This document shows, piece after piece, positions 1 through 34,516 of a stretch of DNA of 34,516 nucleotides. The notes under the pieces are model-generated. The model did not search any database and was not told the DNA's origin. It saw only the letters and a program-made list of their open reading frames with translations. A program made the translations under genes and the position numbers. The DNA comes from a virus: positions 1 through 34,516 of the IMG/VR virus record IMGVR_UViG_3300042378_000172; one strand, written 5' to 3'. Each line of letters starts with the position of its first letter. Positions within the stretch are counted from its first letter, which is position 1.

Positions 1-1551
1 TATAGCACGTAAATAAAATGCTCCTCCTGGCCCCCAATGAACTCCTGGCGTTGCACCAGATAGTAGTGATACAGATCCTGAAGGTTTGACGGTAGTTACA
101 CGAATTGATTCACGAACACACAACCATTCAGAATATTTTTTATCATACCCTCGAATTTTATTATATCCAGAATCCATCCAGTCACGAAGTGCTGGCATCC
201 CCTTTGTGTCGGCAAAAGATGCTATACCAGTTAAAGATGTTCCAATGCGACGATTACGTTGCATAATTCCATTTGTAATTTGCCAATGTGTTGGCATAAG
301 AGTGACAGTCTTGCCATATAAATAAGCAAACTTTAATGTACGAAGAAAATCTTCTCTGTCATCATGACGATTTAGATGAACTTCTACTAACGTACATAAT
401 TCATAAGATTCTAATGGTTGCTCTGCGCATGGATTAAAACCCATTACGCGATAATCTTTATTATCTGGTGCATCCGCTAGTCTTCCATATTTACGGGCAA
501 CGTCTAGCCAAATAAATCCTGGCTCTCCATTGTCTGCAATTAAGTCAACGTAGTCTTCATAGTTTGTTCCAACTTCTGCAGCAATAGAGTTGTTAGACAT
601 CCATGCCCATCCTGGATTTTTTGGATCGTATGAGTTGCGTTCTGGAAAAACCTCTGCATTTTTTAAATTACTAAAATCTTTATCTTCAGGACTTCCTAAA
701 GCGAGGGTAGCAGAACGACGAACATTACCAGAAACAACACATGTACCAATAAGGTTTACAATATCAACTATTGCACGAGAATCAAATTTATCTCCCGCTC
801 TAGATCCTATTATTTTAGTAATACGGGCATGTAAATCAATTAATGGTGCTGGGCCACTGGCTACCCCGCCAAAACCCTTAATAGGGGCTCCTAAAGGCCT
901 AATAAGGCTATATTCAAACTGCTGTATGGGTTGGTTTGGGCGTAAATATGAATTGATTAATAATCTTACGGACTCAACCCATCCTTCTCTAGTATCGGGA
1001 ATTTCATATACTGAAGGTGGCTCTGTTGGATCACAAATTAACATTTCTTTTTCTTGTCCTAGTGTGTCAAAACCTACACCTATTCCCAACATTAATGCAT
1101 CCATTACCCAAGCAAACAGGGCACCTGGATCGTTGCGATCGAGATCTCTGGTAGAAACCATAGCGCAATTTTGCAACGCTGAGGAATTACGTTTTTCCAT
1201 AGTCATTGGTGTGCCAAAAGCCCACAAGCCACGGCCAGGAGGAGTCCATTTAAGATTAAACATTCTTTCGTAAGCCTCTTGTGCCGATTTTTGAGCCTTA
1301 TAGTCGTTCCAAGGAAGACGGTTTTCTTTGGCATGATTTTTTTGTACTGAGTACATACCCTCGATTACACGCTTACAAACCTCATACCATCTTTCTTTAG
1401 TTCCATCTTCTTTCATACGAGAGTATGTTCGAATAAAGGTAATCTCTCCTAATGAGTTAGATGCAGCATCTTTAAAACCAAAGGGTGCTTCAATTTTTTG
1501 ATAACTCTCTATAAAATCTGATGATAATTTAAAAGAAAAAAAGTCCGACAT
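1..1551 (-). CDS. nrdJ: Adenosylcobalamin-dependent (class II) ribonucleotide reductase, RTPR type, 3'-truncated by window
   Basis: The enzyme reduces ribonucleotides to deoxyribonucleotides with a B12-generated thiyl radical and supplies dNTPs for phage replication. The reading frame is open through all 517 visible residues from the ATG at 1551 and runs off the window start, so the C-terminal redox cysteines are not seen. The family landmarks are present: QNCAMV with C129, SGNVRRSA (274-281), NPCAEQ with C375 and E377, C386 exactly 11 residues later, and VKPSGSVSLLSG (488-499). These match C119, C408, E410 and C419 of the monomeric Lactobacillus enzyme. TTGGAG lies 9 nt before the ATG. No cobalamin riboswitch fits in the short leader. 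Confidence 0.94.
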   Translation of the reverse strand, partial: MSDFFSFKLSSDFIESYQKIEAPFGFKDAASNSLGEITFIRTYSRMKEDGTKERWYEVCKRVIEGMYSVQKNHAKENRLPWNDYKAQKSAQEAYERMFNLKWTPPGRGLWAFGTPMTMEKRNSSALQNCAMVSTRDLDRNDPGALFAWVMDALMLGIGVGFDTLGQEKEMLICDPTEPPSVYEIPDTREGWVESVRLLINSYLRPNQPIQQFEYSLIRPLGAPIKGFGGVASGPAPLIDLHARITKIIGSRAGDKFDSRAIVDIVNLIGTCVVSGNVRRSATLALGSPEDKDFSNLKNAEVFPERNSYDPKNPGWAWMSNNSIAAEVGTNYEDYVDLIADNGEPGFIWLDVARKYGRLADAPDNKDYRVMGFNPCAEQPLESYELCTLVEVHLNRHDDREDFLRTLKFAYLYGKTVTLMPTHWQITNGIMQRNRRIGTSLTGIASFADTKGMPALRDWMDSGYNKIRGYDKKYSEWLCVRESIRVTTVKPSGSVSLLSGATPGVHWGPGGAFYLRAI

Positions 1552-1582
1552 GTGTGTAATCTCCAATTGATTTAAGTAACTA

Positions 1583-1588
1583 ATTGTA
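1583..1588 (-). promoter_or_regulatory. -10 box of the nrdJ promoter
   Basis: On the minus strand TGATACAAT gives an extended -10 (TGA-TACAAT) about 30 nt before the nrdJ ATG. The -35 region is weak. The box lies just after the terminator-like hairpin of the upstream oxygenase genes, so nrdJ probably has its own transcript. Confidence 0.45.
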
Positions 1589-1599
1589 TCAGAGTTTTA

Positions 1600-1649
1600 A
1601 AAATTAAATAACTCTATGTAAAGTTAAGGTATAGAGTTATTGAAATTTT
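1600..1649 (-). terminator. AT-rich intrinsic-terminator-like hairpin
   Basis: A perfect 10-bp stem, AATAACTCTA (1607-1616) with TAGAGTTATT (1632-1641), continues across a small internal loop as AAAATT/AATTTT. On the minus strand the stem is followed by a T-rich run (TAATTTTT). It lies between the end of the three-oxygenase operon and the nrdJ promoter. Low GC makes termination strength uncertain. Confidence 0.5.
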
Positions 1650-1760
1650 GAAACTGCATTGTTATTTGGCTTGCACCTGCTACATACATTATACGTTATT
1701 TTTGTATAAGGGCAAAATATTTGTTCAGTTTTATGTCCAAGTATGGCACAAAGAATTTTT

Positions 1761-2369
1761 TTATAATGGAATAAACGGAGCACGAGTTCCAGTGTTTTCA
1801 ATAAGAACGCTTAATGGAAGGATATTGTACGCAATTGTAATTCTATGAGTATCTTGATTCCACTCTCCTGGAGAGTGAGGAAAACCATTCTTAGCAACAA
1901 TCAAAGTATTGTTTTTGTTTATTTGATCAAATATTTTATTATCTACATCTTTATAGTAAGTTATGGATGGCTCTGCATTTACGCAATAATACCCATGAAA
2001 AGTCATGGGATTCGGAAAATGATCATGATACCTTAAATTTTCTTTTGATACTCCAATGTCGGTTTTAACTGGATAATAGTTAAACCATCCATGAATCATA
2101 TATTTTTGTTGATCAAAATCTATACCATAATAACTGCAATTTTCTTTTGTTAATTCTAAAACACCTTTTTTTAGATCAAAAATTTCTTCATTATAAAAAT
2201 TAAAAATATTATAAGTCTCCCAATGATTTCCTGGATCATAAAATTTTGTATCTTTGTCACTATAATTATCTAATTTCATTTCTTCGTATTTATATTTTAA
2301 ATATTTATTTAAGTTGTCTAAATTTAAAGATAGACTTTTTGTAAAAATTTTAAGACTATTATTTTCCAT
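1761..2369 (-). CDS. 2OG-Fe(II) oxygenase-like protein, paralogue 3 of a tandem triplet
   Basis: This 202-residue protein has the layout of a double-stranded beta-helix dioxygenase. A proximal HDH (115-117) is followed by HGYYCVNAEPS (125-135), then a distal H165 in FPHSPGEW and R176 in HRITIAYN, the position that usually binds the 2-oxoglutarate carboxylate. It aligns end to end with the next two genes but is the most divergent and has lost the SETGHPH motif. Its ATG directly follows the TAA of its neighbour (TAAATG), indicating one operon. Substrate unknown. By family it would couple 2OG decarboxylation to hydroxylation of a protein or small molecule. Confidence 0.72.
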   Translation of the reverse strand: MENNSLKIFTKSLSLNLDNLNKYLKYKYEEMKLDNYSDKDTKFYDPGNHWETYNIFNFYNEEIFDLKKGVLELTKENCSYYGIDFDQQKYMIHGWFNYYPVKTDIGVSKENLRYHDHFPNPMTFHGYYCVNAEPSITYYKDVDNKIFDQINKNNTLIVAKNGFPHSPGEWNQDTHRITIAYNILPLSVLIENTGTRAPFIPL

Positions 2370-3029
2370 TTATAACACATTCCATATGTTTGGATCGACA
2401 TAGGCTAATTGTTTTGCTGGCGTAATGTCGTAAGCAATAGTTATCCTTGGTTTTTCTTCAAACCAATCATCTCTCCCGTGAGGATGTCCTGTTTCTGAAA
2501 TAATTGCTCTATTATTTTTATTAATATTTTCAAATATATTATTTTCATCTCTATCTATTTTATAAAAAGTTGATGAAGGTTCTGCGTTTACGCAGTAATA
2601 TCCATGAAACCATGGCACTCCTTGCCCATCTGAATGATCATGAAAATGGCTTGGATTTTGTTTTGGATTTACTCCTCCAAACGCATAAAATTTATCTACT
2701 GGAGATTCATCTAAATTAAACCATCCATGAATAAAATATTGTTCTTTTTCAAAGTTAATTTCATAATATTCGCATGCAGTCTTTGTCAATTCTCTTAACG
2801 CTAACTGTAAATTATAAATTTCTGGATTAACAAAAGAAAAAATATTATAGTCTTTTACGCCTATCCTAGTCATGGCCCCTGGCAAAATTTTGAATTCTGC
2901 TAACTTTTCTTCTTTTAAATTTAAAACATTTTCTTTTAAAATTTTACTGTCCATCGTTATTAAAAAATCATAAAGTTTTTGCAAGTCATTTTCTAAAAAA
3001 ACATCAAAAAACTTATGTGGTTTTTTCAT
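2370..3029 (-). CDS. 2OG-Fe(II) oxygenase-like protein, paralogue 2 of a tandem triplet
   Basis: This protein has 219 residues. The start is set at ATG 3029 because it overlaps the upstream stop as ATGA; a longer frame from GTG 3056 exists but is less likely. Motifs: HDH (130-132), WFHGYYCVNAEPSST, SETGHPH (178-184, distal H184) and PRITIAYD with R195. It is closest to the gene just upstream, sharing the WFHGYY, NAEPSST and GHPH blocks. The overlap predicts translational coupling. It resembles the phage 2OG-FeII_Oxy_5-type group. Substrate unknown. Confidence 0.77.
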   Translation of the reverse strand: MKKPHKFFDVFLENDLQKLYDFLITMDSKILKENVLNLKEEKLAEFKILPGAMTRIGVKDYNIFSFVNPEIYNLQLALRELTKTACEYYEINFEKEQYFIHGWFNLDESPVDKFYAFGGVNPKQNPSHFHDHSDGQGVPWFHGYYCVNAEPSSTFYKIDRDENNIFENINKNNRAIISETGHPHGRDDWFEEKPRITIAYDITPAKQLAYVDPNIWNVL

Positions 3030-3670
3030 GCTAGTGGAATCCAATGTTGCTCCCACTCGTGCATTATTCCTCTAAATGGAATTACGTCGTAAGCAATTGT
3101 AATTCTTGGTCCATTCCAATCCCAATCACCCATAGCGTGTGGATGTCCTGTTTCAGATAAAATAGCACGATTGTTTTTATTTTCAATTGTTTCGTTTTTG
3201 TCAAATACTTTGTAGTGTGTTGATGAGGGTTCTGCGTTTACAGAGTAATAACCGTGAAACCATGGAGCGCCTTCTCCGCCGTGCTCATGCCAATCTAACT
3301 TTCCACCATGAGTATAGTTTACATTAAACCATCCTTGAACCCAAAAATTTTCTTTTTCAAAATCAATTTTATAGTATTCACACGCTTCAATAGTCATAGA
3401 CCTAACTGACTTAAAAAGATTATGAATTGCTGGATGATAAAATTGAAAAACGTTGTATTTATTCCATTTAGAAGTAGTTATGCTACCTGATGAGTCCCAG
3501 GCGGTTTTTTGATCATCGTCATTTTTTAATATTTGTCCAGATTCTATTCTTTCATATTGTTGCAGAAGGTAAGAAGATAGATCTTGAGTGTCGTTATTTA
3601 AATTTCTTTCAAAAAAACTATGAGGTATGCTACTTTTGCTTGTATTTTGAACGTTATTATTTTCGTACAT
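3026..3670 (-). CDS. 2OG-Fe(II) oxygenase-like protein, paralogue 1 of a tandem triplet
   Basis: This 214-residue protein is the first gene of the triplet. Putative iron ligands are H128 and H130 (or E129) in WHEH and H178 in GHPH; R189 in PRITIAYD would hold 2-oxoglutarate. The N-terminal 60 residues are low in conservation and hydrophilic. AAGGGAAG precedes the ATG, and a TGATACAAT extended -10 lies about 35 nt upstream, so the three oxygenase genes probably form one transcript. The gene follows the tail-fibre module, which raises the possibility that virion proteins are its substrate; that is inference. Confidence 0.77.
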   Translation of the reverse strand: MYENNNVQNTSKSSIPHSFFERNLNNDTQDLSSYLLQQYERIESGQILKNDDDQKTAWDSSGSITTSKWNKYNVFQFYHPAIHNLFKSVRSMTIEACEYYKIDFEKENFWVQGWFNVNYTHGGKLDWHEHGGEGAPWFHGYYSVNAEPSSTHYKVFDKNETIENKNNRAILSETGHPHAMGDWDWNGPRITIAYDVIPFRGIMHEWEQHWIPLA

Positions 3671-3747
3671 AACTTCCCTTCTTAAATAGTAATGTAAACT
3701 ATTGTATCACAAAGAATTATTTTAATAAAAAATAATATATTATATTT

Positions 3748-4461
3748 TTATCTAAATGGTGGGGAGAAACCAAATGGTGTGAATCCGAATGCTCCGAATG
3801 GAGTGAATCCAAAGGCTCCAAATGGGGTGAATCCAAATGCTCCAAATGGTGCAAAACTAAAAGTAGTTGTTACGCTTGAAGATGCTGCAGATGTTAGAGA
3901 GTTTCCGTTGGCGTTTGTAGCATAAACAGTATAAGTTTGTGCTGTTCCTGCTTCTTGACCCACAGTAACAGATGTTCCTGCCTCTGATCCTGTCTTGCCA
4001 TCGCTAGATGCCCAAGTATAACCAGTTATTGCAGAACCTCCATCTGCTGGTGCTGACCAAGAAACAACATCTTGGTTAGCATTTGGAGATGAAGCACTTG
4101 GTGCTGCGGGTGTTGCTGGTACAGTTGTTGCAGTAATAGATGCAGATGCTGATGATGCCAATGAATTTCCGCTTGCATTTGTTGCTACGACCCGAAATGT
4201 ATAAGCCGTGTTTGATTGCAAACCAGTTACAGATAGTGGAGAAGATGCTCCTGATGCAGTATATGATCCAGGAGTGGATGTTACTGTATAAGAAGTAGCA
4301 GCAGGTGAGTTTGCTGGTAAAGAAAATGTTACATCAGCCCGTCCATTATTAAATGCCCGTCCAGTTCCAACGTTTGTTGCGCTTACTGACGTTGGTGCTA
4401 ATGGCTCCAAAAAGTCATTTGACGCTTGGGACTTTCTACCTGATTTCTTACCTGCTGCCAT
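3748..4461 (-). CDS. Double fibronectin-III tail protein with Phe-Gly-rich C-terminal repeats
   Basis: This protein has 237 residues: a basic N-terminus (AAGKKSGRKSQ), then two FN3-type beta-sandwich domains (about 22-113 and 115-200) with the usual TSYTVTSTPG and NTAYTFRVVATNASG strands. The last ~37 residues are three to four copies of an eight-residue F-T-P-F-G-A-F-G unit ending FSPPFR. The same tail ends the PASTA protein at 13121. FN3 domains are common accessory binding domains on phage tails. TTAGGAG precedes the ATG. It lies immediately downstream of the Mtd-type fibre gene, so it probably assembles with or caps that fibre. Confidence 0.75.
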   Translation of the reverse strand: MAAGKKSGRKSQASNDFLEPLAPTSVSATNVGTGRAFNNGRADVTFSLPANSPAATSYTVTSTPGSYTASGASSPLSVTGLQSNTAYTFRVVATNASGNSLASSASASITATTVPATPAAPSASSPNANQDVVSWSAPADGGSAITGYTWASSDGKTGSEAGTSVTVGQEAGTAQTYTVYATNANGNSLTSAASSSVTTTFSFAPFGAFGFTPFGAFGFTPFGAFGFTPFGFSPPFR

Positions 4462-4492
4462 AATAGTCTCCTAATTTATTGTTAAATTTGTA

Positions 4493-5920
4493 CTACGCTG
4501 TTAAATCGCCGAACACTACCCAAGAGTTTTCTGCTCTCTTGAATAAGGTTGCAGAAGACCACCGTGTACGTAATTTAAAGCCTGGTGTTGCGTTAACGGT
4601 AACTCCGCCAGCGCCTGCAATTGTTACTTGTCCTGTATTAGTTTGCAAAATATCCAGAGTGGTTCCGACTGGGAAAGCAACTGATGAGTTTGTTGGAATT
4701 GTAATAGTTGTTGCTGATTCTGAACTTACTTCAATTAAAGAATCTCTTTCAGATGTTGCTGTAAGTTCGTATGAAGCAGTCTTAGAAATAATTGGTGTCC
4801 GTGAAGGAACGCCTTCCTTAGTCTGAGTTCCGTCTGTATAAGCAATACCATTTGCTGCAACAGTTACAAGACCTGTAAATGTAGGTGAAGAAAGTGGTGC
4901 CTTTAATGCAATTGCATTTGCAGTTGTTGCTGCGAAGTTTGCGTCATCACCAAGTGCTGCAGCAAGTTCATCAAGAGTGTTTAGAAGTTCTGGGGCTGAT
5001 GTTGTTAATATAGCAATTTCTTGCTGCACAAATGCTGTAGTAGCAATCTGTGTTGTATTAGTTGCTGTATTTGCAGTAGGTGCTGTTGGAGTACCAGTAA
5101 GTGCTGCTGAAGCCAACGGAGCATATGTACTTGATGCATCTGCTGAAGCAAGTTTTGCTGAAAGATCAGATGTAAGGTTTGCAACCTTTGATTGATCAAT
5201 TGCTGCTTCTGAATTAATATCAGAGTTTACAATTGTATTGGCAGCAATCTTTGCAGATGTTACTGCGCTGTCTAGAATCTTTGCAGATGTTACTGCATCG
5301 TCTGCAATCTTTCCAGTTGTTACTGCGCTAGAAGCAATTTTTCCTTCAGTTACAGATGCGTCTGTTGGAGTTCTTGAATCAGTTAATCTTGCATCATTTG
5401 TATAAACTAATGCTGCGGTGTTTGAAATTCCGTGAGCACTTAGAGTTAAATTGGCGTGAGTTGTTAAATTGTTTGAAAGTGTTGACAACTCGCTAGTTGT
5501 ATTTGCTTGACCTGTAGCAACGGTGTTGGCTAATGTATTGGCTACAGTTCTTATGTCAACATCTGCTGTTTCTAAAGCACCTAAACGAGTATTTACGTTA
5601 GAAAAAGTATTTGTTACATATGCTGAATAACTCGCATCGTCTCCAATTGCTGCGGCTAATTCATTTAATGTGTTTAATGTTCCTGGAGCGCCATCTATAA
5701 GATTTGATACTGCTGTATCAACTAATCCCTGAACTTCTGATGAGTCAAAAACTATAGATGCATCTACGAAGTATGCTAGGCTGGTCCAAGCAGTTGAGCC
5801 ATTTCCTAATTTAAATTTATTTGTGTCGGTTTCAAAACCAATTTCACCTGCTGCTAGTGTTGGGTTTGCTGCAGTCCATTGTGCTGCAGTTCCTCTGCGC
5901 TGTTGCATTCTTGTTGCCAT
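4493..5920 (-). CDS. Long tail fibre / receptor-binding protein with Mtd-type N-terminus
   Basis: This protein has 475 residues. Residues 1-52 (MQQRRGTAAQWTAANP, then AAGEIGFETDTNKFKLGNG) match the N-terminal fold of the major tropism determinant found on many phage fibres. The middle is low-complexity fibre sequence with alternating Thr/Ala/Ser, LNTLNELAAAIGDDA repeats (again near 310-330) and a TSAKI repeat. The C-terminal ~70 residues (SVAFPVG to GDLTA) are a near copy of the C-terminus of the gene at 13456. AGAGGAG is the ribosome binding site, and TATAAT about 30 nt upstream marks a separate promoter. Confidence 0.82.
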   Translation of the reverse strand: MATRMQQRRGTAAQWTAANPTLAAGEIGFETDTNKFKLGNGSTAWTSLAYFVDASIVFDSSEVQGLVDTAVSNLIDGAPGTLNTLNELAAAIGDDASYSAYVTNTFSNVNTRLGALETADVDIRTVANTLANTVATGQANTTSELSTLSNNLTTHANLTLSAHGISNTAALVYTNDARLTDSRTPTDASVTEGKIASSAVTTGKIADDAVTSAKILDSAVTSAKIAANTIVNSDINSEAAIDQSKVANLTSDLSAKLASADASSTYAPLASAALTGTPTAPTANTATNTTQIATTAFVQQEIAILTTSAPELLNTLDELAAALGDDANFAATTANAIALKAPLSSPTFTGLVTVAANGIAYTDGTQTKEGVPSRTPIISKTASYELTATSERDSLIEVSSESATTITIPTNSSVAFPVGTTLDILQTNTGQVTIAGAGGVTVNATPGFKLRTRWSSATLFKRAENSWVVFGDLTA

Positions 5921-5963
5921 TTATTTCTCCTCTTGGGGTTGGTATAATTATAACAGATTTATT

Positions 5964-6419
5964 TTAATTAAAATTATCTGTTGCACTTCCGCCATCATAA
6001 GTTAACGTCCAAGATGATGTTGATGGGCTGCCTGCATCTTGTGGTGTACCTTGTGGAGCATTATAAAATCCACTAGATACAAATTGGCTTACTATGAATC
6101 CAGTTCCATCAATTGATGTATCATGAATATGATCTGGAAGTGTTTGTGTATCATCAATAGATGCTTGGGTTATCCAAGATCCGTTGTAGTATACATTAAC
6201 TCTAGAGGTTAAGGAATCAAACCACATATCTCCATTGCTTGGAGATGCTGGTGCGGTATTTCCTACGGTCATTCCTGATGCTAAAGCATCAACATAATCT
6301 TTTGTTGTAGCGTGTGATCCTAAAGTAGGAGTGGCAACTGTTACCGTACCGCCAAAAGTGGCGCCATTTGTAACGGCAAGACCATTTTTTATTTTAAAGT
6401 CTTTATTGACAGTTGCCAT
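5964..6419 (-). CDS. Short tail-fibre-like structural protein
   Basis: This protein has 151 residues. Its N-terminus (MATVNKDFKIKNGLAV) is a paralogue of the N-terminus of the next gene upstream (MATVVKNFKVKNGLIV), which points to a shared attachment segment. The section SPSNGDMWFDSLTSRVNVYYNGSW is the small beta motif common in phage fibres. A Gly/Ser/Thr-rich end follows. Ribosome binding site AAAAGGGAG. No catalytic motif seen. Probably virion associated. Confidence 0.68.
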   Translation of the reverse strand: MATVNKDFKIKNGLAVTNGATFGGTVTVATPTLGSHATTKDYVDALASGMTVGNTAPASPSNGDMWFDSLTSRVNVYYNGSWITQASIDDTQTLPDHIHDTSIDGTGFIVSQFVSSGFYNAPQGTPQDAGSPSTSSWTLTYDGGSATDNFN

Positions 6420-6451
6420 TTATTTCTCCCTTTTAATTGTTTTTGTTTTTA

Positions 6452-7654
6452 TTAGACAAGCACTGTTCCAACAACTGAGATAACTGATGTGTTATTTGCT
6501 GTTGTAACTAGAACTCGAACATCGTTACCAGAAACATCTGCTGTGACTGTTCCTAAGGCACCATTTGTTCCTACGATTGCGTACTCAGTAATTGCTACGT
6601 TATCTGCTGTATCAAGTGTTAGAATCAACTTTGAAACCTCTGTATGAGATCCATTAGCAATCTTAACCAAGAATTCACCAGATCGGTAAGCAGACTTAGC
6701 CCATGAATAAACTACGTTTGCTGCGCTTGCTGTAGCAATGCTTGCAGTTGCTGCAACATTCTTAGCAAGTGTGTTTAATGCAACCGCTGTAAAGTTCGGA
6801 GTTACTGCTTCAAGAGCAGATACTGCACGAGCATTTGAGAAGTATAGATTTGAAGAACCTTCTGTTAGGTCATCAGTATCAGAATCTGCTACACCGTTTT
6901 CTGCGGAAATAGTAAGTCCTGCACCTGTACCTGAAATTGTAATGTTTGTAAGAGTTGCACCAGTTAAAAGATCTGCTGTTGCAGCCTTAGCACGTGCATT
7001 TGAGAAGTAAAGGTTTGTACCTTCAGATACATCGTCTGTGTCAAGGCTAGTTACAGAAATTGTATTTCCTGTAATATCAATGTTTGACCCTGCAGTTAAA
7101 GTGTTTTGCTTTAATGCAACTGAGTTAGTAAGTGTTGTTGCAAAGTTAGCATCGTCACCAATCGCTGCTGCCAACTCATTAAGAGTATCAAGCAATGCTG
7201 GGGCTGAATCTACAAGTGATGCTATAGCATTATCTGTATATTGTCCTGCATATGTAATAGCATTTGTATATGCTGTGTTTGCTGCTGATGCTGCGGTACC
7301 TGCTGCATCGTATGATGCTGCTGTTGCTGCTTGGGCACGAGCATTTGAAAAGTAAAGATTTGTGGTTCCTTCTGCAAGATCGTTGGTATCAAAGTTAGAA
7401 ATATCTGATACTGTACCTGTGACGTCACCAATTAAGTCTGCTGTAATTACGTTTGCAGCAAAGTTTTTGTTTGCATCACGAAGAACAATAGCGTTTGCTA
7501 CTGAACTTGAATTTGCTACTCCGCCAACTAAACCTTGAATGTAGGTTTGGTCTCCTGCTGATTTTGTTAAAATATCAAAATTGTTTACTGTTGCGGTTGC
7601 ACCTTCAACAATTAAACCATTTTTTACTTTAAAGTTTTTTACTACGGTTGCCAT
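6452..7654 (-). CDS. Tail fibre protein with LYFSNARA repeats
   Basis: This protein has 400 residues. A short attachment-like N-terminus is followed by four TxxLYFSNARA repeats (about 96-105, 206-213 and 276-283 are clearest), each after a D-D-L/V-x-E-G segment, plus one LLDTLNELAAAIGDDA block shared with the fibre at 4493. The last ~90 residues (about 310-400) are a beta domain also seen at the end of the protein at 7669 (EYAIVGTNGALGTV compared with EYGTIDTNGNIGTV). This architecture is typical of trimeric phage fibres. AAGGAG precedes the ATG. Confidence 0.75.
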   Translation of the reverse strand: MATVVKNFKVKNGLIVEGATATVNNFDILTKSAGDQTYIQGLVGGVANSSSVANAIVLRDANKNFAANVITADLIGDVTGTVSDISNFDTNDLAEGTTNLYFSNARAQAATAASYDAAGTAASAANTAYTNAITYAGQYTDNAIASLVDSAPALLDTLNELAAAIGDDANFATTLTNSVALKQNTLTAGSNIDITGNTISVTSLDTDDVSEGTNLYFSNARAKAATADLLTGATLTNITISGTGAGLTISAENGVADSDTDDLTEGSSNLYFSNARAVSALEAVTPNFTAVALNTLAKNVAATASIATASAANVVYSWAKSAYRSGEFLVKIANGSHTEVSKLILTLDTADNVAITEYAIVGTNGALGTVTADVSGNDVRVLVTTANNTSVISVVGTVLV

Positions 7655-7668
7655 TTTTTATCTCCTTG

Positions 7669-8115
7669 TTAGGCCTTTAATCCTATACGTGCATAACGTA
7701 CAGTGATTGGGGTTATTCCTTCAACAGGGGTTACAGTAATTGATACTGTAGTTCCTGCTTTAGAGACGCTAACGGTTCCAATATTCCCATTTGTGTCAAT
7801 AGTTCCATATTCGCTGACATTTACATCTGTACCGTCAACTAATATTGTCATCTCTGTGGCGAAGTATTTGTTATCACCAGCAGAAGTCTTTGCGATGGAG
7901 ATGATATATTTAACCATTCTCCATTCAGTGGAAAGAAAACTGTCAATTACTGTAGCGCTTTCAATTCCATAAATTGTTGAATCATTATTACCTGCAGATC
8001 CAATCGAAGTGGCTTGAGAAGCCGTTGTGTCAATAAGTTTCTCGTAATCAGTCTGTGTGGGACGATCACCAGTTTGAAATAATCCTTTTAAAGTTCCGAT
8101 AGTTATGATTGCCAT
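7669..8115 (-). CDS. Tail-associated beta-domain protein
   Basis: This protein has 148 residues. The N-terminus (TLKGLFQTGDRPTQTDYEKLID) is a short segment often found at the start of phage baseplate or fibre proteins. The C-terminal half, from IDSFLSTEWRMVKYIISI onward, is the same beta domain as the C-terminus of the 6452 fibre. It heads the 8115-to-3748 fibre gene run. Its ATG has no Shine-Dalgarno but a TATAAT exactly 6 nt upstream, so a leaderless mRNA is likely. Confidence 0.62.
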   Translation of the reverse strand: MAIITIGTLKGLFQTGDRPTQTDYEKLIDTTASQATSIGSAGNNDSTIYGIESATVIDSFLSTEWRMVKYIISIAKTSAGDNKYFATEMTILVDGTDVNVSEYGTIDTNGNIGTVSVSKAGTTVSITVTPVEGITPITVRYARIGLKA

Positions 8116-8121
8116 GGCTTT

Positions 8122-8127
8122 ATTATA
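8122..8127 (-). promoter_or_regulatory. Leaderless promoter -10 for the 8115 gene
   Basis: TGT-TATAAT is followed by AAAGCC and then ATG, so transcription would begin at the start codon. No clear -35 is visible, which fits an extended -10 promoter. Confidence 0.6.
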
Positions 8128-8138
8128 ACATTAATTTA

Positions 8139-8702
8139 TTACAGTTTTTCAATCCAAACTTGATAGCCTTTTTGTAAAATTTTTATTCTTAGTTCATTGT
8201 TTTTTAAAAATTTATCAATACCGTTCAAAGGTTTTAAATCAACGTTCTTGCTTGGGTGTTCCCATAAATAATCATCAAATGCTAAGATACCACCAGATTT
8301 TAAAAGCGGGAATGCTAAAACTGCATCACTATAAACCCCTTCTGCTGAATGGTCTCCATCAATATATATAAAGTCAAATTCTTCGTCACAATTAGACAGG
8401 TAGTCTTTGCTATCTTTTTTAACTTTTTTAGCATTAGAAAATTGATTAATTTTTTCATCATAGATTGACTCAATTTCGTTCCAGTCAAATTCTTGATGAA
8501 TCTTTTCTTTTGAACCTTTCCACGTATCTATGTCTGTAAGGCTTGATGTTTTTTCTGTTAATATATTTTTTAGTAGCCATTCAGAGCCATGGCCAAGGTA
8601 TACCCCAATTTGTAAAAAATTAACATTTGGAAGGTTTTTATATTTGTTTAGAAATTTTTCAAATGTTGGAATGTTGTTGTGAAACCAATTAGGATATTGC
8701 AT
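8139..8702 (-). CDS. Class I SAM-dependent methyltransferase (Methyltransf_24-like)
   Basis: This protein has 187 residues. FLQIGVYLGHGSEWL (29-43) is the SAM-binding glycine loop. DFIYIDGDHSAEGVYSD (110-126) is the acidic motif of the Methyltransf_24/cephalosporin-hydroxylase-like branch, and LLKSGGILAFDDY (133-145) is the post-motif strand. Its start overlaps the upstream GT25 gene by 14 nt, and that gene in turn overlaps a second glycosyltransferase. The three probably act on one substrate, such as a glycan that is methylated after sugar transfer. The acceptor is not known. Confidence 0.78.
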   Translation of the reverse strand: MQYPNWFHNNIPTFEKFLNKYKNLPNVNFLQIGVYLGHGSEWLLKNILTEKTSSLTDIDTWKGSKEKIHQEFDWNEIESIYDEKINQFSNAKKVKKDSKDYLSNCDEEFDFIYIDGDHSAEGVYSDAVLAFPLLKSGGILAFDDYLWEHPSKNVDLKPLNGIDKFLKNNELRIKILQKGYQVWIEKL

Positions 8703-9426
8703 ATTGTTCCCAATAAGATATCACATCTTTTCTTGATTTGTAATGTATCCCCTCTGGATTTTCTTTATCTTCTTTAGTATTATTAGGAGCAGTAATTGAT
8801 GTTTCAAAATCTACAGAATAGGTAAACAATGGTTTTGAATAACACTTTGCGTCTGCATAAATAATAAAATCTGCTAAGGCTGTATAATTTTTAGGTAACA
8901 CATATTTATCATCAACAAAGTATTTATCGATTAACTGTTTTGCTCTTTGCCTTGTAATCAAATAACATGCTGCTGACCAATCTCTGTGTTCTTTAATGTG
9001 CAAAGAAGTATTAACATTGAAATTATGAATTATACAAAATTGTAATATATCGTATTTCTTTTTTATTGAATCCACAAAATCTTTAAATGTAAAATTCCAA
9101 TACTTTACAGTTTCAAAACTTAAATCATCTTCAATTATAATTGCATACTCAGAGTCAGAAGTATCAAACCATTCTTTTATTGTATTTAAATGTGAAACTG
9201 TTGCTCCTAACTCTGAATTAGATAAAGACAAAGAATCTCTTTCAAATACTAAATTTGACCAGTCTGCGGTTTCTCCATGGGTAGCCTCTATAATTTTATA
9301 ATTTAAAAGATTGTTTTCTTTTAATTGCCCCTCTATATAATTTAATCTATCTGTTCTTGATTTTAAATTAATAACGTATATTGGGCCGAAGCCATCTAAT
9401 TTATTTAAACCAGTATGTTCCAACAT
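8689..9426 (-). CDS. Glycosyltransferase family 25 (LPS/collagen galactosyltransferase type)
   Basis: This protein has 245 residues. IYVINLKSRTDR (16-27) is the GT25 start motif. SNSELGATVSHLNTIKEW (69-86) is the family E-x-G-x-x-x-S-H block, and IIEDD (97-101) carries the metal-binding acidic pair. The family contains bacterial LPS galactosyltransferases and animal collagen hydroxylysine galactosyltransferases. The gene overlaps both neighbours (26 nt with the GT-A gene, 14 nt with the methyltransferase), so the three are co-translated. The acceptor could be host surface glycan or a virion protein, and a collagen-like fibre is encoded 6 kb away. Confidence 0.84.
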   Translation of the reverse strand: MLEHTGLNKLDGFGPIYVINLKSRTDRLNYIEGQLKENNLLNYKIIEATHGETADWSNLVFERDSLSLSNSELGATVSHLNTIKEWFDTSDSEYAIIIEDDLSFETVKYWNFTFKDFVDSIKKKYDILQFCIIHNFNVNTSLHIKEHRDWSAACYLITRQRAKQLIDKYFVDDKYVLPKNYTALADFIIYADAKCYSKPLFTYSVDFETSITAPNNTKEDKENPEGIHYKSRKDVISYWEQYAIS

Positions 9427-10114
9427 GCTCCACCTTTACATAAGGGGCAAGATAAACTTTGCCACCGTTTTCTTTCCAAAGTTTACAGAAATAATAATCT
9501 TCAGATAAAAGCCTTTCGTTGTCCTCATCTATAATTGCTTGCCAAAAATCATAAATAGGATCTCCAAATTTAATGTTTCCTATTTGAGTTTGATCACAGC
9601 GATATTGTTTAACATTTTTTTTAATTGTTTCAAAAACATTTCTAGAAATTAACATTAAGCCAGTTCCTATATAATCAACCTCTACTAAAAGGTTTGGGTT
9701 TTCTTTTAATTTTACCTTTTGATCTGGGCTTATGTTTACGTTATAAATTGCTGTGTGTTTTTCTAAATCTGGTTGGTCGTTTTTTGCTGCTGTTCTAACT
9801 CTCTCCCAATTAATTCCTTTCATTGGGACGGGGGCTGCAACCAAATCTACTCCCTCATTAATCATTTTTAAAACACCTAAAGAATCAAAACCTTCATCCG
9901 CATCAATAAACAACAAGTAATCACCGTTTGTTCTTAAAAAAGTTTCTGTTAATACGTTTCTGGCTCTTGTAATTAAAGACTCATTTGCAATGTCTATAAA
10001 GTTTGCTGAATGCCCAGCGTCTGACAAGGTTTTTATTAACACTAACATACTTTTCATGTATACCCCAGTACACATTCCACCATACATCGGGGTTGCAATT
10101 GTAATATGTGCCAT
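9401..10114 (-). CDS. GT-A fold (family 2-like) glycosyltransferase
   Basis: This protein has 237 residues. An N-terminal HITIATPMYGG strand is followed by ESLITRARN (45-53), and YLLFIDADEGFD (66-77) holds the D-x-D metal and nucleotide-sugar motif. VDLVAAPVPMKG and the C-terminal EDYYFCKLWKENGG are typical of phage and cyanobacterial GT-A enzymes. AGGAAG is the ribosome binding site. It is the first of a three-gene glycan cassette. No transmembrane segment, so it should be cytoplasmic. Sugar and acceptor are not predictable from sequence. Confidence 0.82.
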   Translation of the reverse strand: MAHITIATPMYGGMCTGVYMKSMLVLIKTLSDAGHSANFIDIANESLITRARNVLTETFLRTNGDYLLFIDADEGFDSLGVLKMINEGVDLVAAPVPMKGINWERVRTAAKNDQPDLEKHTAIYNVNISPDQKVKLKENPNLLVEVDYIGTGLMLISRNVFETIKKNVKQYRCDQTQIGNIKFGDPIYDFWQAIIDEDNERLLSEDYYFCKLWKENGGKVYLAPYVKVEHVGTYWFK

Positions 10115-10125
10115 ACACTTCCTAT

Positions 10126-10326
10126 CTATAATATGTAGTTACTGTATCCGATTACTTGCAGTGGAATTGGAGGTGGGTTCCCTGCCCCAAATCCTTCAAC
10201 GCCAATGCTTGTAAAACGAACTCTAAAAGGTAATACTTCATTTATTAAAACAATGCTTGGATAATTTGCTAACTTTATTTTTTTTGTTTTTACAGGTGTT
10301 TTGTTTTTTAATACTGCAGTGGACAT
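10126..10326 (-). CDS. Small virion-associated hypothetical protein
   Basis: This protein has 66 residues with a basic N-terminus (LKNKTPVKTKKIKL) and a beta-rich, Gly/Pro-rich C-terminus (GFGAGNPPPIPLQV). Its ATG shares a base with the stop of the upstream RGDT-domain gene (TAATG), so translation is coupled. Family not recognised. The position suggests a minor tail component. Confidence 0.55.
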   Translation of the reverse strand: MSTAVLKNKTPVKTKKIKLANYPSIVLINEVLPFRVRFTSIGVEGFGAGNPPPIPLQVIGYSNYIL

Positions 10327-10736
10327 TAGTCTGTGACATCCTCAAGGACAACTAAACTTCCTTGAGCGACAGTCCAAACTTGAACATTTCCTGCAGAAGA
10401 CAACTGTATATCAAAAATATCTCCAGTTCTCAAGGATACTGATTCTGCTGCCGTTAAGGAAACAGTAAACTCACCTGGCAAGTCATCTGCATCACGAATT
10501 GGTGTTAATGCCATAATTGTTACAGCATCATCTGTAATTTTTCCTAAATTTGCAGAAAGGTTTGGGCGTTTGATCTTCATTGCAATCGTCCAATCTGCAA
10601 TAGTTAATGGATTTTTTGCATCATCAGTGACATAAACTTTAAATGCTGAGGTGTCTCCCTTTACAAAAGTCCAAACCACTGTTGGTGGTTTTTCTCCAAC
10701 ATCATATTCTTTAGTTCTGCTTCTTGTTGTTGCCAT
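10326..10736 (-). CDS. BppU-like N-terminal domain baseplate/tail protein
   Basis: This protein has 136 residues. The pattern VVWTFVKGDTSAFKVYVTDD, a WTIAMKIKR strand, a GEFTVSLTAAES segment and DIFDIQLSS ending in VLEDVTD is the Ig-like fold seen at the N-terminus of lactococcal-type baseplate upper proteins. Two paralogues occur at 15146 and 16434, each with a K/R-GDT near the start. It probably docks fibres to the tail. Expression is from a leaderless promoter 6 nt upstream. Confidence 0.68.
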   Translation of the reverse strand: MATTRSRTKEYDVGEKPPTVVWTFVKGDTSAFKVYVTDDAKNPLTIADWTIAMKIKRPNLSANLGKITDDAVTIMALTPIRDADDLPGEFTVSLTAAESVSLRTGDIFDIQLSSAGNVQVWTVAQGSLVVLEDVTD

Positions 10737-10742
10737 GATTTA

Positions 10743-10748
10743 ATTATA
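10743..10748 (-). promoter_or_regulatory. Leaderless promoter -10 for the 10736 gene
   Basis: TGT-TATAAT, six bases (TAAATC), then ATG. It is the same arrangement as at 8122 and 16818. No Shine-Dalgarno is present. Confidence 0.6.
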
Positions 10749-10752
10749 ACAC

Positions 10753-11283
10753 TTAAAGTCCGTTTTTAACAGCACCCCAGGTGGCATTTCCTCCTTTGAT
10801 TGGCGAAACTAATATTTTTCCACTTGTTGCATGTGCATATGCAACTACAGCAATGACGGAAGACCCAGATGATGGCTTAGTAGTAGTTAACCCACCAGAT
10901 GCACCTACGTAAAGTTTATCTCCCTCATCATATGCGGACGTATTAACATCTTCTAATAATCCAACAGTAACTACGATTCCATCGTTTGCATTTTGCATTG
11001 TAGCCTTGGCCAAACCAATGCATGGGAAGGTGCTAATATTACTTGCTTGAGATTTTGCAATAGTAGTCCTACTGTTTGCATATCCTGTTATATATACGGG
11101 AGTTCCTTTTGTTATTTCTGCCCCGCTAACATTTCTTACGTCTAAAGATAGGTATGGAACCTGCAGCGCAGTTAATAAATCATTAACTTTTTCTGCCAGT
11201 TCCTGCATATCAGAGTGAACATTAACAGGATCATCTGATAAGGGATATGGTATTTCTTGGGGATTAGTTAAACCGGTAGCCAT
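10753..11283 (-). CDS. Phage structural protein with decoration/tail-spike-like beta domain
   Basis: This protein has 176 residues. An N-terminal helix (SDMQELAEKVNDLLTALQ, 24-41) precedes a beta domain, with YLSLDVRNVSGAEITKGTPV, FPCIGLAKATMQNANDGIVVTVG, YDEGDKLYVGASGGLT and VVAYAHATSGKILV. This resembles the beta-barrel found in many phage head-decoration (DUF2190-like) and fibre proteins. TATAAT lies 8 nt before the ATG with no Shine-Dalgarno, so the leader would be 0-2 nt. It diverges from the lytic enzyme gene on the plus strand. Confidence 0.6.
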   Translation of the reverse strand: MATGLTNPQEIPYPLSDDPVNVHSDMQELAEKVNDLLTALQVPYLSLDVRNVSGAEITKGTPVYITGYANSRTTIAKSQASNISTFPCIGLAKATMQNANDGIVVTVGLLEDVNTSAYDEGDKLYVGASGGLTTTKPSSGSSVIAVVAYAHATSGKILVSPIKGGNATWGAVKNGL

Positions 11284-11316
11284 GATTTTACATTATACCA
11301 TTAAAAATATACCTAC

Positions 11317-11346
11317 TTGACTTTTGATTGCTTCTTTTGCTATAAT
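11317..11346 (+). promoter_or_regulatory. Sigma-70-like promoter of the lytic transglycosylase gene
   Basis: TTGACT (11317-11322), an 18-bp spacer and TATAAT (11341-11346). The predicted start near 11353 coincides with the first base of the hairpin at 11353-11374. Confidence 0.78.
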
Positions 11347-11352
11347 TAATGT

Positions 11353-11374
11353 ATTGACACCGAAAGGTGTCAAT
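11353..11374 (+). other. 5'-terminal GAAA-tetraloop hairpin in the mRNA leader
   Basis: A perfect 9-bp stem, ATTGACACC with GGTGTCAAT, closed by a GAAA (GNRA) tetraloop. It starts at the predicted transcription start, and the AGGAGG ribosome binding site lies 9 nt downstream. Hairpins at the extreme 5' end are known to stabilise mRNA; a protein-binding role is also possible. Confidence 0.7.
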
Positions 11375-11395
11375 TTGTTTCTAGGAGGTATTACC

Positions 11396-11938
11396 TTGAA
11401 AGAAAATATAGCAGTTTTTTGTTTGGCGGTTTTATTAGTAGTTTCTACTGTTTTTAATGCTAGCAATGCTCAAGCAATAAAACATCAAGAAATGATAAAA
11501 AATATATCTATACCCAAGTTATTAAAAAAATCGGATCATATGAAAGTTCTTGAAAAATATAGCGAGGCTGAATCTTTAAATCAAAAACAGTGTAAGGAGT
11601 TGCTATCTGCAATTGGGTTTGAGGGCAAGGCGTTAAAAATGGCTTGGACTGTAGCGCAAAAAGAGTCAAATTGTAGACCAAAGGCCATAAACAACAATAC
11701 AAAAACTGGAGATCACTCCTTTGGCATATTTCAAATCAATATGATTGGTGATCTTGGAGAGGCAAGGCTAGAAAAGTTTAATTTAGAGTTTAAGAAAGAA
11801 CTTTTAGATCCTGTAACTAATGCGAGAATTGCTTATCATATGAGTAAACAAGGCAAGGATTGGTCATCCTGGACATATTTAGACGGGGAAAGATTTAAAG
11901 AGTTGTGGTTAGAGTTTCCTGATTCTAAAAGTAAGTAA
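11396..11938 (+). CDS. Secreted lytic transglycosylase / lysozyme-like cell-wall hydrolase
   Basis: This protein has 180 residues. The start is TTG 11396 because AGGAGG lies 7 nt upstream and the protein then opens with a proper signal peptide (MKENIAVF, hydrophobic to residue ~20, cleavage likely after SNA or AQA near 25-27). The SLT-type core is MAWTVAQKESNC (82-93) with catalytic E90, SFGIFQIN (108-115) and NARIAYHMS (142-150), ending in WSSWTY. It would cleave the glycan strand outside the membrane during lysis or entry. It is the only plus-strand gene in the structural module and has its own promoter. Confidence 0.82.
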   Translation: MKENIAVFCLAVLLVVSTVFNASNAQAIKHQEMIKNISIPKLLKKSDHMKVLEKYSEAESLNQKQCKELLSAIGFEGKALKMAWTVAQKESNCRPKAINNNTKTGDHSFGIFQINMIGDLGEARLEKFNLEFKKELLDPVTNARIAYHMSKQGKDWSSWTYLDGERFKELWLEFPDSKSK

Positions 11939-12539
11939 CTGCAACATACTTAGTTCCAGAGGTTACTGGTAAGTGTTTATGTTTATATTCTTCAGTAGAA
12001 GGATAAATTAACACTCCCCCTTTAGTAATTTTAGTTGTATCATTACCTACTCTGTTTTCAAATTGAACCTCTCCCCCCACATAATTATCATTTAAAAAAA
12101 CAATAACTGTATAATTATTTTGTATTTCATTTCTGCTCATGTCAGAGTAAAAATTATCGCTATTTAAGTTTTCACAAATAGACCATTTTTTTATTTCTGT
12201 AATCTCTAATTCAAATCTATGCATATAGTCAACAATGAATGGCAAAATATTTTCGTTTAATAAATTTCTTAATTTACCTTTTTCTTTTCCTCCATTATCA
12301 AAAATATTATTATTGGATTTACGCCACCAATCAAATAAATTGTCAAAGTTAGGTAAATAAAAAATTTTATTGTTTAAAGTTAAATCAGTGTCTTGATTAT
12401 TTTTGTTGGAAGACAACTCCCAAACATTTCTATTTATTGTTTTGTTACACAGATTTTCTATCAACGATACGTAATCTGTTTCCTTGTTTTCATAATACAA
12501 AACAATTTTATCGTCTAATGCTGTTATGTTATTTACCAA
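11925..12539 (-). CDS. Prolyl-4-hydroxylase-like (P4Hc) 2OG oxygenase with altered iron site
   Basis: This protein has 204 residues. The C-terminal half follows the P4Hc plan: YTVIVFLNDNYVGGEVQF (143-160), GGVLIYPS (174-181), then H187/H189 and PVTSGTKYVAVTYF (191-204). The usual proximal H-x-D is Y-S-D here (131-133, codon TAC where CAC would restore His). The 2OG-binding Arg is Lys197, a common conservative change. It may be a low-activity or non-catalytic member unless another residue supplies the ligand. It overlaps the lytic enzyme convergently by 14 nt and the Hint-like gene by 7 nt. Confidence 0.7.
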   Translation of the reverse strand: MVNNITALDDKIVLYYENKETDYVSLIENLCNKTINRNVWELSSNKNNQDTDLTLNNKIFYLPNFDNLFDWWRKSNNNIFDNGGKEKGKLRNLLNENILPFIVDYMHRFELEITEIKKWSICENLNSDNFYSDMSRNEIQNNYTVIVFLNDNYVGGEVQFENRVGNDTTKITKGGVLIYPSTEEYKHKHLPVTSGTKYVAVTYF

Positions 12540-13111
12540 GAAGAATCGCCTCCAGCAAATAAAATAAAGTTTTCTGTAAAATAAAAATGTCCGCCCACGA
12601 TATTTATTGAAACCGAATCACTTTCTAACAACTCTTCTGTACTATCAAAATCTTGATAATCAAATATTGTGAAATCTTCCAAATCAAGTGTTGAAAAATC
12701 TTTTTTTAATTTTACAATTTTTATATTAGTTAAACCTTTAATATGTGGAACAGTCCAAGATTTATAAAAATCTAAAATTGGAGGATTCTCTTTTGAAAAA
12801 ACTCGTTCTTCTGACATTGCTGTTGCAATGTATTGCCCATGATGAACAAATTGATTTCCCATTTTTACAAATTTTCCTCTAGATTCTTTGTCTAGATAAA
12901 CTGAGTATACAGTTGCTTCGCTTAATTGAAAATTGTCTACTTGTTTGTTTTCTTTAATATATTTTTCATAAAAATCTATAGAGTCTTTTATGTCTTCATC
13001 TAAAATTTTTAAAGAAAGAACTTTATCTCCAACTTTTAAATCTTCAGCGTTCACTAAAGTTTTATTAGATAAATAAATTTTTTCACTAAGTGGAATTGCT
13101 CCTAAAAACAT
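12533..13111 (-). CDS. Hint/intein-fold-like protein without obvious splicing residues
   Basis: This protein has 192 residues. Near the N-terminus, KIYLSNKTLVNAEDLKVGDKV followed by LSLKI (11-36) resembles the opening of Hint domains (a strand, then x-I-x-D-L-x-V-G-D-x-V). The C-terminus, GGHFYFTENFILFAGGD (173-189), resembles the closing block (G-x-H-x-Y-x-x-x-N-x-I-L). The N-terminal nucleophile Cys/Ser and C-terminal His-Asn are not evident. It may therefore be a structural Hint-like domain of a virion protein. It is located between the PASTA protein and the P4H-like gene. Moderate certainty only. Confidence 0.5.
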   Translation of the reverse strand: MFLGAIPLSEKIYLSNKTLVNAEDLKVGDKVLSLKILDEDIKDSIDFYEKYIKENKQVDNFQLSEATVYSVYLDKESRGKFVKMGNQFVHHGQYIATAMSEERVFSKENPPILDFYKSWTVPHIKGLTNIKIVKLKKDFSTLDLEDFTIFDYQDFDSTEELLESDSVSINIVGGHFYFTENFILFAGGDSSW

Positions 13112-13120
13112 TTTTATATC

Positions 13121-13456
13121 CTATCTAAATGGTGGAGAAAAAATAAATACTGGGGCAAATGAAAATACAGGAGTAAATCCAAATGGGGTAAATCCAAACG
13201 CTCCAAATGGGGTAAATGAAAAAACATTGTTTACTAAGTTTACAGTAGTCCCTAAGGCTGCTGAATCTCCTGCTGCAATGCTTTGAGTTTTGATAATATT
13301 ATTTAGTGCGTTATCTGTTGTATTTTCGTTTGTTGTTACAAAGTTAAATCCTGCATTTGATAGATTTGATTCTGCCGTTGACTTTGACAAACCAACTACA
13401 TTTGGAATTGTGTTCCTTCTAAATATTTTATTTCCACGTCCAGGGTTTTTTGCCAT
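13121..13456 (-). CDS. PASTA-domain tail protein with Phe-Gly-rich C-terminal repeats
   Basis: This protein has 111 residues. The start is ATG 13456, which overlaps the upstream TAA (TAATG); a longer frame to 13486 is less likely. One PASTA domain (17-77: IPNVVGLSKSTAESNLSNAG, then TQSIAAGDSAALGTTVNLV) precedes a tail FSFTPFGAFGFTPFGFTP and an FSPPFR end. The tail is shared with the FN3 protein at 3748. PASTA domains bind peptidoglycan or muropeptides, so the protein may place a cell-wall-binding module on the tail. Both FG-tailed genes follow a fibre gene ending GDLTA. Confidence 0.78.
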   Translation of the reverse strand: MAKNPGRGNKIFRRNTIPNVVGLSKSTAESNLSNAGFNFVTTNENTTDNALNNIIKTQSIAAGDSAALGTTVNLVNNVFSFTPFGAFGFTPFGFTPVFSFAPVFIFSPPFR

Positions 13457-14076
13457 TATGCAGTCAAATCTCCCATTGCTAACCAAGTGTTTGTATCACG
13501 CTTGATTAATGTTGCACTAGACCATTGTGTTCTTAATTTTAATCCAGGAGTTGAATTTACAGTGACTCCCCCTGCTCCAACTAAAGTTACTTGAGAAGAA
13601 CCAGTCTGAAGTATATCTATAGCGGTTCCAATTGGAAAGGCCACTGAACTGTTTAGTGGAATAGTTAAATTTCCACCAGAAGACATTTCAATCATTTTAA
13701 AAGAGTCTGAAATAGTTAATGTATAAGAAGATGATTGCTGATTAAATGTATATACTGGATCTGTTATAGACTGCCAAACGGATCCATCAAAAAATTGAAA
13801 ATCGTTAATTGTGTTTCCGACAGAGTCTTGCTTTATAAAAATTAAAGTTCCATATACTGGAGATGGAATTGCAGTTGTAACTGCAGATGGATTTAAAAAT
13901 ATATTAAAGTTTTTAGATATAGTCGTAGATGATAAAGTAACTGGATTATCAAATGTTTGTGCTGCTGTCCAAGTGTATGCTGAAGCGGTATTTACATCTC
14001 CCGCAATTCTATACCATTGATTAGTTCCCTCATCATAAACATATGCTGGTCTTGCAGTAGAATTAATGGCTGCCAT
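13456..14076 (-). CDS. Tail fibre protein, C-terminus paralogous to the 4493 fibre
   Basis: This protein has 206 residues. The N-terminus (RPAYVYDEGTNQWYRIAG) is a fibre motif shared in style with the gene upstream. From about residue 135, SVAFPIGTAIDILQT to RDTNTWLAMGDLTA, it copies the C-terminus of the protein at 4493-5920. The ATG overlaps the preceding TAA (TAATG), and its own TAA overlaps the ATG of the PASTA gene, so it is tightly coupled on both sides. Confidence 0.74.
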   Translation of the reverse strand: MAAINSTARPAYVYDEGTNQWYRIAGDVNTASAYTWTAAQTFDNPVTLSSTTISKNFNIFLNPSAVTTAIPSPVYGTLIFIKQDSVGNTINDFQFFDGSVWQSITDPVYTFNQQSSSYTLTISDSFKMIEMSSGGNLTIPLNSSVAFPIGTAIDILQTGSSQVTLVGAGGVTVNSTPGLKLRTQWSSATLIKRDTNTWLAMGDLTA

Positions 14077-14519
14077 TAGTTCACCCTAATAAATGCGCTA
14101 GTGTTAGAATCATATACATACATTTCTAGAGGAGATGTTGTTTTCTTAACCCAAATTAATCCATCTACAAGGTTTGCTGTTGGTGTTGCATTTTGATAAA
14201 TAGATGTTGCCGATGCTGGATAACCACTTGCTAGAGCATTTGACTGTACCCATAAAAATCCGTCTACAGGAGATGTTGGCTCTGCGTCTTGAACCTCTGC
14301 TGCTGCTGCTGGGTTTAATAAATTATCATCAATTTGTGTTTGTAAATCATGAAGAGAATATGCTAAAGATGGATTTGTTAATAAGGATGTATTTGTATTG
14401 TTAACATCGTATGATTCAGATCCGTAATGATATAGCCTTAATGCTGCCTGAATGTCTGCAGAATCATCATAACCAGGAATTTTGGTTGGATATACGTTAC
14501 CAATATTTTCAGAAGCCAT
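14076..14519 (-). CDS. Tail-fibre-like structural protein with VDGxxWV repeats
   Basis: This protein has 147 residues. A helical N-terminal half (IQAALRLYHYG, then SLAYSLHDLQTQIDDNLLNP) is followed by two copies of a PxxxLVDGxxWV motif (SPVDGFLWVQ and NLVDGLIWVK) and a MYVYDSNTSAFIRV end, a common fibre shaft/attachment pattern. AAAGGTGG precedes the ATG, and TATAAT lies upstream, so this promoter can drive the fibre/PASTA genes. Confidence 0.66.
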   Translation of the reverse strand: MASENIGNVYPTKIPGYDDSADIQAALRLYHYGSESYDVNNTNTSLLTNPSLAYSLHDLQTQIDDNLLNPAAAAEVQDAEPTSPVDGFLWVQSNALASGYPASATSIYQNATPTANLVDGLIWVKKTTSPLEMYVYDSNTSAFIRVN

Positions 14520-14543
14520 TATTCACCACCTTTGCTCATTATA

Positions 14544-15146
14544 TCACGACTCCTCAGTTTGTAACTGAGTAATAGTAATTGAAAGATGAACAGTTACGGT
14601 GCCAGATAAATTGCTCCAAGTTCCTGAGTCTAATTCCGCAGCCTTTAAAGAAATTGAAAGTGTATCACTACTGGCTCCAGTAATAGACACCGCAGTTATA
14701 GATGCGGAAACTGGATTTTGGTAACCAATAGAAAAGTTTATTAAAAAATTTTCTTCAGTAAGAATTGATTGGCTATTTTGAACTATATCTGCAATTGGAA
14801 TTAAAATTGTAGATGTTCCACTTACAAAAGTTTTTTCAATAAGTCTAGAATAAATTGTTGGATTTAAATTTAAGACTGGTACCCAAGTGTTAGACCCTGG
14901 AGCAGATATGTATTGATACATATACGAGTATTCAGAACCAATAGCGTTATTAATGTACAAATCACCAGCAATTATTTCTTGATTAAAAATTTTTTCTTGG
15001 ACTGTAAATGCATTTGGTTCACCCGTGCCAACAAAAACTTTATTTCCACGAATTCCTGTTGCTCCAACATCTAGTTGAACATTTACAACTGGAGGAGAAC
15101 CTAAAACAGTTAAATCTTCTGTGTTTACTAAAACATCTACCGCCAT
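14544..15146 (-). CDS. Tail protein (fibre/baseplate) with beta-rich C-terminal domain
   Basis: This protein has 200 residues. The N-terminal half includes VNVQLDVGATGIRGNKVFVG and GEPN, a segment typical of actinophage minor tail proteins, then YSYMYQYISAPGSNTWVPVLN. The C-terminal ~90 residues form a beta-sandwich-like stretch (FLINFSIGYQNPVSASITAV and so on) comparable in position to the C-terminal domain of the collagen-like fibre at 15607. TAATG coupling links it to the upstream gene. No enzyme motif. Confidence 0.6.
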   Translation of the reverse strand: MAVDVLVNTEDLTVLGSPPVVNVQLDVGATGIRGNKVFVGTGEPNAFTVQEKIFNQEIIAGDLYINNAIGSEYSYMYQYISAPGSNTWVPVLNLNPTIYSRLIEKTFVSGTSTILIPIADIVQNSQSILTEENFLINFSIGYQNPVSASITAVSITGASSDTLSISLKAAELDSGTWSNLSGTVTVHLSITITQLQTEES

Positions 15147-15496
15147 TAAACTGCTCCGGTTACATCATCTGTTACGGTAATAGTTCCAGTTATAATAGTA
15201 ATTACATTTGTGGCACTAGAACTGATTTGAACGTCATACACATATGTTCCTGCTGCTAAAGTTCTACCAACCAATGGTAAAATTGTGCAAACTATAGTGT
15301 CGTTAGTTGTATTAATAATTGCCTGTGCTGTAGTTTTTACTCCAGTAGTTCCTCGTGCTGTAGCAATTGTATAAGCAGCGTTTCCAAGATAAGAATCTAA
15401 ACTAAATACTGTTCCGTCAGAATTTTTAGGGGATACAACAAACTCATGAGTATCTCCACGATAATAATTAAAATTATAAGTACCTGGAAATGCCAT
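15146..15496 (-). CDS. BppU-like baseplate/tail domain protein
   Basis: This protein has 116 residues. FNYYRGDTHEFVVSPKNSDG, FSLDSYLGNAAYTIATARG, GTYVYDVQISS and TGTITVTDDVTG give the full RGDT domain pattern (L-x-x-G-x-Y-x-Y-D-x-Q then x-V-x-x-D-V-T). It is the cleanest of the three copies. AAAAGGAG precedes the ATG, and the gene follows the tRNA-Arg. It likely docks fibres or forms a baseplate sub-structure. Confidence 0.7.
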   Translation of the reverse strand: MAFPGTYNFNYYRGDTHEFVVSPKNSDGTVFSLDSYLGNAAYTIATARGTTGVKTTAQAIINTTNDTIVCTILPLVGRTLAAGTYVYDVQISSSATNVITIITGTITVTDDVTGAV

Positions 15497-15517
15497 AATT
15501 CTCCTTTTGATTTAATC

Positions 15518-15588
15518 CTTTGGGTGCGGGAATCGAACCAGCGTTCTCCGCTTCGGAGGCGGGAGTCCGACCATTAGACGAACCCAAA
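15518..15588 (-). tRNA. tRNA-Arg (anticodon CCG)
   Basis: A 71-nt cloverleaf: acceptor TTTGGGT/ACCCAAA, D stem GTCT/GGAC, anticodon loop CTCCGAA with CCG at complement(15554-15556), T arm GCTGG-TTCGATT-CCCGC and discriminator G. Two mismatches (C27-A43, U51-C63) weaken the stems. CCA is not encoded. It reads CGG, which should be rare in this AT-rich genome. It sits inside the fibre operon, between the collagen-like and BppU-like genes. Confidence 0.85.
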
Positions 15589-15606
15589 ACTATTATTATT
15601 ATACCA

Positions 15607-16326
15607 TTAAGAAACAGAAACTGTGATGCTTTTTAAAACTAATTCAGCAGGAAAATCTGTTCTAATTTGTGGTTTGGCGTAAGATTTAAAATCTTGATCT
15701 TCTAAATAAAATGTTTGACTAATAGAAAAATTATATACGTTTTGATATTTTAGAGTTCCAACAAAATTAGAATGCCCGACATTGTTCTTTGTAAATAATG
15801 TCCTAATCCAAATATCCGTGTTGCTAGACTGGGTGGATATCTCTACTTCATATAGTACATCAATTTTAGACCCCACCTTTAAACTTAGAAAATTTAAAGC
15901 CCTTATATCATTTCCCCACAAAGCACCGCTGTCTTTTGGCAAAAAGTTATTTATATCGTTTTTGCTATTAAGATATAAAGAAACCCATCCACTATCTCCC
16001 TCTGTAATACCAAGAATAAAGGTTTGGCTATCGCTATTATAATATTTACCCCATCCAGGTGTTTGTCCAGAAGCAGATACACCATCTATTCCTGGTTTTC
16101 CACGATCCCCTCTTGCCCCATTTACTCCAGGGTCTCCTTTTGGTCCTTGTTCTCCAGCATCACCTTTTTCACCTTTTGGTCCTTGAGGTCCTTGAGGTCC
16201 TGGCGTTGGTATGTGTATGGCTTGAACAATTTGTGGTTCAGGGCTGCTGTTTTGTGCTTGAATTACTTGCTCAATATATTTATCTTTGGTGTTAAACGGA
16301 GTTGATACATTTTTACTTACAGCCAC
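15607..16326 (-). CDS. Collagen-like tail fibre protein
   Basis: This protein has 239 residues. Residues 43-81 are 13 uninterrupted Gly-X-Y triplets with Lys in the Y position of GPK, GEK and GPK and Pro in the Y position of GDP and GKP. A helical N-terminus precedes them. The C-terminal ~150 residues form a beta domain (WGKYYNSDSQTFILGITEG, FLSLKVGSKIDVLYEVEIS), probably the trimer head. Start is GTG 16326 with AGGAG 8 nt upstream. Lys/Pro in the Y position are the classical sites of collagen hydroxylation, and 2OG oxygenases and a GT25 gene lie in the same module. Confidence 0.83.
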   Translation of the reverse strand: MAVSKNVSTPFNTKDKYIEQVIQAQNSSPEPQIVQAIHIPTPGPQGPQGPKGEKGDAGEQGPKGDPGVNGARGDRGKPGIDGVSASGQTPGWGKYYNSDSQTFILGITEGDSGWVSLYLNSKNDINNFLPKDSGALWGNDIRALNFLSLKVGSKIDVLYEVEISTQSSNTDIWIRTLFTKNNVGHSNFVGTLKYQNVYNFSISQTFYLEDQDFKSYAKPQIRTDFPAELVLKSITVSVS

Positions 16327-16335
16327 GGCACACTC

Positions 16336-16434
16336 CTATTTTTTTATTTTTATTGTCTTTGTTGTTCCAGAAGCAATTATTCTAATAACATCTGGTAAAT
16401 TTGTTTTTACGTTGCTAACTTTAATAACTGCCAT
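16336..16434 (-). CDS. 32-residue basic peptide in the fibre operon
   Basis: The frame MAVIKVSNVKTNLPDVIRII ends in a Lys-rich KTIKIKK. Its ATG overlaps the TAA of the RGDT gene (TAATG), and its TAG leads straight into the AGGAG site of the collagen-like gene. That spacing is what a real, translationally coupled gene would give. Predicted beta-strand rich; function unknown. Confidence 0.55.
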   Translation of the reverse strand: MAVIKVSNVKTNLPDVIRIIASGTTKTIKIKK

Positions 16435-16811
16435 TATAAACCTGGACTCACATCACCAAAAACAGATATGGTTCCAAGAATAGGAGTCCAAACTGTTTCA
16501 TCTATATTAACTTGTAAATCAAAAGATAATTCAGCAACTACTCCACCATATGTGGTTCCCCAAAAGGATGTGGTTTCGGCGGGAGCAGTAATTACAATAT
16601 ATCCATCAAAAGCCTCTACCTCTAACTCATCTATAATATCTGTTTTACGATCATATGCGCTGGCAACAAACTCCCAGTCGTCAATATCTAAATATGTGGT
16701 TTCGTCATCATTTAAAAAATCAACCCTTACTGTGGAGGTATCCCCGCGGACCACGCTCCATCGTATAGTAACGGGGTCAGCCCCAAAAATCTCAGGTTCA
16801 CAGGAAGACAT
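16434..16811 (-). CDS. BppU-like baseplate/tail domain protein
   Basis: This protein has 125 residues and is unusually acidic. TIRWSVVRGDTSTVRVDFLND, then IDDWEFVASAYDRKTDII, ELSFDLQVN and GTISVFGDVSPG follow the same RGDT domain order as 10326 and 15146. Its ATG is 6 nt from a TATAAT, so it heads the operon through a leaderless transcript that continues to the collagen-like fibre. Confidence 0.68.
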   Translation of the reverse strand: MSSCEPEIFGADPVTIRWSVVRGDTSTVRVDFLNDDETTYLDIDDWEFVASAYDRKTDIIDELEVEAFDGYIVITAPAETTSFWGTTYGGVVAELSFDLQVNIDETVWTPILGTISVFGDVSPGL

Positions 16812-16817
16812 AACAAG

Positions 16818-16823
16818 ATTATA
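16818..16823 (-). promoter_or_regulatory. Leaderless promoter -10 for the collagen-like fibre operon
   Basis: TATAAT, then CTTGTT, then ATG on the minus strand. No Shine-Dalgarno and only a weak -35. The 217 bp from here to 17040 are AT-rich, and I see no gene in them. Confidence 0.58.
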
Positions 16824-17040
16824 CCATTAAATCTATAAAATGCCACCGTAGACTTTAATGTACCCAAAGGACAAAACAATGATTATATTAAGATTGAAAA
16901 ATATAACAATTTCATAAAGTTTTTAAAATTTGTTTCAATATTTGAGATTGATCCCCACGATTTAAGTTTTATAGTGTATACTTAAAAATATATAAGAAAA
17001 AAAGAATACCTTTAAACCTTTAATATATTATATATATAGA

Positions 17041-17295
17041 CTATTTTTTATTTGATATGTAATCTAACAATATTTCATACATCTTATCTAATTTAACTTC
17101 TATTTTTTTATTGTCGAAGTCCACTTCATTAATCTGAATTTCTAGTTTTGATATTTGGTCCTTTATCGATGTTCCAGAATTTGGCTTAAGTTCGTTTAAA
17201 TAATGTTTTACTAACCACTTGATTGTAAGAACAATTCCTGATACAATTGTGAATACAGAAATTATAAGTGCTGTTGTGGTAGATGCTAATTCCAT
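17041..17295 (-). CDS. Small single-TM coiled-coil membrane protein, holin-like
   Basis: This protein has 84 residues. A hydrophobic segment (about 7-30, TALIISVFTIVSGIVLTIKW) is followed by a charged region with heptad-like spacing (DQISKLEIQINEVDFDNKKI, then VKLDKMYEIL). Small one-TM proteins with a coiled-coil tail are often holins or holin partners in actinophages. Holin is a guess from size and topology. The lytic enzyme is 5 kb away rather than adjacent. TATAAT is 9 nt before the ATG. Confidence 0.6.
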   Translation of the reverse strand: MELASTTTALIISVFTIVSGIVLTIKWLVKHYLNELKPNSGTSIKDQISKLEIQINEVDFDNKKIEVKLDKMYEILLDYISNKK

Positions 17296-17351
17296 AATAG
17301 ATTAATTATAACATTTGTTTAAGGGAGAAATTAAAAATTAACAGCGCTATA

Positions 17352-18095
17352 TTGGAAACATTACAGAAGTCTCAAAAAATTATTATCTCGCCAGATATTG
17401 ATGGTTTTATGTCGGCGGAGTTGTTGAATCGCAAATATGGTTCAAAAGTTGTCGGGACTTATGATAAAAACCTATTATGTCTTTCTGACGATGTAAAGCC
17501 GGAAGAATGTCTTTTTGTCGATTGTGACATGAATACAAAACAATTCGTTTCGGTCGGAAATCATATGAGAGTTCAAAATGACAACATGGCTGATTCGTCG
17601 TTTAATCCAAATCGATTTTGGAATACAAAAACATATACTGCCAAATTTCCATTTGCAACTTGTTTTTTAATTTCGGCGGCAATAGAGATTGATCTTGATC
17701 TGTATGACCTCAAACGCATGGCTCATGCTGACTCAACACTAACTAATATGAATCATTACAGCAACAACATGCGTAACTGGTCAAAGAGGCTCAGAGATGT
17801 AGATGTAAAACCAATTATCGAACAAACCTTAGATATTTCAGATATAAGAGAAAAGTACCCGAACCAATCATTTTCATCAAAAAGGTTTGGTAAGCAAAGG
17901 TATTTAGATACACTAAATAAGGCCCTAGAAAGCGAGGGGATGAACTATTCACCAATCAACAATGGTATAAAGTACATGTGTGATATGGTTGGATTAAACA
18001 CCCTTACAAGGTATATGTGCGATATAATATCTTATGCTGAGATATATTCAGGCGAGTATAGTGTTACGTATAACCAGGAGATAGAATGGAAATAA
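17352..18095 (+). CDS. DHH-family-like phosphoesterase
   Basis: This protein has 247 residues. IISPDIDGFMSAELL (11-25) matches DHH motif I (x-x-D-x-D-G-x-x-S-A). FVDCDM (55-60) is like motif II, and GNHM (69-72) sits where DHH is expected but lacks the first Asp. KFPFATCFLISAA (98-110) resembles the following helix. DHH proteins act as RecJ-type nucleases or small-molecule phosphodiesterases; the altered third motif leaves activity open. The start is uncertain. TTG 17352 lacks a good Shine-Dalgarno, while AGGGAG at 17322-17327 suits an in-frame ATT at 17337. Confidence 0.6.
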   Translation: METLQKSQKIIISPDIDGFMSAELLNRKYGSKVVGTYDKNLLCLSDDVKPEECLFVDCDMNTKQFVSVGNHMRVQNDNMADSSFNPNRFWNTKTYTAKFPFATCFLISAAIEIDLDLYDLKRMAHADSTLTNMNHYSNNMRNWSKRLRDVDVKPIIEQTLDISDIREKYPNQSFSSKRFGKQRYLDTLNKALESEGMNYSPINNGIKYMCDMVGLNTLTRYMCDIISYAEIYSGEYSVTYNQEIEWK

Positions 18096-18160
18096 TGGTA
18101 GTAGGTTTTATTATGTTTATTGTTTCCCTTATGGCTGTTATTAAGAAATATGTCCGATGA
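18086..18160 (+). CDS. 24-residue membrane micropeptide
   Basis: ATG 18086 has AGGAG 5 nt upstream. The frame overlaps the end of the DHH-like gene and the start of the Zn-ribbon gene. The peptide is almost wholly a transmembrane helix (MEIMVVGFIMFIVSLMAV) with a basic end (IKKYVR). The strong ribosome binding site and double overlap argue for translation. Function unknown. Confidence 0.55.
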   Translation: MEIMVVGFIMFIVSLMAVIKKYVR

Positions 18161-18350
18161 TGTTAAGCCTTGGGATTTGTTTAATCCTAATCAGCCAAAA
18201 AGCACAGAAGATCTAGTTAAGTCCCGCTTAGAAATTTGTAAGTCTTGTGAGTATTTTAGACCTAAGACAGAAACTTGTCGTAAGTGTGGATGTTTTATGA
18301 AATTAAAAACAACTTTAGTAAATGCTAAGTGCCCTATTGGTAAATGGTAA
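18150..18350 (+). CDS. Phage zinc-ribbon protein
   Basis: This protein has 66 residues from ATG 18150; the longer frame from TTG 18120 runs through the overlapping micropeptide and lacks support. Six cysteines are arranged as C30-x2-C33, C43-x2-C46-x-C48 and C61, in EICKSC, ETCRKCGC and KCPIGKW. The pattern is that of a small phage zinc-ribbon family. It probably binds zinc; the function may be structural or nucleic-acid binding. Confidence 0.7.
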   Translation: MSDDVKPWDLFNPNQPKSTEDLVKSRLEICKSCEYFRPKTETCRKCGCFMKLKTTLVNAKCPIGKW

Positions 18351-18358
18351 AATAATGA

Positions 18359-18364
18359 TACAAT
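18359..18364 (+). promoter_or_regulatory. Leaderless promoter -10 for the 18371 oxygenase
   Basis: TGA-TACAAT, then GGTTTA, then ATG. TTGGTA at 18337-18342 is a possible -35 with a 16-bp spacer. No Shine-Dalgarno. Confidence 0.55.
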
Positions 18365-18370
18365 GGTTTA

Positions 18371-19093
18371 ATGAGCGTTAAAAGAATAGAGCCTTTTCAA
18401 ATAGATAATTTTTTTACAGAAGATCAAATAGATCTTGTCTACAGCGTTATTGACGCAAAGATGGAAAAAGGTCATAAAGAAAAAGGTGATAAGTACGATG
18501 ATTTTTTTAAGTTTCAAGGTAATGGTTTTATTACAAGCAATAAAGATTGGCCAAGAGAACTTATTGACATTATTAAAAATAAAGCAGAAGAGTTAGGACA
18601 GGGAAATGTCCCATATGAAAATGTAGTTTTAATTTATGCAAGATACACACATGACAGTGGTGGAGCGCCAAACTTGTGTCCACATGCAGATGTTGTTACA
18701 AATAAAACCTTATATACCTGCACAGTTAGACTGAGATCTCTTAAGCAATGGGATTTTTATGTTAAAGATGAAAAGTTTGACATGGGCACATATGGTTCGG
18801 CTGTTTGGTTTACTGGAAATCAAGATGTCCACTGGAGACCAGATTTAGAGTTTGGTCCAGGAGATTATTATGATATTTTATTGTGTCAGGCTTGGTCAGA
18901 TGATGATAATGATTTATACCCAGAAGATCATAAAGGTAAAATGATTTCTCAACAAAAAGAATATTCCGAAAAATACAAAGATATGCTTAAGATTGGGCTT
19001 AGCATGCAAAAGCCAGATCAAACAGATTGCGTAGGAATGAGTAACGGCCAAACTTCTGAAGAGGCTTATGAAATGGCTAAGAAGCCTTATTAA
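18371..19093 (+). CDS. 2OG-Fe(II) oxygenase-like protein
   Basis: This protein has 240 residues. FFTEDQIDLVYSVID is a typical opening, ENVVLIYARYTHDSGG leads to CPHADV with H105-x-D107 as proximal iron ligands, and WFTGNQDVHWRP supplies distal H154 with R156 nearby. The usual Arg about ten residues after the distal His is not evident (GDYYDILLCQAW), so co-substrate binding may differ. The C-terminal 60 residues are acidic and unrelated to the fold. It converges on the next oxygenase gene with only 6 bp between stops. Confidence 0.7.
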   Translation: MSVKRIEPFQIDNFFTEDQIDLVYSVIDAKMEKGHKEKGDKYDDFFKFQGNGFITSNKDWPRELIDIIKNKAEELGQGNVPYENVVLIYARYTHDSGGAPNLCPHADVVTNKTLYTCTVRLRSLKQWDFYVKDEKFDMGTYGSAVWFTGNQDVHWRPDLEFGPGDYYDILLCQAWSDDDNDLYPEDHKGKMISQQKEYSEKYKDMLKIGLSMQKPDQTDCVGMSNGQTSEEAYEMAKKPY

Positions 19094-19099
19094 AAATTT

Positions 19100-19705
19100 T
19101 TAATATTGAAGATTAACGTTAATTACACATCTTAAATTGGTTTTAGTTGGCGCAGATACAGCGTGAAAATGTTTTCCATCCATAAGAATTGCTGCTCCTC
19201 TTTTAGGGGTTATTTTTTTCATTAATGTTAGGTCTTTATATTCAAATTTTTTAGATAACTCTGCTTTTTCGTTAAAAACAAAAGTATCTCCATCTGAGTC
19301 GTTAACGTAGTATAAAAAAACATAATGATCATTCATATCATCTACATGCGGATACATATGGCTATTATAGTCTGATCTTAGAGTCATATTAAATTTCATT
19401 CTTATTACCTTAGAGTATTCAATTTTATGTTTTTTACAAAACTTATCTATTAAGGACATAAATATTGGACTTACTTTATGACTATATCCCATGCCTTCAG
19501 TATTTCCTATTTGCAAACAAGAAAAATATGCGACATCTTTGACTGGAAAATCAACCATAGAGTTTCCCTCTTCAAATTTATATTCGTATCCAGGATCTGA
19601 TTGAGTTCCAGGAAAATATGTCCAAGACTTTTCAGGGCTAAAATAATTTTTATCTATTTCTATTATTTCTTCTTCTGTTAAAAAGTTATCGTCATATATA
19701 AACAT
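19100..19705 (-). CDS. 2OG-Fe(II) oxygenase, prolyl-4-hydroxylase type
   Basis: This protein has 201 residues with a complete set of expected residues: H120-V-D122 in MYPHVDDMNDH, YVFLYYVNDSDGDTFVF (128-144), RGAAILMDGKHFHAV with distal H181, and R192 in NLRCVINVNL. It is the best-conserved 2OG enzyme of the window and should hydroxylate a protein or small molecule. Its ATG overlaps the TAA of a tiny TM gene (TAATG), placing it last in a five-gene minus-strand operon starting at 20280. Confidence 0.84.
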   Translation of the reverse strand: MFIYDDNFLTEEEIIEIDKNYFSPEKSWTYFPGTQSDPGYEYKFEEGNSMVDFPVKDVAYFSCLQIGNTEGMGYSHKVSPIFMSLIDKFCKKHKIEYSKVIRMKFNMTLRSDYNSHMYPHVDDMNDHYVFLYYVNDSDGDTFVFNEKAELSKKFEYKDLTLMKKITPKRGAAILMDGKHFHAVSAPTKTNLRCVINVNLQY

Positions 19706-19821
19706 TATCTAAATTTTTCATTTATAAAAAAAACAATTAACGTTATCCCCGCTGCGATTGCAAGAATTAACAACATCCTGTCTGAGTGATCGTAAGATCC
19801 ATAATGAGTTAGGCTATTCAT
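19705..19821 (-). CDS. 38-residue single-TM protein
   Basis: A polar N-terminus (MNSLTHYGSYDHSDR) precedes one transmembrane helix (MLLILAIAAGITLIVFFI) and a short NEKFR end. ATG 19821 overlaps the stop of the upstream gene, and its TAA overlaps the ATG of the 2OG oxygenase. Orientation and function unknown. Confidence 0.6.
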   Translation of the reverse strand: MNSLTHYGSYDHSDRMLLILAIAAGITLIVFFINEKFR

Positions 19822-20005
19822 CATTCCTCATATGATCTTTTTCAGATTTGCAAGAACAACTTTCACAGCAAAACTCTTGAAAAACCTTCAATGCCAAACC
19901 ATCATTTATAACAGCCTCGCCATCTTGTAGTCTTGCTATGCTGCCATTTGTTTCATAGCCTTTAGGTGTTTGCCTTGACCAAGATTCTGGATATTCAGAT
20001 CCCAT
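19814..20005 (-). CDS. Small cysteine-ended hypothetical protein
   Basis: This protein has 63 residues. The N-terminal part is polar (GSEYPESWSRQTPKGYETNG), and the C-terminal region carries four cysteines in FCCESCSC followed by charged residues. GGAGGAAC sits right before the ATG, inside the end of the upstream gene. The cysteines suggest metal binding. Family not recognised. Confidence 0.58.
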   Translation of the reverse strand: MGSEYPESWSRQTPKGYETNGSIARLQDGEAVINDGLALKVFQEFCCESCSCKSEKDHMRNDE

Positions 20006-20138
20006 GTTCCTCCATGTATTTTAATCGTTCTTCAAGATGCGGATCTTTAAGTATTTCTTTAATTTCATTTATATTTTTTTGACTTGGCATACCGTCGTCA
20101 TCTGCCATAGAGGCTTCAAGGTTGTCTAAGATAGCCAT
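19995..20138 (-). CDS. 47-residue acidic hypothetical protein
   Basis: Start chosen at ATG 20138, one base after the TAA of the zinc-finger gene; a longer TTG frame from 20189 overlaps that gene and has no Shine-Dalgarno. The peptide is acidic and helical (NEIKEILKDPHLEERLKYME). It overlaps the next gene by 11 nt. Function unknown. Confidence 0.55.
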   Translation of the reverse strand: MAILDNLEASMADDDGMPSQKNINEIKEILKDPHLEERLKYMEEHGI

Positions 20139-20139
20139 T

Positions 20140-20280
20140 TTAACTACAGGGTGAGCAGTAGTTATCGACACGTAGTTGCTCTTTTGCAATCCACATAACT
20201 TTGCTACAGCGATAGCAAGACTTCATAGAGTATTTCTTCTCTCTACGGTCTTTTCGAATTTTTAGTCCAAGTAAGTGCAT
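20140..20280 (-). CDS. 46-residue zinc-finger protein, leaderless
   Basis: The frame MHLLGLKIRKDRREKKYSMK is followed by CYRCSK and NYCSPCS, giving C-x2-C, a 17-residue spacer and C-x2-C. The basic N-terminus suits nucleic-acid binding. It is the first gene of the operon that ends in the 19100 oxygenase. The ATG is exactly 6 nt from a good -10, so the mRNA should be leaderless. Confidence 0.62.
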   Translation of the reverse strand: MHLLGLKIRKDRREKKYSMKSCYRCSKVMWIAKEQLRVDNYCSPCS

Positions 20281-20286
20281 ATATTA

Positions 20287-20315
20287 ATTCTATCATATAG
20301 GACTATATTTGTCTA
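20287..20315 (-). promoter_or_regulatory. Leaderless promoter of the zinc-finger/oxygenase operon
   Basis: On the minus strand: TAGACA, a 17-bp spacer ending TGA, TAGAAT, then TAATAT and ATG. Both hexamers and the extended TGA are present, with start-site spacing of 6 nt. Confidence 0.7.
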
Positions 20316-20336
20316 GTTACGTTTGAATTCCCCGTT

Positions 20337-21125
20337 TTAAACTTTTGCCATAACTGGGTTAAGTGCAGATTTTTCTCCTGCAATTGCTGCTTCAATTTCA
20401 TGACAAACAAAAGCATACTCCTCTATAAACATTTCCATTGATCTATCGTCACGAACAGAAGGGCTCTTTCCCTGTTCAATAAGCGACCTTTTTAATGTTT
20501 TTTCAACATCGTAGTTTAAGACTGTATTCTCAAAGTGCTTCATGACATATCCGTCTCTATCAATAAGATACTTTTCGAAGTTGCCGCCCATGTCACTTCC
20601 ACCATAAAAGCCCATGTTTAGCCATGGCGATAGAAAGTCTCCTTTTGTATCTGAGTCTTTTAGATGGTCTTTCATTTCACGCAAAGCCTTCATTTGTAAC
20701 GAAATTTCTTGATAAATCTCATGAGGTGGTTTAGTTTCTTGAACTAGTCCAGTTGTTTGTGATGGCACTTGTGGATACATTTTGTAAAAATCTTTGTGTG
20801 GAAATGAAGAAACCATTTCAGAATACTTAAATGTTGTTCCGTAAACATCTTCTCCGTAAGCCTTTGAATCTACACCGCAAGTAATTCCATCTGCCCATTT
20901 TCCAGAAGTAATTCCTGGACCACAATAATCATTTGTAGGAATAGCAATGATTTCAAACCCTTGATCCTGATATTTCTCTTGAAGCCACTGAAGAATTTCC
21001 ATTTGATTAGCGTTACCGCAACCTACTGTTGTATTAACAACTAATGCAGCCTTGCCTTTGTATTGTTCAAGATGATTTGGGGAGCCGTCTGCAGAATTTA
21101 GAGGAATTTCATAAATTGATTTCAT
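20337..21125 (-). CDS. Glutathione-peroxidase/thioredoxin-fold-like protein, divergent
   Basis: This protein has 262 residues, long against the ~160-180 usual for GPx. VVNTTVGCGNANQ (29-41) aligns with the GPx active-site loop, with C36 as the peroxidatic Cys. GFEIIAIPTNDY matches the next block, and NFEKYLIDRDGYVMKHF the C-terminal WNFxKFL block. Of the GPx tetrad, Cys and Asn are kept, but Gln reads Asp (ND for NQ) and Trp reads Gly (GN for WN). An insert of about 60 residues lies between the halves. It may detoxify peroxides or be a redox scaffold. Monocistronic, with a leaderless promoter. Confidence 0.72.
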   Translation of the reverse strand: MKSIYEIPLNSADGSPNHLEQYKGKAALVVNTTVGCGNANQMEILQWLQEKYQDQGFEIIAIPTNDYCGPGITSGKWADGITCGVDSKAYGEDVYGTTFKYSEMVSSFPHKDFYKMYPQVPSQTTGLVQETKPPHEIYQEISLQMKALREMKDHLKDSDTKGDFLSPWLNMGFYGGSDMGGNFEKYLIDRDGYVMKHFENTVLNYDVEKTLKRSLIEQGKSPSVRDDRSMEMFIEEYAFVCHEIEAAIAGEKSALNPVMAKV

Positions 21126-21131
21126 ACTTGT

Positions 21132-21137
21132 ATTATA
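21132..21137 (-). promoter_or_regulatory. Leaderless promoter -10 for the GPx-like gene
   Basis: TATAAT, ACAAGT, ATG on the minus strand. The -35 is weak. It diverges from the promoter at 21178-21206, 41 bp away. Confidence 0.58.
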
Positions 21138-21177
21138 CTATTATTTTAATAATTAATATCGTTAAGTGCGCTACTAT

Positions 21178-21206
21178 TTGACTATCCCGCCAAACTTTGA
21201 TATGAT
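21178..21206 (+). promoter_or_regulatory. Leaderless promoter for the 21213 gene
   Basis: TTGACT, a 17-bp spacer ending TGA, TATGAT, then TAACCC and ATG. It is one of the best matches to the leaderless pattern of this window. Confidence 0.72.
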
Positions 21207-21212
21207 TAACCC

Positions 21213-21413
21213 ATGACTGAAATGACTAGCGTAGGAAAAGATTATAGCCAAATGGATACAAACCTTACTTGGGCAGAAGAGGATGTTAACCTTTGGAAAG
21301 GCTGGACGTATAGCCCTGAAAAGAATCGCTATTACTTTGATGATGTAGGCAATGAATCTCTTGCAGCCTTTTGGGCAGACGATTTTTTGAACCAAGCGTA
21401 TAGTGTACAATAG
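21213..21413 (+). CDS. Small acidic hypothetical protein upstream of the SpeD-like gene
   Basis: This protein has 66 residues, rich in Trp, Tyr and acidic residues (NLTWAEEDVNLWKGWTYSPE, then RYYFDD). Family not recognised. It is expressed from a leaderless promoter and is separated by 5 nt from the SpeD-like gene, whose own -10-like TACAAT overlaps this gene's stop codon. Confidence 0.65.
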   Translation: MTEMTSVGKDYSQMDTNLTWAEEDVNLWKGWTYSPEKNRYYFDDVGNESLAAFWADDFLNQAYSVQ

Positions 21414-21418
21414 AACTC

Positions 21419-21811
21419 ATGCTATTTCATAAACATTTATTGGTTAATGCCAAAGTAGAAAATCCTATTAATACCGAAGAGCAAGGCGTTGACTTTCTTA
21501 CCCGCCTAGTTGAAAACATTGACATGAAGATTATTAAAGGACCTTTTGCGTCTTATGTTGACAAACCAGGCAATCGTGGACTTACTGCTATTGTAATGAT
21601 AGAGACTAGCCATATAGCATTTCATATATGGGACGAAGAAGATCCATCATTAGTTCAGTTTGATTTATATACCTGCGGAGAATTAAATCTTGCCAAGGTT
21701 CTTCTTGCTTTTGGAGAAACCTTTAAAGTTGTAAGTCTTGATTATCAATTGTTCGATAGAGAGAATGGCTTTGTCTTAGAAGACAGAGGATCTTGGCCAG
21801 AAAAAATCTGA
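21419..21811 (+). CDS. speD: SpeD-family pyruvoyl decarboxylase (S-adenosylmethionine decarboxylase-like)
   Basis: This protein has 130 residues, normal for the prokaryotic AdoMetDC family. HKHLLVNA opens the fold, LTAIVMIETSHIAFHIW (55-71) holds the self-cleavage Ser64 and His65, and QFDLYTCGELN (80-90) has the conserved Cys86. In typical SpeD the residue before the pyruvoyl Ser is Glu (ESH); here it is Thr (E-T-S-H). Family members have been shown to decarboxylate ornithine or arginine instead of AdoMet, so the substrate is open. It would feed polyamine synthesis, for example for DNA packaging. TACAAT ends 7 nt before the ATG. Confidence 0.85.
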   Translation: MLFHKHLLVNAKVENPINTEEQGVDFLTRLVENIDMKIIKGPFASYVDKPGNRGLTAIVMIETSHIAFHIWDEEDPSLVQFDLYTCGELNLAKVLLAFGETFKVVSLDYQLFDRENGFVLEDRGSWPEKI

Positions 21812-21839
21812 AAAAATTTTTATTTTCACTTTTACCAAA

Positions 21840-21860
21840 ATCTGAATATTTTTTTCAGAT
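21840..21860 (+). terminator. Hairpin after the SpeD-like gene
   Basis: ATCTGAA and TTCAGAT form a 7-bp stem around a T-rich loop, 28 bp after the stop. No T-tract follows, so it is terminator-like at best. Confidence 0.35.
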
Positions 21861-21926
21861 GTACGATGCGCAATTTAAAAATTTAAAAATAAAAAATATA
21901 GTGAGCACATAAAGGGGGGAAGCCCT

Positions 21927-22028
21927 CTATGCTTGCTCTGTGTAGTGTGTCCTATCGTAGTCCGCAATAGTCCCACCATTGTCTAAGTGGGCCTTGCGTC
22001 TTAGTTGCTCAGCAGAATACTCAGCCAA
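21927..22028 (-). CDS. 33-residue hypothetical peptide
   Basis: TTG start directly after the TAA of the upstream gene; the frame MAEYSAEQLRRKAHLDNGGT is soluble and helical at its N-terminus. Real-protein-like composition and tight packing support it, but there is no clear Shine-Dalgarno. Function unknown. Confidence 0.42.
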   Translation of the reverse strand: MAEYSAEQLRRKAHLDNGGTIADYDRTHYTEQA

Positions 22029-22169
22029 TTATTTTTTCCATTGTCTAATTGACCATACTAGTGCAATTGTTCCCACTAGTAACCATGTAGGCAACTCTAT
22101 TGCTATGCCGTTTGGATATAGGTTGTTAACATATAGCGATATGTATTCCAAGTCTGCGTAAAACTCCAT
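22029..22169 (-). CDS. 46-residue single-TM protein
   Basis: An aromatic, acidic N-terminus (MEFYADLEYISLYVNN) precedes one transmembrane helix (LPTWLLVGTIALVW) and a basic SIRQWKK end. GGAGGAGG, formed by the end of the upstream gene, lies 10 nt before the ATG. Function unknown; a small membrane or lysis accessory protein is possible. Confidence 0.6.
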   Translation of the reverse strand: MEFYADLEYISLYVNNLYPNGIAIELPTWLLVGTIALVWSIRQWKK

Positions 22170-22171
22170 AA

Positions 22172-22360
22172 CTATTTAACCTCCTCCTCTACATTGTATT
22201 GAGCAGTTAGAAATGCGTTAGCAAGTCCTAATGCTTCTAGCAGAGGTAAATCCTCACGCTTGTATTGTGCTTGTTGCACTTTGCGTAATTCATCTACTAG
22301 ATGACCTCCGCCATGTTGAGCAACATCTGCTCTTAACTTGTTAAAGTCTATTGTATTCAT
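22172..22360 (-). CDS. Small hypothetical protein
   Basis: This protein has 62 residues, mostly helical (FNKLRADVAQHGGGHLVDEL, then LLEALGLANAFLTAQ), with an acidic end. AGAAAGGA lies 9 nt before the ATG. It heads a three-gene minus-strand unit transcribed away from the regulatory region at 22361-22815. No family recognised. Confidence 0.65.
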   Translation of the reverse strand: MNTIDFNKLRADVAQHGGGHLVDELRKVQQAQYKREDLPLLEALGLANAFLTAQYNVEEEVK

Positions 22361-22431
22361 TTAGTTTATCCTTTCTAGATAACTTTCTTTATACCTGCAA
22401 TTCTAGCAGGGGGGTCTGACATTTTGGGGTC

Positions 22432-22483
22432 TTATTTGCTTAGGCTCACTGTGATACTAGTCACATTTATTTGCTAAGGCTCA
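22432..22483. repeat. 17-bp direct repeat flanking a palindrome
   Basis: TTATTTGCTTAGGCTCA (22432-22448) recurs as TTATTTGCTAAGGCTCA (22467-22483), 16 of 17 identical, offset by 35 bp. The perfect TGTGA-N6-TCACA palindrome lies between the copies. Confidence 0.7.
22450..22465. promoter_or_regulatory. CRP/GlxR-like operator, perfect half-sites
   Basis: TGTGA-TACTAG-TCACA. Both half-sites match the CRP-family consensus. It lies upstream of the minus-strand unit at 22172-22360. Confidence 0.6.
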
Positions 22484-22568
22484 TACCCTAAACTTTCTAT
22501 ATTTAATTTGATACTGGTATCCTATCATAGATAATCCTAAAAGTCAAGGGGCAACACGGCGTGTCGCA

Positions 22569-22584
22569 TGTGAGTTACACCACA
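22569..22584. promoter_or_regulatory. CRP/GlxR-like operator, near match
   Basis: TGTGA-GTTACA-CCACA, directly after a GGCGTGTCG copy (22558-22566). One mismatch in the right half. Confidence 0.4.
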
Positions 22585-22640
22585 AGACAATTGGTGCATA
22601 TCGGACAGGGTGGCCGGCACGGTCGGGTGTGTCTGGGGGG

Positions 22641-22649
22641 TTATCCACA
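22641..22649 (+). promoter_or_regulatory. DnaA box
   Basis: TTATCCACA, the exact strong DnaA-box consensus. It overlaps a CRP-like half-site. Confidence 0.6.
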
Positions 22650-22663
22650 TGGCGCACATCACA
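22648..22663. promoter_or_regulatory. CRP/GlxR-like operator, near match
   Basis: CATGG-CGCACA-TCACA; right half perfect, left half degenerate. It shares two bases with the DnaA box. Confidence 0.4.
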
Positions 22664-22681
22664 CTAATAATTGAGCGTAAG

Positions 22682-22690
22682 TTATCCACA
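22682..22690 (+). promoter_or_regulatory. DnaA box
   Basis: TTATCCACA, second copy, 41 bp after the first and in the same orientation. Again the next bases start a CRP-like half-site. Confidence 0.6.
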
Positions 22691-22704
22691 TGATATACAT
22701 CACA
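22689..22704. promoter_or_regulatory. CRP/GlxR-like operator
   Basis: CATGA-TATACA-TCACA, one mismatch, centred about 76 bp before the predicted start of the 22816 transcript, whose -35 is poor. That fits activator dependence. Confidence 0.5.
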
Positions 22705-22815
22705 ATCCCATATGTCCGTTTTGTGCTGGTTACTGGTCAGTAAATGTCAGTGGTCGCTGTTATACTTCTAGTATAAAGAAAGTTGAGAAAGTTTCTCAAA
22801 CTTAGAAAGGACAAA

Positions 22816-23064
22816 ATGAAAAGTTTTGTTAAAGATATAGAAATCGCTTACTATTGCGATCAAAATGAAAATCAAGAAATAGTTAATTATCTTGATACAC
22901 TAATTACTGGTTGTGTAAAACACATACCAAATAAATTGGCTATCTCTATCCATGAGGATATGAAATATACTTTCTGCGAAAATTGTGAGCAGAATATTTA
23001 TTCTCACTATATTGAGGATAGCGAATTGCTATCTTATTGGTCTTCATGGAAGGTAGGTAAGTAA
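22816..23064 (+). CDS. Small hypothetical protein with CxxC motif
   Basis: This protein has 82 residues from ATG 22816, with AGAAAGGA upstream; the longer TTG frame from 22783 has no ribosome binding site. It is acidic and contains FCENCEQN (C-x2-C) near residue 55, a possible half zinc site. First gene of a five-gene run of tiny proteins. Family not recognised. Confidence 0.7.
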   Translation: MKSFVKDIEIAYYCDQNENQEIVNYLDTLITGCVKHIPNKLAISIHEDMKYTFCENCEQNIYSHYIEDSELLSYWSSWKVGK

Positions 23065-23178
23065 ATGATAAAAAAACTTTGTGAGTTTTGTTATACAAAT
23101 ACCGCTTATACTTCTAAGCATGGTATCTCTGCTATGTGCGATGAGTGTATCTTGCTAAATTGGAAGGTGTCTAAATGA
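23065..23178 (+). CDS. 37-residue zinc-ribbon micropeptide
   Basis: ATG directly follows the previous TAA (TAAATG). LCEFCYTN and AMCDECIL give two C-x2-C knuckles 16 residues apart, a complete zinc-ribbon layout. Its stop overlaps the next ATG. Probably binds zinc; partner unknown. Confidence 0.62.
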   Translation: MIKKLCEFCYTNTAYTSKHGISAMCDECILLNWKVSK

Positions 23179-23276
23179 ATACCATAACACTTAATTGTCG
23201 CTTATGCGATAACAAAATCTCTAGCGATTTATTTGATGAGCAAGATATAATTACTTGCTCTAATTGTTGGGAATAA
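23175..23276 (+). CDS. 33-residue zinc-ribbon micropeptide
   Basis: ATGA overlap with the previous gene. LNCRLCDN and ITCSNCWE give two C-x2-C knuckles, 17 residues apart. It resembles its neighbour in plan but not in sequence. Acidic overall. Confidence 0.62.
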   Translation: MNTITLNCRLCDNKISSDLFDEQDIITCSNCWE

Positions 23277-23279
23277 AAA

Positions 23280-23402
23280 ATGATTAACGAAATAAAAAAT
23301 AAAATAATTCGTATTCAAGAATTGCGTCGTAGTAATGCTGCGACACCAATTCCAAATAAAAAGAAATATACTAGAAAGGTAAAACATAAAAATGGAAAAT
23401 GA
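23280..23402 (+). CDS. 40-residue basic peptide
   Basis: The frame MINEIKNKIIRIQELRRSNA is followed by a Lys-rich tail (NKKKYTRKVKHKNGK). Strong basicity suggests nucleic-acid binding. It follows the previous stop by 3 nt. Function unknown. Confidence 0.5.
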   Translation: MINEIKNKIIRIQELRRSNAATPIPNKKKYTRKVKHKNGK

Positions 23403-23502
23403 AAATATAACTAAGCAATTTGAAAACGCAGTTGACTTAACTAATTTAAGTGAATTAGATTTAGAAATTGTTAAACAAATTTTATTAGATAAATTTAACT
23501 AA
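23392..23502 (+). CDS. 36-residue acidic helical peptide
   Basis: The frame MENENITKQFENAVDLTNLS continues as ELDLEIVKQILLDKFN, an amphipathic helix. AGAAAGG lies 12 nt upstream of the ATG. Overlaps the previous gene by 11 nt. Confidence 0.5.
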   Translation: MENENITKQFENAVDLTNLSELDLEIVKQILLDKFN

Positions 23503-23568
23503 TAAAAAATTTTGCAGAAATAAAAAATCTGCAAAAAACCCGGCTCCCATGGCGTGTCGTACACAGCC

Positions 23569-23577
23569 TGTGGATAA
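23569..23577 (-). promoter_or_regulatory. DnaA box
   Basis: TGTGGATAA on the plus strand, the exact complement of TTATCCACA. Confidence 0.6.
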
Positions 23578-23586
23578 CTTACGAGA

Positions 23587-23602
23587 TGTGGTTAAGATCA
23601 CA
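23587..23602. promoter_or_regulatory. CRP/GlxR-like operator
   Basis: TGTGG-TTAAGA-TCACA, one mismatch, centred about 83 bp before the predicted start for the 23709 gene. Confidence 0.5.
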
Positions 23603-23642
23603 GAAAAATTTGTCCATATTCTGAGATTTACGGCGTGGCGAT

Positions 23643-23671
23643 TTGATTTTGTGAGATTTTTCTGCTAAACT
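23643..23671 (+). promoter_or_regulatory. Promoter of the 23709 unit
   Basis: TTGATT, 17-bp spacer, TAAACT. The leader of about 30 nt contains AGAAAGGA. Confidence 0.6.
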
Positions 23672-23708
23672 TACGGAGTAAGAAAATAAAGAAAGGAAGT
23701 GGCTAACA

Positions 23709-23909
23709 ATGGCTAACTTATACACAATAGAAGATTTACTAATTGGTAAAACTTATAACTCTAATTCTTTAACTGGGAAAATTATCTCAGCAGAGAAATC
23801 TAAAAATGCTCTTTGGTATGGTGAAAATACCGAAGCCTATTTCGTAGAAATAGATGAAGGTCGTCTTAAAAATACTTATCGCACAGTAGCGGTTAAGGTA
23901 GGTGAATAA
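23709..23909 (+). CDS. Small SH3-like beta protein
   Basis: This protein has 66 residues. TIEDLLIGKTYNSNSLTGKI, then EAYFVEIDEGRLKNTYRTVAV, follow the pattern G-x-x-Y-x-S-x-x-x-T-G-x-I, a Lys/Asn-rich turn, and a final strand with Arg. The proteins at 27074 and 27835 share this plan, so all three may be one small beta-barrel family. Function unknown. Confidence 0.66.
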   Translation: MANLYTIEDLLIGKTYNSNSLTGKIISAEKSKNALWYGENTEAYFVEIDEGRLKNTYRTVAVKVGE

Positions 23910-24016
23910 TGTCTGATTACCTTAACTATCTAGATGAGGTCTATACCGATCTAGTCGCTGAGTATGGTGAGGGCATAACCCTTGCCTACCATGAGGCAAA
24001 TATCAAGGAGATGTGA
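23909..24016 (+). CDS. 35-residue acidic peptide
   Basis: TAATG coupling with the previous gene. The frame MSDYLNYLDEVYTDLVAEYG, then EGITLAYHEANIKEM, is acidic and helical. Its stop lies within the perfect CRP-like palindrome at 24012-24027. Confidence 0.55.
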   Translation: MSDYLNYLDEVYTDLVAEYGEGITLAYHEANIKEM

Positions 24017-24027
24017 GGTAACTCACA
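24012..24027. promoter_or_regulatory. CRP/GlxR-like operator, perfect half-sites
   Basis: TGTGA-GGTAAC-TCACA, centred about 64 bp before the predicted start for the 24113 gene (extended -10 TGA-TAGAAT at 24072-24077). Confidence 0.6.
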
Positions 24028-24112
24028 CCCCAACACACCCCCCTAAAATGGAAAATGTCAGCGATAACTGATAGAATTACAATTCAAACAAATAAACGAA
24101 AGGTGGTCAGAA

Positions 24113-24301
24113 ATGACTTATACTGTAAAACTAGAAACCTATAATGGTGCTACTAAAAAAATAAACCTACCCTCTCAGGGTGCGGTTGCTCAATTCATAA
24201 ACACTTACCCAAACCAATTACCCGTTGGCGTATCCGTAAAACTTTCCTGTGATGTCTTAGGTGTTAGTGGCACACTAAGAGGAAAGGCGTTGGTGAAATA
24301 A
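24113..24301 (+). CDS. Small beta-rich hypothetical protein
   Basis: This protein has 62 residues: TYTVKLETYNGATKKINLPS, then AVAQFINTYPNQLPVGVSVKLS, with a central Cys and a basic end. GAAAGGTGG precedes the ATG. First of a four-gene unit (24113-24844) joined by TAATG overlaps. No family recognised. Confidence 0.66.
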   Translation: MTYTVKLETYNGATKKINLPSQGAVAQFINTYPNQLPVGVSVKLSCDVLGVSGTLRGKALVK

Positions 24302-24450
24302 TGATAAACTCCGTAATGTCTTTTGCTTGTGATGAGTGTTCAGGTTCAGGGTTAATCTTTTGGGGAGATAACCTTAACTATGATGTAGAAAAATGCGACT
24401 GTAATGATTTCGCACTAGGCACTTTATTTACTACTAAGGAAAATGACTAA
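24301..24450 (+). CDS. 49-residue Cys-rich (DnaJ-like zinc motif) peptide
   Basis: SFACDECSGSGLIFWG contains the C-x2-C-x-G-x-G signature of DnaJ-type zinc repeats, and EKCDCND gives a second Cys pair. Both ends overlap neighbours as TAATG. Likely zinc-binding; partner unknown. Confidence 0.6.
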   Translation: MINSVMSFACDECSGSGLIFWGDNLNYDVEKCDCNDFALGTLFTTKEND

Positions 24451-24656
24451 TGAAAACAATTACACACTCACTAAAATTCGTAACTGAATTAGATGAAACT
24501 AATGAAACCGCACAACGCGTACTTTCTTTACCGCAAGAAATACAAACTGCTATGCTAGAACAAATGCTAAAAGATTTAGTTGCGCCTGCACTAAAACCAC
24601 TTATTGATGAATTAAACGCAGGCAATTCTTACGCAACGCTAAAGGTGGCTAACTAA
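24450..24656 (+). CDS. Small helical hypothetical protein
   Basis: This protein has 68 residues, all-helical in character (NETAQRVLSLPQEIQTAMLE, then QMLKDLVAPALKPLIDELNA), acidic. TAATG overlaps on both sides. No motif recognised. Confidence 0.66.
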   Translation: MKTITHSLKFVTELDETNETAQRVLSLPQEIQTAMLEQMLKDLVAPALKPLIDELNAGNSYATLKVAN

Positions 24657-24844
24657 TGACTAGAAAAGACTATATACAAACCGCAAATATTCTTAAAAGT
24701 TTTGTAGATGAAATGCCACAAACAACTTATGAGGATTTAGTAGATACTTTTGCAGATTGGTTTAAATCAGATAATGATAATTTTGATTTCGCAAGATTTG
24801 AAAAGGCTTGCGGTATTGATGAAATTGGATTAGTGCCAGCATAA
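24656..24844 (+). CDS. Small acidic hypothetical protein
   Basis: This protein has 62 residues: YIQTANILKSFVDEMPQTTY, then DLVDTFADWFKSDNDNFDFA, ending ACGIDEIGLVPA. Similar short proteins with this FADWFxxDNxxFDxxRF pattern are common in actinophages. Last gene of its unit, 9 nt before a covarying 3' hairpin. Confidence 0.66.
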   Translation: MTRKDYIQTANILKSFVDEMPQTTYEDLVDTFADWFKSDNDNFDFARFEKACGIDEIGLVPA

Positions 24845-24852
24845 TAAAAAAT

Positions 24853-24877
24853 TCCTGAGCAAGAATAAAAACTGCTC
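24853..24877 (+). ncRNA. Recurrent 3'-UTR hairpin, copy 1
   Basis: TCCT, stem GAGCA/TGCTC (24857-24861 with 24873-24877), 11-nt loop beginning AGA and ending AAAAC. Nine nt after a stop codon; no T-tract. Confidence 0.7.
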
Positions 24878-24925
24878 GAACATTTGTTCGGAGGTGGCCG
24901 GCGCAGGTGGCGTGTCGTACACAAG

Positions 24926-24934
24926 TTATCCACA
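24926..24934 (+). promoter_or_regulatory. DnaA box
   Basis: TTATCCACA, exact consensus. Confidence 0.6.
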
Positions 24935-24944
24935 GTGTTTATGA

Positions 24945-24960
24945 TGTGATTAAAAACACA
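24945..24960. promoter_or_regulatory. CRP/GlxR-like operator
   Basis: TGTGA-TTAAAA-ACACA, one mismatch, centred about 73 bp before the predicted start for the 25044 unit. Confidence 0.48.
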
Positions 24961-24989
24961 CCCGAAATTCCCTAGATTAAGGCGTCTAA

Positions 24990-25019
24990 TTGGATTTTGT
25001 CGGTCGTATCTGATAGGAT
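24990..25019 (+). promoter_or_regulatory. Promoter of the 25044 unit
   Basis: TTGGAT, an 18-bp spacer ending TGA, TAGGAT. The leader contains AAAGAAGGA before the ATG. Confidence 0.5.
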
Positions 25020-25043
25020 AAAGATATAAAGAAAGAAGGAAAA

Positions 25044-25208
25044 ATGGGTAAAGTAAAATCAACAATAATGGATATATTAGAGCACGAATACTGCTACGGC
25101 TATGGTTGGATATATCAAGGAAATAATGTAGACTTTGATAGTGAGGCTTGCGAATGTAATCCTTATGCTATCTCCGCTGATGAACTAATGGATTGGAAAC
25201 TAAACTAA
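25044..25208 (+). CDS. 54-residue hypothetical protein
   Basis: MGKVKSTIMDILEHEYCYGY, then ACECNPYAISADELMDWKLN. Three cysteines, acidic. Good AGAAGGA ribosome binding site; the stop overlaps the next ATG (TAATG). First gene of a five-gene unit to 26037. Confidence 0.62.
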   Translation: MGKVKSTIMDILEHEYCYGYGWIYQGNNVDFDSEACECNPYAISADELMDWKLN

Positions 25209-25417
25209 TGGAATATACTTATTCACTTACTACTTCCTATGATGGAGAGTTAATAAATACCCTGCGAGTTAACGATATGCTAGAAGCCGTTAATGCTTGG
25301 GATAAATGCGTGGACTATGGCTTTGCTAAAGAATACGCAACCTACAATTTGTCTGACCCAACAGGTAAGATGTATACTAAAACCTTCTACACTAATGGAG
25401 AGGTCGTAATTAAATAA
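25208..25417 (+). CDS. Small hypothetical protein
   Basis: This protein has 69 residues from ATG 25208 (TAATG); a frame from 25193 would overlap the previous gene further. Pattern: YTYSLTTSYDGELINTLRVN, then MYTKTFYTNGEVVIK, mixed alpha-beta. TAATG coupling to the next gene. No family recognised. Confidence 0.66.
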   Translation: MEYTYSLTTSYDGELINTLRVNDMLEAVNAWDKCVDYGFAKEYATYNLSDPTGKMYTKTFYTNGEVVIK

Positions 25418-25713
25418 TGGGAAGCATAACAGCCATTGGTCTAGCGGATACAACGCTAGACTTAGAAACACAATTAAAGTATCACTTACAAGGTAATCAC
25501 TATCCACCAATACCAACAATAATGGTGCAGCCTTGCATTGAAGCAATTGACGCTTACTATGATGAAGACTATTCTCGTAGAATAGAATTACCAGTTGTTG
25601 ATGGCTTTCAGATTAGTTGGAAAGGCAACACTTGGACTACTGCCAGCGCATTGGTATCACACGCACACTTAGAGTGGTTCATTGAGCCTAGTGATGAGGA
25701 TATAGATGAGTAA
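25417..25713 (+). CDS. Hypothetical protein
   Basis: This protein has 98 residues, with a helical N-terminal half (TLDLETQLKYHLQGNHYPPI) and a C-terminal region with VDGFQISWKGNTWTTASALV and an acidic end. Looks like a compact globular protein of the small-gene bank. Function unknown. Confidence 0.68.
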   Translation: MGSITAIGLADTTLDLETQLKYHLQGNHYPPIPTIMVQPCIEAIDAYYDEDYSRRIELPVVDGFQISWKGNTWTTASALVSHAHLEWFIEPSDEDIDE

Positions 25714-25798
25714 AGACTTACAAGATAAATTAGATGCAGTTGCAAAAATTCTAGAACCTATCCTATGGGAAACATTAGCAGAAATTGAGGATCAATAA
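25706..25798 (+). CDS. 30-residue helical peptide
   Basis: The frame MSKDLQDKLDAVAKILEPIL, then WETLAEIEDQ. ATG overlaps the end of the previous gene by 8 nt, and its TAA overlaps the next ATG. Amphipathic helix; function unknown. Confidence 0.5.
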   Translation: MSKDLQDKLDAVAKILEPILWETLAEIEDQ

Positions 25799-26037
25799 TG
25801 AAAACGTTAGAAAAAGATGATATTATTCCTATTATGGACTATATTAAAGTTGATGTATTAACTGCAGGACAGTTAATGGTTAATGATTTTATACAATACG
25901 GAGATGATGTAGTTTGTATCTCTGAAATTATATCTTTACCAGATGGATATAATTTAGAAATTGTAAATGATTTTGGCGAAAGAGAAACAATTGAAGTTGG
26001 CGAATACGACCAATTTGATTTAATGATGTTGCAGTAA
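25798..26037 (+). CDS. Small acidic hypothetical protein
   Basis: This protein has 79 residues. VDVLTAGQLMVNDFIQYGDD, then VVCISEIISLPDGYNLEIVN, is a beta-rich pattern close to small SH3-like phage proteins. Strongly acidic. Last gene of its unit; a GCCGGC and a TGTCCG direct repeat follow. Confidence 0.66.
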   Translation: MKTLEKDDIIPIMDYIKVDVLTAGQLMVNDFIQYGDDVVCISEIISLPDGYNLEIVNDFGERETIEVGEYDQFDLMMLQ

Positions 26038-26052
26038 GGCGGGGCCGGCCGA

Positions 26053-26067
26053 TGTCCGCTTTGTCCG
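26053..26067 (+). repeat. TGTCCG direct-repeat element
   Basis: TGTCCGCTTTGTCCG: two TGTCCG hexamers 9 bp apart. The same element is at 26926-26940, with partial copies at 22713 and 28763. Confidence 0.55.
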
Positions 26068-26087
26068 ATTTTCTTAATTACGTATAC

Positions 26088-26116
26088 TTGTATTTTTCCC
26101 CTAAAAATGTTATACT
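26088..26116 (+). promoter_or_regulatory. Near-leaderless promoter of the gp88-like gene
   Basis: TTGTAT, a 17-bp spacer ending TGT, TATACT, then 5 nt and ATG. No Shine-Dalgarno. Confidence 0.68.
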
Positions 26117-26121
26117 AAATT

Positions 26122-26844
26122 ATGACCCAATTAAAACGATCATTCGACAGAAAGGTTGCTAACCTTGTCACAAAAAATGGAAAGCAAGCCGCAATTGCGA
26201 ACACGTTCGGGCTCCCTGCTGGAAAGGCTTACTCATGCCCTGGTGCCACTAGTGTTTGTGAAAATGTTTGCTACGCAGGAAAACTTGAAAAGTTATTCAA
26301 AGGAGTAAAGACTAACCTCCTACACAATTGGGAATTATTAAAAGACGCTGATGAATCTAGCATGATTGATCTATTGCAGAATATGATTAATGATTTTAAA
26401 AAAGATTGTGAAAAGAAAAATGCTCCCTTACTATTCCGTATCCATTGGGACGGTGACTTCTTTAATGACACGTACACCATTGCATGGAAAACGATCATCC
26501 TTAATAATACAGATATAAAGTTTTGGGTATACACTAGAGTACACGCTGCAGCCGTAATGCTAAAGGGTATACCTAATCTATCTTTATACTATTCCACAGA
26601 TAGTGAGAATAAAGAGATAGGTGTTAGTCTTAAGAAAGATCATGGCGTTAGACTTGCATACCTTGCCAAAAATTTTGCAATAGGTCAGGCAGATATGAAA
26701 GAGTTATTCAACCGCCCTGGTGCTAAGTGTCCTGAAAACCTAAAGTCAATACCGCTTATCTCAAATAGTGGAAGCGCTTGCGTTTCATGCGGATTATGTG
26801 TATACTCTAAGAGCGATATAGTTTTCTCATCATCTAAAAAATAA
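26122..26844 (+). CDS. Phage gp88-like Cys-cluster protein
   Basis: This protein has 240 residues. LPAGKAYSCPGATSVCENVC (31-50, C39, C46, C50) with YAGK, FRIHWDGDFF in the middle, KFWVYTR, and a C-terminal cluster of C203, C220, C223 and C226 (ACVSCGLC) match the gene product 88 family first named in mycobacteriophages. Two separate Cys clusters suggest an iron-sulphur or zinc site. Biochemical role unknown. Expressed from a near-leaderless promoter and followed by a 21-residue TM peptide. Confidence 0.8.
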   Translation: MTQLKRSFDRKVANLVTKNGKQAAIANTFGLPAGKAYSCPGATSVCENVCYAGKLEKLFKGVKTNLLHNWELLKDADESSMIDLLQNMINDFKKDCEKKNAPLLFRIHWDGDFFNDTYTIAWKTIILNNTDIKFWVYTRVHAAAVMLKGIPNLSLYYSTDSENKEIGVSLKKDHGVRLAYLAKNFAIGQADMKELFNRPGAKCPENLKSIPLISNSGSACVSCGLCVYSKSDIVFSSSKK

Positions 26845-26858
26845 ATAAGGAGTAATTC

Positions 26859-26924
26859 GTGGATATATTGCTAATACTATTTTTCATATCAGTTTATTTT
26901 TTGTTTGCTGGTATGGGGCACTAA
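26859..26924 (+). CDS. 21-residue membrane micropeptide
   Basis: GTG 26859 with AAGGAG 6 nt upstream. The frame MDILLILFFISVYFLFAGMG is one transmembrane helix. The strong ribosome binding site directly after the gp88-like stop supports expression. Confidence 0.55.
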   Translation: MDILLILFFISVYFLFAGMGH

Positions 26925-26925
26925 T

Positions 26926-26940
26926 TGTCCGTTTTGTCCG
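26926..26940 (+). repeat. TGTCCG direct-repeat element
   Basis: TGTCCGTTTTGTCCG, second full copy, starting 2 nt after the stop of the micropeptide. Confidence 0.55.
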
Positions 26941-26954
26941 TTTCGGTATGGTGG

Positions 26955-26970
26955 TGTGAGATACATCATA
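26955..26970. promoter_or_regulatory. CRP/GlxR-like operator, near match
   Basis: TGTGA-GATACA-TCATA, one mismatch, centred about 83 bp before the predicted start for the 27074 gene. Confidence 0.45.
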
Positions 26971-27010
26971 GATACCACATCTCAAAATATGAGATTATTA
27001 GAAATATAAT

Positions 27011-27039
27011 TTGTATTTTTAACCAAAAAATGTTATACT
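27011..27039 (+). promoter_or_regulatory. Promoter of the 27074 unit
   Basis: TTGTAT, a 17-bp spacer ending TGT, TATACT. The leader carries AGAAAGGGA. Nearly the same core as the promoters at 26088 and 27770. Confidence 0.68.
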
Positions 27040-27073
27040 TAAACAGTAAGTCCAACTAACAGAAAGGGACACC

Positions 27074-27238
27074 ATGTCCGTAGCAAACGCAACATACAAA
27101 GTAGGGGATACCTACACCTCACAAAAATCTAAGATTACAGGTGTAATCAAGGAAATCGTGCCAACTAACAAAAACTCAGTAAGAGTTAAGTTAGATGTTA
27201 ATGGCTCTACTCGCTGGACAACTTGGACAGCAAAGTAA
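27074..27238 (+). CDS. 54-residue SH3-like protein, paralogue of the 27835 protein
   Basis: TYKVGDTYTSQKSKITGVIK, then EIVPTNKNSVRVKLDVNG and STRWTTWTAK. It shares Y-x-x-G-D-x-[YF]-T-[ST]-x-K-x-x-I-T-G-x-I and the closing V-x-L-x-x-x-G-x-x-R with 27835. Five short strands suggest a beta barrel. Paralogues this small, each with its own strong promoter, are probably abundant early proteins. Function unknown. Confidence 0.68.
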   Translation: MSVANATYKVGDTYTSQKSKITGVIKEIVPTNKNSVRVKLDVNGSTRWTTWTAK

Positions 27239-27240
27239 TC

Positions 27241-27283
27241 TTAGCCTAGTGGCTAAAGTCCTGAGCATGACCAAAAACTGCTC
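27241..27283 (+). ncRNA. Recurrent 3'-UTR hairpin, copy 2, with upstream stem
   Basis: TTAGCC-TAGT-GGCTAA (27241-27256) precedes TCCT and the stem GAGCA/TGCTC (27263-27267 with 27279-27283) around the loop TGACCAAAAAC. It lies between two genes that seem to share one promoter, so it cannot be a complete terminator. Confidence 0.72.
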
Positions 27284-27330
27284 AACTTAACAGCCCCATC
27301 AAACCCAAATAGAAAAGGAAACCCATCACA

Positions 27331-27753
27331 ATGGCAAGAGGCAAAGCAATAAATGTAAAAATCGCTACACCAAAAGTTATTACAGCCCTAACAAATAAGT
27401 TAGCAGAACTAGAGGCTAACTACAAGAAGCAAGACGAAAACGAAGCAAAGTATCAAGAACTACATGATGCTTGGAAAAAAGAGTTATTTACTTTCGCTAT
27501 CGCTAACATCTCTAAGGCTGAAAATGTGCGAACTAACTATCGCCAATGGACAAACAACCTTAATGTAGATTTTGACCTATCAGTTAAGGAAGGCGAGTTC
27601 CCTGCTGAGCCAACGAGAGAGTTTGAGCAAATCCATCAGCACACTTATCGTGAAATGAAAGAGGAAATCTCTAACGCTATCCGTATTCTTTTAATGACGG
27701 ACGAGGAAACAGTTAGCACTAGCACCTACAACGCTATTGCTCGTTATCTCTAA
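27331..27753 (+). CDS. Helical hypothetical protein
   Basis: This protein has 140 residues: VITALTNKLAELEANYKKQD, then EAKYQELHDAWKKELFTFAI, a likely coiled coil, then EMKEEISNAIRILLM near the end. AGAAAAGGA precedes the ATG by 10 nt. No promoter is visible directly upstream, so it is probably read from 27011 through the hairpin. Family not recognised. Confidence 0.7.
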   Translation: MARGKAINVKIATPKVITALTNKLAELEANYKKQDENEAKYQELHDAWKKELFTFAIANISKAENVRTNYRQWTNNLNVDFDLSVKEGEFPAEPTREFEQIHQHTYREMKEEISNAIRILLMTDEETVSTSTYNAIARYL

Positions 27754-27769
27754 TAGTATTGGGGGGTAT

Positions 27770-27798
27770 TTGACTTGCCCCCCAAAAAATGTTATACT
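27770..27798 (+). promoter_or_regulatory. Promoter of the 27835 gene
   Basis: TTGACT, a 17-bp spacer ending TGT, TATACT. Strong match. Confidence 0.72.
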
Positions 27799-27834
27799 TG
27801 ATATAACAACAACCCACAACAGAAAAGGAAAATC

Positions 27835-28005
27835 ATGACACTAGGCGGATACACATACCAACTAGGTGATTTATTCACCACAAGCAAAACAGGTATTACA
27901 GGTAGAATTGTAAAGTTCTCACCTATTAACTCTAAAACCACTAGAGTATCCTTACAGTTAGCAAATGGTGCTCGTCGCCTTGCTATGGTAAGCACAACTA
28001 AATAA
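27835..28005 (+). CDS. 56-residue SH3-like protein, paralogue of the 27074 protein
   Basis: GYTYQLGDLFTTSKTGITGR, then IVKFSPINSKTTRVSLQLAN and GARRLAMVSTTK. Same strand plan and turn positions as 27074, and a looser match to 23709. AGAAAAGGA ribosome binding site. Basic overall, so nucleic-acid or ribosome binding is conceivable but unproven. Confidence 0.68.
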   Translation: MTLGGYTYQLGDLFTTSKTGITGRIVKFSPINSKTTRVSLQLANGARRLAMVSTTK

Positions 28006-28006
28006 T

Positions 28007-28084
28007 TTATCTCTGATAAGCACTTGGCTTAATTGCTAGGTTATTCCTGAGATAAGACTCCTGAGCATGAGTTCTAAACTGCTC
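28007..28084 (+). ncRNA. Recurrent 3'-UTR hairpin, copy 3, with long upstream stem
   Basis: TTATCTC (28007) pairs with GAGATAA (28049-28055) around an inner hairpin TAAGC-ACTTG-GCTTA (28017-28031). Then TCCT and GAGCA/TGCTC (28063-28067 with 28080-28084) with the loop TGAGTTCTAAAC. Confidence 0.7.
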
Positions 28085-28094
28085 CACCTAAATT

Positions 28095-28110
28095 CCCCGC
28101 AAAAGCGGGG
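28095..28110 (+). terminator. GC-rich hairpin between transcription units
   Basis: CCCCGC-AAAA-GCGGGG, a 6-bp all-GC stem directly followed by a GCCGGC. No T-tract follows. It could still stop or pause transcription before the next promoter. Confidence 0.45.
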
Positions 28111-28119
28111 CCGGCATTT

Positions 28120-28135
28120 AGTGATCTAAATCACA
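28120..28135. promoter_or_regulatory. CRP/GlxR-like operator
   Basis: AGTGA-TCTAAA-TCACA, one mismatch, also readable as GTGAT-N4-ATCAC. Centred about 75 bp before the predicted start for 28221. Confidence 0.5.
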
Positions 28136-28167
28136 TCTCACTATATGATATTAATTAAGAACCATAT

Positions 28168-28196
28168 TTGCATTTCCCCAATCTTAGTGGTATTAT
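28168..28196 (+). promoter_or_regulatory. Promoter of the 28221 gene
   Basis: TTGCAT, 17-bp spacer, TATTAT. The leader contains AGAAAAGGA. Confidence 0.62.
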
Positions 28197-28220
28197 TATA
28201 TTAACAGAAAAGGAACCCCT

Positions 28221-28688
28221 ATGAGCGACGTAATGACACAAGAACAACTATCAGTGCCCTATAACCCTAACCTATTGGTTACATATAAATATATTCCAGA
28301 GACATACGCAGCACCAGAGTCTCCTACATTCATGACTGATAAAGTTACTCAGATTGAATGGGATCTTCATCAGGGACGCACATATGCTGCAGTCGCTGCA
28401 GAAGCAAGATCTAATCATTCTTGGCTAGAAGATCAAATTGTAGAGTGGTATGACCCTAACTACTCTAAAGAAGAAGTCTTAATAGCGCTAGCAAAACACT
28501 TTGGCCTCAATCCAGTAAAACAGGTTGAAGTTCAAGGCACTGTTTCATTCAGCGGAACAATTAATATTCCATTAAATGAGATTGAAGACTTTGACTTAAG
28601 CAATGTAACAATTGATGTTGATTTAAGTTCATATGACTATGATGCAGACCTTAATGTAGATGATGTTTCATTAGAGGACCACTACTAA
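28221..28688 (+). CDS. Acidic hypothetical protein
   Basis: This protein has 155 residues. The middle has IEWDLHQGRTYAAVAAEARS and WYDPNYSKEEVLIALAKHFG, a helical part. The last ~45 residues are an acidic beta-like tail (VQGTVSFSGTINIPLNEIED, then DFDLSNVTIDVDLSSYDYDA). The pattern of a helical body plus acidic tail recurs in actinophage early regions. Function unknown. Followed by 3' hairpin copy 4. Confidence 0.7.
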   Translation: MSDVMTQEQLSVPYNPNLLVTYKYIPETYAAPESPTFMTDKVTQIEWDLHQGRTYAAVAAEARSNHSWLEDQIVEWYDPNYSKEEVLIALAKHFGLNPVKQVEVQGTVSFSGTINIPLNEIEDFDLSNVTIDVDLSSYDYDADLNVDDVSLEDHY

Positions 28689-28690
28689 AT

Positions 28691-28736
28691 TTGATAGGGG
28701 GGCTATCAAGATCCTGGCCATGATCATAAACTGGCC
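28691..28736 (+). ncRNA. Recurrent 3'-UTR hairpin, copy 4, covarying stem
   Basis: TTGATAG-GGGGG-CTATCAA (28691-28709) precedes TCCT and a stem GGCCA/TGGCC (28716-28720 with 28732-28736) around the loop TGATCATAAAC. Both changed bases in the left arm are matched by changes in the right arm. Confidence 0.74.
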
Positions 28737-28812
28737 TATTAAAATGCCGGCTCTGACCGAAATGTCCGATTTATACTATTTAAGAAGATTAAACCATTTT
28801 CCCCAATCCTAT

Positions 28813-28841
28813 TTGACATTGGCAGCCATGACTGATAAACT
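28813..28841 (+). promoter_or_regulatory. Promoter of the DUF932 gene
   Basis: TTGACA, a 17-bp spacer ending TGA, TAAACT. The leader has GAAAGGA. Confidence 0.7.
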
Positions 28842-28867
28842 TAGTTAAAACAATCGAAAGGATAAAA

Positions 28868-29884
28868 ATGGCTCATGAGTTAGAAACTCAAAACGGTGTG
28901 GCAAGTTTTGCATCATTCCGTGAACCCGCATGGCACAATCTAGGAACTGTCTTCACTGAAGAAAAAAATACTAACGAAATGTTAGTTGCTGCTAATCTTA
29001 ATAATTGGAATGTTAGACTAGAAGATTTAGAAATCCCATCTAGTTTAGTATCTGATAAATCTTATCAATATGTTGTTCGCACTAACCCTACTGATAAAAC
29101 TCAAACTGATGTTTTGGGAATTGTTGGTGAGCGTTATGTTCCACTACAAAATGAAGATTTATTTTCATTCGGTGATAACATTCTAGATGGTGGTGGTCGC
29201 TGGGAAACTGCTGGCTCCATTAAAGGTGGTCGTGTAGTATTTGGCTCATTAGCATTAGAGCGTGAAACTGTATTAGACCCTAATGGCGTGGCAGATGTTG
29301 TTAAAACTTATCTTCTGATTAACACATCACATGATGGCTCAATCGCTATTCAAGCAAGCATAACTCCTGTTCGTGTTGTGTGCGCTAATACTCTTAATGT
29401 TGCACTTAACCGCACTAAGAAAAAAGATGGCGTAAAGCAATCTTTCAAAATCCGTCATACACAAACTGCTGAGGGCAAAATAACTGTTGCTCGTCAAGCA
29501 TTGGGAATGGCTAACGCTTACATGACTGAGTTTGATAAGATGGCTCATGCCATGATAGCAAAAGAAATCTCTGCTAAGGATTTCAACGATATTATTCTTG
29601 CTGCTTACCCTAAGCCTGAATTAGATACTAAGGGTGCTGTAAAGAAATGGGAAAACAAAGTAGATATGATTAACGACATCTACACTGGCGAATATAACGG
29701 AATGATTAGTGGCAATGCTTGGGGTGCGTTCAATGCACTAACTGAGCGTTTAGACTGGTATCGTTCTGCTCGTGGTGGTAATAGCGAAAGCATGTTTGCT
29801 GCTGCTTCTGGATTTGACCCTGCAATTAACGCAGAGAAAAATCGTTTGCTAAGTATTGTTCAAAATACTTTACAAATAGTTTAG
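28868..29884 (+). CDS. DUF932 phage/plasmid-like protein
   Basis: This protein has 338 residues, the usual length for this family. MAHELETQNGVASFASFREP and AWHNLGTVF, then LGIVGERYVPLQNEDLFSFG, GGRVVFGSLALERE, INTSHDGSIAIQASITPVRV with VCANTLNVAL, and FKIRHTQTAEGKI are characteristic blocks. Members occur widely on phages and plasmids. The function is not firmly established, and a link to DNA replication or recombination has been suggested. It is the longest plus-strand gene of the window and is monocistronic. Confidence 0.86.
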   Translation: MAHELETQNGVASFASFREPAWHNLGTVFTEEKNTNEMLVAANLNNWNVRLEDLEIPSSLVSDKSYQYVVRTNPTDKTQTDVLGIVGERYVPLQNEDLFSFGDNILDGGGRWETAGSIKGGRVVFGSLALERETVLDPNGVADVVKTYLLINTSHDGSIAIQASITPVRVVCANTLNVALNRTKKKDGVKQSFKIRHTQTAEGKITVARQALGMANAYMTEFDKMAHAMIAKEISAKDFNDIILAAYPKPELDTKGAVKKWENKVDMINDIYTGEYNGMISGNAWGAFNALTERLDWYRSARGGNSESMFAAASGFDPAINAEKNRLLSIVQNTLQIV

Positions 29885-29892
29885 CAATAAAA

Positions 29893-29917
29893 TCCTGAGC
29901 AAGATTTAAAACTGCTC
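29893..29917 (+). ncRNA. Recurrent 3'-UTR hairpin, copy 5
   Basis: TCCT, stem GAGCA/TGCTC (29897-29901 with 29913-29917), loop AGATTTAAAAC. Nine nt after the DUF932 stop and 4 nt before the tRNA-Asp, so it could be a processing mark between mRNA and tRNA. Confidence 0.72.
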
Positions 29918-29921
29918 CGCT

Positions 29922-29995
29922 GGTCCCATAGATCAATTGGTTAGATCGTTACCCTGTCACGGTAAAGGCTACGGGTTCAAGTCCCGTTGGGATCG
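29922..29995 (+). tRNA. tRNA-Asp (anticodon GTC)
   Basis: A 74-nt cloverleaf: acceptor GGTCCCA/TGGGATC with one G-U pair, D stem GATC/GATC, anticodon stem TTACC/GGTAA with loop CTGTCAC (GTC at 29956-29958), T arm ACGGG-TTCAAGT-CCCGT, discriminator G. CCA not encoded. It appears co-transcribed with the DUF932 gene, since no promoter lies between. Confidence 0.95.
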
Positions 29996-30053
29996 CAAGT
30001 GGCCGGCTTTTGTTTATTTAAATAATAACACATAAAAACATTATTAAGGGGAT

Positions 30054-30082
30054 TTGATTTTTTTCCCAGTTTGGTGTAAAAT
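30054..30082 (+). promoter_or_regulatory. Leaderless promoter of the 30089 unit
   Basis: TTGATT, 17-bp spacer, TAAAAT, then ATTAAC and ATG. No Shine-Dalgarno. Confidence 0.66.
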
Positions 30083-30088
30083 ATTAAC

Positions 30089-30310
30089 ATGACCCTAAAT
30101 GTACAAATATATGAAGTAGATTACTCATGCTCCCCTGGGGGAGTTAACTGTTGGGAAGTATCTGTTGATGATTGGTGTGTCTCTGATTTTAAAACCGCAG
30201 GGGACGCATTACAATACGTACTTGACAAGTATCCCTATAAAGAGTTAGACTTAAATGTTAGATCCCTCAACTGGTACTTTAAGGAGTTTGCAGATGAATA
30301 CGCAGTATAA
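30089..30310 (+). CDS. Small hypothetical protein
   Basis: This protein has 73 residues: LNVQIYEVDYSCSPGGVNCW, then SVDDWCVSDFKTAGDALQYV, an alpha-beta pattern with three cysteines and many Trp/Tyr. First of a five-gene run of small proteins to 30885. No family recognised. Confidence 0.66.
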   Translation: MTLNVQIYEVDYSCSPGGVNCWEVSVDDWCVSDFKTAGDALQYVLDKYPYKELDLNVRSLNWYFKEFADEYAV

Positions 30311-30452
30311 ACCATACACCATAGATGAACTTTGTCAAACGATATATGAAACTAACTTAGAACACTTTGATTATATGGCTAACATGGCTAATGGAGATTG
30401 TGATTGTCGCCTTTGTATTACCCTTCAAGTTATACAAGAATATTGGATTTAA
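30294..30452 (+). CDS. 52-residue Cys-motif protein
   Basis: ATG 30294 has AAGGAG 7 nt upstream, inside the end of the previous gene; the longer frame from 30255 is unsupported. YTIDELCQTIYETNLEHFDY precedes NGDCDCRLC (C-x-C-x2-C). Possibly metal-binding. Confidence 0.6.
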   Translation: MNTQYKPYTIDELCQTIYETNLEHFDYMANMANGDCDCRLCITLQVIQEYWI

Positions 30453-30455
30453 TTT

Positions 30456-30614
30456 ATGTTAGGATATACACAACGAGATTTAGCAGACATGACCTATGGC
30501 GTTTCTCAGGCAGACCTGTTGATTAATGCTGATGAGAATCCTGCTATTCATAACTATCTAGTTAAGGCTAGAGATTTCTTGGATGGCCTATGGGCAGAAG
30601 GGTACTTTGACTAA
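30456..30614 (+). CDS. 52-residue helical protein, possible HTH
   Basis: LGYTQRDLADMTYGVSQADL, then NPAIHNYLVKARDFLDGLWA. The spacing TQxDLAxxxxVSQxxLxxxxxN resembles a helix-turn-helix start, but the protein is short and acidic. TAATG coupling to the next gene. Confidence 0.55.
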   Translation: MLGYTQRDLADMTYGVSQADLLINADENPAIHNYLVKARDFLDGLWAEGYFD

Positions 30615-30733
30615 TGATTGCTGCTCTATTAACTACCTGCTTTGATTGTGGCTCTGAGGCTACCTTGGAACAATTGGATTTAGATAACAACTGTGAAGAC
30701 TGTGCTAATCAAAAGGAGTTAGATAAGCAATGA
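30614..30733 (+). CDS. 39-residue zinc-ribbon micropeptide
   Basis: TTCFDCGSEATLEQ and NNCEDCANQ give two C-x2-C knuckles 15 residues apart. TAATG with the previous gene and overlap with the next. Third peptide of this type in the small-gene bank, after 23065 and 23175. Confidence 0.6.
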   Translation: MIAALLTTCFDCGSEATLEQLDLDNNCEDCANQKELDKQ

Positions 30734-30885
30734 TGACCAACGGTGAGATCTTAGATAAGATTATCGAACTTATAAACACAGACGGAGAAATCATGTCTGA
30801 TGAAGAGGTTGTTAATAGTATTAGGGGACTTCTTGAAGAGAACCCTCAAGCCTATTGGGGAGCAAGCCAAAGCAGTGTGATGTAG
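30730..30885 (+). CDS. 51-residue acidic protein
   Basis: MMTNGEILDKIIELINTDGE, then IMSDEEVVNSIRGLLEENPQ, with Trp near the end; acidic and helical. ATGATG start overlaps the previous stop. Its last codons lie in the CRP-like palindrome at 30876. Confidence 0.55.
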   Translation: MMTNGEILDKIIELINTDGEIMSDEEVVNSIRGLLEENPQAYWGASQSSVM

Positions 30886-30891
30886 ATCACC
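30876..30891. promoter_or_regulatory. CRP/GlxR-like operator
   Basis: TGTGA-TGTAGA-TCACC, one mismatch, overlapping the stop of the 30730 gene and centred about 53 bp before the predicted start for 30962. Confidence 0.48.
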
Positions 30892-30901
30892 TTACGATAC
30901 C

Positions 30902-30930
30902 TTGTAATTTTTCCCAGTTCGTAGTAAAAT
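30902..30930 (+). promoter_or_regulatory. Promoter of the 30962 unit
   Basis: TTGTAA, 17-bp spacer, TAAAAT. The spacer and -10 are close to the promoter at 30054. The leader has AGAGAAAGAGA. Confidence 0.62.
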
Positions 30931-30961
30931 TGTATTAAGAACCTAGAGAAAGAGACCCACA

Positions 30962-31120
30962 ATGAGTGAGTACGCAAATACATGGGAAGTAGAAATTATA
31001 TTTGAGCCAACAGGCGATTATATGAACTTTACTTATGAAACCGATGAAGATGATGAAGACCTAGTTACCAAAGAGGTAATGCATGGTTTGTCAGTTGTAT
31101 TAGATAGGGTTTCCGAATGA
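30962..31120 (+). CDS. 52-residue acidic protein
   Basis: NTWEVEIIFEPTGDYMNFTY, then ETDEDDEDLVTKEVMHGLSV. Very acidic in the middle. The stop overlaps the next ATG (ATGA). First gene of a five-gene operon to 32734. Confidence 0.6.
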   Translation: MSEYANTWEVEIIFEPTGDYMNFTYETDEDDEDLVTKEVMHGLSVVLDRVSE

Positions 31121-31440
31121 GGGACCTAGTAGAACTTACAGAGGAAGAATGGTTTTTTACCTATAAACCTATTCCAAATTTGTTGAGCCCAAACCCTTCC
31201 TTTGAGGATGAGAATGGAATTGGCTATATGTTTGAAACCTATGGCGAAGAGTTAGAGTTCATAGAGCAGCAGCCAAGCAACACTGTATGGACGTATGGTG
31301 ACGGTGACAGTGGTAACTCTTATATATGGAGCGGCCAAAAGATTATTAATAGGATTGGTTACTTTGTAACTACCGTGCCCTTTGATGAAAGTAAGGACTA
31401 TCAAATGCTTTTGACTTCAGTAGAAGAGGATGAACAATAA
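31117..31440 (+). CDS. Acidic hypothetical protein
   Basis: This protein has 107 residues with an EEWFFTYKPIPNLLSPNPSF opening, then WTYGDGDSGNSYIWSGQKII and NRIGYFVTT. Pattern EWxxxYKPIxN recurs in actinophage small proteins. Overlaps both neighbours by 1-4 nt. Function unknown. Confidence 0.68.
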   Translation: MRDLVELTEEEWFFTYKPIPNLLSPNPSFEDENGIGYMFETYGEELEFIEQQPSNTVWTYGDGDSGNSYIWSGQKIINRIGYFVTTVPFDESKDYQMLLTSVEEDEQ

Positions 31441-32003
31441 TGCATACATTGCAATATATCGCAGTTGAGGCAGATAGTAAACAAGAAGCCTTTGACAAGG
31501 TTGTAGTAAGTTTAGACCGTAATGAAGAAGGATATAGAATGCCAGACTGGTCAGATTGGCACGTCGTAGGTGGGGGAAGGTGGAGTACAAATGCGCAAAA
31601 ATCTCCAGATTTTATGGGGGGTTATAATAATGACCCTACTGATGTTCTGGGCTATGCTGAAGATGAGAGTAAGTTTAAAGAAACACTTACACAAATAAGG
31701 TTAAACAAAGCACAGGCCATGAACCGTAACATAGTTGAAATCAAGACTGATAAGTTTATCAGTGACATGGTCGACTATGCTTCAGAAGGTGGTAGACCAA
31801 GTAATGAATGGCGTGGAGACGACGTAATGAATACTTATTCTATCAAACAAGCAGCACAGATGTTAATGGGTTCCTGGACACCAGACAGTGGGGCTTACGA
31901 TATGGTTGAATATATCGCTGAAGTTTCCTACCTTCAAGAACGACTTGACAAACCTGAGCAGGCTGTGAGACAATATCTAGTTCCAGTAGACTTCCATTTC
32001 TAA
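31440..32003 (+). CDS. Hypothetical protein
   Basis: This protein has 187 residues. An N-terminal part (AVEADSKQEAFDKVVVSLDR, then DWSDWHVVGGGRWS) suggests an alpha-beta fold. The middle is helical (KFKETLTQIRLNKAQAMNRN), and the C-terminal half has IKQAAQMLMGSWTPDSGAYD. TAATG coupling with the previous gene. No family recognised with confidence. Confidence 0.7.
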   Translation: MHTLQYIAVEADSKQEAFDKVVVSLDRNEEGYRMPDWSDWHVVGGGRWSTNAQKSPDFMGGYNNDPTDVLGYAEDESKFKETLTQIRLNKAQAMNRNIVEIKTDKFISDMVDYASEGGRPSNEWRGDDVMNTYSIKQAAQMLMGSWTPDSGAYDMVEYIAEVSYLQERLDKPEQAVRQYLVPVDFHF

Positions 32004-32012
32004 GGAGATATA

Positions 32013-32357
32013 ATGACCCAAATAAAGACAGGCAGTTTTATTCTAGCAGGGCAGTTTTCAGTTGATAGCGGTCAGGCCATGATTGGCGACCCATGCTATC
32101 TTGATGAGTGGGATACCAACAAAAATGATGAGTTTAATATTGACGGCAAGGAAGGCCAATATTCTTATCATGGTGCCTGCGCTACTACACTTAAGAATTC
32201 ATATGGTGAATTAAACGCTGGCTCAGCCGTAGTATTTAATACTGGGTATGGCGATGGTTTATACCCCGTATATATAGAACTTAATAGTGACGGCAGGGTA
32301 TCTAAAGTTTTAATCGATTTCGAAAACGATGTAGACCTAGATGAGGAGAATGACTAA
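32013..32357 (+). CDS. Conserved-looking small beta protein (GDPCY motif)
   Basis: This protein has 114 residues. QFSVDSGQAMIGDPCYLDEW, then YSYHGACATT, GELNAGSAVVFNTGYGDGLY and PVYIELNSDGRVSKVLIDF. The VDSGQxMIGDPCY opening with the later GDGxYxVY strand is a pattern seen in DUF4241-like proteins. AAGGAGATA ribosome binding site. Function unknown. Confidence 0.7.
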   Translation: MTQIKTGSFILAGQFSVDSGQAMIGDPCYLDEWDTNKNDEFNIDGKEGQYSYHGACATTLKNSYGELNAGSAVVFNTGYGDGLYPVYIELNSDGRVSKVLIDFENDVDLDEEND

Positions 32358-32734
32358 TGGGAGCACGCTGCACATTTGTTTTTAAACAGTCAGAGGATCT
32401 AGCAGTAGCGCTGTACAGCCATTGGGGCGAAGACAGTATGTATGAAGATCTTGCTCGTGCCCTGCAGCATGCTGCTCCACGTAAAGGGGACAATGAGTAC
32501 TACGTCCGCATGGCTATTAGTTACTTGATGCAAGACTCTATTTTGGAGGAAACAGGGTTTGGTATCTATGCATGTAACCCTAACCGTATGGAATGGATGG
32601 ACCATCCAATATTGATTGACCTAACTAATAACACTATCAGTCATGACAATGTCAATCACAAAGACATTGATAGTTTTATAACTTATAATTTGCCCAGCGG
32701 GGTACACTCCGTGGGGGCTTCATCAAGCATCTAG
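32357..32734 (+). CDS. Hypothetical protein
   Basis: This protein has 125 residues. GARCTFVFKQSEDLAVALYS with HWGED, LARALQHAAPRKGDNEYYVR, then a beta part with GFGIYACNPNRMEWMDHPIL and DLTNNTISHD. TAATG coupling. This HWGE / ALY-SHWG pattern is a recurring phage small-protein type. Last gene of the operon, ended by the terminator at 32761. Confidence 0.7.
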   Translation: MGARCTFVFKQSEDLAVALYSHWGEDSMYEDLARALQHAAPRKGDNEYYVRMAISYLMQDSILEETGFGIYACNPNRMEWMDHPILIDLTNNTISHDNVNHKDIDSFITYNLPSGVHSVGASSSI

Positions 32735-32760
32735 GCTGGGGGTCATCCTAGTGCTTACAG

Positions 32761-32800
32761 GCAGGGGGCAGTTGTGGGACTTGCCTCCTGCTTACTTTTT
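32761..32800 (+). terminator. Intrinsic terminator overlapping the next promoter
   Basis: GCAGGGGGCA pairs with TGCCTCCTGC (10 bp, one G-U) around an 11-nt loop, followed by TTACTTTTTT. This is the clearest intrinsic terminator of the window. Its right arm includes the -35 of the next promoter. Confidence 0.8.
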
Positions 32801-32809
32801 TAGTATAAT
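32781..32809 (+). promoter_or_regulatory. Promoter of the 32827 gene
   Basis: TTGCCT, 17-bp spacer, TATAAT. The -35 lies in the terminator stem. A GAGGAG ribosome binding site follows. Confidence 0.66.
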
Positions 32810-32826
32810 GTTAATGAGGAGTGCCT

Positions 32827-33060
32827 ATGTATAGAGTTAGTAGAAAGCAAATAGTAACCAAAGAGGAGAAGGCTGCTATTGCCATGGGTAAGATTTTATC
32901 TGACTTTTATCTTGATTTAGAAAAGGTTGGATACTATTTAGCAAAGTCAGTTCCTTATTTAATTTATAAGAGGTCTTTGTCTGTTTTAGAAAGTGCTCAG
33001 TTTCAAGAGGATACTGTTGAGCATGAAAAATTAAAATACGACCAGCGTAGACTTCCATGA
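32827..33060 (+). CDS. Small basic hypothetical protein
   Basis: This protein has 77 residues from ATG 32827, 5 nt after GAGGAG; a GTG two codons earlier overlaps that site. Helical and basic (MYRVSRKQIVTKEEKAAIAM, then YYLAKSVPYLIYKRSLSVLE). No motif recognised. Confidence 0.66.
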   Translation: MYRVSRKQIVTKEEKAAIAMGKILSDFYLDLEKVGYYLAKSVPYLIYKRSLSVLESAQFQEDTVEHEKLKYDQRRLP

Positions 33061-33076
33061 TAAAGTTTGGTATACT
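33048..33076 (+). promoter_or_regulatory. Leaderless promoter of the 33083 gene
   Basis: TAGACT, 17-bp spacer, TATACT, then TATAGT and ATG. Confidence 0.66.
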
Positions 33077-33082
33077 TATAGT

Positions 33083-33385
33083 ATGAGCGTTTCTCCATTG
33101 AATAAAGTAAAGATCCTTTCTGAGTTGTGGATGAACTACAGAGATGAAGAAGCATTTGAAGAGTTTGTTGACTACAACGACATTGGCTTACCTTTAGCAC
33201 ACGCTATTCATACTGATATAGTTTTACCTACACCAAGGGCAGACTTATACATTGAAGAAACCTTTGACATGTTATTAGCATCACTTGGTTTTGTAGATCA
33301 AAACGGAAATGTCATAACTGAAGAATCTTGGGAAGATTTAGAAGAGATGCTCTCCAACTCTCAAAATTATTTTCCTGAAGCCTAG
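33083..33385 (+). CDS. Acidic hypothetical protein
   Basis: This protein has 100 residues. LNKVKILSELWMNYRDEEAF, EEFVDYNDIGLPLAHAIHTD, then EETFDMLLASLGFVDQNGNV. The pattern is that of a small all-helical actinophage early protein. Monocistronic and leaderless. Function unknown. Confidence 0.68.
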   Translation: MSVSPLNKVKILSELWMNYRDEEAFEEFVDYNDIGLPLAHAIHTDIVLPTPRADLYIEETFDMLLASLGFVDQNGNVITEESWEDLEEMLSNSQNYFPEA

Positions 33386-33496
33386 GCGTGCCTGCCCGGC
33401 ATCCACTTCCAAACCATCAAACCATCAAACCTTAAATAGACATTAAGAACCAACTTCAAAAAATCCCGGAACTTTTTGCCAAACCTTTATATCTGA

Positions 33497-33502
33497 TATA
33501 AT
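33497..33502 (+). promoter_or_regulatory. Leaderless promoter -10 for the 33509 gene
   Basis: TGA-TATAAT, AATTTT, ATG. The -35 is weak, in keeping with an extended -10. Confidence 0.6.
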
Positions 33503-33508
33503 AATTTT

Positions 33509-33643
33509 ATGACAAACCTTCAACCCATAAATAAAACCAAGTGTTATTACTGTGATAGTGATTCTATATTCTCCTCTACCAGTGAAGAAGGGTTTGTTAT
33601 AGATACTTGTAGGACTCACTTTAGGTATATGTATGCTGGTTGA
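33509..33643 (+). CDS. 44-residue zinc-finger-like peptide, leaderless
   Basis: NKTKCYYCDSDSIF and VIDTCRTHFRYMYAG give C-x2-C and C-x2-H groups, a small treble-clef-like layout. A leaderless start 6 nt after TATAAT supports expression. Function unknown. Confidence 0.58.
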   Translation: MTNLQPINKTKCYYCDSDSIFSSTSEEGFVIDTCRTHFRYMYAG

Positions 33644-33678
33644 TCCCGTCCCGTTTTTTTTAATAAAATAAACAGTGA

Positions 33679-33684
33679 TATAAT
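33679..33684 (+). promoter_or_regulatory. Leaderless promoter -10 for the 33691 gene
   Basis: TGA-TATAAT, TTGATT, ATG. This spacing picks ATG 33691 over an in-frame TTG at 33685. Confidence 0.6.
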
Positions 33685-33690
33685 TTGATT

Positions 33691-33894
33691 ATGAGCCCAA
33701 GACATTTTTCCAAAATCTGGGGCGGGAACAGCCGTCGCCAATCAGAAAGAGAAACACAGGTTGAACAACAGTTAGAGCAGGCAATGGCCTTTGCTTTTTC
33801 CCCAGTGTTTCATCCAGTCAAGACATTCAAGACCGTCCGCAGTTTTTTTAACGGCGGGGATAAAGATAAACAAAGCAATAAACCCTCTATATAA
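33691..33894 (+). CDS. Small basic hypothetical protein
   Basis: This protein has 67 residues: MSPRHFSKIWGGNSRRQSER, a Gln-rich helix (TQVEQQLEQAMAFAFSP) and a Lys-rich end. Leaderless. No motif recognised; basic charge fits nucleic-acid binding. Confidence 0.6.
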   Translation: MSPRHFSKIWGGNSRRQSERETQVEQQLEQAMAFAFSPVFHPVKTFKTVRSFFNGGDKDKQSNKPSI

Positions 33895-34005
33895 AACCTT
33901 AATATTTTAAAACTTTTTTGTTATTTTTATTACGATATTTGAATTTTTTCCCCAGAAATCCTATGGTTTTATAACATTTTCTTTACTTTTTTATGGGTGT
34001 TTTTA

Positions 34006-34101
34006 AGGTAAAAAGGTTTGACAAACCATGGTTTTCAGAGTATAATGCATGGCTAATATGCCCCAATATGAAGGTAGGAAGGTTTGGAGGTAGGAAGGTT
34101 T
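34006..34101 (+). repeat. Triplicated AGGTAxxAAGGTTT unit
   Basis: AGGTAAAAAGGTTT (34006-34019), AGGTAGGAAGGTTT (34072-34085) and an identical copy at 34088-34101. The last two follow the predicted start site and are rich in Shine-Dalgarno-like AGGAAGG/GGAGG. Confidence 0.65.
34018..34046 (+). promoter_or_regulatory. Perfect-consensus sigma-70 promoter
   Basis: TTGACA, 17-bp spacer, TATAAT: the only exact -35/-10 pair with ideal spacing in the window. It is not followed by a credible gene. Confidence 0.75.
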
Positions 34102-34190
34102 TTCGGCCAGACATTACGATCCCCTTTAAAAAAGCGCTCCATTCCCCACCACATTCCTCCACTTTACTCTACAGTCAGATCTATAGGTTA

Positions 34191-34516
34191 TCAGTAAGAT
34201 TTATTCTTTAATAATTTCTTTAAAAATCTACCTCTAAACAGTTCCCATTTGTCAAGATCTTCAGGAAAATCAAAGTCTTCAGTCCAATCATCTATCTCTA
34301 CGGAGTTAAATCTTTGTTTATCTTGGGTTAATTGATCATGCAAACGCCAACCACCAGTACTATAATTCTCTTTAGATTCTATGATTTTTAATATTGTAGA
34401 CTCTAACACAGGAATAGAAGAACCTTCAAACCCTATACCCCATATCTCCCTCCATAACTTTTTTGTAATTTGAGAAAGGTTACTTCTTAGGTAAAAAGAT
34501 AAATCATGGGTATCAG
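34191..34516 (-). CDS. Hypothetical protein, 5' end beyond the window
   Basis: The reading frame is open from the window edge to a stop at 34191, giving at least 107 visible residues (DTHDLSFYLRSNLSQITKKL at the edge, TGGWRLHDQLTQDKQ in the middle, WTEDFDFPEDLDKWELFRGR near the end). A GTG at 34409 is only an internal codon. The end is basic (FLKKLLKNKSY). Family not recognised. It converges on the plus-strand small-gene bank. Confidence 0.6.
   Translation of the reverse strand, partial: DTHDLSFYLRSNLSQITKKLWREIWGIGFEGSSIPVLESTILKIIESKENYSTGGWRLHDQLTQDKQRFNSVEIDDWTEDFDFPEDLDKWELFRGRFLKKLLKNKSY

Follow-up and report, generated by a model that had tools for sequence, protein, structure and literature searches.

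The window, the whole 34,516-nt stretch of viral DNA analysed here, carries two cassettes in which a fibre gene is followed by a small gene whose product ends in a Phe/Pro-rich tail. In relatives, the N-terminal binding modules of these small proteins are, as judged from sequence, exchanged on a common connector, and the tail often runs into a C-terminal Hint domain with a conserved nucleophile. Our preferred reading, held tentatively and with a little less than even confidence, is that the small proteins are exchangeable fibre-tip adhesins, that a transient Hint cap would be removed to expose the aromatic tail, and that the window phage encodes the apparent mature form. Apart from database labels, this arrangement of fibre and tip gene, with a tail leading into Hint in relatives, seems to be undescribed.

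Results

Two cassettes of a fibre and a putative tip protein in the window

The window consists of one metagenomic contig, from a freshwater phage; many freshwater viruses share its type of tail, and the actinobacterial marker WhiB occurs in at least some of them.

An earlier note had proposed a duplicated cassette of a fibre and a small protein. Its four open reading frames, all on the minus strand and at the same coordinates (Table 1), together with the Pfam domains, the tail match and the shared fibre PHROGs, bore this out. The fibre of cassette A carried Mtd_N at its N-terminus (Pfam, 1.2e-15), matched tail fibre PHROGs and matched our GDL profile at 1.1e-53, a profile built partly from this same fibre. 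Fibre B was about 46% identical to minor tail proteins of Gordonia phages over their C-terminal part. The last ~100 residues of both fibres matched phrog_8780 and phrog_21978, indicating that the two ends are one domain, of which GDLTA forms the C-terminal end.

Table 1. Features of the two cassettes and their neighbours in the window
Feature	Position	Strand	Description
Fibre gene, cassette A	4493..5920	-	475 aa; Mtd_N N-terminus, GDL-type C-terminal domain about 4496-4792
Putative tip protein A	3748..4461	-	237 aa; basic N-arm, two FN3 domains, tail about 3751-3864
Probable 2OG-oxygenase-like gene	3026..3670	-	after tip protein A; by motif only
Probable 2OG-oxygenase-like gene	2370..3056	-	same family as 3026-3670; by motif
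147-aa protein	14076..14519	-	immediately precedes fibre B; gene order kept in relatives of the PASTA locus (L083-L091)
Fibre gene, cassette B	13456..14076	-	206 aa; GDL-type C-terminal domain about 13459-13749
Putative tip protein B	13121..13456	-	111 aa; basic N-arm, PASTA domain, tail about 13124-13222
Stand-alone protein of predicted Hint fold	12533..13111	-	192 aa; Pro at Cys1 position, without terminal His-Asn
2OG-Fe(II) oxygenase, PKHD-type hydroxylase-like	11925..12539	-	next gene after stand-alone Hint

In tip protein A, two stretches matched fn3 (1.4e-10, 41.6 bits against a gathering score of 25), and PASTA was detected in tip protein B (3e-11, 43.6 bits against 23.2; both Pfam). 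The ATG of the PASTA gene overlaps the stop codon of fibre B (TAATG). Neither tip protein has a Hint domain, and relatives with one exist for both (for the PASTA protein, L084, L086, L089, L090 and L091). The two tails were 63% identical to each other over residues 184-237 (E 9.3e-9). Contrary to the claim that the small proteins differ only in their binding part, tail length and pattern differ too. The tails resemble FG nucleoporins in being disordered, uncharged and made of Phe-rich repeats, but their contents of Phe (37%) and Pro (28%) are far higher, and the likeness is drawn as an analogy. Differences between repeat units were mostly synonymous (pS 0.65, pN 0.31), so the repeats do not reflect recent slippage. 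No paper on the tail motifs was found in the literature searched, and tblastn of FN3-tail and FN3-tail-Hint proteins against GenBank phages gave no match.

Linkage and module exchange among relatives

Among non-redundant relatives, a GDL-type fibre lay directly upstream of 125/146 FN3-tail genes and all 12 of the 12 PASTA-tail genes with room upstream; the tails were thus not found mainly away from GDLTA-type fibres, the situation that the earlier note had named as counting against its reading. Across the fetched loci, which are redundant, the corresponding figures were 183/233 tail-protein genes and 109/3360 other genes, so the linkage exceeds chance. The N-terminal arms, too, are shared. On the Hint tree, the N-terminal module changed 11 times in all at the fewest, and supported branches forced at least nine changes between FN3 and the rest and at least four involving PASTA, which upholds the proposal of domain swapping on a common connector.

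The earlier interpretation was thus partly supported, but it was incomplete on the tail. In both window copies the stop codon directly follows FSPPFR, whereas many relatives continue beyond the tail: in 119 of the FN3- and PASTA-tail proteins detected, it forms a disordered linker that leads to a Hint domain at the C-terminus. The window tails end at the site where Cys1 stands in relatives (FGFSPPFR and stop, against FGFSPPR followed directly by CIEENT in L112), and those of L004, L083 and L099 likewise stop where the Hint of relatives starts. A large group of Hint-less homologues has a Cys-rich stretch at the end instead. As for FG-type chemistry, AFGAFG does occur, but FFPPFFP, HFPPHFPP, YSFTPY and FFAPPG occupy the same place, and the tails of relatives are far more varied than FG. 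On a quick FN3 tree, Hint-less forms were scattered (17 changes for 18 rows), with clustering not above that of shuffled labels. Paralogues of one contig carried the same Hint class in the contigs, which were listed by hand.

The C-terminal Hint domain of relatives

Profile A1, built from the Hint domains of relatives, gave as its best PDB match the BIL domain 2lwy (1.8e-10), and many inteins matched too. Pfam detected Intein_splicing in 15/23 members and Hint_2 in 8/23, mostly below curated cut-offs; the Hint assignment is therefore based on profiles and folds. The AlphaFold2 model of a fused relative showed confident FN3 and Hint domains joined by a linker with pLDDT <50; in Foldseek searches with this model, FN3 chains filled the list, which was uninformative on Hint.

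The domains formed two clades. In the Cys1 clade (n=60), Cys occupied position 1 in 59 members and 54 ended in HN, as a rule without a +1 Cys, Ser or Thr; the residue after HN was Lys at the stop in 37/60 and Ser in a few. Block B held Gln in 39/60 and His in 15/60. In the Ser1 clade (n=40), 35 members had Ser at position 1, 36 the block-B His and 35 a terminal Asp. The conservation of Cys1 and Ser1 points to selection on the nucleophile. By its sequence, the Cys1 clade, with terminal His-Asn and no +1 Cys, Ser or Thr, falls among type A BILs; the Ser1 clade was not so classified because it ends in Asp rather than His-Asn. An assignment as class 1 intein was rejected, as the Hint sits at the protein end, typically as HNK-stop, with no C-extein to splice and, as a rule, no +1 Cys, Ser or Thr. 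An initial view of the Ser1 clade as dead, lacking Cys1 and HN, was dropped when alignment at position 1 revealed Ser1 and a terminal Asp. The acyl shift ordinarily depends on the block-B His (PMC7765530), so many domains of the Cys1 clade may react slowly or only once triggered.

A PDB profile search with the small Ser1-clade alignment returned nothing significant, and Hint queries against GenBank phages retrieved only distant jumbo-phage Hints. The sole match in a profile search of genome contigs was one unrelated Hint in a MAG, which gives no prophage or host link. The literature found on phage Hint domains concerned inteins lodged in genes such as those for terminase and ribonucleotide reductase.

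A stand-alone Hint gene and further neighbours

The cassette reaches further downstream, where it takes in the stand-alone Hint gene as well as genes resembling 2OG oxygenases. The AlphaFold2 model of the 12533-13111 product (mean pLDDT 75) matched Hint, intein, BIL or Hedgehog chains in all 50 of the 50 Foldseek PDB matches listed; in VIA-align, Z reached 14.3 (rmsd 2.6 across 141 residues), with Hint-fold chains only among the matches listed. The protein also matched the fused-Hint profile (7.4e-8) and, by hhalign, both Hint clades (6.8e-6 and 9.6e-8). The model thus predicts a Hint fold. With its C-terminus GHFYFTENFILFAGG and the residues in Table 1, the protein is probably catalytically inactive; its L099 homologue has Ser at position 1. 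It belongs to a different Hint family, which also occurs downstream of PASTA-tail-Hint genes in relatives. Over the window, the Hint profile matched this gene and nothing else, and a PDB profile search with the stand-alone Hint alignment gave nothing significant.

The 11925-12539 product matched PF13640 (Pfam, 3.8e-8) and the PKHD-type hydroxylase 3dkq (PDB, 0.00098). The 3026-3670 product had no match in Pfam or PDB; a profile built from it and 2370-3056 also detected 1761-2369 (1.6e-45). Homologues of the 147-aa protein, recognised by eye, carry an aromatic tail in L229, L242 and L316, the last also a Hint.

Discussion

In the reading that we prefer, each cassette would encode a tail fibre and, separately, a fibre-tip adhesin composed of a short, often basic N-arm, an exchangeable module for binding the envelope (a pair of FN3 domains, a PASTA domain, or others in relatives) and a disordered, uncharged Phe/Pro/Gly tail. 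In many relatives, the tail leads into a BIL-like Hint that is predicted to detach itself, via Cys1 or Ser1, by cutting at the junction between the two. Until assembly, the Hint cap would keep the aromatic tail in soluble form; it would then leave and expose a tail that, by analogy, may be cohesive or adhesive. Both window tip genes stop at the junction and would make the presumed mature form directly, while an apparently dead stand-alone Hint persists beside the PASTA copy. The conserved order of fibre and tip gene, the BIL match, the conserved nucleophiles, the disordered linker, the stops at the junction, the scattered Hint-less forms and the paralogues of one Hint class argue for this model; the terminal Asp of the Ser1 clade in place of Asn and the mostly Gln block B of the Cys1 clade argue against it. 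A cap is not generally required, since many homologues, including those of the window, lack Hint. Phages are known to place a tip or chaperone gene after a fibre gene, and to have C-terminal caps that remove themselves by autoproteolysis (PMC10579305). Those chaperones or caps, C-terminal or separate, are likewise removed from a receptor-binding protein and adjoin the fibre, but are Ser-type autoproteolytic chaperones of another fold and chemistry.

Other systems share parts of the arrangement. Like type A BILs (2lwy), the Hint of relatives combines the fold, Cys1, a terminal His-Asn without +1 Cys, Ser or Thr, and variable flanking protein. It differs in forming the extreme C-terminal end of phage tip proteins, where it follows a disordered aromatic linker, in often having only Lys after His-Asn, in a block B that is often Gln, and in a sister clade with Ser1 and terminal Asp; moreover, the tail proteins of the window have no Hint. 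Tail or structural proteins of jumbo phages (NCTB BN7874_136, Erwinia Alexandravirus gp105, Yersinia fHe-Yen9-02 333c) also end in a Hint with Cys1 and HN, and NCTB has an adjoining stand-alone Hint gene, but their N-part is collagen-like, they lack the aromatic tail and identity in the Hint is only ~25-28%. Three proteins of uncultured phages in UniProt (A0A6J5MFV5, A0A6J5NYB8, A0A6J5NY54) have a Hint fold and, as far as names and lengths tell, fit FN3/PASTA-tail-Hint proteins; the labels, 'Fibronectin type III' or 'PASTA_pknB domain containing protein', cover the N-terminal module only.

The tail itself could instead be the connector, self-associating or plugging into the fibre end, with the Hint functionally irrelevant. 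This would suit the position of the tail-protein gene after a GDL-type fibre gene, the similarity of the tails of both cassettes and their maintenance at the protein level. We nevertheless consider it unlikely: tail chemistry varies widely on the same type of fibre end, which is odd for a specific plug, the shared N-terminal arms could be the docking part, and the conserved nucleophile argues against an idle Hint. Quite unlikely, in our estimate, is a conjugation like that of Hedgehog or BILs, in which the Hint would form a (thio)ester at the tail end and hand the tail to an amine, thiol or hydroxyl of the fibre, of another tip protein or of the host envelope, leaving the adhesin covalently attached. 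Plain hydrolysis explains the nearly invariant Cys1 or Ser1 equally, no acceptor is known and neither tail of the window phage has a Hint, even though the missing +1 nucleophile recalls type A BILs, for which ligation by aminolysis is possible (PMC4031507), and the Cys-rich ends might give Hint-less homologues a different means of fixing the tail. The Hedgehog autoprocessing domain (1at0) is likewise a C-terminal Hint that processes an N-terminal binding or signalling module, and the stand-alone protein of the window matches it at Z 13.7, but no sterol-recognition region or known acceptor is seen here. We regard as improbable a full phage counterpart of Hedgehog processing, in which the Hint, in Cys1/Asn and Ser1/Asp versions, would activate the C-terminal end of the aromatic adhesive tail and join it covalently to the fibre, the host envelope or a partnering tip protein, with Cys-rich ends as alternative fixation.

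Frequent loss or exchange of the Hint, and the non-catalytic stand-alone copy in the window, would also fit an intein-like hitchhiker, domesticated or in decay, that does nothing for the adhesin. Two old clades each keeping its own conserved catalytic set, domains of only about 160-200 aa without a homing endonuclease region, and C-terminal Hints of the same type in tail proteins of unrelated jumbo phages make this improbable as well. An assembly or frameshift artefact, by which tip genes truly fused to a Hint would have lost it through sequencing error, might come to mind for a single metagenomic contig with a Hint gene directly downstream of the PASTA copy. It is hardly credible: the same stops recur in other contigs (L003; L004/L083; L099), the downstream gene is of a different Hint family that also follows PASTA-tail-Hint genes, and the window holds no further Hint match.

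If the adhesins do mature by Hint chemistry, intein- and BIL-type domains would have a physiological job in processing a receptor-binding tip, one tied to an aromatic disordered tail common to many freshwater viruses. Hint-bearing, Hint-less and Cys-rich homologues together form a natural experiment on the purpose of the Hint. For annotation, proteins so far labelled only 'fibronectin type III' or 'PASTA' could become recognisable as one exchangeable family of putative tip proteins.

Cassette organization of the fibre region

The source sequence was a 34.5-kb IMG/VR virus record. The earlier note's claim that it holds two fibre plus small-protein cassettes, A (FN3) and B (PASTA), was borne out by the ORFs, the domains, the Phe/Pro/Gly-rich tails of the small proteins and a common fibre-end domain. 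The C-terminal ends of both fibres form this one domain ("GDL-type" fibres), which is also terminal in several PHROG tail families and in Gordonia phage minor tail proteins. In cassette B, the ATG of the PASTA gene overlaps the fibre stop codon.

Other features were observed around the cassettes. Immediately upstream of fibre B, a 147-aa protein is encoded whose seeming homologues in three related loci carry their own aromatic tail, accompanied in L316 by an intein-like Hint domain. The enzymes encoded between the cassettes may perhaps play a role in virion or receptor glycosylation.

Coordinates of features in the window and in related loci
Feature	Location	Strand	Description
Fibre, cassette A	4493-5920	-	475 aa, Mtd_N N-terminus
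Small protein, cassette A	3748-4461	-	After fibre; 237 aa, two FN3 domains, tail FSFAPFGAFGFTPFGAFGFTPFGAFGFTPFGFSPPFR
Fibre, cassette B	13456-14076	-	206 aa
Small protein, cassette B	13121-13456	-	After fibre; 111 aa, PASTA, tail FSFTPFGAFGFTPFGFTPVFSFAPVFIFSPPFR
Stand-alone Hint gene	12533-13111		Starts 9 bases past PASTA-tail stop
Upstream of fibre B	14076-14519		147 aa
Seeming homologues of 14076-14519	L229 7021-9195; L242 9728-11542; L316 3566-6481		Aromatic tail
Between cassettes	8139-10114		Methyltransferase, family 25 glycosyltransferase, weak Anp1-like glycosyltransferase
SLT-type lysozyme/transglycosylase	11324-11938	+	Opposite strand, within fibre region
2OG-oxygenase-like	11925-12539		PKHD-type
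2OG-oxygenase-like	3026-3670; 2370-3056; 1761-2369; 19100-19705
Glutathione-peroxidase-like domain	20337-21125		N-terminus of 262-aa protein
Gordonia phage Wizard gp36	L386 5343-5939		198-aa minor tail protein, basic start
Gordonia phage Ohgeesy gp29	L387 5339-5935		198-aa minor tail protein, basic start

The aromatic tail as a linker into a Hint domain

An IMG/VR scan with the FN3 protein gave 509 matching stretches, of which the best matches were kept as 80 loci, making the sampling non-random. By the time of counting, further scans with the PASTA protein, the stand-alone Hint gene, the new C-terminal domain and two tail DNA patterns had expanded the set to at least 385 sequences. The results showed that in many relatives the tail continues into an extra ~150-200 residues, starting like CIxEDTLI or SIGADTLI and often ending VHNK-stop; the tail is thus often a linker into a C-terminal domain. 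Unique FN3-tail proteins comprised at least 109 with this domain, at least 58 without and at least 36 without but with a Cys-rich end, and unique PASTA-tail proteins at least 10 with and at least 3 without. Similar tails also followed other N-terminal modules: a single FN3 domain, three FN3 domains, FN3 combined with a Gly-rich domain, and xDGSxWK or KVNGVWK repeats. Tail chemistries included FGFTP, FGFSPFGVFG, FFPPFFPFFP, HFPPHFPP, YSFTPY and FFAPPG; pooled tails were 37% Phe and 28% Pro, with charge almost absent. The Cys-rich ends (L046, L051, L058, L078, L284, L344, L356, L357 and L382; example SGCSGCVRSYCWQACPACCGGCGC) were almost confined to FFPP-type tails (39/40 unique proteins).

The profile of the extra domain matched a solved bacterial intein-like domain (1.8e-10) and many inteins. 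In an AlphaFold2 model of an FN3-FN3-tail-Hint relative (L032), the FN3 domains and the Hint were confident, and linker residues 209-270 had pLDDT <50. Homology of the domain to Hints is almost certain, and we hold the FN3/PASTA-tail-Hint architecture with equally high confidence.

A tree of 100 Hints contained two main clades. Clade 1 carried Cys1 in 59/60 and His-Asn in 54/60, with Gln (39), His (15) or Glu (6) at block B, while clade 2 carried Ser1 in 35/40, block-B His in 36/40 and a terminal Asp in 35/40. Key intein residues are Cys1/Ser1, the block-B His and the terminal His-Asn, and type A BILs possess His-Asn and lack the +1 nucleophile (PMC7765530, PMC4031507). Clade 1 resembles inteins and type A BILs in Cys1 and His-Asn and mostly has Gln at block B. 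These counts and the reviewed residue roles show that the Hint nucleophile is under selection. The candidate chemistry may be either hydrolysis or aminolysis, and Gln at block B may influence its speed.

Immediately before their stop codons, the two tails in the window read FGFSPPFR and FIFSPPFR, with like stops in other contigs (L003, L004/L083, L099); tail/Hint junctions in relatives read FGFSPPR/CIEENT (L112) and FSFTPPN/CIDENT (L084). By sequence, the window small proteins look like the processed form.

The stand-alone Hint gene had no significant Pfam match. Its AlphaFold2 model (mean pLDDT 75) matched Hint-fold chains in all 50 PDB matches listed, and VIA-align gave Z up to 14.3 with rmsd 2.6 over 141 residues. 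Position 1 is Pro, and the terminal His-Asn is absent. We rejected the reading that it is a domain broken off a tail protein, because L084, L086, L089 and L090 encode it in addition to a PASTA-tail-Hint protein; it is therefore a separate conserved gene. A comparable arrangement occurs in another family: in jumbo phage NCTB, a stand-alone Hint gene follows the gene of a collagen-like tail protein that ends in a Hint.

Module exchange, gene neighbourhood and host

Parsimony required at least 28 changes of C-terminal state on a quick FN3 tree. The Hint tree showed 11 changes of N-terminal module, and both ends are thus exchangeable modules. The 18 Hint-less rows required 17 changes on the quick FN3 tree, a value as low in 374/500 label shuffles, so they did not cluster above shuffled labels. 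In all of ~20 contigs with two classable tail proteins (Cys1-Hint, Ser1-Hint or no Hint), listed by hand and some closely related, both were of the same class, against ~36% expected under independence. Some of this agreement is due to duplication or gene conversion within genomes; L007 and L089, on one contig, carry sister Hints.

A GDL-type fibre was the upstream neighbour of 125/146 FN3 and 12/12 PASTA non-redundant tail proteins with room upstream; across all fetched loci it directly preceded 183/233 tail genes versus 109/3360 other genes. Matches to two oxygenase-like profiles (one, og2, being a motif assignment only) lay no more than 5 kb downstream of the tail gene in 118/142 cases, compared with 1/93 for the same distance upstream. 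Such enzymes could conceivably hydroxylate the Pro-rich tail; for three of the window genes, the assignment comes solely from a motif or from a profile built in this analysis. The actinobacterial marker WhiB was above cut-off in 8/12 relatives and absent from the window, which is a fragment; contractile sheath protein was found in 0/12 relatives. These are likely non-contractile phages infecting freshwater Actinobacteria.

A proposed mechanism and its wider context

Phages commonly place a small tip-protein or chaperone gene after the fibre gene. A chaperone cap provides one example (PMC10579305). In cultured Gordonia phages, Wizard gp36 and Ohgeesy gp29 fill the equivalent slot directly after a GDL-type fibre and are a possible cultured model for it. 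In the FN3 and PASTA tail proteins, the first 20 residues had a mean net charge of +1.8 and +4.5, respectively. The small protein would probably be located at the tip of the fibre, where its N-terminal arm may hold it, and the FN3 or PASTA module would bind the cell envelope. Self-cleavage of the Hint through Cys1/Ser1 chemistry is predicted with slightly less assurance. That the Hint serves as a transient cap is a tentative proposal, and a contribution of the aromatic tail to cohesion or adhesion is equally speculative.

The Hint fold is present in structure models for proteins of uncultured phages whose names mention nothing beyond "Fibronectin type III" or "PASTA_pknB domain containing protein". 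We found no published description of FN3/PASTA-aromatic tail-Hint proteins in a literature search outside which most subscription journals lay, so novelty is provisional: Hint autoprocessing and exchangeable phage adhesins are already known, and their combination appears new. In GenBank jumbo phages, C-terminal Hints likewise occur on tail or structural proteins: Phage NCTB (L145), Erwinia phage pEa_SNUABM_35 (L146) and Yersinia phage fHe-Yen9-02 (L388) have collagen-like tail/structural proteins with a terminal Cys1/HN Hint. Phage tail proteins ending in a Hint are thus a wider theme.
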